Shown: positions 1 through 64,000 of the stretch, one piece after another | Layout: every line of letters begins with the position of its first letter | Numbering within the stretch: position 1 is the stretch's first letter | Notes under the pieces: model-generated | Databases searched by the model: none | What the model saw: only the letters and a program-made list of their open reading frames with translations | What the model was told of the DNA's origin: nothing | Translations under genes and position numbers: made by a program | NCBI GenBank assembly: GCA_023665865.1 | Contig: JAMPDC010000001.1 | Coordinates: 289,927-353,926, forward strand | Origin: Staphylococcus sp. | GTDB lineage: Bacteria; Bacteroidota; Bacteroidia; Bacteroidales; Muribaculaceae | Length of the DNA stretch: 64,000 bases | Direction: 5' to 3'

Positions 1-2
1 TT

Positions 3-131
3 GCTCGTTCAGCTACGATGGGCAATACCAGAGCCTCGATGAGTGGAACGAGCAAACAGTACGGCTCTCACGCTTTTTTCTTTATAAACCAATTAATCGC
101 CAACGAGGTGAGCCCAGCGGCAGTATTCTAA
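3..131 (+). CDS. Possible C-terminal end of an upstream gene (partial)
   Basis: The reading frame open from the window edge ends at a TAA at 129-131, six bases before the ATG of the P-loop gene. That spacing fits the tight operon that follows. I recognise no domain in the 42 visible residues. A second frame (from base 2) is also open and runs to 243, but it would overlap the P-loop gene by about 100 bases and is less likely. The choice between the two frames cannot be settled from the window. Confidence 0.3.
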   Translation, partial: ARSATMGNTRASMSGTSKQYGSHAFFFINQLIANEVSPAAVF

Positions 132-137
132 TGCCGA

Positions 138-548
138 ATGAAAATCTTTTTAATCTATGGAGAGAAAGATGCAGGGAAAAGCACTGCTTGCTCCAAAATC
201 CTGAAACTCTTGTTGGCACTCGATGCCAAGGTCAAATTCTATGATACCTTTTATTGGGGAGATTTCAAGACCCTTGTTACATTTGAGAATAAACTCATCG
301 GTATATATACACCTGGTGATGAAAGAGCACATCTTCGTGAGGCCATTGCCTTCAGTTATGATAATGGTTGCGACATATTAGTCGTACCGGTTCGCAAGGG
401 AATTGCCTATAACGCCCCCCTTGAAGAAACTTCTGAAAAGGATGAAGTAGAATGGGTAAAGATATCCAAAGGCACAGATGAGAATGAGATGGATCATCTT
501 GAAAATGATTTGGCAATAAATATCCTTAACAAGATTTATAACACCTGA
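138..548 (+). CDS. Small P-loop nucleotide-binding protein
   Basis: A 136-residue protein with a clear Walker A loop at residues 8-16 (GEKDAGKST) directly after the first beta strand, as in small P-loop kinases and NTPases. A hydrophobic strand followed by an acidic or polar residue (around 81-87, CDILVVPVR) could be the second strand of the fold. No signal peptide is present, so it should be cytoplasmic, unlike all four proteins encoded after it. The ATG at 138 is chosen because the Walker A loop needs only the short beta strand before it. The stop lies 2 bases before the next gene, so it is the first complete gene of a five-gene operon. The substrate and role are unknown; a regulatory or kinase-like function is only a guess. 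Confidence 0.75.
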   Translation: MKIFLIYGEKDAGKSTACSKILKLLLALDAKVKFYDTFYWGDFKTLVTFENKLIGIYTPGDERAHLREAIAFSYDNGCDILVVPVRKGIAYNAPLEETSEKDEVEWVKISKGTDENEMDHLENDLAINILNKIYNT

Positions 549-550
549 CT

Positions 551-1501
551 ATGAAGACTAAAATCTTATCGCTAATATTGTTGCTTGGGACTACATTAGC
601 AGCTTTTGCCGATGATGTCAAGAAGCCGACAATAATGATTCTGCCGAGTGATAACTGGTGTACACAACGCTATTTTACGCAGAAATTTGACAATCAAGGA
701 ACAATAGTCAGTATTCCCGATTATCAGCGTGCGTTTGCGGAAGACATCGAACTCCCACAGGTTATTTCAAAAGTTGGTGCCCTGCTGACATCAATGGGTT
801 ACTCACTCAAAGATGCCGAGCAGGGAATCAAATCGCTCAATGTAAAACAAGCCGAAGATAACGCCATGTCAAGCAAAACATCGGGAGCAATTATTTCAGA
901 GACTCCGTTTGATGTGCTCAAGCGCCGTATTAAATCAGACATTGTTATCCAACTTTGGTGGAATATCACCAAAGATCCTGCAGGAAAGATTGTGTCATTT
1001 ACCCTGGAAGCATTTGACGCGTATACCAACAAGCGTATCGCATCCTCTACCGGCAACTCAAAACCGACAACCGCAGCTATCCCTGTGGCATTAGAGACGG
1101 CCGTCAAGGATAATGTCAAGGATTTTGACAAGCAGCTCGACATGTGGCATGCAGACCAAAAGAAAAATGGGCGCGAAATATCCTTGACAGTTCGGTGTTG
1201 GGATAACTGGGAGAATGACCTTGAAACAGAATATGATGGTGAAGAACTGACAGACTGCATACAGCAGTGGATACGCAAAAATACAGTCAACTCATCATTC
1301 AACCTCAGCGACGGTACTGAATCATTCGCCCAGTTCGAGCAGGTACGTATTCCATTAAAAGATGATAAAGACCGTGCAATGGATGCCCGCGCATTCACCA
1401 CAGCCCTTAGAAAACACCTTGCAAAACCACCATATAATATCACCTCTAAGGTTATTATTCGTGGATTAGGAGAGGCAATGCTTATTCTTGGAGAAAAATA
1501 A
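551..1501 (+). CDS. DUF6175 family exported protein
   Basis: A 316-residue protein with a Sec signal peptide (about residues 1-20, ending LAAFA before DDV). The mature part begins with a strand-rich segment (PTIMILPSDNWC) and resembles the DUF6175 family of Bacteroidetes, which I recognise only from its general pattern. Members have no established biochemical role. They often lie with other exported proteins carrying lipoprotein-like folds (CsgG/LPP20 type), which is the case here. The gene starts 2 bases after the P-loop gene and ends 8 bases before the next, so translation is probably coupled. It is expected in the periplasm. Confidence 0.75.
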   Translation: MKTKILSLILLLGTTLAAFADDVKKPTIMILPSDNWCTQRYFTQKFDNQGTIVSIPDYQRAFAEDIELPQVISKVGALLTSMGYSLKDAEQGIKSLNVKQAEDNAMSSKTSGAIISETPFDVLKRRIKSDIVIQLWWNITKDPAGKIVSFTLEAFDAYTNKRIASSTGNSKPTTAAIPVALETAVKDNVKDFDKQLDMWHADQKKNGREISLTVRCWDNWENDLETEYDGEELTDCIQQWIRKNTVNSSFNLSDGTESFAQFEQVRIPLKDDKDRAMDARAFTTALRKHLAKPPYNITSKVIIRGLGEAMLILGEK

Positions 1502-1509
1502 GAATAGCC

Positions 1510-2454
1510 ATGAAACATATAATTTTATTTGTAATGACGTTTGTGCTGCCATTTACTATGTACGCAAAAGAGAATACGGCAATTTCTATGGGCGTTTTTG
1601 TATCTGCAGAACAACAAGATATTCCCTCTGAATCCAAACTGTTTCTTGCCAATAGAATCAAAAAAGCAGTTGCATCAAGTGGGTATACCGACAATAATCC
1701 TACCGGAAGATTTGCTGTCGTAGCTACTTGCGACATTTTATCAAAGGATGTTACTCCAACCACGCCTCCAAGGTTATCAACTAAACTGGAAGTGTCCTTT
1801 ATGGTTGTTGATTTAATCGAAAACAAAATCTTCGACAGTTGTGAGTCCACCGTAAGCGGCATGGGCACGAATGAGACAAAAACATTCAACTCGGCTTTCC
1901 AAAAGATTTCGTCAACGAATAAATCGCTAAGCGACCTCTTGAACAGGGCTCAATACAAGATATTGCAATACTATACCAATTCATGTTCTGCAATTATCAG
2001 AGAAGCTGAAACTCTCGCAGACATGGATGAATATGACAAAGCCATCTTTAGCTTGACATCGGTTCCGCCCGTGTGTGCCGAATGCTACGAAAAGTGTCAG
2101 GAAATGGCTATCACAATTTACCAGAAAAAAATAGATAGCCAGTGTTTACAGCTTTTACAGAATGCCAGATCTAAATGGGCTGCAGCCCCAACATCAGAAA
2201 CTGCAAGTGAAATTGCCGAAATAATCGGGCAGATTGACCCTCGGTCTTCAAACTATTCGGAAGTTGAGCAATTTAGAAATGCTATTTCGGATAAACTTTC
2301 TGCGGATGCCGCACGTGAGTGGATATTCAAAATGCAGAAGTATAAAGACAATCAGAAATTCAAAATGTCGATTGTTGACGCATGTCGTTCTGTAGGAGAA
2401 ATCTTTGCTGAAAACTTCCAACTACCTCAAGTTAACTTATTCAAACGCAAATAA
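1510..2454 (+). CDS. Exported protein of unknown function
   Basis: A 314-residue protein with a signal peptide (residues 1-19, ending TMYA). Residues 25-120 look like a CsgG-type or TolB N-terminal-like alpha/beta domain (strand MGVFVSA, helix of about 20 residues, strand FAVVATCDI). This is followed by mostly helical sequence from about 140 with a cysteine cluster (CAECYEKC near 178-185) that could be a metal site or disulfides, and TPR-like helical hairpins. I do not recognise the family. It lies between the DUF6175 and FlgT_N-like genes, and the five genes run on one strand with gaps of 1-25 bases. Confidence 0.65.
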   Translation: MKHIILFVMTFVLPFTMYAKENTAISMGVFVSAEQQDIPSESKLFLANRIKKAVASSGYTDNNPTGRFAVVATCDILSKDVTPTTPPRLSTKLEVSFMVVDLIENKIFDSCESTVSGMGTNETKTFNSAFQKISSTNKSLSDLLNRAQYKILQYYTNSCSAIIREAETLADMDEYDKAIFSLTSVPPVCAECYEKCQEMAITIYQKKIDSQCLQLLQNARSKWAAAPTSETASEIAEIIGQIDPRSSNYSEVEQFRNAISDKLSADAAREWIFKMQKYKDNQKFKMSIVDACRSVGEIFAENFQLPQVNLFKRK

Positions 2455-2479
2455 ATAAACAAATAAACACCCAAACAAA

Positions 2480-3721
2480 ATGAAACGAATTATAATATTA
2501 ATCACAGTTGCGATTTATTGTTTGTCATCTTCCTATATTATGGCACAAGCTCTCGAAGAGGTTACTCTAACAGTATCATCTGATGGACCAACAAAAGACG
2601 AAGCTACTAAGAATGCTCTTCGCAGTGCTATCGAACAGGCATATGGAACCTTTGTCTCGGCCAATACAACAATCCTCAACGATGAACTGGTCAAGGATGA
2701 GATTGTGACTGTCAGCAACGGCTCTATCAAGGATTACAAAGAGTTGGCTTGCACTCCCACACAGAATGGCGGTCAATACGTCACACTGCAAGCAACTGTA
2801 AGTCTTCCACAACTCATAAAATACTCACGAAGCAAGGGTAGCGAATGTGAGTTCGCTGGCAATACCTTCGCTATGGAAATGAAGCTATGGGAGCTGAATA
2901 AAGAATCTGAACTCAAGGCGTTGCAGAATCTAAGAACAGTGTTGGGTGAAATGCGCGATGTATGTGATTACGATATGGTTATCTCAGAGCCGACAGCTAA
3001 AGATAACAACATAGAAATATCGGGAAGTATTTTTCCGTTGGCAAACACAAACACACAGTTATTTTTTCAACAGCTTTTCTCAACTCTGGAAGCCCTACAT
3101 GCCTTTGAGGACGAAAGTGTTGAAAATACAGTAGGATATAAGAAAGTTTACCATGTGAATATTTTAAGAAAACCGGACAACCATTATTTCTCTGTTTTTT
3201 TAAGAAACCCTGATAGTAAAAAAATTCTCCATGAAATATTTACGCATTATCTTAATTGTATTGATAATGGATTCCAGATATGCGACAATATTTCATCACC
3301 GTCTTCGGCAGCCATAAAATTCTTGGATGGAAGAGAAGATATTGAAGTGGGGAATGGATTCACCAAGAAGAAACATGCTAAGGATTGGAATAAGAATAAT
3401 CCATTTATTAGCCAACCTGAGCGGAAAGACTTTATCGAAGAATTCAATCGTATCAAATGCAAAAATGTACAACACGAAATTGAAAAAATCAAGAATATCG
3501 GCAAAAAGAAAAACAAATTAGTCTATGTATTTCCCTATTTTAACCCCGTTCAGAAATTTTATAATATGACGTGTGTACCGATTTTTAATCTTGAATGGGA
3601 TGATAATAAATATGTATATAAGACTACAGCTGCCGACCCTATTAATTTTATAATGACTATACCGTCGACAGAAATTTCTAAATACAACAACTTCAAAATA
3701 GAGAAAACTCTATCGTTATAG
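2480..3721 (+). CDS. FlgT_N/LPP20-like exported protein
   Basis: A 413-residue protein with a signal peptide (residues 1-22, ending IMAQA). Residues 26-120 follow the pattern of the FlgT N-terminal/LPP20 fold: a beta strand, an Asp/Glu-Ala-rich helix (TKDEATKNALRSAIEQAYG), a GTFV-S-T segment, and then D-x-I-T-x-x-x-G-x-I-x-x-Y. In FlgT and LPP20-type proteins this small alpha/beta domain occurs in periplasmic or outer-membrane-associated proteins. The remaining 290 residues are unassigned. They include a basic, Lys-rich stretch around 290-345. The role is unknown, and the assignment rests on the motif pattern only. Confidence 0.65.
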   Translation: MKRIIILITVAIYCLSSSYIMAQALEEVTLTVSSDGPTKDEATKNALRSAIEQAYGTFVSANTTILNDELVKDEIVTVSNGSIKDYKELACTPTQNGGQYVTLQATVSLPQLIKYSRSKGSECEFAGNTFAMEMKLWELNKESELKALQNLRTVLGEMRDVCDYDMVISEPTAKDNNIEISGSIFPLANTNTQLFFQQLFSTLEALHAFEDESVENTVGYKKVYHVNILRKPDNHYFSVFLRNPDSKKILHEIFTHYLNCIDNGFQICDNISSPSSAAIKFLDGREDIEVGNGFTKKKHAKDWNKNNPFISQPERKDFIEEFNRIKCKNVQHEIEKIKNIGKKKNKLVYVFPYFNPVQKFYNMTCVPIFNLEWDDNKYVYKTTAADPINFIMTIPSTEISKYNNFKIEKTLSL

Positions 3722-3722
3722 A

Positions 3723-4193
3723 ATGATCCAGATAAAAATATTTGTAACAATCTTATTCCTTGTTATAGGGAATACTATCTCCGCGCAAAGTTATAATAAT
3801 GAGAAGATAGCTTTGACAAACTTTCTTATACGAATATATGAGAATGCTCCATTTAATGGAGTCAAGGCAATAGAGGATTACGAAAATGCCTATCTGATGT
3901 CGGTTGTCCAAATCGATAAGTCCAAATATAAGTCAGAGTCGGCACTCAACCGAGTTGCACAAGTCAAGGCGATGTCGCAAGCGTCGCGCTTCTTCAACGG
4001 TTCAAACATTACTGAAGACATGATAATCCGCACTACGGAGAAAGCCGACAACACCTACGATACAGAGATAATCGAAAATATCCGTGAACACTCTGCCGGC
4101 TACGTTAAGCAACTTGAGCATCTAACCAACTTCCCCACTTCCAATGGTCAACAAGTATTCATCTTCATCACGCCATTGAAGCAGGAACAATAA
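3723..4193 (+). CDS. Small exported protein of unknown function
   Basis: A 156-residue protein with a hydrophobic N-terminus consistent with a signal peptide (residues 1-22, ending ISAQS). It starts one base after the stop of the preceding gene and is the last gene of the operon; a strong hairpin terminator follows at 4222-4258. The central segment (helix with LNRVAQVKAMSQASRFFNG, then a Thr/Ile-rich strand) resembles the second half of LPP20/FlgT_N-like domains, which could make it a partner or paralogue of the preceding protein. No catalytic motif is visible. Confidence 0.65.
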   Translation: MIQIKIFVTILFLVIGNTISAQSYNNEKIALTNFLIRIYENAPFNGVKAIEDYENAYLMSVVQIDKSKYKSESALNRVAQVKAMSQASRFFNGSNITEDMIIRTTEKADNTYDTEIIENIREHSAGYVKQLEHLTNFPTSNGQQVFIFITPLKQEQ

Positions 4194-4221
4194 CGAAAAA
4201 TCCACAATGAGATAAATTCAA

Positions 4222-4258
4222 AAAACAGGTAGTTAGAGTTACTCTAACTACCTGTTTT
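4222..4258. terminator. Bidirectional hairpin terminator
   Basis: An 18-base inverted repeat (4222-4239 against 4241-4258) is flanked by T-rich ends on both strands. It lies 29 bases after the last gene of the plus-strand operon and 8 bases beyond the 3' end of the minus-strand tRNA. It can end both transcripts. Confidence 0.85.
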
Positions 4259-4265
4259 CTGAGCG

Positions 4266-4338
4266 AGCGACAAACGGGGCTCGAACCCGCGACCCTCAGC
4301 TTGGGAAGCTGATGCTCTACCAACTGAGCTACTGTCGC
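4266..4338 (-). tRNA. tRNA-Gly (anticodon CCC)
   Basis: The minus strand folds into a standard 73-base cloverleaf. The acceptor stem is GCGACAG against UUGUCGC. The D-loop carries AGCUCAGUUGGUAGAGC, the anticodon stem-loop is UCAGC-UUCCCAA-GCUGA with CCC in the anticodon position, and the T-arm carries GGGUUCGAGCCCC. The discriminator base is U. CCA is not encoded, as is usual in Bacteroidetes, so it must be added by the tRNA nucleotidyltransferase. The gene lies between the A/T-rich left operon and the large glycan-degradation cluster, a position often used as an integration site. Confidence 0.97.
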
Positions 4339-4358
4339 ATTTTTTGGCTTTTGCGTTG

Positions 4359-4390
4359 CAAATGTACTGTTTTTTTTTGACGTGGTGAAA
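4359..4390 (-). promoter_or_regulatory. Promoter of tRNA-Gly
   Basis: On the minus strand TACATTTG (4366-4359) matches the Bacteroidetes -7 box TAnnTTTG exactly. A near-match to the -33 box (TTTC, 4390-4387) lies 20 bases upstream. The box ends 20 bases before the mature tRNA 5' end. Confidence 0.7.
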
Positions 4391-4474
4391 TTAAATCCGA
4401 TTTTTCATGCTGAAATCGCATTTTCGCTAAGAGAAACGGCCTGTAATTCCGAAATCAGCTGCATGCGGGACGGA

Positions 4475-4550
4475 AAAAGATACAGACCGACAGAAGTGAA
4501 ACAGAAATAACATAAGGTATTTTCTGAGCTTCTACGCGTCTGTATCTTTT
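4475..4550 (-). terminator. Possible terminator of the unit B operon
   Basis: A 13-base inverted repeat (4475-4487 against 4538-4550) with a 50-base loop lies 21 bases beyond the stop codon of the last gene of the minus-strand cluster. On the minus strand the second arm ends in a short U-run. The loop is unusually long, so termination efficiency is uncertain. The rest of 4391-4571 holds no gene or other signal I can support. Confidence 0.45.
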
Positions 4551-4571
4551 CTATTATCCTTGCTATATTGA

Positions 4572-5912
4572 TCACTTCCTATAGCGGATGGCTCCGGCGG
4601 GCATCTTCTCGCCATCGGTGCCGAAACTCTTCAGAGTGTCCATCGGTTCGATGGTGACCTTTGACTCGTCGAGTTTCGAGGCATCGAGACCGAAGGTTTT
4701 GATGAAGAAATCGTAGACCGCCTGACGCTTGTTCGGGCCAAAATCATGGCCTTCTGTGGGCAGGTGTACGTTTGAGACCTTGTCGGCCTCGCCATAGAAA
4801 CCGTAGATGCGCTGAAGATAGGGATACTCGTTCTCGGGCACTGTATTGGTCCAGTCTTTGCCGTCGGAGACGATGGCCAGCGGGCGTGGTGCGAAGGTGG
4901 CGATAAGCTCGGCATTACATGTCCCGTCGCCGGCACGCATGATAGGCATTCCGCTCTCGCAGGGGCAACCGCCATCGAAATATGACGACAGGCTTACGAC
5001 AGAGCAGGCGGCCGTGTAGCGCGGATCAATCACAGCGAGAAGAGCACTCTGCGTCCCACCGCCCGAACCTCCGTTGACTCCGACACGGGTGGGATCCACA
5101 TCCTTGCGGCCGATCATGAAGTCGAGGATTGAGATGCCGTTGAGAGCCTGGATGACGTGGGCTTCCGACGTGTGGTGGGCCTCGCTGCCGACCTGCAGGG
5201 CCGATTCGCCCCAACCGTAGAGGTCATAGTCGACACAGATGGCACCCATGCGGGCGAGAGTGGCGAGGCGCTGCTGCTGGGCATCGTTGTAGCGGCCGTT
5301 GGAGAAGTGTCCGTTGGGGCAAATGATCAGCGGATGCGTTCCCTTGGTTGTCGGTGCATAGATCGACCCGCAGACGTAGAGGCCGGGGAGGGTTTCAAGG
5401 TAGAAATTCTGCACGGTATATCCGTCAAACTTGCGGAGTTTGGAAAACACCGGTTTGGCATCGACACGGCGTGAAAGATATTCGTCGATGGTCAGGAGCT
5501 GTCTGACCTCCTGTCTGAGCGAGTCGCGGCGTGCCTCCCATGAGGTCTTATCGGAATAGAGCGACGACAGCCAAGCTGTCAGCTTGCGACCATCGGCCTC
5601 CGTGCGTCTGTGATACTCATAGGGTTTGAGCTTGTAGGTAGTCTCGTTTTGCTTGACAAACTTGAAGTCAAACGGCGTCAGCACATTGGTCAGCGACTCC
5701 TCCAACGAGTAGGGCCTTATACGGGAGTCGGCATACGGCAACACGAGACCTGTCGTATCGATGTCATATTTCAATCTCACGTGGAAACGCTCCCCTATTT
5801 CGGTAAGCACTTCGCCAAGCGGACGGGTGAATTTATTTTCATAATTATTCTGCGCGCAGACCGGCATGGCAGCTGCCACGGCCAGTCCGAGAATCATGCC
5901 TGTTTTTTTCAT
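4572..5912 (-). CDS. STN-domain alpha/beta-hydrolase, acetyl-xylan-esterase-like
   Basis: A 446-residue exported protein (signal peptide about 1-20, ending VCAQ). Residues 27-97 resemble an STN (secretin/TonB short N-terminal) domain: PLGEVLTEIGERF, then Y-D-I-D, then SLEESLTNVL and a strand pair. From about 165 it is an alpha/beta-hydrolase. The nucleophile elbow is G-G-S-G-G (Ser283), with a candidate Asp350 or Asp353 (IVSDGKDW) and His389 (EGHDFG) completing the triad. The closest relatives by pattern are acetyl-xylan-esterase-like and dienelactone-hydrolase-like enzymes. As the last gene of unit B, 2 bases after a GH78 rhamnosidase gene, it probably removes acetyl or methyl esters from pectin side chains, because RG-II carries O-acetyl groups on aceric acid and 2-O-methyl-fucose. 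An STN domain on an esterase is unusual. Confidence 0.85.
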   Translation of the reverse strand: MKKTGMILGLAVAAAMPVCAQNNYENKFTRPLGEVLTEIGERFHVRLKYDIDTTGLVLPYADSRIRPYSLEESLTNVLTPFDFKFVKQNETTYKLKPYEYHRRTEADGRKLTAWLSSLYSDKTSWEARRDSLRQEVRQLLTIDEYLSRRVDAKPVFSKLRKFDGYTVQNFYLETLPGLYVCGSIYAPTTKGTHPLIICPNGHFSNGRYNDAQQQRLATLARMGAICVDYDLYGWGESALQVGSEAHHTSEAHVIQALNGISILDFMIGRKDVDPTRVGVNGGSGGGTQSALLAVIDPRYTAACSVVSLSSYFDGGCPCESGMPIMRAGDGTCNAELIATFAPRPLAIVSDGKDWTNTVPENEYPYLQRIYGFYGEADKVSNVHLPTEGHDFGPNKRQAVYDFFIKTFGLDASKLDESKVTIEPMDTLKSFGTDGEKMPAGAIRYRK

Positions 5913-5914
5913 TT

Positions 5915-8674
5915 CTATAGTTTTGATGAAAACGTATATTTACCGGATTTGATCTGACGGGGTGCCGGTTCACCCGGCACATAGACATCAGCCGAGCAGT
6001 TGGCGGGTATTGAGACGTTGAGTGTGAAGTCATCGCCCGTGCGCTCCCAGTCGACGGCTACGTCGCCATAGAGAGTCGCCGTCTTACCCTTGACCGAAGT
6101 GAGGTCACCCACCACCGATGGACGGATGATCAGATGCTTCATGCCCGGACGGGTCTCATCGGTCTGTATGCCGGCAAGCGAGCGGAACAACCATTCCTCG
6201 ATCTGCCCCATCATGAAGTGGTTCCACGACGAACCCTGGCGGGGATCCCACTGCTCGGTGAGCGTCGTAGCTCCAAACTGAAGCTGGAAACCATAGCCCG
6301 GGACATCGTAGTGGTTGTGCATCTTATACATCAGCGAGTCCAATCCATTGTCGGCCAGCGCACGGAAGAGGTAACGGTTGCCGACATCGCCCGTGGTCAG
6401 GCGACAGCCATGCTCCTCGATGTCTCCGACAAGATTCGCTATCACACAGTCGCGTTTGCCGGCAGGCACCATGTCGAGATAGAGCGGAAGGGCGTTTGAC
6501 GTCTGGCTTCCGGTGCCGTAGTCGCAAGTAGCTCCGTCGAAATACTTCTCATTGAAAGCAGCAAGCACTTTGGCGGCAAGAGCAGAGTAGCGCGCGGCGT
6601 CGTCTTTCTTGCCAAGCAACTCGGCCGACCTGACCAAATAGAGCAGATCCTGATAGTAGTGGGCGGAAGCGACGAGGCCTACTGGAGTGTTGCGTGAGAA
6701 TCCTGCGCGGAAATCTCCATAGTCATACCAATCGCCGAGACCGAAGTCTATCAGATGCCCCTCAGAGCGAGAAGTAAGATAGTCGACGTAGGCCACCATA
6801 TTGGGATAGTATTCCCTGATGAGCGAATCATCGCCATAGGTTTCATAATACATCCACGGTGAGATGATGAGCGTGGCTCCCCACTCTGGTGACTCAGAGA
6901 ATCCCTCCATGCCTGGCCATTCAAACACCACATATTGCGGTGCGACTGTAGGCACCATTCCGTCGGCACGCTGGCTGTTGGCCACGTCGCGCAACACTTT
7001 CGGCAGATAGGTGGTCAGATCCAGATTATAGAGCAGCCCCGGGCCATTGAGATGTACCTGCTCAAGCCAGCCGAGCTTCTCACGGTGAGGGCAGTCGGTG
7101 AAGACTGACTGCATATTGCTGCGTATGGCATTTCTGATGAGCCGGTGGGCCGAAGTGAGCACCGCACTCGAGCTTTCGAAAGCACCCTCCTCGGCAGCGG
7201 AATTGTAGATGAAACATGAGCGTATATCTTCGATAACCGGGAGCCCCTGCGGGTTAGGCTCCCCGGCAAACACCGCACCCTCTACCTGGATATAGCGGAA
7301 ACCGTAGTATGAAAAGCGCGGATGCCATGTCTCAGGCTTGTCGCTGCGCAGAGTATAGGTGTAGTAATGCTGACGGCCAGTCTGACGCTGATTGGCGGCA
7401 TTCTCGTCGGTGAGACTCTCGGCCACAATCATCGTCACCTTCTGACCCGGTTTGCCTTGCAGAGTGATCCGGGGGAAACCGGCAAGGTTCTGCCCCATGT
7501 CGAGGAGTATCGCTGAGCTGTCGACTGTGCGTTTGGTCGATTTGGAGGCTTTCGCAACCTCATCGGCAGTCAGTTTGTGACGGCTGACAGGAGTGAAATA
7601 TTCCATAATCTTGACCGGAGGAGCCATCTGAGGGGTAAGGCGTCCCTTGGGAGCGCGCTGCACCACAACAGACTTCCAACCCGATTCATCAAAACCGGGC
7701 ATATTCCATCCCGGCTGCTCGAGACGGGCGTCATAGTCCTCTCCGCCATAGATGGAATGGAATGTTATCGGGCTGAGGTCATATTTCCACCCGTCACCCG
7801 TGGCTATAGTCTCCGTCGAGCCGTCGGAATAGCGGACTACCATCTTGAGCCACAGAGTCTCGGGGCCGAAACCAACCTGAAGCTTGCTGTAGCGGCTTCC
7901 GCGGACCACGTTATAGAAACCGTTGCCGAGGAGCACACCGATAGCGTTCTCGCCGCGTCTGACGAGAGATGTCACATCATAGGTATTGAAATAGACAGTC
8001 TTGTCATAGTCACTCCAGAGAGGAGTAAACTCTCCGTCGCCGACTTTTGTCCCGTTGACCGAAAGTTCGTAGTGGCCGAGACCGCAGACATAGACTGTAG
8101 CCTCTGCGATTTTCTTCGGCAGATCGAACTCCTCACGCAGAAGTATGCTCCGCGACGCCATCGAGTCGACAGCCTCCCACTTTTCCTTCACCTCCGGGAG
8201 TTTCCACTTGTCGTAGGTGTAGTTGCGCCCCTCAGGCAGCTTGGCATCCTCATAGCTGATGGCACCGATCCAGTCACCCGAGAGAAAAGCATCGTCGGGA
8301 ACCATGCGGAATGAGCTTTTCGCACTCCATTTGGATGCACGGCCGGACTCATCCCACACCTTGACACGCCACGAGTAGCGCTCACCCTTGCTCAATGCAG
8401 GGCCGGCATAGCGGACGAGCTGACTCTCACCGGAAATCACCTTACCGGAATCCCAAACGCGGCGCTCCTTGTGCCCGTCGGTGGCAAAGACTTCAATCTG
8501 ATAGGCCGACTGCATGTCACCGTTGACTCCCTCGAGTTGCCAACCGAAGCGCGGGGTCCCGGTGTCGACTGCCAAAGGATTATCGGTCATCTCAACAGTC
8601 ATGCGGGTCACTTCCATCGCATAGGATGAAAGTGACACCGCAAGCATAATTATGAGATTCAATATTTGTCTCAT
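5915..8674 (-). CDS. GH78 alpha-L-rhamnosidase
   Basis: A 919-residue exported enzyme (signal peptide ending SSYA, about residue 19). Domain order follows GH78: an N-terminal Fn3-like domain (TPRFGWQLEG, 40-49), the Bac_rhamnosid_N beta-sandwich (about 180-350), a jelly-roll domain with DMGQNLAGF (392-400), an (alpha/alpha)6 catalytic barrel (about 490-835) and a C-terminal beta-sandwich. In the barrel the conserved D-C-P-x-R-E motif is at 527-532 and TEQWDP with Glu808 near the end; family enzymes invert with a Glu pair, and Glu532 and Glu808 are the likely equivalents. The usual DERLGW sequence is EKLGW here. It should release terminal alpha-L-rhamnose from an RG-II side chain; which rhamnose is unknown. 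Confidence 0.93.
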   Translation of the reverse strand: MRQILNLIIMLAVSLSSYAMEVTRMTVEMTDNPLAVDTGTPRFGWQLEGVNGDMQSAYQIEVFATDGHKERRVWDSGKVISGESQLVRYAGPALSKGERYSWRVKVWDESGRASKWSAKSSFRMVPDDAFLSGDWIGAISYEDAKLPEGRNYTYDKWKLPEVKEKWEAVDSMASRSILLREEFDLPKKIAEATVYVCGLGHYELSVNGTKVGDGEFTPLWSDYDKTVYFNTYDVTSLVRRGENAIGVLLGNGFYNVVRGSRYSKLQVGFGPETLWLKMVVRYSDGSTETIATGDGWKYDLSPITFHSIYGGEDYDARLEQPGWNMPGFDESGWKSVVVQRAPKGRLTPQMAPPVKIMEYFTPVSRHKLTADEVAKASKSTKRTVDSSAILLDMGQNLAGFPRITLQGKPGQKVTMIVAESLTDENAANQRQTGRQHYYTYTLRSDKPETWHPRFSYYGFRYIQVEGAVFAGEPNPQGLPVIEDIRSCFIYNSAAEEGAFESSSAVLTSAHRLIRNAIRSNMQSVFTDCPHREKLGWLEQVHLNGPGLLYNLDLTTYLPKVLRDVANSQRADGMVPTVAPQYVVFEWPGMEGFSESPEWGATLIISPWMYYETYGDDSLIREYYPNMVAYVDYLTSRSEGHLIDFGLGDWYDYGDFRAGFSRNTPVGLVASAHYYQDLLYLVRSAELLGKKDDAARYSALAAKVLAAFNEKYFDGATCDYGTGSQTSNALPLYLDMVPAGKRDCVIANLVGDIEEHGCRLTTGDVGNRYLFRALADNGLDSLMYKMHNHYDVPGYGFQLQFGATTLTEQWDPRQGSSWNHFMMGQIEEWLFRSLAGIQTDETRPGMKHLIIRPSVVGDLTSVKGKTATLYGDVAVDWERTGDDFTLNVSIPANCSADVYVPGEPAPRQIKSGKYTFSSKL

Positions 8675-8698
8675 GACTATATTAAATATGTTGTTTTA

Positions 8699-11600
8699 TT
8701 ATAAAACATCCTTGCAGACAAGGCGCTCAAGTTTATCGGTCTGGCCGACGAGTTTGCCGTCGACAAGCACACGCAGACCTTTGCCCTGATGATAGCGGCT
8801 GCCATCTTTGTCCCAAATGATGCTGACGTTGTGGCCATGATAGGGCACGTTGTCGAGGCAGAACCAATCCCACTCTCCATCGGGGATGAGCGGATTGACC
8901 TCGATAGTGTTGTCGTTGCGGGGACGAAGGCCCACGAGGCCGGTGATGACGAGGTCGTTGAAAGTCGAGTGATTGTAGTAACGGCTTCGTTCCTGGTCAC
9001 CCTTGAGCCAATAGCCGGTTACCTCGTCGAGATACTCTCCGATGTAGGGACGGCCACGGTGGTGCTGCGACTCGACATAGAGCTTCATCTGAGCGAAGTA
9101 GGTGCTGTCGGTCACAGACGGATTCTCCTCAGAATTCAGATAGTTTGCAAGGGCAGTCAGAGTCTGGGCTGAAGCGAAGGGCCAGATGGCACCATCCCAT
9201 TCACACTTGCCGACGCCGTGGGTGCGAAACTCGGGATGACGACGCTCGGCAGTTGTCAGTCCGTATGGAGCTGAGAAACCTTTCTCATCGTTGAGCTGAA
9301 GCCACGCTTCGTCATATTTACCCTTGTCGGGCATGTTGAAATACCAAGGGATATAGCCTATGGCCTCGCGTACCTGAGCGAGAGTATCGCCACGCATGGT
9401 CTCGAAAAATGCGTGATCTTCATTCCAAAGCTTGCTCTGGATAAGATTTTTCAGTTCGTCAGCCTTTTTCTCATAAAGCTCCTTGTCGGCTGTTTTACCA
9501 AGCTTGTCGGCAATGGCAGCGAGAGCCTTAGCGTTGCCATACATATATGAGTTGATGGTCGGGCGCGCATATTTCTTCTTGCGTCCGCCGCTGATGCTCT
9601 CTTCCATGCCGTCCTGGACGTCGCCCTGCCAGTAGAGACCGCTTGGCAGACGATGTGTATTTTCCCAACGCGCATACTCATCCTTCAGATCGGGATAGAT
9701 CTTCGCAAGAGCGTCAATATCATTGTCGACAAGATAGCGGTTGTAGACAGCATCGGGATTCCATGAGCTGAACTTCTCCATCTTAGCCATCGGCTTTCCG
9801 TCATTTCCGTGATACCATGTATTGATGATACCGTCGAGATACTGCGGGTCACGCAACCAACGGCTTTCATAGATGTGGTGGCCGATAGCACAAGCGATGA
9901 GATTATATTTGTCCGCATAGCTGCGGTCAACGAGAAATTCAGTCATGCCATAGCCGACAGGGGTATTCTTGATATGTTTGCGGAGAGTCCACCAACGGTA
10001 GTAGTACATCTCCTCCATATCCTTGTCGGGACATTCAAAAAGAGGTATGTTGGCTTTCATCCATTCCGAAGACTCGGCGTTGGGGATTGCCTGGACTATA
10101 TTCTCATCCTCCATGCCGTTGAAATAGTCAGCATGATGGGCGAAATCGTCATATTTGAGTACGGCAGCAGTCGAATCGACATCGCGCGACGAGGTCTTGA
10201 AGTTAGCTATGCGGTAAGTAGCCTGCTTATCGACGTCGTTTGCGCGAGGCATATCGTTGTGCTGGTCTGCCTCGGTGTCTACATTGGGAAAATCTGTATG
10301 CTTACCTGTGCGGAAGACCACGCGCTCAATCTCCTTGACCGGAGCGAAGAGCATACGGGTGGCTTTCTTCTCTCCGTTGACATAGACGGTCGAGTTACGG
10401 TTGTCGAGCGTGAGGTCGACTTTCACATGATACGGTTTGCCCGGCTCATAGTTAAGAATCTTTCCATAGCGGGCGCCACCTTTGGAGCGGAACTCACCGT
10501 CGGGTGTGAGATCAAGACGGGCACATGCTGTCCCCTCATCATCGACAAACTCAATGAGCAGATCACCATATTCATTCTGGTCGGCCATAAGATCAAACTC
10601 GACTGTCAGCTCGCGCGTCGGCGGAATCTTGCGCTCCACTTTAGCCACATCAAATGGATCCTTGTCGGAAAGAGTTAGCCATGTCTTGCCATCTTTCTCC
10701 TCAAGCGACACAGGCGCCCATACCGGAGAATAGATATTCCACATATCGAGATCAGAAAGCTGCTTGAAGTCTGCAAAATCTTCATCGGCATGCGCAGTGG
10801 CCACTGTCTGAACAGGGACCGGGATACGTGCGACCCACATATCCTCTTTACCTACACTGTAGGTGACCCACAGGTCGCCATCCTCCGGAGTACCGTTGCC
10901 TTCCTGGATGCCGCGTACATATTGCGGACCAAACGATTTATACTGTCCGGCATAGCGCATCGGGGGCACTTCGCCGTGGACAAGATTGAGAGTGGTGTAG
11001 TCAAGACCGTCAGAGCTCAGAGAGATTGCAAGCGGCCAGCGGAATTCCGAGGGATTGTAGACGGTGGCATAGGTGCCGTCGCTGAGTTTCTGTCCCCAGA
11101 TCTTGGCATTGCTGTTGACAAAGCCTTTCGCTCTCTCGACAGGCTGAGCCCACGTATTGCCCCCATCCTTACTGATTGAGGTCAAGGCATGTTTCCACAG
11201 TGAGGCAATGTCACCATTGGGAAGAGTGTACCAACAGAAAGCCTTGTAGGGGTTGGAGAGCGGAAGCATCGGGTCATTCCGGTCAGCCTCCTCCACAAAC
11301 TGCATGCGGTAAAGAGGATTATCAAGGATCTCCTCGCAGGCCTGACGGAACCCCTTGTCCTTACTCAACTTATAGTTGGGATAGATGGTGTTCTTCGCGT
11401 TGAAGTCGTGGTTGTAGTAGATGAAATAGATCGGGCCGAAGGATCCGTCGGGATATATCTCACGCACCACTCGACCGATGCCATTGCCATCGTTGGGATC
11501 ATCTTTCGGATGAAGGGCTATGCCGTAGTTACCGATGGCGAGAAGGCGCCCGGATTTAGAGACATAGAACCCCACGCGTTGGTGCATGACTGCATCATGA

Positions 11601-12022
11601 CCTTTCGCCACCTGATCCACACCCTCTTTTTTAAAGCCGTCAGGCACCGGGTAGACAGGGAAAAGAATCTCGGGCGCGCTCCAGTTGTAGCCATCCTCCG
11701 AAGTCTGAAGCAGGGTGCGGCCACCTCCCACGTGCTCATCGACAGGATTGGAGAGATAGTGCATGTAGAACTTGCCGTTCCAATATGCCATCATCGGCTG
11801 ATGATTGTAAGTCCAGCCGTTTTCGTTCGGGGCATAGAGGTCATAGCGGCGATTGGCGCGCATGGTCTGGATGTTATGGACACCCACAACCGGCGACAGT
11901 GCGCCATCGTGGCGGTTGGGATTGGAAAGTTTCGTCCCGGTATAGTGAATCTTCTCCTCGGCATTCACATTAATCGCCGCAAGGCAGGTCGCCGAGATAA
12001 GAAGCAGTGATGAGAGTTTCAT
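8699..12022 (-). CDS. GH143-GH142 bifunctional Dha hydrolase / beta-L-arabinofuranosidase
   Basis: A 1107-residue exported protein (signal peptide about 1-21) with two catalytic halves. Residues 30-400 form a sialidase-like beta-propeller (repeats such as SEDGYNW and SKDGGNTW). Residues 405-615 are a concanavalin-like beta-sandwich insert. Residues 640-1060 are an (alpha/alpha)6 barrel of the MGH1-like type (HGVGKCEWDGAIWPFAS, then GEYLDEVTGYW). This is the layout of B. theta BT1020, in which the propeller is the GH143 hydrolase of 2-keto-3-deoxy-D-lyxo-heptulosaric acid (Dha) and the barrel the GH142 beta-L-arabinofuranosidase. Together they dismantle RG-II chain D (Araf-Dha). The start codon overlaps the stop of the GH43 gene by 4 bases (ATGA), so the two are translationally coupled. 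Family assignment is from recalled architecture. Confidence 0.85.
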   Translation of the reverse strand: MKLSSLLLISATCLAAINVNAEEKIHYTGTKLSNPNRHDGALSPVVGVHNIQTMRANRRYDLYAPNENGWTYNHQPMMAYWNGKFYMHYLSNPVDEHVGGGRTLLQTSEDGYNWSAPEILFPVYPVPDGFKKEGVDQVAKGHDAVMHQRVGFYVSKSGRLLAIGNYGIALHPKDDPNDGNGIGRVVREIYPDGSFGPIYFIYYNHDFNAKNTIYPNYKLSKDKGFRQACEEILDNPLYRMQFVEEADRNDPMLPLSNPYKAFCWYTLPNGDIASLWKHALTSISKDGGNTWAQPVERAKGFVNSNAKIWGQKLSDGTYATVYNPSEFRWPLAISLSSDGLDYTTLNLVHGEVPPMRYAGQYKSFGPQYVRGIQEGNGTPEDGDLWVTYSVGKEDMWVARIPVPVQTVATAHADEDFADFKQLSDLDMWNIYSPVWAPVSLEEKDGKTWLTLSDKDPFDVAKVERKIPPTRELTVEFDLMADQNEYGDLLIEFVDDEGTACARLDLTPDGEFRSKGGARYGKILNYEPGKPYHVKVDLTLDNRNSTVYVNGEKKATRMLFAPVKEIERVVFRTGKHTDFPNVDTEADQHNDMPRANDVDKQATYRIANFKTSSRDVDSTAAVLKYDDFAHHADYFNGMEDENIVQAIPNAESSEWMKANIPLFECPDKDMEEMYYYRWWTLRKHIKNTPVGYGMTEFLVDRSYADKYNLIACAIGHHIYESRWLRDPQYLDGIINTWYHGNDGKPMAKMEKFSSWNPDAVYNRYLVDNDIDALAKIYPDLKDEYARWENTHRLPSGLYWQGDVQDGMEESISGGRKKKYARPTINSYMYGNAKALAAIADKLGKTADKELYEKKADELKNLIQSKLWNEDHAFFETMRGDTLAQVREAIGYIPWYFNMPDKGKYDEAWLQLNDEKGFSAPYGLTTAERRHPEFRTHGVGKCEWDGAIWPFASAQTLTALANYLNSEENPSVTDSTYFAQMKLYVESQHHRGRPYIGEYLDEVTGYWLKGDQERSRYYNHSTFNDLVITGLVGLRPRNDNTIEVNPLIPDGEWDWFCLDNVPYHGHNVSIIWDKDGSRYHQGKGLRVLVDGKLVGQTDKLERLVCKDVL

Positions 12023-12969
12023 TTTTTGCTGGCTTCAATTAGTTTGTTAACGACTGAACGGGGTGCACGGAAAATAGTACCGTGTTTATGATCCTTAGGC
12101 ACACTGATACTGTCGGTCACGTCGGTGAAAGTCTTGAAATCTTTAGTCTTGTGAGCGCTGTAGATAAACTTGCGGTAGGTGTCGTAGTAGATATAGTAGT
12201 CATCACCCACTTTCACAACCGAGGGGCCTTCGGTAAATGACTCGGTGAAGGGCTCGGAGGCCGGACTGTAGGGGCCTTCGGCCGATTTTGCAAACGCGAC
12301 CTTGATGTTGCGGTTGGGACGGGTGTTGTCTTTCACTACCATCACATAATCCTCCGGACCGCGCTTGACAAGCACTGCATCGATGCAGCTGAATCCAGGA
12401 TCATAGAAAAGCTTGGGATCAGAGAAGGTCTCGAAATCCTTGGTGGTGACATAATAGAGACGGTGGTTATTTTTCTCGTCCTCGATGCCGACATCAAAAC
12501 CGGCGTCAACCACACATGAGGCATAGACGATCATGTATTGCCCCTTCACGTCGTCGTAGAAAAGCTCCGGAGCCCAGAGATTCTGTGTGGATGCAATGGA
12601 ATCCATCGCAGGGATGCGACGCTGCTCTGTCCAGTGGATAAGATCTTTCGAACTTGAATAGCCGAAGCCGGTGTCACCCTTCCATGCGATAGTCCATACG
12701 AGATGATAAGTGCTGTCGGGACCGACCACAATCGAAGGATCACGCATGATGTTCATGCCGAGTTCAGGTTTGAGCCATGTACCCGCGATGCTGTCCCAGT
12801 GTATGCCATCCTCACTGTAGAGGAAGCGCAGACCTTCATCGGCCGGTTCATGGAAAGAGGTGAACATATACAGATCCTCTTCAGGCTGAGTCTGAGAGGA
12901 GGATGAGCTACATGAACCGAAGCTCAATGTCAATCCGAGACTGAGGATTGCAGCTGCAAGAATTTTCAT
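12019..12969 (-). CDS. GH43-family lipoprotein, probable alpha-L-arabinofuranosidase
   Basis: A 316-residue lipoprotein with a lipobox ending at Cys20 (SFGSC), so it is probably membrane-anchored and possibly surface-exposed. The rest is a five-bladed beta-propeller of the GH43/GH-F type. The expected triad is visible: base Asp77 in MRDPSI, pKa-modulating Asp197 in CIDA and acid Glu247 in TEGPS. In pectin loci such enzymes remove alpha-L-Araf, which in RG-II would fit the single-residue chain E or a chain B terminus. The gene follows the GH78-sialidase-like fusion by 40 bases and overlaps GH143-GH142 by 4. Subfamily and exact linkage cannot be told from the sequence alone. Confidence 0.85.
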   Translation of the reverse strand: MKILAAAILSLGLTLSFGSCSSSSSQTQPEEDLYMFTSFHEPADEGLRFLYSEDGIHWDSIAGTWLKPELGMNIMRDPSIVVGPDSTYHLVWTIAWKGDTGFGYSSSKDLIHWTEQRRIPAMDSIASTQNLWAPELFYDDVKGQYMIVYASCVVDAGFDVGIEDEKNNHRLYYVTTKDFETFSDPKLFYDPGFSCIDAVLVKRGPEDYVMVVKDNTRPNRNIKVAFAKSAEGPYSPASEPFTESFTEGPSVVKVGDDYYIYYDTYRKFIYSAHKTKDFKTFTDVTDSISVPKDHKHGTIFRAPRSVVNKLIEASKK

Positions 12970-13009
12970 GATTATAATTAGAGGTTGTGGTTATACTGAA
13001 AATAAGAAA

Positions 13010-16000
13010 TCAAAGGTCAAGTCTGGCATATTTGATGCGCTGACGGCGCCAGGTGTAGATTGCGTGGAGCTTTCCATCCTTACCCTGGATAATGCTGGGA
13101 TAGGAATACTGGCTGACAGGGCTGTCTTCGAGCGTGACTACATTATTCCAGTTGATTCCGTCGTCCGAAACTGCGATGCAAAGCGGAGTTCTGACACCCT
13201 TGGGAGTTCCCTTAAGGGTGGCGAAATCGTTGTAGATCAACACATGACGGCCATCCTTGAGCGTCACGGCATCTGTGCCTGAATTGTTGTTTGGCAAATC
13301 AGTCAGAGTCAACGGAGTCCAGGTCTCGCCGTTGTCCGAACTCCAGCTCGTTGCGAGGTGGGAGTTGCGGGTGCGGCAGAGAATCTGCAAGCGACCGTCG
13401 GCATGGCGAAGGATGCTGGGCTGAATTGCATAGATGGGCTCCGGCTCAGTCCTGTCAGTCCTGACGGCAGAGTCTGAGGGCAGCGGACCGGTGGAGCGCC
13501 ATGTCTTACCGTTGTCATCGCTGATCTCAATCCATGCAGTCCATCCCTTACCCTCGCGGCTGCTCGGGGAGAGGATGCGTCCGTTGATATACTCAGGCTT
13601 GTTTTTGATCGGGCCGAGGATACCCTCGGGGAGCGGCTCACGCTGGCTCCAGGTCTTGCCACCATCGCTCGAACGGGCCACCCAGCCGGTCCAGTCACCG
13701 ACACTCGAACCTATCTTGAAGAATAGCAGCAATTCTTTCTCACCGGGAATCTGGAAAAGGACCGGATTCCAGCAGGCCTTGCGGCGGGCATTGTTGATAT
13801 CGCCCTTGAAATTAGGACCGACGGGCCCGGCAGTGGCAGGAGTAGTCTCCTCATTTATTCCTGAGAGACCGGCAAGCTTGATGGTTGGATCATTGAGGTC
13901 AAAGACACCGTCGGCAGCAATCTCGGGAGCAGTCCATCCGGTTGCGCCTTTAGGTTTGCGTGACACCCAGATGACACAGTCGGGGTTACGCTCCTTGGTC
14001 CCTCCGAAATAGGCCGCCACGAGATCTCCGTTGGGGAGTTCGGCGATAGTCGCACCATGACATTCGGGGAATGATGCTGTCTCGTAGATAAATTCGTCGT
14101 TGAGGATACCCTTGCGCTTGTCTCCGAGCGAGGGATCAACCTTCACATCGAAAACATAGCTGCCGGAGCCGACACGCCAATAGGAATCATTGCCCTCACT
14201 GCGGACAAACTCTGCACCCTTGGCTTTGACAGCCTTGCGGTCAGGAGTCGGGACACATATAAGAGCAGTTGTGTTGCAAGGTATCTCGATATTCCATCTG
14301 ATGTGCATGGGAGTCTTGACCCAATGGCTGACGAGCAATCCATAAGGAGTATTGTAGCTCACTCTCACACTATCCATCTGCTGGATTGAGAAATCGGGCT
14401 TGAGGAGAATCTCCTTGTAGCCGGGTTCAGCAGGATTTATACCTCCTAAATCCTGAAAATACCAGTTGATGTGATCACCGAGCATCATCACATGGTTGTT
14501 GCTGTTCATGCGGCGGCTGGCAGTGTCACCATTCCAGAGTTCCCAGATGGTAGTCGCACCCTTCTCTATCTCATAGCCATAGCTCGGATATGTGCGGTTT
14601 GAGGCCAGAAGTGCCGCCACATCACCGCGTCCGATACGCGAAAGTTCACGCATGAGCCAGTTGACACCGATGACACCGGTGGAGATATGACCTTTGTTGG
14701 TCTCAATGATTGTCTTGATAAGATTATCGGCCACGGCCTGACGATATTCCTCAGACACCATGTCAAAGGCAAGCGGCAGCACATTGGAGGTAGCGGTATT
14801 GTTGCCATAGTAAATGCTGTCGGGATAGAGAATATGGGGTGTGGTGACGGGTGAGGTACCTTTCTTGACGGTCAGGAATTCCTTGTTGAACGCATCCTTG
14901 ACTTTGTCGCCATCCTGTTCCCACTCCGCGGCCTCTTTATCAAGACCTTGGAGACGGGCGAACTTAGCCATCATCTGACACACCTTATAGTAGTAGGCCG
15001 ACGCAATGAGTTTACCGTCTGTCACGCGTGCGGGATCCTGACTATGGATAAGCTCAAGCTTTTCAGGAGGCACACACCAGTCGCCATACTTGTCGGCGGT
15101 TATGAGACCGTTCTTGTCAGTATAGTCTTTGCGGATGTGGTTCATCCACTTTTTCATAGCCTCATAGTTGCGGATGATCGGCTGAGGATTGCCGGTCTGC
15201 TCATAGATCATGTCGCATACCACCGGCAAAGTCGAAGACCAGGTCATGTCTGAGGTGAAATAGTTGTAGAACGCCGGTGCGATGTCGGGCAGACAGCCAT
15301 CCTCACGCTGCGACTCACGCATGTCGTCCATCCACTTGGCGTAGAAGTTGGCATTGTCAAACATGAAGTTCTCACCCCAGGTGTTCATATTGTGATCACC
15401 TGTCCAGGGCTGACGCTCGTCGCGCTGCGGACAGTCGACAGGCACACCCTTGTAGTTGCTCGCTGTGCCCCACCATGCGTTGCGGAAGATGGAATTCATC
15501 GTTTTGTTTGAGCTGGCGAAAGTGCCGTTTGACGGAAGATTATCATAGACAAATTCTGCTACAATATCTTCAGGCTTGAGATCATCAATACCTGTCACTT
15601 CCACAAACTGGAAACCGTGGTAGGAGAATTTCGGGCTCCAGCTGACATTCTTTTCACTTCCGTTGGCAATGTAGCGGTCGGTGCTCTGCGCGTTGCGGAG
15701 ATTCTCGACATCAAGCTGGAGACTGTCGGGAGTGATACGCTCGGAATACCTGATGACAACAGTATCGCCCGTTGCCACGTCAGAGATGTTGATCTTGACC
15801 CAACCGGCCATGTTCTGTCCGAAGTCCACGAGATAGCGGTCATCGAGTTTGCGCACAGACTTCGGGCTAAGTGTCTGCATCACCTTCATGTTGGGCGAAA
15901 GACTGCCACGCAGAGAGCCGTAAGGGAGCTCGGCGCGCTGCGCCTTCTTCCATGTCGAGTCGTCGTAGCCGGGTTTAGTCCAGTCGCCAAGCTCAAGGCG

Positions 16001-16912
16001 CGCATCATAGACCTCTCCATCATACTCATTGTTGCTGCGGATGGGGCCGTTGGCTGTCAGACGCCACTTCTCGTCGGAGTTGATGCGCTGCTTCGTTCCG
16101 TCGGCATACTCGATGATGAGATTCATGCGCAGTTTCGGATAGCCGAAAGTAGGGATCTTATAGGGTTTGAAATTCTGGCGCATGGTGTAGAAACGGCCGT
16201 TGCCGAGGGTGACACCTATTGCATTTGCCTCCCCGTTGCCCTTGAGCATATCGGTGACATCATAGGAATTATAGAGAGTGGTGCGGCGATAGTCAGTCGG
16301 TGCAGGAGCAAGCACATCCTCGCTGACTTTGTCGCCGTTGAGATAGAGCTCGTAGAGACCGAGACCTGAGATGTGAGCTGTGGCTCTCTTGATTTCTTTG
16401 TCCTGAGTGTTGAACTCCGTACGGAGATAGCGCGAGCTCATACGGCTGTGTGAGTCCTCTATATCCCATTCAAACGGGCCTTCCCAGCCGATCCACCGGC
16501 CACCCCAGTGACCTTCACCGACGATGCCCATCCCCCACTCTGCCGGAGCGCTCCATGCCGACTCGCCACGGGTGGTGTAGACTTTGACTTTCCAATAGCA
16601 ACGGGTGTTGTCGGCAAGTTCCTTACCTTCGTATGGCACCCAGACTGAAGCGTCGGAGCTGACACGCCCGGAATCCCATAGATCTCCGTTGCCGGCAGCA
16701 AGGTTTTCGGGCGAAGAGGCGACAAGTATATGATAGGCAGTCTGCATCACATCATGTTCGTCAGATGTGATGATCCAGCTCAGACGCGGATGTTGCGACT
16801 CGATGCTCAGAGGCCGTGGCTGCCCTTCAGTGGTCAGTGACCCGACCTTCACCCCGGCCCGGAGACCGAGGGCGAAGAAAAGGGATACTATTATATATGC
16901 TATGCGTTGCAT
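13010..16912 (-). CDS. GH78 alpha-L-rhamnosidase fused to a sialidase-like (BNR) beta-propeller
   Basis: A 1300-residue exported protein (signal peptide about 1-19). Residues 20-925 are a complete GH78 rhamnosidase: the N-terminal Fn3-like domain, Bac_rhamnosid_N (about 160-330), the jelly-roll with DFGQNMAGW (363-371), and the (alpha/alpha)6 barrel with DCPQRDER (493-500) and TIWELW containing Glu791. Residues 935-1300 form a second catalytic-type domain, a BNR_2/sialidase-like six-bladed propeller with four Asp boxes (SSDGGKTW 1081, SDDNGKTW 1131, SSDNGETW 1191, SDDGINW 1249). RG-II chain C is alpha-L-rhamnose on Kdo, a ulosonic acid chemically akin to sialic acid. One protein with a rhamnosidase and a sialidase fold is therefore a natural candidate to take off both sugars; that is inference. 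Alternatively the propeller is an esterase-like or binding module. Confidence 0.88.
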   Translation of the reverse strand: MQRIAYIIVSLFFALGLRAGVKVGSLTTEGQPRPLSIESQHPRLSWIITSDEHDVMQTAYHILVASSPENLAAGNGDLWDSGRVSSDASVWVPYEGKELADNTRCYWKVKVYTTRGESAWSAPAEWGMGIVGEGHWGGRWIGWEGPFEWDIEDSHSRMSSRYLRTEFNTQDKEIKRATAHISGLGLYELYLNGDKVSEDVLAPAPTDYRRTTLYNSYDVTDMLKGNGEANAIGVTLGNGRFYTMRQNFKPYKIPTFGYPKLRMNLIIEYADGTKQRINSDEKWRLTANGPIRSNNEYDGEVYDARLELGDWTKPGYDDSTWKKAQRAELPYGSLRGSLSPNMKVMQTLSPKSVRKLDDRYLVDFGQNMAGWVKINISDVATGDTVVIRYSERITPDSLQLDVENLRNAQSTDRYIANGSEKNVSWSPKFSYHGFQFVEVTGIDDLKPEDIVAEFVYDNLPSNGTFASSNKTMNSIFRNAWWGTASNYKGVPVDCPQRDERQPWTGDHNMNTWGENFMFDNANFYAKWMDDMRESQREDGCLPDIAPAFYNYFTSDMTWSSTLPVVCDMIYEQTGNPQPIIRNYEAMKKWMNHIRKDYTDKNGLITADKYGDWCVPPEKLELIHSQDPARVTDGKLIASAYYYKVCQMMAKFARLQGLDKEAAEWEQDGDKVKDAFNKEFLTVKKGTSPVTTPHILYPDSIYYGNNTATSNVLPLAFDMVSEEYRQAVADNLIKTIIETNKGHISTGVIGVNWLMRELSRIGRGDVAALLASNRTYPSYGYEIEKGATTIWELWNGDTASRRMNSNNHVMMLGDHINWYFQDLGGINPAEPGYKEILLKPDFSIQQMDSVRVSYNTPYGLLVSHWVKTPMHIRWNIEIPCNTTALICVPTPDRKAVKAKGAEFVRSEGNDSYWRVGSGSYVFDVKVDPSLGDKRKGILNDEFIYETASFPECHGATIAELPNGDLVAAYFGGTKERNPDCVIWVSRKPKGATGWTAPEIAADGVFDLNDPTIKLAGLSGINEETTPATAGPVGPNFKGDINNARRKACWNPVLFQIPGEKELLLFFKIGSSVGDWTGWVARSSDGGKTWSQREPLPEGILGPIKNKPEYINGRILSPSSREGKGWTAWIEISDDNGKTWRSTGPLPSDSAVRTDRTEPEPIYAIQPSILRHADGRLQILCRTRNSHLATSWSSDNGETWTPLTLTDLPNNNSGTDAVTLKDGRHVLIYNDFATLKGTPKGVRTPLCIAVSDDGINWNNVVTLEDSPVSQYSYPSIIQGKDGKLHAIYTWRRQRIKYARLDL

Positions 16913-16951
16913 GTGTGCGCGTGTTGTATCAGTTGTTGGATGATGACCGGA

Positions 16952-18397
16952 TTAATAGCGGGTCGGAAGATTCTTCCAATCCTTGCCGACATAGTTCTTA
17001 TCGGAATCAACGGCGATGAGCACACGGTCGTTGCCGGCACCATGGCCACCGTCATACTGGAAGGGGGTCACCTTGCTGTCAAACTCGCCGGCATACTGGA
17101 GTTCGCCGTTGGTGGGATCATACCACCACACGTTTTTCTTCTTACCTGAAATTTTTGTAAGATCTATCTCCATCGGACGGTTTGTGTAGTTGTAGACGAG
17201 GAGATAGTCATTGCCACGGGTTGCGATGAGACGGTCGTAGCGTGTACCGTTTTCACCGGCTATTATGCTCTGGTCGGGCACACGCTCGAAGAACGGAAAA
17301 GCGAGCATGAGGTTCTTGAGATGTTTCATCTGGTTGAAACCGGGATCTTTCATGCCCTCATACCATGTTTTGGTAGCACCATAGCCACCATTGTTGGCAG
17401 GCTTGAGCATCTGCATGATGGAATTATGACCGTAGGTATGTCCGAAGGCGCCGGCAAAGACTGCCCAATATGCATAGCGACGCACATCCGGAGCTTTCCA
17501 CCAGGGCTGAGAGGGATCGTGGAGACCCTGGGGGATCTCTTCGTAGGAAGGCTCGGCATCAAAGATGGGTTTGCGTGGCTTCATGGCAAGACCGGCCTCT
17601 ACGTAGCGCCAGTTGTCCTCAGCCTGTGCAGCCTGAGCGGTGTCGTCGCCGTCGCCACGCACCTGGTCATAGCGGCGGTGTCCGCTCTGGAACATGTTGA
17701 AGTCAAGCCATTCGGCATTGTGAAACCAGTTGATCGACGATGTGCGTCCGAAGGGGTGGTAGCTCATCAGGTGATTCTTGTCGATCGACTTGATGGTACG
17801 GGCCATGGCGTTCCACTGGTCAGGATTGATGTCGCCCTTGACGTCGCCACCCATCACCCAGATGATGTTGGGAGCATCCTTATATCGCTCGGCAAGAAAC
17901 TTGCCGTAGGCCTTGGCATCGTCGACGCTCATGAGGCCGGCTTTCACCAGACCTCCCCAGATGGGCACCATGGCGATATAAATGCCATTGTTTTCAGCCT
18001 GCTTGATGATATAGTCCATGTGGTCCCAATAGCCATAGACACCTTTCTTATCAATTTCCGAGAAATCCCAGCCGTCGGGATGTGAATACTGGCCATAGAA
18101 GTTGATGGCGGGCACTCCGTTGATGGTCTGCACCTGCACTACGTTATAGCCGGCCTCACGGCAGCCATTGAGATAGTAGGAAGCCTCGCTGCGGTCAAGG
18201 CGCTCAGGCAGGAGCCAACCTGTCTCGCCCATCCAGAAGAATGGTTTGCCGTTTTCGTGCTGGAGATAGGTTCCATTGTCAGACACACGTAATTTTCCAT
18301 TTACCCACGGTTTTTCAAATGTTTGTACCGGATCCTGGGCATAGACAGCAGTCATCGCCGCAATGATGAGGCAGACAATCAGGCTAATTCTTTTCAT
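16952..18397 (-). CDS. GH140 apiosidase
   Basis: A 481-residue exported enzyme (signal peptide about 1-20, ending VYAQ). It is a TIM-barrel of the DUF4038 type followed by a small C-terminal beta-sandwich (DUF5060/DUF5605-like, from about 400). GH140 enzymes such as B. theta BT1012 cut the apiosyl-galacturonic acid linkage that joins RG-II chains A and B to the backbone. The expected acidic pair is present: Asp185 in WVMGGDVKGD and Glu282 in FDAEPSYEE. Their 97-residue spacing equals what I recall for BT1012 (D187/E284). The length is typical. It is the second gene of unit B, after GH95. Confidence 0.93.
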   Translation of the reverse strand: MKRISLIVCLIIAAMTAVYAQDPVQTFEKPWVNGKLRVSDNGTYLQHENGKPFFWMGETGWLLPERLDRSEASYYLNGCREAGYNVVQVQTINGVPAINFYGQYSHPDGWDFSEIDKKGVYGYWDHMDYIIKQAENNGIYIAMVPIWGGLVKAGLMSVDDAKAYGKFLAERYKDAPNIIWVMGGDVKGDINPDQWNAMARTIKSIDKNHLMSYHPFGRTSSINWFHNAEWLDFNMFQSGHRRYDQVRGDGDDTAQAAQAEDNWRYVEAGLAMKPRKPIFDAEPSYEEIPQGLHDPSQPWWKAPDVRRYAYWAVFAGAFGHTYGHNSIMQMLKPANNGGYGATKTWYEGMKDPGFNQMKHLKNLMLAFPFFERVPDQSIIAGENGTRYDRLIATRGNDYLLVYNYTNRPMEIDLTKISGKKKNVWWYDPTNGELQYAGEFDSKVTPFQYDGGHGAGNDRVLIAVDSDKNYVGKDWKNLPTRY

Positions 18398-18470
18398 GTT
18401 GCTAAAAGTGGAGATATTTCTAATTTATTATTTTTTTGAATTGATGATGGGAAAGATTGGTTTTGTGTTT

Positions 18471-20915
18471 CTATTTCCCGTAGATGGTATAGGTCTGACC
18501 GGCCTTGGTCGGGAGGTCATACAGGTAGGTCTTCTTCAACCCGACAGGATTGAGTTTCGCTTCCTGACTTATGATTGGTTTGAGACCATCGTGGACTTCA
18601 AAGAGAGCGTTGGAGTTCTCACCCTTGGCGGTCTTCAAACCGGCACCCTTGAGCGGAGTCAGTGAGCGCAGACGGCAGTTACCACCGATGGTCGAGGTGA
18701 TTGTCACTTTTTCGAGCTTGCCATTCTTCCATGTCATGTCAATCACAAAACCACCGCGGGCCACAAGGCCGGTGATCTCACCGTCGGGCCATACTGACGG
18801 CAGGGCCGGGAGAAGGTAGATGAATCCATCGTGGCTCTGCATAAGCATCTCAGCTATACCTGCCACACAACCGAAGTTACCGTCGATCTGGAACGGCGGG
18901 TGAGCGTCGAAAAAATTGGGATATGTGCCACCCTTTTTCTTCTCGTTGCGCACGAGAGTGAGCTGATCGGTGATGAGCTTGTAGGCATGGTCGCCATCAA
19001 GCATACGTGCCCACAGGCAAACTTTCCAGCCCATGCTCCAGCCGGTCGAGGGATCGCCACGGTGGATGAGCGATGTACGGGCCGCATCAAAGAGCTCGGG
19101 AGTGCGGAAAGGTGAGATCTGATTGGAGGGATACATGCCGTAGAGGTGCGACACGTGGCGGTGCACATCCTCGGGATCATCCCAGTCACCCATCCATTCC
19201 TGAAGCTGCCCCCATTTGCCGATACGCATGGGCGAGATTTCTCCGATGCGCTTCTTCAAACGGTCGGCAAACTCATGGTCGGTGTCGAGGATTGTGGATG
19301 CGGTGATGATATTGTTCCAAAGCTCGGTGACGAGCTGATTGTCCATTGTCGCGCCTGCGGTCGTGGTCGCATTGTGGCCCTTTGGTGCATTTTCGGGAGA
19401 GTTGCTCGGGCATACGACAAGCATCCCCGACTCCGGCTCATAGACCATGGTGGCGTCGAAAAATTCACCGGCTCCCTTCATGATCGGATATGCCTCACGG
19501 AGAAATTCAATGTCGCCTGTGTGGAGATAGTGTTCCCACAGATGACGCGACAGCCAGGCACCGCCACCCATCCACATGCCGGAAGGAGCATTGTCGATAG
19601 CTCCGGTCACGCGCCAGATATCAGTGTTGTGATGGAGCACCCAACCGGGAGCGCCATACATGATCTTGGCCGTCTCGGCTCCTGTCTTGGCAACCTCCTT
19701 GATGAGACGGAAGAGAGGCTCGTTGAGATGGGTGAGATTTGTAACCTCGGCAGGCCAATAGTTCATCTCAAGGTTGATGTTGCAGGTATATTTACTGTCC
19801 CAGGAGGGAAACATCTTGTCGTTCCAGATGCCCTGGAGATTTGCGGGCTGGCCTCCGGGCTGGGAGCTGCTGACGAGCAGATAGCGGCCAAACTTATAGT
19901 AGTCAGCCACAAGCTGATTGTCGTGAGTCTCCTTGAAGCGCTCGATGCGGATGTCGGTCGGGACATCGGCATATTTGTCAGGGCCAAGATCAAGGGTCGA
20001 TGTGCCGATCTGTTTCTGGTAGAAGTCGACATGATCTTTCTTTGCCTCGCCATAAGGTTTGCTGACAGCTTTCGAAAGATACTCCTTGGCGCGGGCGACC
20101 TCATCGCCGGAGATGTCGGTATAATCATTGAAGTTTGTAGCGATCGAAGTGTAGATGACGGCCTCATCAGCGCCTTCAACAGAGATCACACCGTCGCGTG
20201 TGCTCATGCGTCCGCCCTTGGGGACTGCGGTCACACGACCCTGGAACTCCACCTTACCCTTGAGCCCCTCGTGGTTTGAGCTGACTCCGTCGAGAGTGAT
20301 ATCATTGCCGTCGGTGGCAATCATCACATCGGGATGAGGAGTGGTGAGCGAAGCATTGAAAGTCACACTTCCGGGCTTATCAGCTGTGATTCGCGTGATG
20401 ACCACCTGATCGGGGAAGGAAGCAAAGGTCTCACGGGTGAAATTCACACCGTCCACGCTATACTTCACAACCGTGCGTGCGGAATCAAGGCTCAGCTCAC
20501 GATAGTAGTTGTCATATCGGGTGTGGCCGGGGAAGGTGATCCGCAGATCTCCGAAAGGCTGATATGGCATACCCTGGTTTTTGTGAGACTTGACATGGGC
20601 TGTCGCCATATCCTGAGCCTCACGATATTTTCCTTCAAATACGAGCTGACGGATCTTCGGAATCCATTCGAGAGCATCCGGATTGGCATTATTGTTTGGC
20701 TGACCGGCCCAGATGGTCTCCTCATTGAGTTGGATCTGCTCAGCGCCCGGGTTGCCATAGACCATGGCTCCGAGACGGCCGTTGCCGAGAGGCAGGGCCT
20801 CGGTCCAGACCTGTGCCGGTTTGTCGTACCACAACTTGTGTTCGCCTGATGCAGAAGCCTCCAGCCCCAGCATGGCAAATGTCGAAATGAATAGGGATTT
20901 TGCAAGTAGTTTCAT
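18471..20915 (-). CDS. GH95 enzyme, probable alpha-L-galactosidase
   Basis: An 814-residue exported protein from the ATG at 20915. An in-frame ATG at 20933 is rejected because it lies beside the -7 promoter box, upstream of the expected transcription start; the signal peptide also begins at 20915. The domain order is GH95: N-terminal beta-sandwich ([18 protein letters not shown] at about 37-54), linker, (alpha/alpha)6 barrel and a C-terminal domain. Family motifs include the N-x-N pair at 379/381 ([13 protein letters not shown]), SPEN (506-509) and DGNFG (678-682). GH95 covers alpha-1,2-L-fucosidases and L-galactosidases. The B. theta RG-II member BT1010 removes the terminal L-galactose of chain A, and the locus context favours that activity. 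It is the first gene of unit B. Confidence 0.92.
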
Positions 20916-20935
20916 GGAAGATAGTTTTGGCATAA

Positions 20936-20967
20936 CAAAAGTAATAAATTTCTACCATTCCTACAAA
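20936..20967 (-). promoter_or_regulatory. Promoter of unit B (GH95 to esterase)
   Basis: On the minus strand TTTG (20967-20964), a 20-base spacer and TACTTTTG (20943-20936) match the Bacteroidetes -33/-7 consensus. It lies in the only long gap of the cluster, just after the terminator of unit A, and places the start of transcription about 10-15 bases before the GH95 ATG. Confidence 0.75.
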
Positions 20968-21033
20968 TCTTATTGTAAAATCATTTTCATGTAAATCCAC
21001 ATGTTTTGAGGAAGAAACCCGAAGCTATAGGGT

Positions 21034-21081
21034 AGAAAAATAGCGGGCTCCCACCCTGCACTGCGGCAGAATGGGAGCCTT
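21034..21081 (-). terminator. Terminator of unit A (after PL1)
   Basis: An 8-base perfect stem (GGCTCCCA/TGGGAGCC, 21046-21053 against 21072-21079) is followed on the minus strand by a U-run (21040-21036). It lies 34 bases past the PL1 stop codon and separates unit A from the promoter of unit B. Confidence 0.8.
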
Positions 21082-21112
21082 GAGTATGGATCTATAAGTG
21101 TATATTCAACAC

Positions 21113-22735
21113 TTATTCAGCGAGTTCGTTGGCATATACTTCGATCCAGGTGTATCCGTTGCCTGAATCTTTTGCAGAGTCAGAGGGGTCGTTTGGATTA
21201 AGGCCATGTTTTTTCTCCCATGCGTCGGGCAGACCGTCATTATCGCTGTCGACACGTGGTTTACCCTTGTATTCGGGAAGACCACCAACCTGACGGGGAT
21301 CAGTGATGATGCCGTTTTTGTATGAATCGGCAGGAAGACGGCGCTTCACGTAGGGAGTAGAAGAGATATACTTGTCGGCATCCTTGGCATAGATTGCCTT
21401 GCCGGTCTTGACTGTCTTGATCACACGGCTATCGACAGCATCGCGGCGGGGCTTTGTGGCACCGGCATTTTCAAGCACATAATCGTAAGCCTTATCGGCG
21501 TCCATGATGGTCACATCGGCCATCGGGAAGGCTTCATCAACCTTGATCTCAGAGATGCGCTCCTCGGGGACAGGTCCGTTGAAGATCTGCACGCCACCGG
21601 CCCAGTTGTCGGCCGTAACCTTGTCGTTACCCCAGACCACATTGCCTGTGACGTAGGCTTTGCCAAATGAATTGCTGAACGACTTGTCGCGTCCTGCCTC
21701 CATCTTGACGATGCGATAACGGATAGGAGCGTCGGCCGAATTGGTTTCTGTAATAGGCCCCGGCTTGAAATTATTGTTGATTATATTGAGACGGCTTGTA
21801 TGGTCTCCACCATCGACTGAGCGATTCCACCAGTTGTAGGTGACATTATTGATGAAGTTAAAATCCTCATCCATACCGATCGAGCAGTTGCGCGAGATGT
21901 TTGACGCGAAAAGATTGCGGGCAAATGTGCTGTTGTGACCGCCGATCGTCGCACCGAAAGCATGGTTGTAGAGGTCAAGCGCCTCGGAGAAGATTGAGTT
22001 CTGGATAGTGATATTGACAGTCGGGAGCTTTTCGCCCTTTCCGGTCTCAGGATTACGGTTATAGACGTGACGGTAGATCGACATGTTTTCGTCAAGGCCC
22101 CATGAACCTGAAACGTGGTCAAGAATGATATTGCCGACGGCATTGCCACCGAGAGCGTCGTCACGGAATGCCACATCCTGCGCACCGCGGCGGAAACGCA
22201 TGTGGCGGATGATAACGTCATGGGTGTCTATGAGGAAGGATGCTCCCGTCACACAGACACCGTCGCCGGGCGCGGTCTGGCCAAGAATGGTGACATAGGG
22301 CGCACGGATATTGATTGGCGACTCAAGTTTAATGACTCCGGAGACGTTGAACACTATGGTACGCGCCCCACCCTTCTCGCAGGCTTCGCGCAGTGTACCG
22401 GGACCTCTGTCGGCAAGCGAGGTGACAACATAGACCTTGCCGCCGCGTCCGCCGGGTGTATATGCACCTCCACCTTCGGCACCCGGGAAAGCCAGGATGT
22501 CGGCTTTGATCAGATCTTCAGGCTTTGACGCCCACGGGCGGTAGGGACGACCCTTCTCAGCCTCCTCTTTCATAACAATCGGATAGGCTTCTGCCCAGGC
22601 CTTGTCTGAAGCGACTTCCCACTCCGCCTCCTGACGCGCGGCACGCGCCTTGACCGAGTCAGGGATGGTGGGATACTGAGCAGCAACGTCGATCGACGCG
22701 AGCGCTGCCAATACTAATAATGTCGTTTTTTTCAT
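21113..22735 (-). CDS. PL1-family pectate lyase
   Basis: A 540-residue exported protein (signal peptide about 1-19). A long helical spacer (about 20-75) precedes a right-handed parallel beta-helix. The helix starts at ILAFPGAEGGG and contains the PL1 signatures DHVSGSWGLDENMS, RHMRFRRGAQD and a calcium-site-like RDDAL. A C-terminal thrombospondin-3-like calcium loop (DSDNDGLPDAWE) is followed by the final strand. PL1 enzymes cleave de-esterified homogalacturonan by beta-elimination; the B. theta RG-II locus has one (BT1023). Here it would cut the galacturonan backbone flanking or carrying the RG-II side chains. It is the last gene of unit A. Confidence 0.9.
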   Translation of the reverse strand: MKKTTLLVLAALASIDVAAQYPTIPDSVKARAARQEAEWEVASDKAWAEAYPIVMKEEAEKGRPYRPWASKPEDLIKADILAFPGAEGGGAYTPGGRGGKVYVVTSLADRGPGTLREACEKGGARTIVFNVSGVIKLESPINIRAPYVTILGQTAPGDGVCVTGASFLIDTHDVIIRHMRFRRGAQDVAFRDDALGGNAVGNIILDHVSGSWGLDENMSIYRHVYNRNPETGKGEKLPTVNITIQNSIFSEALDLYNHAFGATIGGHNSTFARNLFASNISRNCSIGMDEDFNFINNVTYNWWNRSVDGGDHTSRLNIINNNFKPGPITETNSADAPIRYRIVKMEAGRDKSFSNSFGKAYVTGNVVWGNDKVTADNWAGGVQIFNGPVPEERISEIKVDEAFPMADVTIMDADKAYDYVLENAGATKPRRDAVDSRVIKTVKTGKAIYAKDADKYISSTPYVKRRLPADSYKNGIITDPRQVGGLPEYKGKPRVDSDNDGLPDAWEKKHGLNPNDPSDSAKDSGNGYTWIEVYANELAE

Positions 22736-22786
22736 TGATGATATGTGATAATAATATTTCGTTAGATCTATCTGTTTATATCGTTC

Positions 22787-25408
22787 TCACTTTTGGATAC
22801 CGAATTCCTGCTGCTGCTTGTCAACTTCCTCAAGCATCCGACGGCGCTCGTCTTCCGACATTGTCTCGCCGGCTCTTTTGGCCGAGTTTGCATTGCCGTA
22901 TTTCTGTCCGACTTTCCGTTCTTCGGAATAAAGTGCCGGGAGGGTAGCGGGCACACTCTCAATGACAAGCTCGGCAGGAGTCGGGGCATGGATACCGGGA
23001 GTTTCCACACGCGCTTTGATCTTTATCTTTCCCGGATTGCGGGTCGAACGGATCAATACCGGAGCCGAGCCCCATTCGACAGGACGTGGATTGGCATGGA
23101 TAGACGCATCACCGATAATCTCACCCTCGCCTTCAACCTCAAAGACGATGTTCTCCTTGGCAAGACGGCGCACATGGCCACTGTCGTCAGTAACCTCGGC
23201 TATCACGACTATAAAATCTGAACCGTCAGCCACGAGAGGCTTGCCGTTATAATCGGCACGCAGCTGTAACTTGGTCGAACGACGTGAAGGCATCTTCCGC
23301 TCCGTAGCCACGACTTTACCGTCAATTATACCCTCAGCCACCATATTGACTTTCTGCCAGTTTTTCTGCTTATAGCTGAAATCACGGGCTTCCCAGAAAT
23401 CCCAGACATCCTTAAAGACAACAGGAGCTGAAGGCATGTGGCCTTTCTCACGCACAACAGGGAGCGTCCATGTCTTTTCACCGTCATACATTGAAAGACG
23501 CACTGAATCACAGTTGCTGAACACAACGACATCGGGATCGGAGAACTGTGTCATCTCGTGCATGATATAGACCATCGGACCTGACTCAGCCACAGGATGA
23601 TTCTGCTCCGGGTCAGTCTGACTGCGGAGCATATAGTAGGCATATTTAGGCTGACGGAAGGCATCATAGATACCACCCCAGTAGGGATCGGGATGATAGC
23701 CACGCTGATGATCGAAGGGATGCCACTGCGCACCGCCGATAAACTTACCGGTCGTGCGGTAGAGTCCGTCATAGGTCTTCGCAAGCGACAGGGCCTGGAC
23801 CTTCATCGGACGTTCGCCCCAGCTGCGTGAAGCTCTGTTGTCGTTGTTGTGGGCATACCAGTCATCGACATTCTCTCCCCACTCGCGGGTGAAGATGTTC
23901 TGCTTCGGAGCATCGGCTCTCTCATCATCTCCAGGCCAACCGTAGACGAGATCATAATTTTCCCTGACGCCGGCTGAATGTTCATCAGCAGCCGCGATAG
24001 GACGTCCGGGATAGGGATACTCATCTTTGGTTATCTGAAGGGCTGCAAGCGCGAAGTCTTCAGGATAACGGGTCTCGTTGAGAATAGGCTCCCACATGAG
24101 CACCGATGGATGGTTGCGGTCACGACGGATGATGTTGCGGGTGTTGTCATGAACACGTTCGGCAAACTTCGGATCCTTGTTCCAATATTGCCATCCGGGG
24201 GTGGCGACAATCACAAATAGACCAAGCTCATCGCAGGCATCCATGAACGACGGATCCATCGGATAGTGAGCCACACGTATGATGGTGTAGCCGGCATCAC
24301 GCAGGCGTTTGGCATCGCGCCACTGCTGGGAATTAGGCACAGCGTTGCCTACGTAGGCGAAATCCTGATGACGGTTGCCACCAATGAGTTGCCCGAAGGG
24401 CTTGCCGTTGAGCATGAAACCTTTCTCATTATCAAATTCAAAACTACGGATACCGACGCGGGTCGCTCCGCCGTCGAGAGTATTCTTGCCCTCCTTCACG
24501 CGCGATTCGATGCGGTAGAGAGATGGCGAATAGGGCGACCACAGCTGTGGGTTCTTGACATGGAAACTTTGCGATACGGTCTTTGTCTCGCCCGGTTTGA
24601 GCGAAATGGCTGAATTGCTGATTTTCTGAAGGAGTTGTCCGTCCGGGCCAATGAGCGAGGTCTCGACATAGACTTTGCGTGACTTCGTGCCTGAATTGGC
24701 CACATCAGTCTCAACCTTTACATCCGCACTCTTCTCCGATATATTGTCGAAATGCACAAACACACCGCCACCGGCCACCTTGCCGGCTTCAATCGGATCA
24801 GTAATGGCTACCGGCGATTTTGCAATCATCCATACATCACGGTAGATGCCGCCATGATAAGTGAAGTCAAGTGTCTTCTGCGGTTTTCCGGGAGGGAAAC
24901 TCTTATCATCACTATTGTCAGCCATGACTGCCACCACACATTCCTCACCCGGTTTCACACCGGCCTCGGTCAGCGAGATGGTCACAGGCAGATAGCCTCC
25001 GAGATGCTCTTTGACCTCCTTGCCATTGACATAGAACTTCTGCTTACCCATGATGCCCTCAAAATGGAGAGTGACATCTTTACCTTCGGTATCGGCAGGC
25101 ATCACAAAATGTTTGCGATACCAAGCCACTCCCTGATAGTTGCGGCAACCGCTCCCCTCGGCGGGAAGAAGTTCGACCGTATGAGGCGTGGAGACGACCT
25201 CCCACGCAGAATCGTCGAGTATTGTCGCCTCACCGCCGGCAATGTCGCCGAGATGATAGCGCCAACCATTATTGAAATCATAGACCTGACGGCCGGAATC
25301 CTTTATAGGGAAAAATCCGGCGACAGAAATCTCCTGGGGCTTCACGTCGGCAGCAAGAGCCATAGACGGAATAAGCAGCAGCGAGATAATTGTTGACAGT
25401 ATTTTCAT
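22787..25408 (-). CDS. GH2 glycosidase with C-terminal extension
   Basis: An 873-residue exported protein (signal peptide 1-19, ending ALAA). GH2 order: sugar-binding sandwich (40-195), immunoglobulin-like domain (about 200-320), TIM barrel (about 325-640) and C-terminal beta-sandwich domains. Acid/base Glu445 sits in ILNET (instead of the common GNE) and nucleophile Glu509 in FTREWGEN. The C-terminus ends in a charged, helical segment (about 830-873) rich in Glu/Arg/Gln. The activity cannot be fixed; of the RG-II steps done by GH2 enzymes, beta-D-galacturonidase, alpha-L-arabinopyranosidase and beta-galactosidase are the candidates. It sits between the DUF5703 gene and PL1. Confidence 0.9.
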   Translation of the reverse strand: MKILSTIISLLLIPSMALAADVKPQEISVAGFFPIKDSGRQVYDFNNGWRYHLGDIAGGEATILDDSAWEVVSTPHTVELLPAEGSGCRNYQGVAWYRKHFVMPADTEGKDVTLHFEGIMGKQKFYVNGKEVKEHLGGYLPVTISLTEAGVKPGEECVVAVMADNSDDKSFPPGKPQKTLDFTYHGGIYRDVWMIAKSPVAITDPIEAGKVAGGGVFVHFDNISEKSADVKVETDVANSGTKSRKVYVETSLIGPDGQLLQKISNSAISLKPGETKTVSQSFHVKNPQLWSPYSPSLYRIESRVKEGKNTLDGGATRVGIRSFEFDNEKGFMLNGKPFGQLIGGNRHQDFAYVGNAVPNSQQWRDAKRLRDAGYTIIRVAHYPMDPSFMDACDELGLFVIVATPGWQYWNKDPKFAERVHDNTRNIIRRDRNHPSVLMWEPILNETRYPEDFALAALQITKDEYPYPGRPIAAADEHSAGVRENYDLVYGWPGDDERADAPKQNIFTREWGENVDDWYAHNNDNRASRSWGERPMKVQALSLAKTYDGLYRTTGKFIGGAQWHPFDHQRGYHPDPYWGGIYDAFRQPKYAYYMLRSQTDPEQNHPVAESGPMVYIMHEMTQFSDPDVVVFSNCDSVRLSMYDGEKTWTLPVVREKGHMPSAPVVFKDVWDFWEARDFSYKQKNWQKVNMVAEGIIDGKVVATERKMPSRRSTKLQLRADYNGKPLVADGSDFIVVIAEVTDDSGHVRRLAKENIVFEVEGEGEIIGDASIHANPRPVEWGSAPVLIRSTRNPGKIKIKARVETPGIHAPTPAELVIESVPATLPALYSEERKVGQKYGNANSAKRAGETMSEDERRRMLEEVDKQQQEFGIQK

Positions 25409-25438
25409 TCTGATTTAATGGTATGTAATAGATTATTT

Positions 25439-27724
25439 TTAGCGTAATGCCGCGGGAAGCACTATATCTTTCCTGCGTTCCGCAGGTGTCACATCGAGTT
25501 TATCAAGTTTTCCATCCTTAAGCGAAACCTCAACCACTGTCCTGTCGGGCGCATGGAGTTTGAAGCTGATGTCGCGGTCAAGCGGCCATGCCGGGAAGAG
25601 GACAATGCGGTCACCACCATCGGTCTGCATGAGCATTTCCTGAAAACCTATCATGGCGCTTCCTCCCCAGTTGTGGTCAGGGGTCCAGTCATAACCCGGG
25701 CCGAGAAAAGCAGGAAAGCGGTGAGAACCGTCGGCCCATTTCTCAGAGTTGAGAGCGAAAGCTTCGTCTGTCAGACCGAGACAAGCCGCCCAGATGTTGT
25801 CTTGCTTCCAACCCGTCGTGGAACGGAACTTCAAGGCATCGGGGTCATGAAGGTAGGTGTTGCGTGCGAGAGCGAGCTGAGAGGAGTCGCTGAGGGTGAC
25901 ACCATAGAAGCGCCACGGCCACACGGGGTAGAGCTGCGGAGTCTCGACGTTATTGATGCGCTCCCACGTCTTTGCCGGCGCTATCATCTCGCGTCCGGCC
26001 ACGAAGCGGGTCGGTATCTCGGGAATACGCTCCCTCAATGTCTGCCACTTGGAAGTGGCAGTGTCGCCCACAGCCTCAAGATAGTCAATATAGCTACCGG
26101 TCACACGCCGGAGAGCAGCGACAGTCGAAGCGGCATTATTGGTCATCTTATAGGTCTCACAGCCTGAACCGGGGAAGAGTATCAACTTCCCATCGCCGTC
26201 AAGACTCTTGCTGCCACGCCGCGAAGCGAGATAGCGGTAGTGCTCGTCAAAGAACGTGAGCGCACTTTCGATGAGCGGACGGTATGCAGAGATGTCGATT
26301 CCATCATAACGGGCTGTCTCGAGGATCATCTGGCAGAATTCAAGGACAGTGTCCCACTCATATTCCAACCAGGCGTTATATTCGACACCCGGATCTGCAT
26401 AGGGAGGACGCTTCGATCCATATTCCATAAAATTTGGAAGTCCGAAGAGTTCGATTTGCTCTGCAAAACATGCTCCGTCGTGGCCCCAATAGACTTCCGA
26501 ACGCAACTCGGCATTGTCGAGCATACGGTTGTAGAAGTCAAACTGCGGCTTCATCATGTCGAAGTCACCGCTTTTCAGCATAGGCCAATAGACCAGACGC
26601 TGGTTCTGGGCTGTCATTGTTCCTCCACCCCAGTTGCGGTAGTCAGGTGTGAAGATCTGATCCTCCTTCACATGGTGAGGGTCGAAGGTGAAGAGGCCTC
26701 CGTTGAATTTCGTAGGCTCTTTGCCATAGGCGTTACACCCGAGCATATAGCGGAACAGCTCATAGTTGCGGGCCATACGCATAGTAGTGGAGTCAGCGCT
26801 CGTTGGGGCAGCTATATAGCTTCTATCCCAGAATTGACGCCACCATTTCCGGGAATTATCACGGTCCTTGCGCAAACTGACGGTTTTCTCAAGGCTGTCG
26901 AGCGAATGTTGCCATGTTGCGACGTCAGTCACCTGTGCATTATGAAGACTTACGGTGAAATGATGGGTCTTCGCAGGCTTGGTCGCTGCAAAATTCCACG
27001 CCCGGTAGTCGGTTCCATCATAGTTACCATCCTCTGTCCCGGTAAAGGTCAGATTGTCGCCGCGCAGACGACCTCCGGAGATGAGTCCGGCAAGAGGATT
27101 CCATAATCTGTCCTTGACAGAGTCGAGCTTCTCACGGCTGACGGTGACATCAAACACGGTTTGCTCCGGGTTGCGATGGAAGAACGTCACTTCACTCCGG
27201 CCGGCACTGATTGAATCGCGTGTGGTCACGAGATTCTTTGGCGAAGACCATTTCCATGAGTTCTGACGCCCCTCACCCTTGCGGAAAGGACGGTCGGCAT
27301 AGCGCCAGCTCTCATAACTTACAGTAGGCGACAATGGACACGGACTCTCAATCTCAACATGGACCACCGGCTTGAAGACATCTGCCCAGACCATCACACG
27401 GTTGCCGTTGACAAGGAGTTCACAATAACCGTCGTTGAGTTTAAGGCGCTGAGCGAACGGTTTGAGGCTATCGCCGGGAAGATGCACCCTCACTCTACCC
27501 TGTTTCAACAGTGTGTTGTGCTCATCATAGGCACCGCTGCGACCGATATAAAACATAAGATCACCATCTTCGACCCACACATTGAGACCTATGTCACCTC
27601 CGCCAACCGGCATGGAGGCGGAAGAGTCATGACTCATGCTGTCCCAGACATAATCGGCAGGTACATGGGCGCCGGCGACCAAAGCAGCCAACAAGAGCGA
27701 TGCTATCAGTGAAGTTTTTTTCAT
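25439..27724 (-). CDS. DUF5703 protein, candidate GH139 alpha-2-O-methyl-L-fucosidase
   Basis: A 761-residue exported protein (signal peptide about 1-19). Residues 25-240 match the DUF5703_N pattern (MPVGGGDIGLNVWVEDGDLMF, then FYIGRSGAYDE). The rest is an (alpha/alpha)6 barrel like that of GH95 (LFRYMLGCNAYGK, GGLFTFDPHH, HNWGGSAMIGFQEMLMQ), then a C-terminal beta-sandwich. The overall similarity to the fucosidase family GH95 and the neighbours (GH2, SGNH esterase, GH106) recall the B. theta block with BT0984, the founding GH139 2-O-methyl-fucosidase of RG-II chain B. I cannot confirm that DUF5703 and GH139 are the same family. Otherwise it is an uncharacterised glycosidase. Confidence 0.8.
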   Translation of the reverse strand: MKKTSLIASLLLAALVAGAHVPADYVWDSMSHDSSASMPVGGGDIGLNVWVEDGDLMFYIGRSGAYDEHNTLLKQGRVRVHLPGDSLKPFAQRLKLNDGYCELLVNGNRVMVWADVFKPVVHVEIESPCPLSPTVSYESWRYADRPFRKGEGRQNSWKWSSPKNLVTTRDSISAGRSEVTFFHRNPEQTVFDVTVSREKLDSVKDRLWNPLAGLISGGRLRGDNLTFTGTEDGNYDGTDYRAWNFAATKPAKTHHFTVSLHNAQVTDVATWQHSLDSLEKTVSLRKDRDNSRKWWRQFWDRSYIAAPTSADSTTMRMARNYELFRYMLGCNAYGKEPTKFNGGLFTFDPHHVKEDQIFTPDYRNWGGGTMTAQNQRLVYWPMLKSGDFDMMKPQFDFYNRMLDNAELRSEVYWGHDGACFAEQIELFGLPNFMEYGSKRPPYADPGVEYNAWLEYEWDTVLEFCQMILETARYDGIDISAYRPLIESALTFFDEHYRYLASRRGSKSLDGDGKLILFPGSGCETYKMTNNAASTVAALRRVTGSYIDYLEAVGDTATSKWQTLRERIPEIPTRFVAGREMIAPAKTWERINNVETPQLYPVWPWRFYGVTLSDSSQLALARNTYLHDPDALKFRSTTGWKQDNIWAACLGLTDEAFALNSEKWADGSHRFPAFLGPGYDWTPDHNWGGSAMIGFQEMLMQTDGGDRIVLFPAWPLDRDISFKLHAPDRTVVEVSLKDGKLDKLDVTPAERRKDIVLPAALR

Positions 27725-27736
27725 CAGACGTAATTC

Positions 27737-29197
27737 TTATTCCTTGATGGGACGTGCATCGGGCCAGTCATCGGAGCGGAACGACGATACGGGAAGACCG
27801 TCGGTGCTAAACAAGTCGCCTTCCGAAGCGTTCTCGAAAGCATAGCGGACAGCAACAGGATGAGGCACCTTATCGCTCTTCACCATAACCTTGCTGCGTG
27901 AGATCCATGCCTTTGCGGGGTGGAACACGCGGTCTTCGCCGGCAAGTTTAAACTGCTTGGATTCAAAGCTTGTCTTTCCGGCAATCCATTCGGGAGCACG
28001 GTCGAAGCTGACAATCACGGTGTCGCCCTTCACTTCCATTGATTTATAAACAGGGCTTTCAGCACCGATGCCTTTTATGCCGTAGGTTTTGTTAAGGGCA
28101 AGGAGAGCAAGGCGCTCGCCGGGAATCTGCTTTTTGGGTGGATGAATACCTTCGGGCCAACCGGCATCCATAAGGACAGCCATACCGGTGTTAGGCACCA
28201 TAGTCTCAACCTTGGCCTGTGCTTCACGGAGATAGGCTGAATTGATGATTTCCTTACCGGGCTCCGTGATGATCGCATAGTCATAGGGAGCAATCTGGCA
28301 ATAGTAGAACGGGAAATCACCCTGCCCCCAGAGATTGCGCCAGCCTGTGATCATTGTCGAGAACATGTCGGCATAAGAGTGAGCACGGTTCCAGTTATCC
28401 TCTCCCTGATACCAGATCACGCCACGCATTGACATGCCGATGAGCGGATTGAGCATGCCTTTGAAAAGCACACTCGGTGTGCGGTTCTTGGATTTGATCT
28501 CACCGCCGGCTGCGGGAATATTGACAGAGGCCTCCGGGAAAGCCTTAAGCATTTCGTCGTTCATCCATGCCTCGCAGGCGGAACCGCCCCACGAAACGAC
28601 CACGAGACCGACGGGCACATCAAGAAGCTCCTCGATCTGACGGCCGAAGAAATAGGCGGTGGCACTGAAATTACGCACACTCTCCGGCGAGGCTTCGGCC
28701 CATGAACCAGTCACATCGTCGACAGGTACGGTTGACGAATTTCGCTTGACAGTGAAGAGACGGATATCGGGATTACGGCTCTTGAGGATTGCCATGTTAG
28801 CACCCTCCACCGGCTGATTCTTGAAGCCTTTCATCGGCATCTCCATATTGCTCTGTCCTGAACAGAGCCATACCTCTCCAAGCATGACATTGTTGAGTGT
28901 CAGAGGAGTGCCATCGCTGACAGTTACAGTATAGGGACCACCGGCGCCGGGAGTCGGGACAGACAGTTTCCACTTCCCATCTTTATCGGCCTTTGTGGTA
29001 TATTTCTGGGTTGTCCAGCCCGGTGTGACAGTAACTGTTGACGAACTCTTTGCCGTGCCCCACATATTGGCATCGGTATTCTGCTGCATCACCATGTTGT
29101 CACCGAAAATAGCAGGCATTTTGACCTCGGCGGCGGCTGGCATGCCAAGCGTGAGTGCCGCAAGCAGACCGAAGCCTGTAAGAATATTGGTTTTCAT
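27737..29197 (-). CDS. SGNH-family carbohydrate O-acetylesterase (sialate O-acetylesterase-like)
   Basis: A 486-residue exported protein (signal peptide 1-23, ending PAAA). After a small beta-domain (25-105) comes the SGNH block I, GEVWLCSGQSNMEM, with nucleophile Ser116. The later block V has D-x-G-W-P-E-G-I-H-P with the catalytic His. An inserted beta-domain and C-terminal strands are as in the sialate O-acetylesterase/CE20 group. In pectin loci these enzymes deacetylate complex side chains; RG-II carries acetyl groups on aceric acid and methylfucose. The gene lies 12 bases before the DUF5703 candidate methylfucosidase, so removing the acetyl group from 2-O-methyl-fucose is a sensible guess. 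Confidence 0.9.
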   Translation of the reverse strand: MKTNILTGFGLLAALTLGMPAAAEVKMPAIFGDNMVMQQNTDANMWGTAKSSSTVTVTPGWTTQKYTTKADKDGKWKLSVPTPGAGGPYTVTVSDGTPLTLNNVMLGEVWLCSGQSNMEMPMKGFKNQPVEGANMAILKSRNPDIRLFTVKRNSSTVPVDDVTGSWAEASPESVRNFSATAYFFGRQIEELLDVPVGLVVVSWGGSACEAWMNDEMLKAFPEASVNIPAAGGEIKSKNRTPSVLFKGMLNPLIGMSMRGVIWYQGEDNWNRAHSYADMFSTMITGWRNLWGQGDFPFYYCQIAPYDYAIITEPGKEIINSAYLREAQAKVETMVPNTGMAVLMDAGWPEGIHPPKKQIPGERLALLALNKTYGIKGIGAESPVYKSMEVKGDTVIVSFDRAPEWIAGKTSFESKQFKLAGEDRVFHPAKAWISRSKVMVKSDKVPHPVAVRYAFENASEGDLFSTDGLPVSSFRSDDWPDARPIKE

Positions 29198-29228
29198 TTT
29201 TCCGTAGTTACTTTATCTGTATGTGAAC

Positions 29229-32200
29229 TTATTCTGAAATTACAGTGAGAGTCAACGGGCCGGTCAGACCAGCGGGGAGCAGATCCTTCTCGGCGCGACG
29301 ATATTTGCCGTTGGTCCAGATACCATCAAAAGGAGCTTTTCCCTCGTCAGCACCGAGTAGCGCGTTGGCCCAGGTATTGGTCACGTCAATCGTAAGCGTA
29401 TTCTGTCCCTTTTTGAGGGCATCGGTGATGTCGACCGTATAAGGAGCAGACCAGACGATACCACACTCCTTACCGTTGACCTTGACGGTCGCCACATCGT
29501 GGAGACCGGACAGATTGAGCATCACACGGCTGTTTTTCTTAAGCTTCGGAGCCTTGAATGTGGTGGTATAGGCAGCTGTGCCAGAGTAATATCTGACAGC
29601 ATCGTCAGTTGACGATGTCCAGTCGAAAAGTTGCTCGGCTTTCACCTCCTTGCCGGTTGTGTTGAATCTCACTGTCCACTCTGAAGAAGGGACAAATGGA
29701 ATCTCTGATGATTTCAGGTCGGGGGCAGTTCCCGAGAGAGCCGAAGTGGGCTCACGGAAAACTATGAAGGCTGAACCGGCAGCGTCGAGATCAAATTTAA
29801 CTTCCGTACGCTTTCCATCGCTCGTCCAGTTGAGTTGGCGGACGATTTTACCTGTCATCGGATCCCAAAGTTCAGGGATGCGGCCGGCAACGCGGAATGA
29901 GGCAGTCAACTCACGTGGCGACTCCTCCTGATTGGAGATGAAATAGAGATCTACGTTGTCATCGGCATTGCGACGATGGGTCCACGCCACATTTTCGGGC
30001 ACAACGGCATCGCGCTCCACTCCGTAGGCAGTAAAGTCATCGTCGACGTATGGCAACATGGGCACCACAACACCGGCCTTTACAAACTCAGCTACTTTCT
30101 CTCTCACCTCGGCACTGATAGTGGTGTCGGGCATGAGAGGATGGGCCAAGGGGAGAACAAACACCTTATAGGATGCTCCGCCGGGGAGGACTATGCGTCC
30201 ATCCTTGACCTCGGCAAGACGCAGGAGAGCATCCTTGTTCATTGAGTCATAATTGTAGCCACGCATAGGGTTGATCCACTTCTCAGGATCAGCCATATTG
30301 GCGGAATGAGTGACCCCGACAGGCATTGTGCGCAAAGGCTGACCCTCGTTTGCGAGACGTCTGCGCTCAGACTCTACCCTCTCGGCTCCAAAGATGCCCG
30401 GGAGCGACGGCACGAGCCGATCGGGCAAAATAGCCCTGCGCGGGATTTCCTCACCGGTAAAGACAGCGATGTCTGTCACGGGAACACCATACTGCAACAG
30501 AGCCTGGCAACGGCGCATGTAGTCTGTCAGCCCCTTGCCACCGTCTGCCCACCAGGTGTTGTCACGCTGAAAGAACAGACCGATGCCATCGAGCGTCATG
30601 CCCGGTTTCTTATCCAGATAGGGATTGTGGGTATTGACATGGTAGAACATTCTGTTGATACCGAGCGCATAGTTGCGGTCAAGGAGGGTCTTGAGCATCG
30701 CAGGTGTCTCGTCCCAGGTGCCGCGCAACTCCGTGAAACCCTCGGCCTGAATGATCTTCTTCCCATAGATATGTCCGCCGTGGATAGCATCGAGCATATC
30801 ATTGGGCTTGTCGTGGGTAGGACTTTTGAGCCAGAATTCTCCCATAGGGAAATCGACCGCCTGATAGTGGAGCATACCGTCGCTCACCATCGTGGGCGAC
30901 ACGCACTCGGCCGAAAGATAGCAGTCATAGTCCTTGGCTTTGGCGGCAAGCACATCATAGAAGACGTCAACGACAAGCTCCGCAGCCGTGGTGCGGACAT
31001 CGCGGAGCACACGCTCCGAGGTCTTCACATCGTCCATCGGGATTCCGGCGAAGAGCGGAAGGTAGGGCATGAGATCATAGCCGCGACGACGTTTGAACTC
31101 TGAGGCGAAGTTAGCGCTCCAGTTCTGGCTACCACACTCCCAGCTGTCGACGTGCATGTATTTCAACACATTTTTCGCCGTTTCTGGATCAACTTTCTCA
31201 AACACACGGCCAAACCAGTTGTCGACCTGCTTGGCCACAGCGTCACGGCTGAATTTGTCAGCCTCCAGACCGCGTCCGGCACCTCCGGTGGCGTTGGTGT
31301 GGCCGGTAGAAGTATGACCGACACGCAGGATGCGCCATTCACCGGCCGGAAGGACTCCTGAAAACGCTCCACCCTTCATGCCATCGGTCAGATCAATGAC
31401 TTCGGACGTATTCACACATAGTGATTCGGGTATCTCAAGAGCGGTAGTCTCAGGCGCCACTCTCCAGACCAGACCGGCTTTGCCTTCCCACTGGTTGAGC
31501 TTAGGCTCGCCGCTTAGCACTATTTCCTTGATCTTAAGATTTGGTTTCCACTTCGCTGCATCAATATCCTCGCTGCCCGGCTCGCTACCTTCCGGAGTCC
31601 AGAAGAAGCGGAAATATTTCGCAGTGGTTGTTGGTATGGCATGTGTGCTCTGCGCATCGGTGTTCTGCCAACCCTGACGGGCCGGTTGCAGCTGTTTGAT
31701 TTCCTGGAAATTCTTACCGTCGTTGCTGGCAAGCACTTTCAGACGGTGAGCCTGATAGTTGTTGCCCGACAAAACGATCTCGACGTTGCTGACTGTCACA
31801 GGCTCGGAATACTCATACTGTATCCAACATGGCACCGACGAACGGATCACCCCTTTATCATCAATGTTGACGCCTTTGCCCTGCGGGGCATTGGCACTGA
31901 CATTTCCAACTGTGATCTTAGGGGTCGCAGTGACCTTACGCCCCTTGACCGGCATGGCAAGAAGCGCGATATCCTCATAGTAGCCTTCGTTGGTTTCGGG
32001 TACCGGCAGAAGCAGGCCACTCACATTACCTCCATTAACGATAGTGTCGGCGGTCACCACCTTCTGCATAGACTCGGCAGGCGTGATCCACGGGCCACCG
32101 GCAAGCGCGAAACCATCGCAGATGTGCATGCCGAGTTTCAGATCAAGACTGTCGGCAATCGCCATGCTGCGCCCGACGAGGCGCCACCATTCAGGAGACA

Positions 32201-32468
32201 GCTGCGGGGCCTTACCCTCATACTGCGGGGCAGCCTCAACCGTCTTTATCGGCATGAGATAGGTGCCACCGAGTCCGGCCTGTTTCATGGCTTCGAGGTC
32301 TGCCTTTATGCCCTCCTCTGTAACGGCACCATACATCCAATACCAGAAACACCATGGACGGGCTTCAAATGGCGGTTCTGCAAAGATCTGCTCCAGTGCC
32401 GGCTGCGTGGCCGACACTGAGAGTGAGAACATAGCAGTAGCCAATAGAAATTTATTGCGGAGATTCAT
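29229..32468 (-). CDS. GH106 alpha-L-rhamnosidase
   Basis: A 1079-residue exported protein (signal peptide 1-20). The N-terminal barrel begins with the GH106 signature FWYWMYGAVTEEG (41-53), followed by LGMHICDGFALAGGPW and a DSWECGSQNW segment carrying a catalytic-type Glu. Beta-sandwich domains are interspersed, and a galactose-binding-like domain forms the C-terminus (about 960-1079, with TLTIDVTNTWANALLG). The length and layout match B. theta BT0986, a calcium-dependent, inverting GH106 rhamnosidase that cuts the rhamnose-apiose bond in the RG-II side chains. Here it would act before the GH140 apiosidase. It is preceded by GH2 and followed by the SGNH esterase in unit A. Confidence 0.92.
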   Translation of the reverse strand: MNLRNKFLLATAMFSLSVSATQPALEQIFAEPPFEARPWCFWYWMYGAVTEEGIKADLEAMKQAGLGGTYLMPIKTVEAAPQYEGKAPQLSPEWWRLVGRSMAIADSLDLKLGMHICDGFALAGGPWITPAESMQKVVTADTIVNGGNVSGLLLPVPETNEGYYEDIALLAMPVKGRKVTATPKITVGNVSANAPQGKGVNIDDKGVIRSSVPCWIQYEYSEPVTVSNVEIVLSGNNYQAHRLKVLASNDGKNFQEIKQLQPARQGWQNTDAQSTHAIPTTTAKYFRFFWTPEGSEPGSEDIDAAKWKPNLKIKEIVLSGEPKLNQWEGKAGLVWRVAPETTALEIPESLCVNTSEVIDLTDGMKGGAFSGVLPAGEWRILRVGHTSTGHTNATGGAGRGLEADKFSRDAVAKQVDNWFGRVFEKVDPETAKNVLKYMHVDSWECGSQNWSANFASEFKRRRGYDLMPYLPLFAGIPMDDVKTSERVLRDVRTTAAELVVDVFYDVLAAKAKDYDCYLSAECVSPTMVSDGMLHYQAVDFPMGEFWLKSPTHDKPNDMLDAIHGGHIYGKKIIQAEGFTELRGTWDETPAMLKTLLDRNYALGINRMFYHVNTHNPYLDKKPGMTLDGIGLFFQRDNTWWADGGKGLTDYMRRCQALLQYGVPVTDIAVFTGEEIPRRAILPDRLVPSLPGIFGAERVESERRRLANEGQPLRTMPVGVTHSANMADPEKWINPMRGYNYDSMNKDALLRLAEVKDGRIVLPGGASYKVFVLPLAHPLMPDTTISAEVREKVAEFVKAGVVVPMLPYVDDDFTAYGVERDAVVPENVAWTHRRNADDNVDLYFISNQEESPRELTASFRVAGRIPELWDPMTGKIVRQLNWTSDGKRTEVKFDLDAAGSAFIVFREPTSALSGTAPDLKSSEIPFVPSSEWTVRFNTTGKEVKAEQLFDWTSSTDDAVRYYSGTAAYTTTFKAPKLKKNSRVMLNLSGLHDVATVKVNGKECGIVWSAPYTVDITDALKKGQNTLTIDVTNTWANALLGADEGKAPFDGIWTNGKYRRAEKDLLPAGLTGPLTLTVISE

Positions 32469-32483
32469 TGTTAGACTGTTGGA

Positions 32484-35336
32484 TTATTCAAATCTGAGAT
32501 GGATACGTCCGGTGCGCTGTCCGTCGACCCACTTGGGCTGAGACGAGGGACCGATAAGGTCAGTAGTGTTCACCTTGTTTCTCACAGGAGGAATGACTTC
32601 CATGACAGAGATACCGGTCTTCGGGAGCTGATAGAGGATATGGTCACGACCGTCGCGTGGCTCATAGACGCCGATATAGCTGCCGGGAGTCTCGTTGACA
32701 ATTCCGATAGTGCCATCCTCAGTCTTGATATCCATCCAGTTGACATTGGCGAAATAGCCCTTGAATTCCGGATAAGTGAAACTTTCGGCAGGGATAGGAT
32801 CGTTGTAGTCATTCTCCCAGAGACCGTATTGCGGGCCATGCAGACGGTTTTGCCATACGCGGTAGGGACCGTCTCCGACCCAGCGCTTGCTGATGACCTT
32901 CTCCTCGGGGAAGTCAAACTTAACACCCATAAGGTCGATCACACCGCTGAAATTGTATGTGAAGTCGAGCGCGGTACTTCCATCGGGAGCGATAGTCCAT
33001 GTCGCACGGTCGAAATTGCCAAACTTATAGTTGGAATTCACAACCACATTGTTGCCCACCTTTTCGGCGGTGATACCGGTGAACTTGCCAAGATCCTCAA
33101 ACTCTGTGTACTGAGTCTTTTTCTTCTCAGCCTGCTTGTCATCGTGGTTATAGAAACCGTCCATCGAGCGGTCTGAACGCTTGGCCACAATCACACGCGG
33201 ACCATCGGTCAGCGGGATGTGACGTCCATTGACGTCAACACCTTTAAGCTGTCCGTCTTTCTTGCTGAAATGATAAGTGCGGCCATTGGCTGTGACAGTA
33301 AGCTCGCTGTCGGTCTCGGCCCAAGTGGGAGCTGTGCCCTCGCTTACGGCATTAGTTGTGGCAGCAGCTTGAGTCTTTTGGCCGGCAATCGGGTGTGACC
33401 ATGTGAAAAGATCGCGGCCATAGTTGTCGACAACAGTAAGCTCGAGAGCATCTGCGCCGGTTTTGATCTTAGGAATGGTCACTGTTCCACTCTCACGCGG
33501 AGGAATGTTGCCGAATTTGACTGTACCTTCAGCAATAATCTTTGCTCCGGCCGATGAACCGGCAGAGGGAAGCTCGACCTGACGCCATTTCAGAGAGCAG
33601 CCGTTAAGGTTGGTGAAATCATAACGATTCTCTACGTTGAGCACGCCATTAAACTCACGTCCGATGGTCTTGTTCATGATCTGGATGGGACACCACACTT
33701 CCTTGATGGTCCAGTAGCTACCCTCCTTCTCATGGTGGGGACCTACGATACCGTCAGCGCCATAGTTGCCGCAGTTATCGATAAATCCATCCATGTCGAC
33801 ACGCTTGACACCCTCATCGGCAAGCACCCAAAGGAAACCGCCGGCACACTTGGGATTGTTACGCATCATTTCCCAATAGTCGTAGAGACCTGCTCCGTGT
33901 CCACCGTCATAAAGACCATGGAGAAACTCGGTCGGCATGAAGATCTCGGGCAGACGCATATAGTTCTGGCTCTCACCGTATGAACGGTAGTGCATTGTCT
34001 CAAATCCGCCGAAATTACCCTGCGGATGGAGCACCGGACGCTTCTGCGGGTCATATTTGTGGAACTCATCGTTGAGCTCATCGTTCCAGCCCTTTTCGTT
34101 TCCATTGCTCCACCAGATGATTGAAGGATAGTTGACATCGCGCTCCACCATCTCCTTGACAAGCTTCTGACCATTGATGGTCTCATGCTTGCCATGCCAG
34201 CCTGAGAGCTCGTCCATCACATAAAGGCCCAGCGAGTCGCAGATCTCATAAAATTCAGGATCGGCGGGGTAGTGCGACAGACGCACAGCGTTCATATTCA
34301 TCGACTTTATGAGCTCCACATCCTCAAGATTCTTAGCATAGCTGAGTGTACGGCCACTTTCGGGGCGGAAGCTGTGGCGGTTGACACCGCGGATGTTTAC
34401 TTTCTGACCATTGATATAGAGACCGTCGCTTTCACGAACCTCAATGGTCCGGAAACCGAATTTCTTTGTCTCCTTGTGGAGCACCTTGCCCTTTGCATCG
34501 GCAAGAGTAAACTCTGCTTTATACATATTAGGGGTCTCCGCACTCCATGTCGCCGGTTTGGGGACCTTGACTGAAACCTTTGCATCACCGGCACCCTGGC
34601 GGAGCTTAGTGACTGACTCCCCTACTTTCTTGCCTGACTTATCAGTGATGACAGTCGTAATCTTTCCACCGGCCACCGGCATGCTGAGTGTGCAGTCAGC
34701 AGTGAAATCGCCATTGGCCTGAGCGTCGATTGCTATATGCTTGAGGTTGAGCGCCGGACGGGCCTGCATGAATACCGGACGCCAGATGCCGCCGAAATTC
34801 CAGTAGTCGGCACGACGCTCGGCGAGGTTCACACCTGCATTTTCACTCTCTTTGGCAACAGTCACCTCAAGGACATTTTTCTTTTTAGGACCAAAGAAAA
34901 CTCGGTCGCTGACATCGTAGATGAATCTGTAGAACGCGCCCTGATGTTTTGAACCGGCTTTACGGCCATTGATCAGCACATCGGTGTCGGTCATCGACGC
35001 CTCGAAGACTAGTTCGATCTGCTTGCCGCGCCACGACTCGGGGAGCTCAAACTCATATTTATACATGCCCTTCTCATCGGCCACACCTTCAGGGAAGGCC
35101 TTGCCGTAGAATTTCATGCCATACTGATATGTGCCGAACCCCTGCAATTCCCAGCATGAGGGGACACCGATTTTTGACCATGTGCCTGAATTATTGCCGT
35201 CAGTACACATAAAATCCCATTCAACCATGTCGTCACATCCGGTACCGGAAAGATATTGACGCTCTGTGGTGACCGACTGGGCCAGCATGGCCAGACCGGT
35301 AAACATGGAAAAGACAGTTACTACAGTTTTTTTCAT
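32484..35336 (-). CDS. GH2 glycosidase (beta-galactosidase/beta-galacturonidase type)
   Basis: A 950-residue exported enzyme. The ATG at 35336 is preferred to one 8 codons upstream because the signal peptide starts there (MKKTVVTVF, cleavage near AMLAQS). GH2 order: sugar-binding sandwich (about 20-195), immunoglobulin-like domain, TIM barrel with acid/base Glu414 (WWSNGNEKG) and nucleophile Glu470 (FMPTEFLHG), then a second immunoglobulin-like domain (DUF4981-like) and a C-terminal beta-sandwich with a conserved QNRLHGPQYGLW. The tail resembles the Bgal_small_N fold. In RG-II loci such an enzyme may be the beta-galacturonidase, or the beta-galactosidase of chain B; the choice cannot be made from sequence here. 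Confidence 0.9.
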   Translation of the reverse strand: MKKTVVTVFSMFTGLAMLAQSVTTERQYLSGTGCDDMVEWDFMCTDGNNSGTWSKIGVPSCWELQGFGTYQYGMKFYGKAFPEGVADEKGMYKYEFELPESWRGKQIELVFEASMTDTDVLINGRKAGSKHQGAFYRFIYDVSDRVFFGPKKKNVLEVTVAKESENAGVNLAERRADYWNFGGIWRPVFMQARPALNLKHIAIDAQANGDFTADCTLSMPVAGGKITTVITDKSGKKVGESVTKLRQGAGDAKVSVKVPKPATWSAETPNMYKAEFTLADAKGKVLHKETKKFGFRTIEVRESDGLYINGQKVNIRGVNRHSFRPESGRTLSYAKNLEDVELIKSMNMNAVRLSHYPADPEFYEICDSLGLYVMDELSGWHGKHETINGQKLVKEMVERDVNYPSIIWWSNGNEKGWNDELNDEFHKYDPQKRPVLHPQGNFGGFETMHYRSYGESQNYMRLPEIFMPTEFLHGLYDGGHGAGLYDYWEMMRNNPKCAGGFLWVLADEGVKRVDMDGFIDNCGNYGADGIVGPHHEKEGSYWTIKEVWCPIQIMNKTIGREFNGVLNVENRYDFTNLNGCSLKWRQVELPSAGSSAGAKIIAEGTVKFGNIPPRESGTVTIPKIKTGADALELTVVDNYGRDLFTWSHPIAGQKTQAAATTNAVSEGTAPTWAETDSELTVTANGRTYHFSKKDGQLKGVDVNGRHIPLTDGPRVIVAKRSDRSMDGFYNHDDKQAEKKKTQYTEFEDLGKFTGITAEKVGNNVVVNSNYKFGNFDRATWTIAPDGSTALDFTYNFSGVIDLMGVKFDFPEEKVISKRWVGDGPYRVWQNRLHGPQYGLWENDYNDPIPAESFTYPEFKGYFANVNWMDIKTEDGTIGIVNETPGSYIGVYEPRDGRDHILYQLPKTGISVMEVIPPVRNKVNTTDLIGPSSQPKWVDGQRTGRIHLRFE

Positions 35337-35364
35337 TCTATCGTTAGATTTTGTTTTCATTAGT

Positions 35365-38640
<3,276 letters not shown>

Positions 38641-38662
38641 TTATTGCTAACAATCAGTGTTT

Positions 38663-41600
38663 TTACTGCACTTCGAGCGAATCGAAGGCCACTCCGGTAA
38701 GGTCATCACCTGTGATAACCACCTTATAGGTACCGGCATTGATATAGCCGCCGGTGGTAGTGCTCACCATACGCCATTTTTCGGGAGTGTCAGGCAGATT
38801 GATGGTATCATCCTTGAGGATGCTGCCGTTGGGGGCCACCAGTTTGAGATTGACGGGTACAGGATGTCCCGATGTGTTCATGAATTTGAAGCGGAGAGCA
38901 TAGACCTGTGCAAGACCGGTCGAGATTGTCCACTCGACACTACCCTTGCCGGAGAAGAACACTCCGGTCTGCTTTTTGAACTCCTTGACAATATGCTTAC
39001 CCACACATTTTGCATCCTCTGCCTGATAGTTGACAGCCTCACGTGCATTCTCATCTTTAGGAAGCATATCGGCAGGCATCTTCTCGACTATATTCCGATC
39101 GGCTGCGGCCCAACTCCAGTCTGAGACCGGAAGAGGGATGTCAGTTTTCACATTGTTGTCCGTTGACGCTACGGCAATAGCCGAGAGCAACGCCTGACCG
39201 GCCTTTACCTCGGGAAAATCAATGGTGAGGACACCGCCGGTGACGTCACATTCGACCACCTTTTTTAGCAGACGGTCATGTCCGGCCTCAGCCCAGATGT
39301 CGAGATCGTCGATGACTGTCGAGTCGTTGATGGCAACATCGAAGATGCGGAGACCCTCGCAGTCGGTACCCTCTCCCCCACCGGTGCCATGCCAAGGTTC
39401 GATGAAGTAGAGCTCGACGCGATAGCGGCCATCGGGTACGGGAAGGCTATATGAGAGCTTGTGGCGGCCGAAACGGAAGTTCTGCATTAATGACCAGTCG
39501 TTTGTACCGGCAATAGGATCATGGGTGACACGCTGGCTTGCGAGATAGGGCGAAAGGCCTTTGAAATCCTGAGCCCACGAGCGGGAATAGGTAGTGTCGT
39601 CCTTCAGCCACTTCTGTCCGAATTCATCGACATACTCATCACCGCCACAGTTGATGCGATAGATATAGTCATAGCCGTCAGCACCTTTGAGGGCTGTGCT
39701 TCCGGGAGTCTTCAACGCTGCGAATCCGGGAGCCTCAGGAAGATTATCGAGGACAATGACATCCTCGGCTACAGGACGCCCCTCATGATAGGCCACCGCA
39801 CGGAGCACGTTGGCCTTCACCGGAGCATTTTCCCAGGTGAAATGAGTGCCGATCCCACCCTTGACACGCATACCAAGCGGATTGGCTTCAAGAGCATCGT
39901 TGTAGAGCTTGACTGAATCACAGTTGCTGTAGACCTCGATGGTAGCCTCGCAGGGAGCCGTGAAACGGCCGGGCCATGTGTGTGACGCGATGTAGACAAA
40001 GGGATCCTTGGCAGCATCTGTGTAATTGCTCTTATACATATAATATACGTCGGCAGGCTCTTCCCACGGACTGACAAGACCTTTGTAGTTGAAGGGACCA
40101 ACCTTGTCAATCATGCGGTAAGCTTCGTCGGGTTGACGGCGGCCGGGATTATCATGACTGCTGAAGATCCACTGGAAATGACCGCAGACACTATCGGCCG
40201 CTTGCTCTGCAAGACGAACCTTGGCTTCCATCAGCTGGGTCATGCGCTCCTCGCTCCAAGGGCCGTTGGGCTGGAAGTCACCGGGTTCGGTATGGAAATC
40301 GAGTGTGCGCCAGGCGCCATACTCTCCGTTCAGCAACTGATTTGGCCGTGCCAATTCCTTATCATAACTATAGAGATCTCCTCCGTATGTACCGCTCCAG
40401 TTCTGGATGACATTCCAGTCAGTACCCTCTCCACCATTGCACGTAGTGATGACACGCATGTCGCGCGCCATTGGATCCATCTCGCGGATGATGTCAGCAC
40501 ACTCCTGAGCAAACTCTCGCGGCAGCGTGCTCTCATTCTGCAAACCCCACATGACCACCGAGGGCGAATTGCGGCGCTCTTTGACCCACTGGCGCAGAAG
40601 TGTCTTGAAATTCTCACGGAATTCCGGGGTGTCATACCATACATGTGCCGAGAACTGGGGCCAGAACAGCACACCCTCCTTGTCCCAATAGTCCTGATAG
40701 CGCAGATTATGAGGCTGATGGGCATCGCGGACAGCATTGAAGCCGGCATTTTTTATCTGCTTGACACGCGCTTCGACCTGCTCATCGCTGAAAGCATGCG
40801 ATGCACCGAACTGATGCTCATATTCACAGACTCCATTGATAAACACAGGCTCGCCGTTGATGAAGAAGCGGCCGTCGCCATCGTTGCGCTTCACCGGCCA
40901 GCTGAAATTACGAATACCGTAGGGAGTTGTCACCTCTTCAGTTGTCTTGCCATTGCGTTTGACCATGGTCGCAAGCTTGTAGAGATAGGGAGAAGCCGGA
41001 CTCCATAGCTCCGGTTTATCCACCGGCGAGGCCTGACGGATCACTCTCGTCTCACCGGGATTTAACGTAAGTTTATCTGACAGACGAAACACCTGACGGC
41101 CATCGGCATTGCTGAATTTATTGACAAAATCAATCTCCGCGGCCTTTTCGCCATAGTTTTTAAGTTCGGTCTCGACAAAGACTGTGTCACAAGCAGCGTT
41201 GTTCCAGATATGCACGCCGAAAGGCTCGACGCGGACCTCGTCAGTGATCTCAAGTCCGACAGGACGGTAGATGCCAAGCGGCTGCGAACCCTCGCTGAAT
41301 CCCCATTCCGACGAGCAACCGCCACACACCCAAGGCATATCGGCAATCATTTCCGGATGCTCTGCCGTGATCTCAAGGCGATTGCCGCCTCCGAAGTTGA
41401 GATAGTCAGTGACATCGAAAGTCAGAGATGTACGTCCCGAAGGATGACGGCCGAGGTCATGACCGTTGACCTTGATGTTGGCATAAGTACCTATTCCCTC
41501 AAAGTTGATGAAATAACGCTTTCCGTCGACACGCTCAGGAGTGGTGAACTCACGGATATATGTGGCATTACCGTGAAGATTGCCGTGGGTCAACTGACGG

Positions 41601-42838
41601 TAACCATAATAATCGTCCCAGTTGTGGGGAACATTGACGGTGATGGCCGACGCCCTATCGTCGCCGAGCCATGTGGTCCAACCCTCATTCAGGCTGATAT
41701 TGGTGCGGCGGCCGGTTGCGGGACGCTCGGGGAAACGCACCGCTGAGCGGCCCAGCGGCTTGCTTGTAGCCACTGCTATGCCGCGCTGGTCAGCATTGTT
41801 GACAGCACAATAGAAATGATAGACGACTCCATCGTGCTTCACAAGATAGCTCTTGTGGGCAAACAGTTCGTCGTATTGTTTGCTCGGATAGATAAGGTCG
41901 TCCCCCTCCCAGTCGTCCCATGTCACGAGGTCATAGCTACACGCAAAGGTATTGAATGCCTTGTAGGGGCGCGAGGGATTGAAAGCCGAGAAGTAGAACA
42001 TCACATAGAGGTCGCCCATCCTGACAATCTGGGCATCGCCGGTGATCGTGCCCTGTGCTTCGTGAGTGAAGACTGGATTTCCCGCATAGCGGCGCCATTT
42101 CTTCATATCGTTTGACAGGGCGATGCCGATGCGCTCACCCTTCATGCCGTTTTCAGGATTGATACCACCGGCGTTGTAATACATGATAAACGGTGCTCCC
42201 AACGTCTTGCCGGGATCCTCATAGACAGTGCTCTTGTATTGGGTGAGAGATTCCCACCACTGCACGTCCTTGTCGTTGATCGAAAGGATCGGGCGGTCAA
42301 GCGACTCCCATTCATGGGCTGTCCCGGGATTTCCTTTGGTCCATGCGAGACCGACATAGAGCGGAGCGTTGACAGCCTCATAGCCTGTGCCCTCTCCGCC
42401 GATATAAGTCATCCAGCATTTCCCCTTATAGCGGTTGATGGCATAGCTGCCACCCCAGGTCATATCGATCAGTCCGGGGAAACCGCCGCGCTGATTGCGG
42501 TCCCAACCACTGTCCTTATACGACAAGATGCGCCCGAGGGTCTTCCACTCAAGCAGATTGTCGCTCTCGGCAAGCCATGTCTCATAGCCACGGCCATCCT
42601 GACCGCTGCGTCCGTTGTAGACCACGTAGGTCATATACCATTTGTCACCTTCGCGGAACACGGTCGGGCAATCAATCTTGTGCTTGTTGTCCTCGGGGGC
42701 AACCACAAGACCATATTTATATGGTGTACGTGACTCACGATATACATCTGCCATCCGCTCCTGACTGACATGACGCTGCGCGGCGACAGCCGACCACGAC
42801 AGCAGAGCGAGTGAAATTAGTGAAAACAGTCGTTTCAT
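38663..42838 (-). CDS. GH137 beta-L-arabinofuranosidase fused to GH2 beta-glucuronidase
   Basis: A 1391-residue exported protein (signal peptide 1-20). Residues 30-370 form a five-bladed propeller matching GH137 (PTVFREGDKWYMTYV, then FPGLIDMTWGG). Residues 380-1040 form a full GH2 enzyme with acid/base Glu769 (GLQNES) and nucleophile Glu839 (LLNGEYGAW). A malectin-like domain (about 1055-1230, YRINCGGDEY) and a C-terminal CBM6/CBM35-like sandwich (1280-1391) follow. This is the layout of B. theta BT0996, which joins the chain B beta-L-arabinofuranosidase (GH137) with the chain A beta-glucuronidase (GH2). A hairpin stands 15 bases before its start codon. Confidence 0.9.
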   Translation of the reverse strand: MKRLFSLISLALLSWSAVAAQRHVSQERMADVYRESRTPYKYGLVVAPEDNKHKIDCPTVFREGDKWYMTYVVYNGRSGQDGRGYETWLAESDNLLEWKTLGRILSYKDSGWDRNQRGGFPGLIDMTWGGSYAINRYKGKCWMTYIGGEGTGYEAVNAPLYVGLAWTKGNPGTAHEWESLDRPILSINDKDVQWWESLTQYKSTVYEDPGKTLGAPFIMYYNAGGINPENGMKGERIGIALSNDMKKWRRYAGNPVFTHEAQGTITGDAQIVRMGDLYVMFYFSAFNPSRPYKAFNTFACSYDLVTWDDWEGDDLIYPSKQYDELFAHKSYLVKHDGVVYHFYCAVNNADQRGIAVATSKPLGRSAVRFPERPATGRRTNISLNEGWTTWLGDDRASAITVNVPHNWDDYYGYRQLTHGNLHGNATYIREFTTPERVDGKRYFINFEGIGTYANIKVNGHDLGRHPSGRTSLTFDVTDYLNFGGGNRLEITAEHPEMIADMPWVCGGCSSEWGFSEGSQPLGIYRPVGLEITDEVRVEPFGVHIWNNAACDTVFVETELKNYGEKAAEIDFVNKFSNADGRQVFRLSDKLTLNPGETRVIRQASPVDKPELWSPASPYLYKLATMVKRNGKTTEEVTTPYGIRNFSWPVKRNDGDGRFFINGEPVFINGVCEYEHQFGASHAFSDEQVEARVKQIKNAGFNAVRDAHQPHNLRYQDYWDKEGVLFWPQFSAHVWYDTPEFRENFKTLLRQWVKERRNSPSVVMWGLQNESTLPREFAQECADIIREMDPMARDMRVITTCNGGEGTDWNVIQNWSGTYGGDLYSYDKELARPNQLLNGEYGAWRTLDFHTEPGDFQPNGPWSEERMTQLMEAKVRLAEQAADSVCGHFQWIFSSHDNPGRRQPDEAYRMIDKVGPFNYKGLVSPWEEPADVYYMYKSNYTDAAKDPFVYIASHTWPGRFTAPCEATIEVYSNCDSVKLYNDALEANPLGMRVKGGIGTHFTWENAPVKANVLRAVAYHEGRPVAEDVIVLDNLPEAPGFAALKTPGSTALKGADGYDYIYRINCGGDEYVDEFGQKWLKDDTTYSRSWAQDFKGLSPYLASQRVTHDPIAGTNDWSLMQNFRFGRHKLSYSLPVPDGRYRVELYFIEPWHGTGGGEGTDCEGLRIFDVAINDSTVIDDLDIWAEAGHDRLLKKVVECDVTGGVLTIDFPEVKAGQALLSAIAVASTDNNVKTDIPLPVSDWSWAAADRNIVEKMPADMLPKDENAREAVNYQAEDAKCVGKHIVKEFKKQTGVFFSGKGSVEWTISTGLAQVYALRFKFMNTSGHPVPVNLKLVAPNGSILKDDTINLPDTPEKWRMVSTTTGGYINAGTYKVVITGDDLTGVAFDSLEVQ

Positions 42839-42853
42839 GTATGCTTTGGAGAT

Positions 42854-42877
42854 GGTGACCGGACAGAGCCGGTCACC
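42854..42877 (-). promoter_or_regulatory. Hairpin in the leader of the GH137-GH2 gene
   Basis: A perfect 9-base stem (GGTGACCGG/CCGGTCACC) with a 6-base loop ends 15 bases before the ATG at 42838, in the longest internal gap of unit A (94 bases). A second, weaker stem-loop (ctctg/cagag, about 42911-42931) lies just after the GH138 stop codon. There is no U-run, so these look like RNA processing or stability elements, or a translational control hairpin, rather than terminators. Confidence 0.5.
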
Positions 42878-42932
42878 TGATTGTGATTATAATTCTTTAT
42901 CGGTATCCTCTGAATGGATATCCAGAGAGTTT

Positions 42933-45632
42933 TTAATAGAATAGCCAGTCCATAGCCTCGTCTTCTCCGGCAAGAGCGGCATTGCGGGGCTTGACATCGT
43001 CGGTAGTGAATCCGAGCAGCAACAGATAGCCCTTGGGGAGCATCAGCTTGTGCTCGCCCGGCTTGAAGTTGTAGGCGTGGATGTTGGCGAGAGGCATGCC
43101 ATCGAGATGTATGGCATTGGTGAGCAGTGGTTCTGCCTGACCATATTCCGAGGCAGAGGCGTCGGTTTCCAGTTTGGGAGCCTTGGCATATTTCTTCTGG
43201 TCATCCTTGAAGTAGCCTACAAGGAGTTTGACCGGCTCCGAGCACGAAAACTCAATCTCTGTGCCCTCCTTGCGCTGGATGTCGCCATTGACCGTGAAAG
43301 CCGTGAGATTCTGTAGCTCAGGAGCCAGACCTTTGACCTTGGCGGCAGGCATATTCTCAAGGATTTTCGCACCGTCGGTGAGTTTGGTCACACCCCACAG
43401 TCCCTTGACTTTTACAACACTGTTGAGCGCATCCTTAGCAGCCGGAATAGTCTCATCTTTGTCCGAGATCTTACCGGCAGCCTTGTCTTTGAGTGTTGCA
43501 AGGTTGTTTTTGAAATTGTCGAGCTCTGCCTGATAATGCACAAGCATCTCCTCCCAAGTCTTGTTCTTTCCGCCATCACCGGCTATTGGGATGCGGCGCA
43601 TAGAGGTCTGCATACTGTTGGCATAGAGATAGGTTCCCTTGGTGCGGTCGACAAGCTGCTTGTAGTAGTCAAGACTCTCCTCCATCAGGGGCACAGCGGC
43701 GTCGAGATATTTAAGGTCTTTGGTCCACTGGTAGTTGAGCACCTCACGGGCGGCCTTGACCTTGCGGTCAAATGCATAAGCAAAGAGACGGTAACAGTTC
43801 ATGTCATTGACAAGGCGTTTGAACTCGTCGCTGTTGGCGTTCACTTTGCTGATGCTTTCGATCGCAGCCACAGCTTTGTCGCCATGTTCGACACACTGGG
43901 CAGTGATATCAAGAGGAAGCTCGCCTACATGCGGCTCACCTTTATATTCTTTCTCGACAAATTCAATGAGTTTCTCACCCTCTGGGCCGCAGCTTTCGTA
44001 GAAACCGGGATAGATGGTGTATTTATAGGGATTGACAAACTGGCTCATGAACATTCCGAGCAAAAGAGTCTGGCGGTTACCTTCGGTGATACCGAAACGG
44101 CGGAGCAGTTTGGGCGCGATCTCACCCGACTCCTCAAAAGCCGTACGGATAGCCGCGCCCTGTTCATCATCCAGTCCATAGGTGCGGGCAAAACGATGGT
44201 TCCAGTATTTCATTTCATCCTCACGGTCACGGCGGCAGTTCCAGGCATATCTGCCCCACCCTTCATACCAGGTGCTGTCGCGCACGAGCTGTAATTCACG
44301 CTGACCGCCTGCAATGCTGTCGGCTGAATAGGGCCAATCCCAGTAAGAAGCCTGAGGATAAAGATGGAGGGCATTAGCGCCGTGGACATCGTGCATCGCC
44401 TTGACAGCTTTCTGTGTAAAATCCGGAGAACTCCAACGCCATGGTTCAAGATTGGCGAGGATATGCACATTGCTTATATGCACACTGCCGAGTGAGCTGA
44501 GGCCACGGTGGATTTCAGTCCATGGGCCACGCGGCTCATAGGTGGTCAGTGACTCACCATTATACTTGTGCATCGTATAGAGATTCTTGTAAAGAGGCAG
44601 GGCAGCATCCATCACCATCTTGCAGTCAGTGTCGTGGGCACGCAAGAGCAATGGAGGCTCGTCAGTGCGGCCAAGCTTTGCGAGGCCATCCTTGACTCCG
44701 GGGATGATAGTCTCGGTAAACCAGACCACATCGTCCTCGTATGTATCCATAGCCTCACCGAGACAGACAAGCAGACCGACGTTGGGATATTTCTCGATAA
44801 AAGCGGCCACGCTCTTGCGGGTATAGTCGCTGACGAGCGGTGTGATAGGACGGTTGCGGTCCTGGGTCTTCAGTCCATAGTGCTCGGCAAAAGGTTTGGA
44901 GAGAAGAATGTTGTAGAACATCTGGATGACGAAGATACCACGCTTGTCAGCCTCGGTGGTCAGAAATGAGAACATCTCCTCGTTCTTCTTGAAAGTCTCA
45001 TCGTCGACCTCGACTGCGAAAGGATAGTCCTCAAGTTTGACAAGCGAAGCAAACGGATGACCGTTCCAAAGATAGAGCGAGTTCATGCGGTTGGCCACAA
45101 GCATGTCAAGATATTTTATCCAGAGATCCTTGTCATAAAACCAAGGGAAATTCTCAGGCGTATAGGGATACTCATAAACGCTGCGGCCCGGAAGCAGATA
45201 GGGCTTCTGGACACCGACACAGGCACCACGCAGCACCATCTCAGGTGCATCAGTAAACGTCGGGGGGAGCTTGTCGAGACTTCCATCCATCTCGACGCGG
45301 TCAAGGAGCTCGCGGCAACCGTAGATCACACCCGAACCATCATTGCCGATGACGTCAATGACTCCGTCGGCCACATTGATGGTAAATCCCTCCTTTGGCC
45401 CGACACTGTCGGTAGCCTGCGAGAGACGTATCTGCTGCACACCTTCGGGTGCTTCGCCGGTCAAAACCTCGTAGCCCTTTGCCTCAAGACCTGATTTGAG
45501 ATGCTCGACAGCAAACTGCATGCGGTTGGAGCCATCTTCGGGATATTGCAAGGCCACTTTAGGCTTGCTCGCGCAACTCCAGACGACAGCAGCTATAACA
45601 GCGATGTATATATATTTCAGAACTGACTTCAT
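42933..45632 (-). CDS. GH138 alpha-D-galacturonidase, lipoprotein
   Basis: An 899-residue lipoprotein with lipobox Cys20 (VWSC). Residues 25-135 form an alpha/beta domain of the type that precedes GH67/GH20/GH115 barrels, and a TIM barrel follows (about 140-520; NRMNSLYLWNGHPF, GLLVCLGEAMD, YPQASYWDWPYS). A helical domain (520-720) and a C-terminal beta-domain complete it. GH138 was founded on B. theta BT0997, an RG-II alpha-galacturonidase of chain A encoded next to BT0996, the same neighbour found here. The ATG overlaps the stop of the preceding GH78 gene by 4 bases (ATGA). GH115 was considered; the context and the N-terminal arrangement favour GH138. Confidence 0.88.
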   Translation of the reverse strand: MKSVLKYIYIAVIAAVVWSCASKPKVALQYPEDGSNRMQFAVEHLKSGLEAKGYEVLTGEAPEGVQQIRLSQATDSVGPKEGFTINVADGVIDVIGNDGSGVIYGCRELLDRVEMDGSLDKLPPTFTDAPEMVLRGACVGVQKPYLLPGRSVYEYPYTPENFPWFYDKDLWIKYLDMLVANRMNSLYLWNGHPFASLVKLEDYPFAVEVDDETFKKNEEMFSFLTTEADKRGIFVIQMFYNILLSKPFAEHYGLKTQDRNRPITPLVSDYTRKSVAAFIEKYPNVGLLVCLGEAMDTYEDDVVWFTETIIPGVKDGLAKLGRTDEPPLLLRAHDTDCKMVMDAALPLYKNLYTMHKYNGESLTTYEPRGPWTEIHRGLSSLGSVHISNVHILANLEPWRWSSPDFTQKAVKAMHDVHGANALHLYPQASYWDWPYSADSIAGGQRELQLVRDSTWYEGWGRYAWNCRRDREDEMKYWNHRFARTYGLDDEQGAAIRTAFEESGEIAPKLLRRFGITEGNRQTLLLGMFMSQFVNPYKYTIYPGFYESCGPEGEKLIEFVEKEYKGEPHVGELPLDITAQCVEHGDKAVAAIESISKVNANSDEFKRLVNDMNCYRLFAYAFDRKVKAAREVLNYQWTKDLKYLDAAVPLMEESLDYYKQLVDRTKGTYLYANSMQTSMRRIPIAGDGGKNKTWEEMLVHYQAELDNFKNNLATLKDKAAGKISDKDETIPAAKDALNSVVKVKGLWGVTKLTDGAKILENMPAAKVKGLAPELQNLTAFTVNGDIQRKEGTEIEFSCSEPVKLLVGYFKDDQKKYAKAPKLETDASASEYGQAEPLLTNAIHLDGMPLANIHAYNFKPGEHKLMLPKGYLLLLGFTTDDVKPRNAALAGEDEAMDWLFY

Positions 45633-47830
45633 ACCTCTTTATATTTGATGATTATTTCATTGTTTGTGTCAATCCACAGGCGATAGCTATCCGCGCCGGT
45701 TTTCTCAACCTTCCCATAGTTTGATTTCGGAGTGGATTTTGACTTGATATAGATATATCCCTCCCCTTCTGTAGCCTTTACCTTGATTTCCTTTTGGCTG
45801 ACGTAGAGAGAAATCTCACCGTTGGGTGTCGGGACGGTTCCCTCCATCCATTTGAGACCACCGAGGTCGGGAGTGATTGAAAATTCCTTATAGCCTTCCT
45901 TGACGGGCTTCACGCCAAGATAATACTTGCCCAGGAGATAGATCGGGCTCGCTCCCCACGCATGGCAGAGACTTTTGCCATAGGGACGGCCATACATCGC
46001 AAGATGCTGTGCTCCTGAGTCGGACGGGTTATACTTTTCCCAGAAAGAGGTAGCACCCTCACGGAGCATACCGCCCCAGTAGTCCTTCATCTCTCCGAGC
46101 ACTTTTTTCTGCATACCCTGCGAGCAAAGAGCCTCAAGCTCATAGAAACGCATGTAGGGGGTGGTGATGGCAGGCACCTCTGGGTTGAGCATAACATTTT
46201 TCATAACCGAATCAGTGGTGGCGGCGTCAAGGTAGCCGATAGTGATGGCAAACATGTTGGCAAACTTGTTGACCTGTTCACTCTGCTTGCCGTTCTCGAC
46301 ATTATGGACGAGGGCCTGGCGCTTCTCATCCCAGAATGTAGGCATAAGTTTAGCTTTGAGTTCATCGGCCAATTTGCCGTAGCGCGCAGCTTCGGCCTCA
46401 TCTCCGACAATATCAGCACAGAGTTTCATCGTCTCAAGACTCTTGCAGAAAAGTATCTGCTCAAACGACAGTGCACCCTGCTTACTCATCGGGAAATCGG
46501 CCCAGTCGACAAACACCCAATCGCCGGTCATGCCTTCGAGCATACCGTCCTTGTTGGTACGTCCGAGCACATAGTCCATCAGCGTCTGCATCTTGGGATA
46601 TATCTCCTTGACAAACTCCTTGTCGCCGGAATAGAGATAGTAGTCATAGATGCCGTTGAACCAATAGAGCGTATAGTCCATGATGGTGTTGATATGGGCA
46701 GTGACCGGATCCTTGCCTCGGAGCAGACGGGTCGTACGCTTGACTGTCGGGCTATCGAAGAAGAGATAGTAGTTCATCAGGTAGCTCTGCACGGCATCGC
46801 CGCTCCACACCCAGCGGTCACGTTTGATGCCGTCGATGAAAAACTCTCGGGTGGTCAGGTGCATGGTGTAGGCTCCGACATCCCAGATACGGTTCAATTC
46901 GGGATCGCTGCATCTGAACGAACCGCGGTATTGAACCGGAGCATACTCATAGAGCATCCCGACATCCCCGACATTCACACCGGCTTCTGGCTGAATGTAG
47001 ACATATCTGAACGCCTTTGTATTATCGAGCGTATAGTCACCGTCATTCTTACGGCTGACGTTGGTCGCCAGGTCAATGACCTGTTCACCGTCAAACCTGA
47101 TTTTGTCAAGTGTCTCACAGTGGCCAAGGTCAAGAGCTTCTTCGGGGCTCTCACCATAATATATATTGACCACACCGTTGCCCACCGGATCTTTAAGCAC
47201 TATTCGGCCGAATGTCTCCTTACCGAAATCATACAGACGTCCGCCATCGGCAGTCTTATCCTCGACTGCCACGTGGGCCATAGGCTCGAGATTGAGCCGG
47301 AAAGTTGATGGAGGCAGGGAGATGTCGTCAAAATTCCAATAACCGGCGGGGGCATATACGGTAGCGGAAGTGTCGCTGGCCTTACCGCTCTCATCGATCC
47401 ACTCCTTGTCCTCGTTTGTCACCCTCCATGTCGGATCGGTATTGACAGTCTCACCTTTTATATATAGTGCGGGAGGAGTGGACTGATTCCACACCTTAAT
47501 ATTAAGATTATGTTTGCCGGCGGGAATAGTGATCTTGTCGGGCATACCGAACTGCAATTTTCCGTCAAGTTTCACATTATATTTTCCCTCGGTTGCTATT
47601 GTGATCTCCTCAGGTTTTGCAAGATCGAGCTGCTTGCTGAATTCGACAGTAACGAAATGGCTGTCGGTTTTCCAGAAAGGCGGGAAGAAGGCACCGCGCT
47701 CGGTACGGTTGTTGTTCATTCTGTTGCCGAGCCAAATCTCATAGTCTCCCGGATACCATATCCATGTCTGCGCAGATGCGGCGATGCCAAGCGCAAGGGC
47801 TCCGAAGAGGGTTGACATTCTTCTGTTCAT
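45629..47830 (-). CDS. GH78 alpha-L-rhamnosidase (short form)
   Basis: A 733-residue exported enzyme (signal peptide about 1-20). It lacks the N-terminal Fn3-like domain of the two other GH78 proteins here. A beta-sandwich (60-300) with DFGKETFG (201-208) precedes the (alpha/alpha)6 barrel, which carries DGIKRDRWVWSGD (333-345) and SFWEKYNP with Glu598; a C-terminal beta-sandwich follows. Length and motifs match B. theta BT1001, an RG-II alpha-L-rhamnosidase encoded next to GH141 and GH127 genes, as here. It is the third gene of unit A and is coupled to GH138 by a 4-base overlap. Confidence 0.92.
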   Translation of the reverse strand: MNRRMSTLFGALALGIAASAQTWIWYPGDYEIWLGNRMNNNRTERGAFFPPFWKTDSHFVTVEFSKQLDLAKPEEITIATEGKYNVKLDGKLQFGMPDKITIPAGKHNLNIKVWNQSTPPALYIKGETVNTDPTWRVTNEDKEWIDESGKASDTSATVYAPAGYWNFDDISLPPSTFRLNLEPMAHVAVEDKTADGGRLYDFGKETFGRIVLKDPVGNGVVNIYYGESPEEALDLGHCETLDKIRFDGEQVIDLATNVSRKNDGDYTLDNTKAFRYVYIQPEAGVNVGDVGMLYEYAPVQYRGSFRCSDPELNRIWDVGAYTMHLTTREFFIDGIKRDRWVWSGDAVQSYLMNYYLFFDSPTVKRTTRLLRGKDPVTAHINTIMDYTLYWFNGIYDYYLYSGDKEFVKEIYPKMQTLMDYVLGRTNKDGMLEGMTGDWVFVDWADFPMSKQGALSFEQILFCKSLETMKLCADIVGDEAEAARYGKLADELKAKLMPTFWDEKRQALVHNVENGKQSEQVNKFANMFAITIGYLDAATTDSVMKNVMLNPEVPAITTPYMRFYELEALCSQGMQKKVLGEMKDYWGGMLREGATSFWEKYNPSDSGAQHLAMYGRPYGKSLCHAWGASPIYLLGKYYLGVKPVKEGYKEFSITPDLGGLKWMEGTVPTPNGEISLYVSQKEIKVKATEGEGYIYIKSKSTPKSNYGKVEKTGADSYRLWIDTNNEIIIKYKEV

Positions 47831-47838
47831 GGTGACGA

Positions 47839-49662
47839 TTATAGTGATTTAAGATACATGAATTTCTCAGTGAGTCCGGCGTTCGAACGGATCGAATCGC
47901 TGACAGCCGGGCCATTGTTTTCCCAGACGTTGCCGGGACCGTTGGCATTTTGCAGATATTTCTCACCCTCGGTCCAGTTGTCTTTGACGGTGATAAACGA
48001 TGAACCTTCGTCGGTGTAGAGATAGAACCAATGGTTGGGATCGTGGGCATAGCCGGGCACATAGATGTCTCGCACACAATTTTCGGTGACGAAGCTGTGG
48101 GGCTGCGCACCGAGGGTGTAGACACCGGCCACATCATACATGTGGCGGGCGTAATGGTGGATGAGATTGCCATGCACACGGTTGTTGCGCATGCAGTTGA
48201 CCGTGCGTGTCCAGCCCCAGCCGAGATTTATGCCGCTATACGACACATCGTTGATCTCATTGTGCTCGATATTTATATCCTTGACATAGCCGGCACAGAT
48301 ACCGAGGGTACCCCAGTCCTCATTGGTGACATTGGTGATGAGATTGTTGGCGATGGTAAGTCCAGAACACACCTCACGTCCGTCGGCAGGATCGTAGGGA
48401 AGATGCGTCTCATGGGAAGCGGGGCTGAAACTTCCGACCACAATACCGTTGCCCGCGATGTCGCGGAAAAGACAACCTTCGACAAGGCCACCCTCAGTTC
48501 CCCACTCGTAGTCAAGGCCGGTGGAGCCGAGATGCTCGAAGCGGCAACCGATGAAATCAATCCCGTTGGCACCGCTGACAGTCACAGCTGCCGCCGGACG
48601 GCCGAGCCAGCCCTGATTGTCGAGTTTATGGTTCTGCTTGCGGATCATCTTGGGATTGATCTTATAGCCGTCGGTCATATACATGCCTGCCTGAAGGGGG
48701 ACATGGCCGTAGAGCGACGGACGCATCCATGTGGTGTATTCAAATGCGATGTTCTCGATCCTGACGTTCTCAACCGGACGATCAAGTGTACCCTCTATAT
48801 TGACGAGTGTCTCTATCGCGGGGACAACAGCATCTTTGACAGTCTCTCCCTGGAAAGGATAGTAATACACCTTGCCGGCATCAATATCATGATACCATTC
48901 GCCGGGGACATCGAGAAGTTCCTTTGCGTTAGTCAGATAGAACGCGGAGTTATGTCCGTCGGTCGTCACCATCGGGCGCGGCCACGGATGTTCAAACTGT
49001 ATGCGGCTCTCCGGGTTATGGAATCTCACAGCAGCGCTGTCGCCATGCAGCTCCACTGATTTTATACGCAGATTGGCCACACACCACATCTCGTGGAGCA
49101 CCATCTCGGCATAAGGGGCATCCTTGATTTTCTTGACAGCCTCAGCCGGCACCCAGAGCACTTCATTTTTGGGATCATTGCTGATGATACGATACATCTT
49201 CTCGAAATCATCCACATCTCTCGCACGGACAGCTTTCTGCCCGTTGACATAGAGCTGACGGAAATCAAGCGGACGACCGTTAAAATGAGGGACATCTGCC
49301 ACATACAGTTTGCCCTGACGCTTCCAGCCGCCGATGTGCACTCCACCGTTGAGACGGGCATCGCCTGAAGAGGTTATCACTGTCGGTGAGCTTGCTGTGC
49401 CACTATCTTCCGGACGTATGAACACAGGCTCATACAGATAGTAGTCACCTCCCGCAAGGTGGATATAGATACCCTTGTCAACACCCTCGGCCCCAAGACG
49501 ACGCATCTCACGCGCCTGGCGCAAGGCTGAGGTCAAGGTGGCTTTAGGAGCTGAGAGGCTTCCGTCGTTCTGATCATTACCGGAAGGCGACACATAGACA
49601 TCGGCGGCGAAAGCTACCGACATAGACAGTGCCACCCCGGCTGTCGCAAAAAATCTTTTCAT
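47839..49662 (-). CDS. GH141 alpha-L-fucosidase (parallel beta-helix)
   Basis: A 607-residue exported protein (signal peptide 1-19, then ADVYVSPSGNDQNDG). It is a right-handed parallel beta-helix with regular coils and the repeats INDVSYSGINLGWGW, LFRDIAGNGIVVGS and TLGICAGYV, with an inserted beta-sandwich (about 80-230). In RG-II loci the beta-helix enzyme beside GH78 and GH127 is GH141 (B. theta BT1002), which removes alpha-L-fucose in chain A. A GH28 or PL assignment was considered, but the family-typical GH28 motifs (NTD, G-HG, RIK) are absent. It starts 39 bases after GH127. Confidence 0.87.
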   Translation of the reverse strand: MKRFFATAGVALSMSVAFAADVYVSPSGNDQNDGSLSAPKATLTSALRQAREMRRLGAEGVDKGIYIHLAGGDYYLYEPVFIRPEDSGTASSPTVITSSGDARLNGGVHIGGWKRQGKLYVADVPHFNGRPLDFRQLYVNGQKAVRARDVDDFEKMYRIISNDPKNEVLWVPAEAVKKIKDAPYAEMVLHEMWCVANLRIKSVELHGDSAAVRFHNPESRIQFEHPWPRPMVTTDGHNSAFYLTNAKELLDVPGEWYHDIDAGKVYYYPFQGETVKDAVVPAIETLVNIEGTLDRPVENVRIENIAFEYTTWMRPSLYGHVPLQAGMYMTDGYKINPKMIRKQNHKLDNQGWLGRPAAAVTVSGANGIDFIGCRFEHLGSTGLDYEWGTEGGLVEGCLFRDIAGNGIVVGSFSPASHETHLPYDPADGREVCSGLTIANNLITNVTNEDWGTLGICAGYVKDINIEHNEINDVSYSGINLGWGWTRTVNCMRNNRVHGNLIHHYARHMYDVAGVYTLGAQPHSFVTENCVRDIYVPGYAHDPNHWFYLYTDEGSSFITVKDNWTEGEKYLQNANGPGNVWENNGPAVSDSIRSNAGLTEKFMYLKSL

Positions 49663-49701
49663 GGTTTTCTTTCTACTGTAGTGATATGATGGTGGGGAGA
49701 A

Positions 49702-51789
49702 TTAACGGGCAAGCGGAAGCCAGACGCTCATCTCAGCCTTGTCGCGGTTGCCCCAGGCAAAATATGGGATGAGTGTGACCTTGACAGTCTTGTCCGCGCT
49801 GCCTACCTCACGGTAGAGCTTACCGCTCCAGTCACCGCTGTCAACGAGGCGGGCTGTAGTCTCAAGAGCTGTCATCTTCGCACCGTCGATGGTGATATCC
49901 TTGGTCGTAAACCTCGCGTCGGCGGGAATCAGCACATCATCAAGAGCTTTGCCACCTTCTATATCTATACTTTCAAGACAATAGACCAGCGGACCGCGTT
50001 TGACAGCGGTATGATTGCGGGTCTCCTCGACAAGAGGATTTGACTCGAGGAGTTTTGTCTTCATTTCCATATCAAACACCACGACGTCGCCCGATTTCCA
50101 CACCCGGTCAATGTCGATGTAGCTGTCGGGGGTCACCTTGACCTCCTGAGCAACGCCGTTGACACTGACGGTAGCATTGTCGCACCATGAGGGGACACGC
50201 AGTTTCAGCGTGAGTTCTTCCTTTTTCGGGACCTCAACCATCGTGAGTGTCACCTTGCCGTCGTAGGGGTAGCCTGTACGCTGTGTGACTACGAGAGGTT
50301 TCTTCTTGCCGAGAGAGGTGCGGAGCTCACTGTCGCCGTAGAGATTACACCACAGGGTGTTGTCGCTGATGGTATAGGCATAGTTCTGAGCCTCGCAGAT
50401 GGTACGGAGAGTGTTCGGGGGACAGCAGAAACAACTGATATATTCCTCGCGGGTCTTGGGCCAGCGGAGAGTATAGGGCAGATCGTCACTCATACGGAGC
50501 GGATTGGTATAGAAATAGCGCTTTCCGTCAAGGCTGACACCGCTGAGCACACTGTTGTAGAGCGCGGTCTCCACAATATCGGCATATTTCGCATCGCCTG
50601 TTGCCTCAAGCATGCGCCAGTTGAAGAGCATGTTGCCGATATTGGCACAGGTCTCGTTGTGTGCGGTGCTGTTGGGGAGCTGATAGGGGCGGCCATAGCT
50701 CTGGTGAACTTTCTGGATGCTGTCGGGCTCATAGCAAGTGCCGTCGGGCGAGGTTCCGTCATAGAGAGCGCCACATGCACCGGTCACATACATCTTACGG
50801 TTCACGATATCGTCCCAGATACTTGTCAGGTTTTTCATCAGTTGCTCCTCTCCGGTCTCTGTGTAGAGGTCAGCCACGCCGGCATAGAGATAGTTGGCGC
50901 GGACAGCATGGCCCATGGCGTTATACTGGTCGCGGAAAGGTATGCGGTCCTGATTGTCGTCGGTTCCGTTCTCGACAAGGCCGCGGATATCAATAAGATT
51001 CTTTGCAAGCTCAAGATAGCGTGGATTACCGGTCTCACGATACATCTCGACGACACCCATATAGTGCGAGGGACAGATGGCGTTGCGGGCGAGCTCTGCC
51101 GAAGCCGTTTCATAAAAACCGCAGAGGAAGTCGGTAGCCTTGACAGCGGCATCGAAGAGCGTGGTCTTACCGGTGGCGCGCTTATGGATGATACCGGCCA
51201 TCATGAGGTGGCCGAGATTGTAGGTCTCAAAATTCAGTCGGTTGGCAAAGGCACCCTTCTCGTCCTCAGCACCGACCTTGGTCCCGATGACAGTCTGTTC
51301 TTTATGGAAAGCATGGGTGTCAACGCCACGGTTGCGCTCATCGATGATGACGGGAGTGTGGATATATCCGTCCTCTCGCTGTGCTTTCACAACCTGATCG
51401 ATAAATTTATCCATGAGGGCATCAAGCTGAGGATCCTTGTTGACTGCATAGACAGCCGCAACAGCCTCAAGCCATTTATACATATCGCCGTCGTGGAACG
51501 GAGGACCCCAATGTTCCCCTTCCTGACTTCCGGCAGCAATCTCGAAATTACGGAATCCGTGGGAGATATCAGGATTGTTCCATGTGTCCCACATGCTCTG
51601 CAAGGATGTGCCGCTATACACGTCGAAGCGGTCACCCCAGAAACCTCCGGTCCATTTGACCGACCCGACAGGAGTATTTACCATAACAGCATGACGGCTC
51701 GCGGATGTATCTGTAAGACCTCCGCTCTGAGCAAAAGCGGTCAGCGACAGTGCAGCACAGGAAATAATGGTATTAAATCTATGAAACAT
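49702..51789 (-). CDS. GH127 enzyme (DUF1680), aceric-acid or beta-L-Araf hydrolase
   Basis: A 695-residue exported protein (signal peptide 1-20). The (alpha/alpha)6 barrel (about 40-430) and two beta-sandwich domains are as in GH127. The zinc-site residues can be aligned by spacing with Bifidobacterium HypBA1: Glu379, Cys381 (AHNETC), Cys455 and Cys456 (SCFCCPPN), with Cys455 in the nucleophile position. The family contains beta-L-arabinofuranosidases. The B. theta RG-II member (BT1003) releases aceric acid from chain B, which is the better guess given GH141 and GH78 next to it. It is the first gene of unit A, 30-odd bases downstream of the promoter. Confidence 0.93.
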   Translation of the reverse strand: MFHRFNTIISCAALSLTAFAQSGGLTDTSASRHAVMVNTPVGSVKWTGGFWGDRFDVYSGTSLQSMWDTWNNPDISHGFRNFEIAAGSQEGEHWGPPFHDGDMYKWLEAVAAVYAVNKDPQLDALMDKFIDQVVKAQREDGYIHTPVIIDERNRGVDTHAFHKEQTVIGTKVGAEDEKGAFANRLNFETYNLGHLMMAGIIHKRATGKTTLFDAAVKATDFLCGFYETASAELARNAICPSHYMGVVEMYRETGNPRYLELAKNLIDIRGLVENGTDDNQDRIPFRDQYNAMGHAVRANYLYAGVADLYTETGEEQLMKNLTSIWDDIVNRKMYVTGACGALYDGTSPDGTCYEPDSIQKVHQSYGRPYQLPNSTAHNETCANIGNMLFNWRMLEATGDAKYADIVETALYNSVLSGVSLDGKRYFYTNPLRMSDDLPYTLRWPKTREEYISCFCCPPNTLRTICEAQNYAYTISDNTLWCNLYGDSELRTSLGKKKPLVVTQRTGYPYDGKVTLTMVEVPKKEELTLKLRVPSWCDNATVSVNGVAQEVKVTPDSYIDIDRVWKSGDVVVFDMEMKTKLLESNPLVEETRNHTAVKRGPLVYCLESIDIEGGKALDDVLIPADARFTTKDITIDGAKMTALETTARLVDSGDWSGKLYREVGSADKTVKVTLIPYFAWGNRDKAEMSVWLPLAR

Positions 51790-51823
51790 AATTACTTGGG
51801 ATTAGACATAAGAATTTTGATTA

Positions 51824-51855
51824 CAAAGTTAAAGATTTCGCTCCACAATACCAAA
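51824..51855 (-). promoter_or_regulatory. Promoter of unit A (GH127 to PL1)
   Basis: On the minus strand TTTG (51855-51852), 20 bases and TAACTTTG (51831-51824) match the Bacteroidetes consensus. It stands in the 299-base gap divergent from the GH29 operon, with the box 35 bases before the GH127 ATG. Such a promoter at the head of a 30-kb unit is the point where induction by pectin would be expected. The rest of the gap (51856-52005) shows no other gene. Confidence 0.75.
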
Positions 51856-52005
51856 GTTTCGGGGATTTATCTTTAGGAAACTACAATAAGCCCCCAAACT
51901 ACAATAAGTCAGTTCTCACATCTATGCAGCCGTCATATAAATCGATAGCAGAATCAGCCGTCACCGTAACATAAATAGTATTTTTTACAGATAACAGCCC
52001 CGCCT

Positions 52006-52037
52006 GTTGCAATACAAAAGAAAATAACGTACATTTG
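52006..52037 (+). promoter_or_regulatory. Promoter of the GH29-CutC-transglutaminase-regulator operon
   Basis: GTTG (52006-52009), a 20-base spacer and TACATTTG (52030-52037) fit the -33/-7 consensus. The ATG of the first gene lies 51 bases further on. Confidence 0.7.
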
Positions 52038-52088
52038 CATAATTAACCTCACCTTACATTAACATACTCCACTCACACATATTTCGCC

Positions 52089-53402
52089 ATGAACCATATA
52101 TGCAAATTCATACTTGCCGCCGCAACGGCCGCCATGCCGTTGCAGCCGTTGTGTGCCACCGAACCCTACACTCCCTCTCCGGAAATCGTCAGTTCGCAAC
52201 AGCAGTTTGAAGCTGATCGTTTCGGCATCTTCATTCACTGGGGCATCTACAGCATGTTTGCCCGTGGCGAATGGTATCTCAACTATGGTCCAAAAGCCGA
52301 CGAATATGCCAAGGCTGCCAAAGGCTTCTACCCTGCCGATTTCAACGCCGAAGAGTGGATTTCGGCGATCAAAGACTCAGGCGCACGCTACATCTGCTTC
52401 ACCACACGCCACCACGACGGATTCTCCATGTTTCACACAGCTGAGTCTGACTACAATATTGTTGACGCCACTCCTTTCAAACGCGACGTTCTAAAAGAGT
52501 TGGCCGATGAATGTCACCGTCAGGATGTGAAACTCCATCTCTACTACTCACACATCGACTGGACACGCGAAGACTATCCCTGGGGACGCACCGGACGCAC
52601 CACCGGCAAGGATTCCATCAAAGCAGACTGGCCACACTACTACACGTTCATGAACCGTCAGCTGCGGGAACTCCTGACAAACTATGGTCCTGTAAGGGCC
52701 ATTTGGTTTGACGGCTGGTGGGATCACGACGAAGACAAGACTCCCTTTGATTGGGAACTCCCCGGACAGTATGCCATGATCCACAGTCTCCAACCCTCGT
52801 GTCTCATCGGCAACAATCACCATCAGACTCCCTTCCCCGGCGAAGATATCCAGATTTTCGAGCGCGATATCCCCGGCGAGAACACTGCCGGGCTCTCGGG
52901 CCAGGCCATCAGCCGCCTACCTCTCGAAACCTGCAACACCATGAACGGCATGTGGGGATATAAAATCGAAGACACTGACTATAAGGACACCAGGACTCTC
53001 ATCCACTACCTTGTCAAGACTGCCGGCATGGGAGCCAACCTCTTGCTCAATATAGGCCCGCAACCCAACGGCGAACTTCCAGCGGCTTCCCTCGACCGGC
53101 TCAAGGAAATGGGTGCATGGATGCGCGAGAACGGCGAGACCATCTATGGGACAACCGCCTCCCCCTTTCCCGCACAGGACTGGGGCACCTGCACGCGCAA
53201 AGGTGACCGTCTCTTCGTCCATCTCCTTAACCCGACCTCGACCGACATCCTCCTTCCTACCGATCTGAAAGTCAGAAGCGCTGTCAATTTCGCTGATAAG
53301 AAAAAGGTTAAATACTCATCCGGATCCGATGGGCTCACCCTACATCTCACTGCCATCCCGGATGCAATCGACCATATCGTTGAACTCATATTGAAACCCT
53401 GA
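52089..53402 (+). CDS. GH29 alpha-L-fucosidase
   Basis: A 437-residue exported enzyme (signal peptide about 1-23). The TIM barrel shows the GH29 motifs: FGIFIHWGIYS (45-55), HHDGF (108-112), and AIWFDGWWD with the nucleophile Asp208; the acid/base residue in GH29 is less conserved and is not assigned. A short C-terminal beta-sandwich ends the protein. It removes alpha-L-fucose and keeps the anomeric configuration. Its promoter is divergent from the RG-II unit, so it may act on fucose in pectin or in host or dietary glycans. The stop codon overlaps the CutC start by one base. Confidence 0.93.
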   Translation: MNHICKFILAAATAAMPLQPLCATEPYTPSPEIVSSQQQFEADRFGIFIHWGIYSMFARGEWYLNYGPKADEYAKAAKGFYPADFNAEEWISAIKDSGARYICFTTRHHDGFSMFHTAESDYNIVDATPFKRDVLKELADECHRQDVKLHLYYSHIDWTREDYPWGRTGRTTGKDSIKADWPHYYTFMNRQLRELLTNYGPVRAIWFDGWWDHDEDKTPFDWELPGQYAMIHSLQPSCLIGNNHHQTPFPGEDIQIFERDIPGENTAGLSGQAISRLPLETCNTMNGMWGYKIEDTDYKDTRTLIHYLVKTAGMGANLLLNIGPQPNGELPAASLDRLKEMGAWMRENGETIYGTTASPFPAQDWGTCTRKGDRLFVHLLNPTSTDILLPTDLKVRSAVNFADKKKVKYSSGSDGLTLHLTAIPDAIDHIVELILKP

Positions 53403-54145
53403 TGATACTTGAAGTCTGTTGCGGCGATCTCGACAGCGTGCTTGCGGCCAAGGCAGCCGGTGCGCAACGTATCGAACTTTGCAGCGCTCTCTCGGAAGGT
53501 GGGCTTACCCCGTCGTTGGGCCTCATCGCGGCGGCTGTTGCCGCCGGCATCCCTACCCTCCATGTCCTCATCCGTCCGCGCAACGGTGATTTCCTCTACA
53601 GCGATGCAGAGGTCGACATGATGGTGCGCGATATCACGCATGCCATCCAGGCCGGAGCTGACGGAGTGGTCATCGGCGCTCTGACGCCCGATGGAGATAT
53701 CGACATCACGGCTTGCAGCCGAATGATCGAAGCCGCCCAAGGCCGGTCGGTCACCTTTCATAGGGCATTTGATCTCTGCCGCGAGCCTGAGACTGCTCTT
53801 GAGGCAATCATCAATCTCGGATGTGATCGCATCCTGACCTCCGGACTCGCACCTACCGCGGCTGCCGGAGCTGTGACCTTGCGTCGCCTCAACCAACTCG
53901 CCGGCGGACGCATCACCATCCTTCCCGGAGGTGGCATCAATGCCTCCAATGCCCCTGAGATACTCCGGAACTGCAATCTCACCGAAGTCCACGCCTCGGC
54001 CAAAAAGAATCTGCCCAGTGCGATGCGTTTCAGACGCGATTCCGTAAGCATGGGCACTCCGGAGGCCGACGAATATACCCGCCAGGTTACAGACAAAGAT
54101 AACGTAGCCTCTATTTTAGCAGCCATCAATCAGACACAACCATGA
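53402..54145 (+). CDS. cutC: CutC family protein
   Basis: A 247-residue cytoplasmic TIM-barrel protein without a signal peptide. It has the family pattern from the first residues (MILEVCCGDLDSVLAA, RIELCSALSEGGLTPS) and FHRAFD, ILTSG and LPGGGINASN further on. CutC was named for copper homeostasis, but its direct part in copper handling in bacteria is doubtful, and no copper gene lies nearby. It is translationally coupled on both sides: TGATG with the fucosidase (1-base overlap) and ATGA with the transglutaminase-like gene (4-base overlap). Confidence 0.93.
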   Translation: MILEVCCGDLDSVLAAKAAGAQRIELCSALSEGGLTPSLGLIAAAVAAGIPTLHVLIRPRNGDFLYSDAEVDMMVRDITHAIQAGADGVVIGALTPDGDIDITACSRMIEAAQGRSVTFHRAFDLCREPETALEAIINLGCDRILTSGLAPTAAAGAVTLRRLNQLAGGRITILPGGGINASNAPEILRNCNLTEVHASAKKNLPSAMRFRRDSVSMGTPEADEYTRQVTDKDNVASILAAINQTQP

Positions 54146-56757
54146 AAGCCAAGCACTTATCAAATATTTTCCTGACTCTCGTCCTGACATCGCAGGGTGT
54201 AATGGGCGCCACGCCCTCAACCGACAGTCAATTTGAGCACAAAAGCACTCTTTTCAACGACTCCTCAATCAGCAAATTTCTGAATACCGCGTCAGATATG
54301 ACAGATGAGGAAAAGGAACTGATGAAATTCCTTTACGCCAACATGGTGCTACCCGACTGGGCGGACTATCCTCCTGAGTTCTACCTGCGTAATGTCAGAG
54401 CCTCACTTCGAGCCCGCGAGGAGATGCCATGGGGTAAGACTGTCCCTAAACGCGAATTCATCCACTTCGTCCTGCCCGTCCGTGTCAACAACGAGAACTT
54501 CGACGAGTCGAGGATGGTTTTCTACGAGGAACTTAAAGATCGTGTCAAGAATCTCACAATGGAGGATGCCATACTCGAGGTCAACCACTGGTGTCACGAA
54601 AAGGTCACCTATCAACCCTCGGATTCACGCACGAGCAGCCCTCTCAGCACAGTGAGCCAGGCCATCGGACGTTGTGGCGAGGAATCAACCTTCACAGTCG
54701 CCGCCTTGCGTTCTGTCGGCATTCCGGCGCGACAAGTCTACACTCCCCGTTGGGCACATACCGACGACAACCACGCATGGGTCGAGGCCTGGGCCAACGG
54801 CAAGTGGTATTTCCTCGGCGCCTGTGAACCCGAACCTATATTGAATCTCGCATGGTTCAACTCCCCGGCCTCACGCGGAATGTTGATGACCACCAAGGTT
54901 TTCGGCAATTATGACGGCCCGGAGGAAGTGCTCGAACGTACACCCACCAATACGATCATCAATGTCACCGAAAACTATGCGCCAGTCAGGATCGCCGAGG
55001 TAACTGTGAAGGATATTACCGGGAAAGCCGTGGAGAATGTCGCCGTCAATTTCTCACTCTATAACTACGCTGAGTTCTACCCCATCGGTCGCAAGCTCTC
55101 CGACAGCAAGGGGCATGCAAGTCTCCTGACCGGCCTCGGCGACCTGATAGTCTGGGCTTCAGACGGGACAAACTTCGGTGTCGCCAAAATCCCGGCGGCT
55201 TCAACATCGCCCGTCGACATAATCCTCGACAAAACTCCCGGCTGGACAGGTGTGATGGAATTCGATATTGTCCCGCCGGCGCCGTCTGCCTCACTTCCCA
55301 CCCCGACAGAGGAGCAACGCGACCGGAACAATCTGCGTCTGGCACGCGAGGACTCGATCAGAGGAGCCTACATGGCAACTTTCGCCACTGATAAAGAGGC
55401 GCAGATGGTGGCTGCGCTGCTCAATCTCGATAAAGACAGCCTGCAGGACATACGTGTGAAGTCGCGCGGAAATGTCCACATCCTGACCGACTTGCTTTCC
55501 GAACTTCCTCCGACGCAGCGCCACAAGACACTCAGACTGCTGTCTGTAGTTTCCGAAAAGGATTTGCGCGATGTCGAGCCCTTGGTCCTCTTAGACCATA
55601 TAGCCACTCCTCCCGCCGACGGACTTCCTGCCGAAATCTACGACAAGTATGTCATGAATCCACGCATCTCGAATGAATATCTGACAACCTACAAGTATGC
55701 GCTCGTGCCATATTTCCGTGGAAAAACTGCCGAGGAGATCATTCGCTGGTGCCGCGACAGCGTTGCCGTCGACAACGACTACAACCAACTTGCCATCAAG
55801 ATGGCTCCGACGTCAGTATTACGTCTGAAAAGAGCCGATGCGGATTCGCGCAATATCTTCGCTGTCGCTGCCATGCGGTCAGCCGGTATTCCGGCTCAGA
55901 TTAACCCTGTCACCGGCAAGACACAGTATTATAATGCCAACGGTCAATGGATCGATTTCTCACTTACTCCAAGCGAAGAATCGACAGTCACAACTGTCCC
56001 CAAGGGAAAGATAGACCTGAAATTCACCCCTACCGGGCGCATACTTGACCCGAAATACTACTATCAGTTCACAATATCGAAAATTGACGGAGGACTGCCG
56101 CGGCTTCTGGAATTTGACGAGGGTGAGACAGCCACATCCATCAACTCCCGCGGCATGGAGTTTGACAATGGACGCTATGTCATTGTCACCGGCCAGCGTA
56201 TGGCAGACGGCGGTGTGCTTGCGCGTGCGGAAGTCTTCAACGTCTCTGACACTGAAACAAATATCGTGCCCCTGACCATCCGTCAGGACAGCACTGAGAT
56301 ACAGGTCATCGGCTCCTTCAACTCCGAGAATCTCTACCATGACCTCGCTACAGATACCGACAAGAGCCTGCTGTCGACTACCGGTCGCGGATATTATATC
56401 CTTGGTCTCATCCAACCCAATCACGAACCGACAACACATACGCTCAACGACATTGCCGCCGTTGCTGCCGAGTTTGAGAAATGGGGCAAGAAACTGGTGC
56501 TTCTCTTTGCCGACAAGAGCGAGGCGGAGCGTTTCGACAGAAATCGCTTCCCAGGGCTGCCGTCAAACGTTGTCTTCGGCACCGACATCGACGGTGCAAA
56601 CATGAAAGAAGTGATAGAAAACCTTAACCTTACGGGCTCAGAGCGTCCGGTCTTCATAATCGCCGATACTTTCAACCGCGTAGTTTTCCTTTCCCAAGGC
56701 TACACCATCGGTCTCGGAGAAACTATTGTGGACACCCTTCATCGTTTAAAGGAATAG
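54142..56757 (+). CDS. Transglutaminase-like exported protein
   Basis: An 871-residue exported protein (signal peptide about 1-22). Residues 150-235 form a transglutaminase core: Cys178 in GRCGEES, His211 in DNHAWVEAW and an acidic residue at Glu229 (GACEPEP), in the C-H-D/E order. Around residue 570 a second, degenerate copy appears (NIFAVAAMRSAGIPAQINPVTG) without an obvious Cys/His pair. Carboxypeptidase-like beta-domains lie between, and a C-terminal thioredoxin-like segment is possible. Members of the superfamily act as proteases, peptidoglycan or protein cross-linkers. Its co-translation with a fucosidase and CutC suggests a role in the processing of glycoproteins, which is a guess. Confidence 0.82.
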   Translation: MKAKHLSNIFLTLVLTSQGVMGATPSTDSQFEHKSTLFNDSSISKFLNTASDMTDEEKELMKFLYANMVLPDWADYPPEFYLRNVRASLRAREEMPWGKTVPKREFIHFVLPVRVNNENFDESRMVFYEELKDRVKNLTMEDAILEVNHWCHEKVTYQPSDSRTSSPLSTVSQAIGRCGEESTFTVAALRSVGIPARQVYTPRWAHTDDNHAWVEAWANGKWYFLGACEPEPILNLAWFNSPASRGMLMTTKVFGNYDGPEEVLERTPTNTIINVTENYAPVRIAEVTVKDITGKAVENVAVNFSLYNYAEFYPIGRKLSDSKGHASLLTGLGDLIVWASDGTNFGVAKIPAASTSPVDIILDKTPGWTGVMEFDIVPPAPSASLPTPTEEQRDRNNLRLAREDSIRGAYMATFATDKEAQMVAALLNLDKDSLQDIRVKSRGNVHILTDLLSELPPTQRHKTLRLLSVVSEKDLRDVEPLVLLDHIATPPADGLPAEIYDKYVMNPRISNEYLTTYKYALVPYFRGKTAEEIIRWCRDSVAVDNDYNQLAIKMAPTSVLRLKRADADSRNIFAVAAMRSAGIPAQINPVTGKTQYYNANGQWIDFSLTPSEESTVTTVPKGKIDLKFTPTGRILDPKYYYQFTISKIDGGLPRLLEFDEGETATSINSRGMEFDNGRYVIVTGQRMADGGVLARAEVFNVSDTETNIVPLTIRQDSTEIQVIGSFNSENLYHDLATDTDKSLLSTTGRGYYILGLIQPNHEPTTHTLNDIAAVAAEFEKWGKKLVLLFADKSEAERFDRNRFPGLPSNVVFGTDIDGANMKEVIENLNLTGSERPVFIIADTFNRVVFLSQGYTIGLGETIVDTLHRLKE

Positions 56758-56763
56758 TTTTCT

Positions 56764-57804
56764 ATGAAAAAAATCGCCCTGGCCCTGGTCTGGCTATGCA
56801 TTACCGTTTTTTCCGCCCAAGCCAGAGACATCGTCAAGATAAGCAGCAAACCGCTCACCGGCTCCGACATCGCCACCGACAGTGTAAGGGTCCGGGCAGT
56901 AGGACTTGACAATCTTGACGGCAACACTAATGTGTCATACAAAATCGTCAATATCACAGCCCCCTTCGAACTGTATGATGTCAAACTCCTCACTCCCGGC
57001 GGCCAGCTTTCTCCTCTCACCCCTCCTGCTGTCAGTCTATCCGTAGAAGATACCGAAAGGAAAATCACGGAGATCAGCATCTGCACGGCATTTCCTCCAA
57101 AGGGAGAATATTATCCCGACGACCGCATTGTCCTGACAACAAACATCGGAACATTTATAGCGTATATCACCTTGGAAGGCCGGCTGAAGGAAGAAAATAC
57201 CCATCTCTCCACAGATCTTAAACATTCACGCGCTGCCGAGAGAAAAGTATGGTTCATACTCATCGCCATCCTTCTTCTCGCAGCCATCGGAGGCCTTTGC
57301 ATACACTTCATAATCCGTCACCGCCTCCGCGAACGCAAGAATGAGATCGAAGGTCTGTCGATGATGCTCGCTCAGCGCAATGCCCACAACCGCGAACTCC
57401 AGGAGCGCATCGACAACCTCTACGGCAGCCGGCTCGACACCCTCAACATGCTCTGCAATGAGTATTTTGAGAAAAACGAGTCTGAACAGATCCGTCTCAC
57501 TCTCTACAACGAGGTCGAGAAACAGATCCTCAGCCTACGCGACACCAAAAGTGTGAAAGACCTGGAAAATATCGTCAACACCTACCTCGACAATATCCTC
57601 GTAAGGCTCCATGAGCAGATTCCTACGCTCAACCGTGCCGACATGAAATTTCTCACCTATCTCTACGCCGGCTTCTCGCCGAGGGCTATCTGTATCTTCA
57701 CCGACATCAAGATCAAGAACTTCTACAACCGCCGGAGCCGTCTGAAAGACCGTCTGCTCGCTTCGGATGCTCCCGACAGGGAGTGGTTTGTGTCCAAAAT
57801 GTAG
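56764..57804 (+). CDS. Membrane-anchored helix-turn-helix transcriptional regulator
   Basis: A 346-residue protein with a signal-like N-terminus (1-20), a periplasmic beta-sandwich-like domain (about 22-155) and one transmembrane segment (162-184, WFILIAILLLAAIGGLCIHFI). A basic coiled coil follows (186-225). The cytoplasmic tail ends in a LuxR-like HTH (about 285-335, LTYLYAGFSPRAICIFTDIKIKN with IKNFYNRRSRLK). This arrangement is that of Bacteroidetes one-component membrane regulators, in which a periplasmic sensor is joined directly to a DNA-binding domain. Its position after GH29-CutC-transglutaminase and before the barrel gene makes it the candidate regulator of this region. The start (ATG 56764) is 6 bases after the previous stop. 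Confidence 0.82.
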   Translation: MKKIALALVWLCITVFSAQARDIVKISSKPLTGSDIATDSVRVRAVGLDNLDGNTNVSYKIVNITAPFELYDVKLLTPGGQLSPLTPPAVSLSVEDTERKITEISICTAFPPKGEYYPDDRIVLTTNIGTFIAYITLEGRLKEENTHLSTDLKHSRAAERKVWFILIAILLLAAIGGLCIHFIIRHRLRERKNEIEGLSMMLAQRNAHNRELQERIDNLYGSRLDTLNMLCNEYFEKNESEQIRLTLYNEVEKQILSLRDTKSVKDLENIVNTYLDNILVRLHEQIPTLNRADMKFLTYLYAGFSPRAICIFTDIKIKNFYNRRSRLKDRLLASDAPDREWFVSKM

Positions 57805-57820
57805 CACCTATGGTGCTGAA

Positions 57821-57860
57821 AATCAGCATGAGGATTTTCTAAAAATTCCTCATGCTGATT
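57821..57860 (+). terminator. Hairpin after the regulator gene
   Basis: A 14-base inverted repeat (57821-57834 against 57847-57860) with a 12-base loop lies 17 bases after the stop. It has no U-run on the plus strand and could be a terminator or an RNA-stability element. Confidence 0.5.
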
Positions 57861-57905
57861 CTCAACAGTTTACGCGGCAGTTGGAGGACAATTCAACCGC
57901 CGTTT

Positions 57906-57940
57906 TTTGCATCCACGCCGGAAAAAGTGTCATAATTTTG
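57906..57940 (+). promoter_or_regulatory. Probable promoter of the outer-membrane barrel gene
   Basis: TTTG (57906-57909) and TAATTTTG (57933-57940) match the two boxes, but the spacer is 23 bases, longer than usual. It lies 49 bases before the ATG at 57989 and after the hairpin that follows the regulator. Confidence 0.5.
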
Positions 57941-57988
57941 CAGCAGAAATCAAAAACGAAACAAGTAAAACTGCAAAATTCGCCACTT

Positions 57989-60076
57989 ATGAAAACCGGT
58001 CTTACCACTCTCTCGCTTCTCTTACTTTCAGTGTCGTCAACCGCCACGGCCCAGTCGGCAGCCACCGACTCAGCCATGACACACACCCTTGATAATGTCA
58101 CCGTGGAGGCCCAGCTTCAATCCACCTCCTCGCAAAAAACATTGTTCATCCCGACACGCCGGCAGAAGCAAGCAGCCTCCGGCGGTATCGAACTGCTCAA
58201 CCAGATGGCTATCCCTCAGATCGCGGTCAATCCCCTTGAAAAAACCATCCGTACCAACACCCGCAAAGATGTAGCTGTATATATTGACGGCGAACCAGCA
58301 TCTAAGACCGAGCTCGAAGCCATGAAATGTGACGATGTCAGCCGCGTCGAATGGCTTGTCTACCCTACCGATCCTCGTTTTCACCATGAGCCCTATGTAG
58401 TCAACTTCGTGATGCGCCACTACACCTACGGCGGCTATGCCCGTCTTAACGCCAACGAGGCTCTTGTCGTGGGTACAACCTCAGCTTTCGCATACTCAAA
58501 AATAGCATATAAGCGTATGACCTACGACGTGAACATCCGCGATAGCTACACCGACAGCCACCACCTTGGCTCAGTCGGGACAGAGACTTTCCGTTTCCCT
58601 GATGCCGACGTCATGCGCACGACCACTCTCGATGACAGTCACTACAGCTCAAACATCGGTGGTCTCTCCTTCCGCGCAAAATATGCCACAAAAAAGATGA
58701 CCCTATCCAATACCCTCTCGCTCAACATACGCAATACACCCCACATTGATGCATCGGGTCGCATAATGTTCGACGGTCTTGACATAGCCGACGGTATCTA
58801 CGACAACAATTCACGCTCACGCAACCTCTCTGCCGGATGGGCCGGCTCCTACTTCTTCAAACTCGACGGAGGCTGGATGCTGTCGCTCCGCCCCGGTTTC
58901 ACCTACGGCCACTCCCGCAACCGGAAGAGATACGTATCCTCCGACAAATCATCTATCCTAAATGGAGCCGAGGAAGACAACTATCTCTGGCGCTTCATGG
59001 GGCAGCTCAACAAACAGCTCAACCCCGGCAACACAGTCGATATCAACCTCGCGGGAACATACAACCTCAGCGACATCACCTACAGCGGCTCCTCGTCTGA
59101 GCGGGAGCGCTTCAATCAATTCGGTGGATTGCTTGCCGGCGGATACTCCTACTCATCCGATAATTTCTATGGCCGTGCGACCGCCGGAGTGACGGTCGAG
59201 ACCAATAAGGTCAACGGCATCCGCGTATCGGATGTCGAACCGAGTGTGAACCTCAATGCCCAATATTCCATCAATCCACAAAACTCCATCGACTTCGAGG
59301 CAGGATATGCCACCAACAGCTCTCATGCCGCCGACAAGAGTCCTGCAATCGTACGCGCCAACGAACTCCTGTATTACACAGGCAACCCTGAGCTTAAAAA
59401 CTCTCCTACCTTCTCAGCCGACATCTCCTACACATGGCTACCAGTCAATCGCCTGTCACTAAGCGCCGATGCCAGCCTTTTCAGAGTTTTCAACCGTCCC
59501 GTCCCGCAGTTCACCACCACAGCACCGGGCGGACTCATGCTCCGTCAGCTTGTCAACAGCGGCGACTATCAGTATGTCAGCTTCGGCTTCTCGGCAACAC
59601 TGCGCCTGCTGCAAAACAAACTCGTGGTCAACGCTTCGCCACAGATATGGCTCTACAACACCACAGGTATCTATCGTAAACGCCACACCCAATTTTTCTA
59701 CTCGGCAAAGGCTACCTACTATCTTAACCGCTTCTACATCAATGCGGCCTACGAATCGCGCGACAAGTGCCCGGTGCAGTTCAGCGTCAACTCCACTTTC
59801 TCGCAACATCATGGCTCCTACTACCTCGCCTTAGGGTGGAGCAACAGTCACTGGAATATAAATCTCACAGCTGCCAACCCCTTCCGCTCAAACTGGATAA
59901 AATCGACCGACTATATCACGGGAAAGAGCTACAGCAGCCGCATCAACGAAATCGGCGTCAGCCGTCACAGATATTTCACCGTCAACCTCAGCTATACCTT
60001 CGGTTTTGGCAAGAAGGTGAAACGCCGCGACGAGATCGGCAGCGCAAACGAAGCCGGCTCAGCCGTACTCCGATAA
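57989..60076 (+). CDS. Outer-membrane beta-barrel protein (TonB-receptor-like)
   Basis: A 695-residue exported protein (signal peptide 1-22, ending ATAQS). The start at 57989 is preferred over an upstream in-frame start at 57767, which would overlap the regulator gene and lacks a signal peptide. Residues 35-150 resemble a plug (LLNQMAIPQIAVNP, VAVYIDGEPASKTE, DVSRVEWLVYPTD) of the OMP_b-brl_3 type. The rest is a series of amphipathic strands with aromatic ends, finishing in YTFGFGKKVKR. It lacks the carboxypeptidase-like N-terminal domain of SusC proteins and has no SusD neighbour, so it is not part of a standard glycan importer. The ligand is unknown. Confidence 0.85.
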   Translation: MKTGLTTLSLLLLSVSSTATAQSAATDSAMTHTLDNVTVEAQLQSTSSQKTLFIPTRRQKQAASGGIELLNQMAIPQIAVNPLEKTIRTNTRKDVAVYIDGEPASKTELEAMKCDDVSRVEWLVYPTDPRFHHEPYVVNFVMRHYTYGGYARLNANEALVVGTTSAFAYSKIAYKRMTYDVNIRDSYTDSHHLGSVGTETFRFPDADVMRTTTLDDSHYSSNIGGLSFRAKYATKKMTLSNTLSLNIRNTPHIDASGRIMFDGLDIADGIYDNNSRSRNLSAGWAGSYFFKLDGGWMLSLRPGFTYGHSRNRKRYVSSDKSSILNGAEEDNYLWRFMGQLNKQLNPGNTVDINLAGTYNLSDITYSGSSSERERFNQFGGLLAGGYSYSSDNFYGRATAGVTVETNKVNGIRVSDVEPSVNLNAQYSINPQNSIDFEAGYATNSSHAADKSPAIVRANELLYYTGNPELKNSPTFSADISYTWLPVNRLSLSADASLFRVFNRPVPQFTTTAPGGLMLRQLVNSGDYQYVSFGFSATLRLLQNKLVVNASPQIWLYNTTGIYRKRHTQFFYSAKATYYLNRFYINAAYESRDKCPVQFSVNSTFSQHHGSYYLALGWSNSHWNINLTAANPFRSNWIKSTDYITGKSYSSRINEIGVSRHRYFTVNLSYTFGFGKKVKRRDEIGSANEAGSAVLR

Positions 60077-60085
60077 AAACAGAAA

Positions 60086-60134
60086 AAATGATATGAGGGC
60101 AGACGTTTCCGTGGCGTCTGTCCTCATATCATTT
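60086..60134. terminator. Bidirectional terminator
   Basis: A 20-base inverted repeat (60086-60105 against 60115-60134, one mismatch) with A/T-rich flanks lies between the convergent barrel and DUF1846 genes, 9 bases after one stop and 35 from the other. It can terminate transcription from both sides. Confidence 0.85.
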
Positions 60135-60169
60135 ATATTACAGTAGACTGTACTTCCGGTATATATCCG

Positions 60170-61636
60170 CTATTTTTTCTTCTTAGTCGGATCGCAGGTG
60201 AGTCCAACACCGAGTTTCTTGAATATCTTGTGGTCGACCTCGCCGAGCATCACAGTCGAGTGGACTTGACAACCGTCGAGTTCCGGCAACTTTTCAAGCG
60301 CACGGCGGCAATTCTCATCATGAGTGCTCAACACGGAGAGCGCCACGAGCACTTCGTCGGTGTGCAGACGCGGATTCTTGCTGCGCAGATAATTGATCTT
60401 CGTATTCTGTATAGGCTCGATCATAGCCTGAGGGATCAACTTGACAGAGTGGTCGATACCGGCCAGATGCTTGATAGCATTGAGGATCAACGCCGCGCTC
60501 GGGCCGAGCAGAGCGCTCGTCTCCGCGGTGATGATGGTGCCGTCAGCGAGTTCGATGGCCGAACAAGGCACTCCACTGCGCTCCGCACGCTCACGGGCGG
60601 CGGTAGTGGTCTTGCGATACGACGGATCTATCTTGGCCTGTTTCATCAGCAGCTTGATCTTGCTGACCTCATTGTCGTTGCTCTCACCGTTGGCAAAATA
60701 GTTGAGCGCAGTGAAATAGCGGCGGATAATCTCGTTTTTCGACGCCTCGCAGCAGGCCTCGTCATCATTGATACAGAACCCCACCATGTTCACGCCCATA
60801 TCGGTCGGCGATTTGTAGGGATTCTCGCCATAAATACCCTCGAAAAGAGCATTGAGCACAGGGAATATCTCTATGTCACGGTTATAGTTGATCGCAGTCT
60901 TGCCGTAGGCCTCAAGATGGAAAGGGTCAATCATATTGACATCGTTGAGGTCGGCTGTCGCAGCTTCATAGGCAATGTTGACCGGATGTTTGAGCGGCAG
61001 GCTCCACACGGGGAAAGTCTCGAATTTAGCATAGCCCGCCTCGATACCGCGCTTATGTTCATTGTATAGCTGACTCAGGCAGACAGCCATCTTGCCGCTG
61101 CCGGGACCGGGGGCCGTCACGATGACAAGCGGACGGGAGGTCTCGACATAGTCGTTGCGACCGAAGCCCTCGTCGGAGTCTATGAGCTCCACGTTTGTCG
61201 GATAGCCGTCGATGGTGTAATGGTAATAGGTAGTGATGCCCATGCGCTCAAGACGCTCACGGAAAGCGTCGGCGCTGCTTTGGCCATTGTAGTGGGTGAT
61301 CACGACCGACCCTACGAGGAAGCCGCGCTTCTGAAACTCCTCGCGCAGACGCAATACGTCCATATCGTAGGTAATGCCGAGATCGTTGCGCACCTTGTTT
61401 TTCTCGATGTCAAGCGCACTGATGACAATCACAATCTCCGCATGGTCACTGAGCTGACTCAACATGCGCAGCTTGCTGTCGGGCTGGAACCCGGGCAACA
61501 CCCTGCTCGCATGGTAGTCGTCAAACAATTTACCTCCAAGCTCAAGGTAAAGCTTGTTGCCGAACTGAGCTATGCGCTCCTTGATATGTTCGGACTGAAT
61601 CTTGAGATATTTCTCGTTGTCAAAACCGTATTTCAT
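60170..61636 (-). CDS. DUF1846 family protein
   Basis: A 488-residue cytoplasmic protein with the DUF1846 pattern: KYGFDNEKYLKIQSEHIKERI at the start, then VTAPGPGSGKMAVCLSQLYNE (P-loop-like glycine-rich loop), DMGVNMVGFCI and LGPSAALILNAIKHLAGI. The ATG at 61636 is chosen over an in-frame TTG at 61648 because that codon lies in the -7 promoter box. The family is widespread in Firmicutes and Bacteroidetes; a nucleotide or nucleoside-related role has been suggested, but I can name no reaction. A Lys-rich tail (KKKK) ends it. It is convergent with the barrel gene and has its own promoter. Confidence 0.9.
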   Translation of the reverse strand: MKYGFDNEKYLKIQSEHIKERIAQFGNKLYLELGGKLFDDYHASRVLPGFQPDSKLRMLSQLSDHAEIVIVISALDIEKNKVRNDLGITYDMDVLRLREEFQKRGFLVGSVVITHYNGQSSADAFRERLERMGITTYYHYTIDGYPTNVELIDSDEGFGRNDYVETSRPLVIVTAPGPGSGKMAVCLSQLYNEHKRGIEAGYAKFETFPVWSLPLKHPVNIAYEAATADLNDVNMIDPFHLEAYGKTAINYNRDIEIFPVLNALFEGIYGENPYKSPTDMGVNMVGFCINDDEACCEASKNEIIRRYFTALNYFANGESNDNEVSKIKLLMKQAKIDPSYRKTTTAARERAERSGVPCSAIELADGTIITAETSALLGPSAALILNAIKHLAGIDHSVKLIPQAMIEPIQNTKINYLRSKNPRLHTDEVLVALSVLSTHDENCRRALEKLPELDGCQVHSTVMLGEVDHKIFKKLGVGLTCDPTKKKK

Positions 61637-61645
61637 AACGGATAA

Positions 61646-61677
61646 CAAAAGTAATCATTTTCATCCGACCACACAAA
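61646..61677 (-). promoter_or_regulatory. Promoter of the DUF1846 gene
   Basis: On the minus strand TTTG (61677-61674), 20 bases and TACTTTTG (61653-61646) match the consensus. Transcription would start about 5 bases before the ATG at 61636, so the mRNA has almost no leader. An 8-base inverted repeat (61709-61716 against 61731-61738) upstream could belong to the end of the preceding gene. Confidence 0.7.
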
Positions 61678-61769
61678 TCTCAGCATCAAAATCCTCTTCT
61701 TTTTCCAATCTGAAATCTTTAGACGCTGACATTTCAGAGCTCATGAAAACACTCAATCCACCCTCAGCT

Positions 61770-62945
61770 CTATCTAATCTTATACCTGAGCACTATCAGA
61801 CTCTCATCGTCAATCCCATTCAATAGACTGCCTATATTTTCAGCCTTATCCGTCAAAAGCTTAGGATTCGATTCAAGATCCACTTTCTCAATGGCAGCAT
61901 AGGCATATTCCTCATCAATATCCTGAATTAATGGGAAGCTGTATTCTCCATCTTGATATAGTTTGATATTGAAATGCTCTCCACTTCCGCGGTCAATCAC
62001 TGTTGTCAACATGGATTTCATTGAAGTGCCGTTTTTGTAGAGCACAAACAGCCGTTTTGAATTAGGCAAAATCCTGAGTCTTACGCTCTTGTTCGTATTA
62101 AGCACATATTCAGCTTCTTTCCGCAGATCTGAACTATATGGATTTATGTCGTCAGCAGTAATCTCGTTGTTGGCATGTATGGTGAAGATTTTCATCATGT
62201 TATCATCAATCTTATCATTTTCATCCAATCCATGAAATCCATAGACAGCATCGGTGATGGCATGAGAAGTGAACACAGTGGTATTATCCGGCATTGTGAA
62301 GAAACTTCGTGTCTGCATTGTCGTGCGCACCTGTACATCTTCGATATACGATTTTGAATCAATGACTTCTTCTTTAGCCGAATCAAACAGGTCAATCCTA
62401 TATGGCGCCACACTTAAGCTACTTGTATGCAGGAGATGTCGTGTCTCCGATAAATCAAATACCTCGTCATACAATAGATTGTCTTTTCCAACCTTTGTCG
62501 GCAATTTAGCCTCCTTCAAAAGGTTGAACCCTTCATCAAACGACAGTAATTTATCAGGTGTAAGGATCTCAATAGCTTTGAAATAAGGATTCCATGTAAA
62601 CCCCGTCAATATGGAATATTCTCCCGGGCCATTTCCAAACTTCTCATAAGAGCTTGCAACATATTCGCCATTGTCCTTAAAGACATGGAGGATAGCCTTG
62701 TCATCAAGAACGAATATCTTCCCGTCTGCAACAAGAACCGATCTCACAACCGACGGATAACTTTCTCCGCTGAACTGCAATGGGATAAGCTCAACGCCTG
62801 AAAAGACAGAGGAGATTCCACCCTCGTTTTCTTCCGAGACATCATAGCTTATAATTCCCTCTGTCACACTATTCTCCTTACAGGAAAATAGACAAAGGGA
62901 AAATGCCACGCTAATAATAACCATCAATCGTCTGCTATATCGCAT
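61770..62945 (-). CDS. 6-bladed beta-propeller lipoprotein
   Basis: A 391-residue lipoprotein with a lipobox ending at Cys22 (LCLFSC). The rest shows repeated strand patterns of a six-bladed beta-propeller (VADGKIFVLDDKAILHVF, KFGNGPGEYS, KRLFVLYKNG), as in the Bacteroidetes 6-bladed beta-propeller family (PF17170) and BF3164-like proteins. The G-x-G-P-G-E-Y motif at about 101-109 is typical of these. Function is unknown; they are often in tandem, as here with the next gene 73 bases upstream on the same strand. The DNA is more A/T-rich than the glycan-degradation region. Confidence 0.82.
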   Translation of the reverse strand: MRYSRRLMVIISVAFSLCLFSCKENSVTEGIISYDVSEENEGGISSVFSGVELIPLQFSGESYPSVVRSVLVADGKIFVLDDKAILHVFKDNGEYVASSYEKFGNGPGEYSILTGFTWNPYFKAIEILTPDKLLSFDEGFNLLKEAKLPTKVGKDNLLYDEVFDLSETRHLLHTSSLSVAPYRIDLFDSAKEEVIDSKSYIEDVQVRTTMQTRSFFTMPDNTTVFTSHAITDAVYGFHGLDENDKIDDNMMKIFTIHANNEITADDINPYSSDLRKEAEYVLNTNKSVRLRILPNSKRLFVLYKNGTSMKSMLTTVIDRGSGEHFNIKLYQDGEYSFPLIQDIDEEYAYAAIEKVDLESNPKLLTDKAENIGSLLNGIDDESLIVLRYKIR

Positions 62946-63019
62946 AACTTTTATTTCAGTAAAGTTCAGAACTTAAAAATGTTACACAATTCAATCGTTG
63001 TTTTAAACAGAAATGTGCA

Positions 63020-64000
63020 TTAGGTATTCAGAACATACTTTTTGATAATATACTCTCCATCATCGTTTATCAAGCCATAGAGAATACGATTATCATTGGT
63101 TACTGAAAAACTAAAAACCATATCTTCTATCCGGTATCCTCCTTTAAGATTTCCATCCCAATCAAATTTCAATATGGTCATAGGTTTAACTACATCTTCA
63201 TTTGATTCAGCTATGGTGCGACCGTCATACAATATATAGACATTATCTTCTGTAGCTGACAGCCATGTATAGGTTTCTACACAATTATCATCAAGTTCCA
63301 ATGTCGTGACATCATCTGATTGTATAGTTCGTGCTTTTGTTTCATGTGAAAAATACTCCTTCAACAATGAGGGGTTCTCTATGCCTATATCATAAAACGC
63401 CAACCAATCATTAAATCGTCCGGCTACCAACAGCCGCGAATTCTGTGGATTTACTATAATACCACTTTGGTTAATCATATTAAATGATCGAGGATTGGAA
63501 ATATTGGTTGTATCGCCGGGAAACTCACCAAAACTTATTTTAATATCTCCATTTGGGTCAACCAACCCCAAAAGATGATGACCGAACACACCATTTGTAA
63601 TATAGTCACCACCCATTGGTAACATCTCATACCCCATTAAATGTCTGAGATCTTTACGCGAAATAAGATTAGTTGAGTCCAAACGGACTTTACCACCTGC
63701 GACATTAAAGACATGAGCATTCCTTGTAGCGCTATCGTAGATAAACAGTTCTTCAGACAATGGATTATAATAGATGTTCCGCATATTAAGAAACTCCAAT
63801 GGTCCTTGTCCCATTCGTCCCATCATTTGCTTAGATTCTGGAGAATGTATATCCTGAAAATAAGACAGAAAACATGAATCACCTATATTGTAGACCAATA
63901 ATCCATCATTCAATGTATATAGAGCCTGAGGCCTTAACAAGTCAGCATCCTGTAAAATTTCACGACCTGTAATAGTCGGAAAATCCGTGATGACAAGCTT
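63020..64000 (-). CDS. BF3164-like beta-propeller protein (5' end outside the window)
   Basis: The minus-strand frame stays open to the window edge, so the start lies beyond base 64000; a TTG near 63940 is not a credible start. The visible 326 residues include the M-G-R-M-G-Q-G-P-L-E-F motif and repeated beta strands of a six-bladed propeller, like the following gene and BF3164-type lipoproteins. It is a paralogue of the 61770-62945 protein by pattern. No promoter is seen in the 73-base gap between them, so they probably share a transcript. Confidence 0.8.
   Translation of the reverse strand, partial: KLVITDFPTITGREILQDADLLRPQALYTLNDGLLVYNIGDSCFLSYFQDIHSPESKQMMGRMGQGPLEFLNMRNIYYNPLSEELFIYDSATRNAHVFNVAGGKVRLDSTNLISRKDLRHLMGYEMLPMGGDYITNGVFGHHLLGLVDPNGDIKISFGEFPGDTTNISNPRSFNMINQSGIIVNPQNSRLLVAGRFNDWLAFYDIGIENPSLLKEYFSHETKARTIQSDDVTTLELDDNCVETYTWLSATEDNVYILYDGRTIAESNEDVVKPMTILKFDWDGNLKGGYRIEDMVFSFSVTNDNRILYGLINDDGEYIIKKYVLNT

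Follow-up and report, generated by a model that had tools for sequence, protein, structure and literature searches.

According to passages of the published accounts, side chain C of RG-II consists of rhamnose on Kdo, joined to the backbone (PMC12282258), a GH33 Kdo hydrolase is named among the RG-II enzymes (PMC11214529), and BT1001, another rhamnosidase of the RG-II set, is assigned to Rha-Api (PMC7939467). Pectin PUL 2 of Bacteroides xylanisolvens XB1A (BXY_06320-06540) is likewise described, in the passages devoted to it, as holding GH28, GH33, GH43, GH78 and PL1 (PMC4769552).

The locus studied here lies in a window of 64,000 nucleotides, the whole stretch of DNA that was analysed, from a genome of the Muribaculaceae. 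Within it, a gene coding for a GH78 rhamnosidase fused to a sialidase-like propeller sits in a 19-gene RG-II degradation block, whose RG-II set comprises GH140, GH137-GH2, GH138, GH141, GH127, GH106, GH95 and GH143-GH142. The main features are as follows.

13010..16912, minus strand: GH78-BNR_2 fusion protein of 1300 aa, open frame with ATG start
14219..16840, minus strand: GH78 alpha-L-rhamnosidase half, residues 25-898, with catalytic Glu E499 and E791 (Pfam and alignment)
13010..14110, minus strand: sialidase-like BNR_2 propeller half, residues 935-1300 (Pfam and residue alignments)
Fusion protein residues 25-130: Ig_Rha78A_N (Pfam)
Fusion protein residues 172-345: Bac_rhamnosid_N (Pfam)
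Fusion protein residues 357-456: Bac_rhamnosid (Pfam)
Fusion protein residues 462-820: Bac_rhamnosid6H (Pfam, E 3.3e-108)
Fusion protein residues 824-898: Bac_rhamnosid_C (Pfam)
Fusion protein residues 962-1283: BNR_2, PF13088 (Pfam, E 1.3e-83)
5915..8674, minus strand: second GH78, of a clade separate from the fused GH78 (Pfam and tree)
8699..12022, minus strand: GH143-GH142 protein, BT_1020-like, chain D (Pfam)
12019..12969, minus strand: GH43 neighbour (Pfam)
16952..18397, minus strand: GH140-type apiosidase, PF13204 (Pfam)
38663..42838, minus strand: GH137-GH2 protein (NF049877), RG-II marker
42933..45632, minus strand: GH138 alpha-galacturonidase (NF049878), RG-II marker
45629..47830, minus strand: rhamnosidase nearest to PDB 3cih (Bac_rhamnosid-like_N), presumably BT1001-like
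47839..51789, minus strand: GH141 and GH127 genes of the RG-II block

As the first-pass annotation had proposed, GH78 and the propeller are joined in frame, the Pfam domains of both halves being found within one 1300-aa open frame. The four Asp boxes that it counted hold only loosely, because, under the pattern that we take to define such boxes, three are strict (1081, 1131 and 1191) and the fourth is degenerate (1248, VSDDGINW). Similarly, the GH143-GH142 gene, named there as the following one, comes after GH43 on the operon strand.

The fusion was compared with homologous loci in other genomes, 80 listed of 585 confirmed, B. thetaiotaomicron being absent from the 80. Both halves occur in one frame at 65 of these 80 listed loci and in separate frames at a further 6, and B. 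finegoldii holds the fusion with 58.5% identity across its whole length. An assembly accident or chance fusion is therefore rejected, given the 65 one-frame loci and the full-length match in B. finegoldii. Flanks of up to 10 kb contain at least one strict RG-II marker at 68 of the 80 listed loci and GH143 at 14; of the 12 loci with no strict marker, 7 are shorter than 15 kb. Furthermore, in an order-wide sample an RG-II-type BNR (>500 bits) was present in exactly 3 of 60 genomes, the same three in which GH138 reaches full score and a close GH143 is present. In one of them (G006) the BNR lies in a frame of 499 aa, so that no whole fusion is seen there. In the family sample, BNR was found in 3 of 69 genomes, again the three with full-score GH138, with open frames of 1306-1316 aa. 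The BNR fold alone does not imply RG-II, since weaker matches occur in 6 of the 60 order genomes without full-score GH138. The linkage to RG-II-specific genes that is expected of an RG-II PUL enzyme was thus observed in the window block, in the genome samples and among the 80 loci.

In B. finegoldii (L001) the gene order is GH140, GH78-BNR, SDR, patatin, DUF3826, GH28, GH78, GH65-type, GH43, DUF3826 and polysaccharide lyase, which we take to be the order of BT1012-BT1023 in B. thetaiotaomicron. BT1013 is presumably the orthologue of the fusion, an orthology resting on gene order, since B. thetaiotaomicron is absent from the 80 listed loci; a search of open-licence text for BT1013 found no RG-II paper.

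As for the GH78 half, the six-hairpin catalytic domain and the rest of the family's domain set are present, and the catalytic Glu pair is intact, E499 and E791 aligning with E636 and E895 of 3w5m, which we take to be the general acid and base Glu of GH78. In the tree, the GH78 sequences of fused and separate-frame loci cluster together (100/100), to the exclusion of the block's other GH78, so the pairing of GH78 with BNR holds also without fusion. The rhamnose taken by this half may be that of chain C, an assignment reached by elimination only.

The propeller half joins BNR_2 with 281 bits, well past the gathering cut-off of 31.4. Its profile matches four Bacteroidales sialidases over nearly the full length (E 9.6e-9 and 1.1e-10), whereas the match to GH143 is limited to the last third (hhalign E 4e-8, 103 columns); upstream of these columns a forced global alignment with GH143 is not meaningful. 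Membership of GH143 is accordingly rejected, because the alignment is confined to the C-terminal third and lacks full-length profile similarity, and PF24067, the BT_1020-type N-terminal propeller, was absent from the fusion protein at E 0.01 in Pfam. Judged by profile, then, the propeller over its full length is closer to GH33 sialidases than to GH143, and the likeness to the propeller of the Dha enzyme drawn earlier stands for the last third only. A parallel drawn by eye between the GH143 His (YNHxPM) and H952 was dropped after profile alignment failed to confirm it.

In the pocket, three of the six catalytic positions of sialidases carry a different residue, always the same one. The GH33 three-arginine carboxylate clamp is incomplete: its first Arg is H952 in 47 of 47 sequences, and R1180 and R1241 are kept (global alignment; aligned relatives). 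The acid/base Asp corresponds to E974, by an hhalign position that lies in a loop beside a gap, and the catalytic Glu to Q1164 in both the NanB and hhalign alignments, which leaves the Tyr/Glu pair broken. The Tyr nucleophile position is kept, as Y1271 by the NanB alignment and Y1269 by hhalign. H952, E974, Q1164, R1180, R1241, Y1269 and Y1271 are identical in all 47 sequences, that is, the window and 46 of the 80 loci, picked by us, and a lysine cluster (K1066, K1103, K1105) is also invariant. On these residues (His for Arg1, Glu for Asp, Gln for Glu) the propeller does not read as a canonical sialidase. The first-pass annotation had named absence of all catalytic residues as counting against its proposal; here they are partly kept, Tyr and two Arg remaining.

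Taken together, we consider it likely that the fusion works as a two-headed exo-enzyme on side chain C of RG-II, combining a rhamnosidase with a candidate Kdo hydrolase, and that it would take off first the rhamnose and next the Kdo of one and the same side chain. On the predicted substrate, alpha-L-Rha-(1,5)-alpha-Kdo-(2,3)-GalA, the GH78 half would cleave off the rhamnose at the end, using the Glu/Glu mechanism of its family, and the exposed Kdo would then be taken off by the sialidase-derived pocket of the BNR_2 half. Each residue role assigned to that half is likewise predicted: the C1 carboxylate would be held by R1180 and R1241, with H952 replacing the first arginine, Y1271 would act as nucleophile and E974 as acid/base, and the invariant lysines may hold backbone GalA carboxylates.

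Distant relatives split into two types, Q230, with the Gln of the window (pocket signature KNK/E/Q/D), and H230, with His there; Pandoraea and Martelella have free-standing enzymes of the Q230 type. Two of the ten Q230-type distant loci (L007 and L117) carry a C5 cassette of a DHDPS-family (pyruvate-type) aldolase, a fucose-isomerase-like protein and an FGGY pentulose kinase. The two cassettes are related (58-77% identity gene by gene), and the 12-residue signature at both loci is identical to that of the window, as it is at 6 further distant loci without the cassette. The kinase and isomerase-like pair occurs without a BNR gene at L132, and neither gene was found in the flanks of any RG-II-type locus (0/84). 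Kdo is made from pyruvate and D-arabinose by NAL-type aldolases, as passages of one account state (PMC4016182), and the L007/L117 cassette has the make-up expected of a route for Kdo. Four-carbon-acid genes accompany the BNR gene at 12 of the 14 H230-type loci, which would suit a C7 acid such as Dha. Relatives of Fe-ADH and PdxA2 are held by 6 of the 84 RG-II-type loci.

With rather less than even confidence, we propose that BNR_2 proteins with an H/E/R/R/Y core, often named exo-alpha-sialidase, may make up a broad family of glycosidases that act on 3-deoxy-2-ulosonic acids rather than being sialidases, and that the pocket tells two substrate classes apart. Q230, including the window domain, would take Kdo; H230, found in rhizobia, agrobacteria, Pantoea, Azospirillum and others, would take a C7 acid, with Dha as the likeliest candidate, and so supply an aldolase/Fe-ADH/tetronate kinase/PdxA2 pathway. 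There, the aldolase would split the acid into pyruvate and a C4 semialdehyde, Fe-ADH would reduce the latter to a tetronate such as threonate, and tetronate kinase and PdxA2 would handle the tetronate. In the open-licence literature no match combined tetronate kinase, PdxA2, heptulosaric and exo-alpha-sialidase topics, and the proposed pathway was not found described. Plasmid records matching the BNR_2 domain number 304. Complete E. coli genomes gave no DNA match to L128 or to the L117 gene, and the L117 protein had no relative in viral_contigs. Some BNR_2 in a control E. coli genome scored above the Pfam cut-off.

The RG-II setting and candidate Kdo assignment of the first-pass annotation are thus supported by gene context and by the altered pocket with its invariant residues, with thinner support from the distant-relative cassettes; the GH143-like homology needs qualifying. 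It is unlikely that the BNR_2 half acts not on Kdo but on a different acid of RG-II, be it Dha or a uronic acid, a reading consistent with the GH143-like last third, the C4-acid genes beside the sister H230 group and the Fe-ADH and PdxA2 relatives at RG-II-type loci. However, Dha is already served by a GH143 in the window operon, and the flanks of the 14 listed loci contain GH143 too; the window also carries the other pocket signature; moreover, the partner is a rhamnosidase, whereas Dha, according to a passage of the account, bears arabinofuranose (PMC12282258).

Replacement of Arg1, Asp and Glu would also fit a catalytically dead, carbohydrate-binding propeller docking the rhamnosidase on RG-II, which we regard as quite improbable: the substituted residues do not vary either, Tyr and two of the Arg persist, and separate-frame and distant loci encode the domain as a gene of its own. 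Very improbable, too, is a His-dependent rhamnosidase or a beta-propeller lyase, as we take PL24, PL25 and GH145 to be. Such an enzyme would share the invariant His and Tyr at catalytic positions; however, the His/Tyr/Arg order is unlike that of the PL25 set, and the solved chains listed (60 of 78) include no lyase, both points being indirect. A true GH33 sialidase is scarcely credible, since the near-full-length match to Bacteroidales sialidases is outweighed by an incomplete Arg triad and replaced acid/base Asp and Glu.

The idea of a Kdo hydrolase for RG-II is not new; what is new is the prediction of two substrate groups, and the fusion gives one testable enzyme for chain C. If the pocket rule is true, many proteins named exo-alpha-sialidase may be Kdo or Dha glycosidases, which would correct a common misannotation and indicate how bacteria of soil and plants make use of these sugars. 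In comparison with known systems, B. xylanisolvens XB1A carries a fused GH78-BNR at L018, which appears, by gene content, to match PUL 2 of the same strain; the passages on PUL 2 name no Kdo activity. The GH78 rhamnosidases 6i60 and 3w5m share with the window protein the GH78 domains and both catalytic Glu and differ from it in the C-terminal BNR_2 fusion. With the GH143 Dha hydrolase BT_1020, whose structure we take to be 5mqr, the propeller shares the ulosonic-acid RG-II context and an R-x-P-L...S-x-DG stretch, yet it aligns in the C-terminal third only and has no PF24067 match. With the GH33 sialidases (NanB 2vw0 and the Bacteroidales sialidases A5), on the other hand, it shares the fold family, the Asp boxes, Arg2, Arg3 and the Tyr, and is set apart by its His, Glu and Gln.

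The frame that joins the two halves runs as follows:

13010..16912, minus strand: GH78-BNR_2 fusion protein, an open reading frame of 1300 residues

As the first-pass annotation had proposed, a GH78 enzyme and a propeller are joined in this single frame, with Pfam matching GH78 domains at residues 25-898 and BNR_2 at residues 962-1283 (E 1.3e-83). Three of the four Asp boxes it described are strict, while the fourth is degenerate. Judged by eye, the N-terminal end resembles a signal peptide. Both 6i60 and 3w5m are matched by the GH78 half, whose residues E499 and E791 align with E636 and E895 of 3w5m.

The fusion gene is one of 19 consecutive minus-strand genes (4572 to 51789) that form an RG-II set. 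Glycoside hydrolase matches are present in 15 of the 19: GH78, GH143-GH142, GH43, the fusion, GH140, GH95, three GH2 genes, GH106, GH137-GH2 (NF049877, 2528 bits, cut-off 1800), GH138 (NF049878, 1405, cut-off 1300), a 3cih-like rhamnosidase, GH141 and GH127. The remaining four encode a SASA esterase, a DUF5703 protein (DUF5703_N, 761 residues, 25439-27724), a 540-residue protein with TSP3 repeat as its sole Pfam match (21113-22735), and a 446-residue protein without Pfam match at E 1e-5 (4572-5912). In the Bacteroides finegoldii locus L001, the homologue of the TSP3-repeat protein (55%, 19947-21686) is annotated as a polysaccharide lyase, and a longer protein, annotated DUF3826, is in part homologous to the 446-residue one. 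Pfam matched no SusC or SusD in 18 of the 19 block genes, 35365-38619 being covered by NCBIfam only. A transglutaminase-core protein, followed by 346- and 769-residue proteins without Pfam match at E 1e-5, occupies 54142-60076. BNR_2 has two places in the window's own genome, the fusion propeller and a weak one in GH143.

Scanning the genome collection gave at least 595 candidate stretches, at least 585 of them confirmed. Among the best 80 of these at least 585 loci, GH78 and BNR share one frame in 65, lie in separate frames in 6, and 9 show no such GH78, in two cases (L041, L086) because the match sits at the edge of the available sequence. The overlap of the separate frames in L034 may reflect a frameshift, and in L078 GH78 itself is split over two frames. 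At least one of GH140, GH142, GH143, GH138, GH137-GH2 and GH141 accompanies 68 of the same 80 loci at 45% identity or more. In a midpoint-rooted tree of 44 GH78 rows, which keeps a subsample of 24 from the fused loci, the BNR-paired GH78 sequences, separate-frame cases included, form one group (100/100), and the other GH78 of the RG-II block falls in a group of its own. In Rufibacter the two halves are adjacent genes. L066 (2762-6171) and L072 (836-4273) encode GH143 and GH142, which the window has as one protein, in two adjoining separate frames. The locus L011 (JAMPHR010000001.1), titled Paenibacillus sp. MAG, holds a Muribaculaceae-type RG-II block with genes 73-92% identical to those of the window, and the record is probably mislabelled or a mixed bin.

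In an order-wide sample, 9 of 60 genomes have a BNR profile match at E 1e-20. The three exceeding 500 bits are exactly the three with full-score GH138, and all have a close GH143; two show long open frames (1313 and 1542 residues), and in the third, G006, the BNR frame has 499 residues. The other six matches (209-411 bits) lie in short open frames of 212-377 residues, in genomes that lack a full-score GH138. G022 has, without the BNR, a fourth and more distant GH143, and GH138 matches in G014 and G042 are far under the cut-off. Within the family, BNR is found in 3 of 69 genomes, the same three that carry GH138, and is fused in all three, by frame length.

CAZy places the Kdo hydrolase under GH33, and BT1013 is the probable B. 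theta orthologue of the fusion protein. The fusion is likely to be an RG-II chain C rhamnosidase and Kdo hydrolase, combining both activities. The fusion itself is of an already known type, since a "Kdo hydrolase (GH33)" is named in PMC11214529 among the enzymes needed for RG-II, and PMC4769552 reports GH28, GH33, GH43, GH78 and PL1 in a pectin PUL of B. xylanisolvens, in the strain to which our locus L018 belongs. The residue-based split into two groups and the catabolic prediction described below were not found in the open-licence literature.

The analogy drawn earlier with GH143 is borne out as regards setting and class of fold. The BNR_2 half itself is no member of GH143: only 103 columns of its C-terminal part align with the GH143 profile (E 4e-8), and membership was rejected on that ground. 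GH143 gave no useful match to sialidases.

BNR matches occur in 304 plasmid records (tblastn). We hand-picked for spread 24 places outside the fused clade, none with a GH78 partner seen in its frame; the L008 frame continues into another repeat domain. In domain numbering (add 934 for the fusion protein), H18, E40 and R246 are present in all 24, and 23 have R307 and Y337 as well; L119, a broken gene, is the one that does not. Without L119, the tree divides them into two deep groups (100/99). The window's group has mostly K132, K169-N170-K171, E186, Q230 and D280, and the exact 12-residue signature of the window recurs in 8 of the 24. The second has mostly T132, R and Q in the second motif (whose columns shift between two alignments), P186, H230 and Q or A280. 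L111, L116 and L124 are intermediate, L116 having Q230 yet falling on the H230 side. The BNR_2 protein encoded at 558-1589 of a 1.7-kb record labelled Escherichia phage (L128, OR845728.1) is 58% identical to its Klebsiella counterpart; the record had no megablast match among complete E. coli genomes and probably stems from bacterial DNA that contaminated a phage assembly. In the PF13088 control search, an E. coli genome scored above the cut-off.

The two groups differ in their neighbours when proteins of the cassettes are used as tblastn queries. A gene for PdxA2 or tetronate kinase accompanies 12 of 14 loci of the H230 group and 0 of 10 of the Q230 group (Fisher p 7e-5, uncorrected for kinship), although in L005 (Q230) tblastn missed a gene annotated as a four-carbon acid sugar kinase; a DHDPS-family aldolase accompanies 12 of 14 and 4 of 10, respectively. 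Aldolase, Fe-ADH and PdxA2 stand beside BNR_2 in twelve loci (L113, L118-L123, L125-L127, L130 and L131), often with a four-carbon acid sugar kinase. They belong to Proteobacteria, many plant-associated, and 8 of the 12 BNR_2 genes are annotated exo-alpha-sialidase or sialidase family. These cassettes are candidates for a Dha pathway: cleavage of a C7 ulosaric acid of the Dha kind would release pyruvate plus a C4 acid aldehyde, a product that suits Fe-ADH, tetronate kinase and PdxA2. Two Q230 loci have another arrangement:

L007:5723-10990, Klebsiella plasmid: kinase/isomerase-like/aldolase/BNR_2 cassette
L117:1716-11142, Proteus record: kinase/isomerase-like/aldolase/BNR_2 cassette

Both read FGGY pentulose kinase (TIGR01315 over cut-off in both), isomerase-like protein, DHDPS-family aldolase, BNR_2, transporter and LacI-type regulator. 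The isomerase-like protein of L117 has weak L-fucose-isomerase C-terminal similarity (PF02952, 28 bits, just below cut-off), that of L007 has no Pfam match at E 1e-5, and relatives that are 43-47% identical carry the annotation fucose isomerase. L-fucose isomerases accept D-arabinose as a substrate. PMC4016182 describes the synthesis of Kdo by NAL-type aldolases, with pyruvate and D-arabinose as the starting compounds. The reverse reaction on Kdo would supply the isomerase and kinase, making this a candidate Kdo utilisation cassette. In L132 the kinase and isomerase-like genes occur with other enzymes and BNR is absent. Among 84 RG-II-type loci, none shows the pentulose kinase or isomerase-like gene, 4 have a DHDPS_I-like gene, and 6 have Fe-ADH and PdxA2 relatives together.

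Finally, the propeller pocket can be set against that of sialidases. In a profile of 51 BNR domains compared with NanB, R246, Q230 and Y337 fall on R557, E541 and Y653, NanB residues with catalytic roles. When four Bacteroidales sialidases are compared by profile, E40 falls on the acid/base Asp, Q230 on the Glu, R246 and R307 on two arginines, and Y335, not Y337, on the Tyr; a global alignment places H18 on the RIP arginine. From the sequences we prefer Y337 as the probable Tyr equivalent, because it is retained outside the RG-II clade, where Y335 mostly is not, and because its distance to the next strand agrees without any gap. H18, E40, Q230, R246, R307, Y335 and Y337 are invariant in all 47 aligned sequences (the window and 46 of the 80 loci). 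Of the catalytic residues that the first-pass annotation had set as a check, two arginines (R246, R307) and the Tyr are present, and the Glu is replaced by Q230. From this mapping and invariance it follows that the site is sialidase-derived with its pattern intact: compared with sialidases, the propeller retains two Arg and the Tyr, and is altered at the other three of the six catalytic places.
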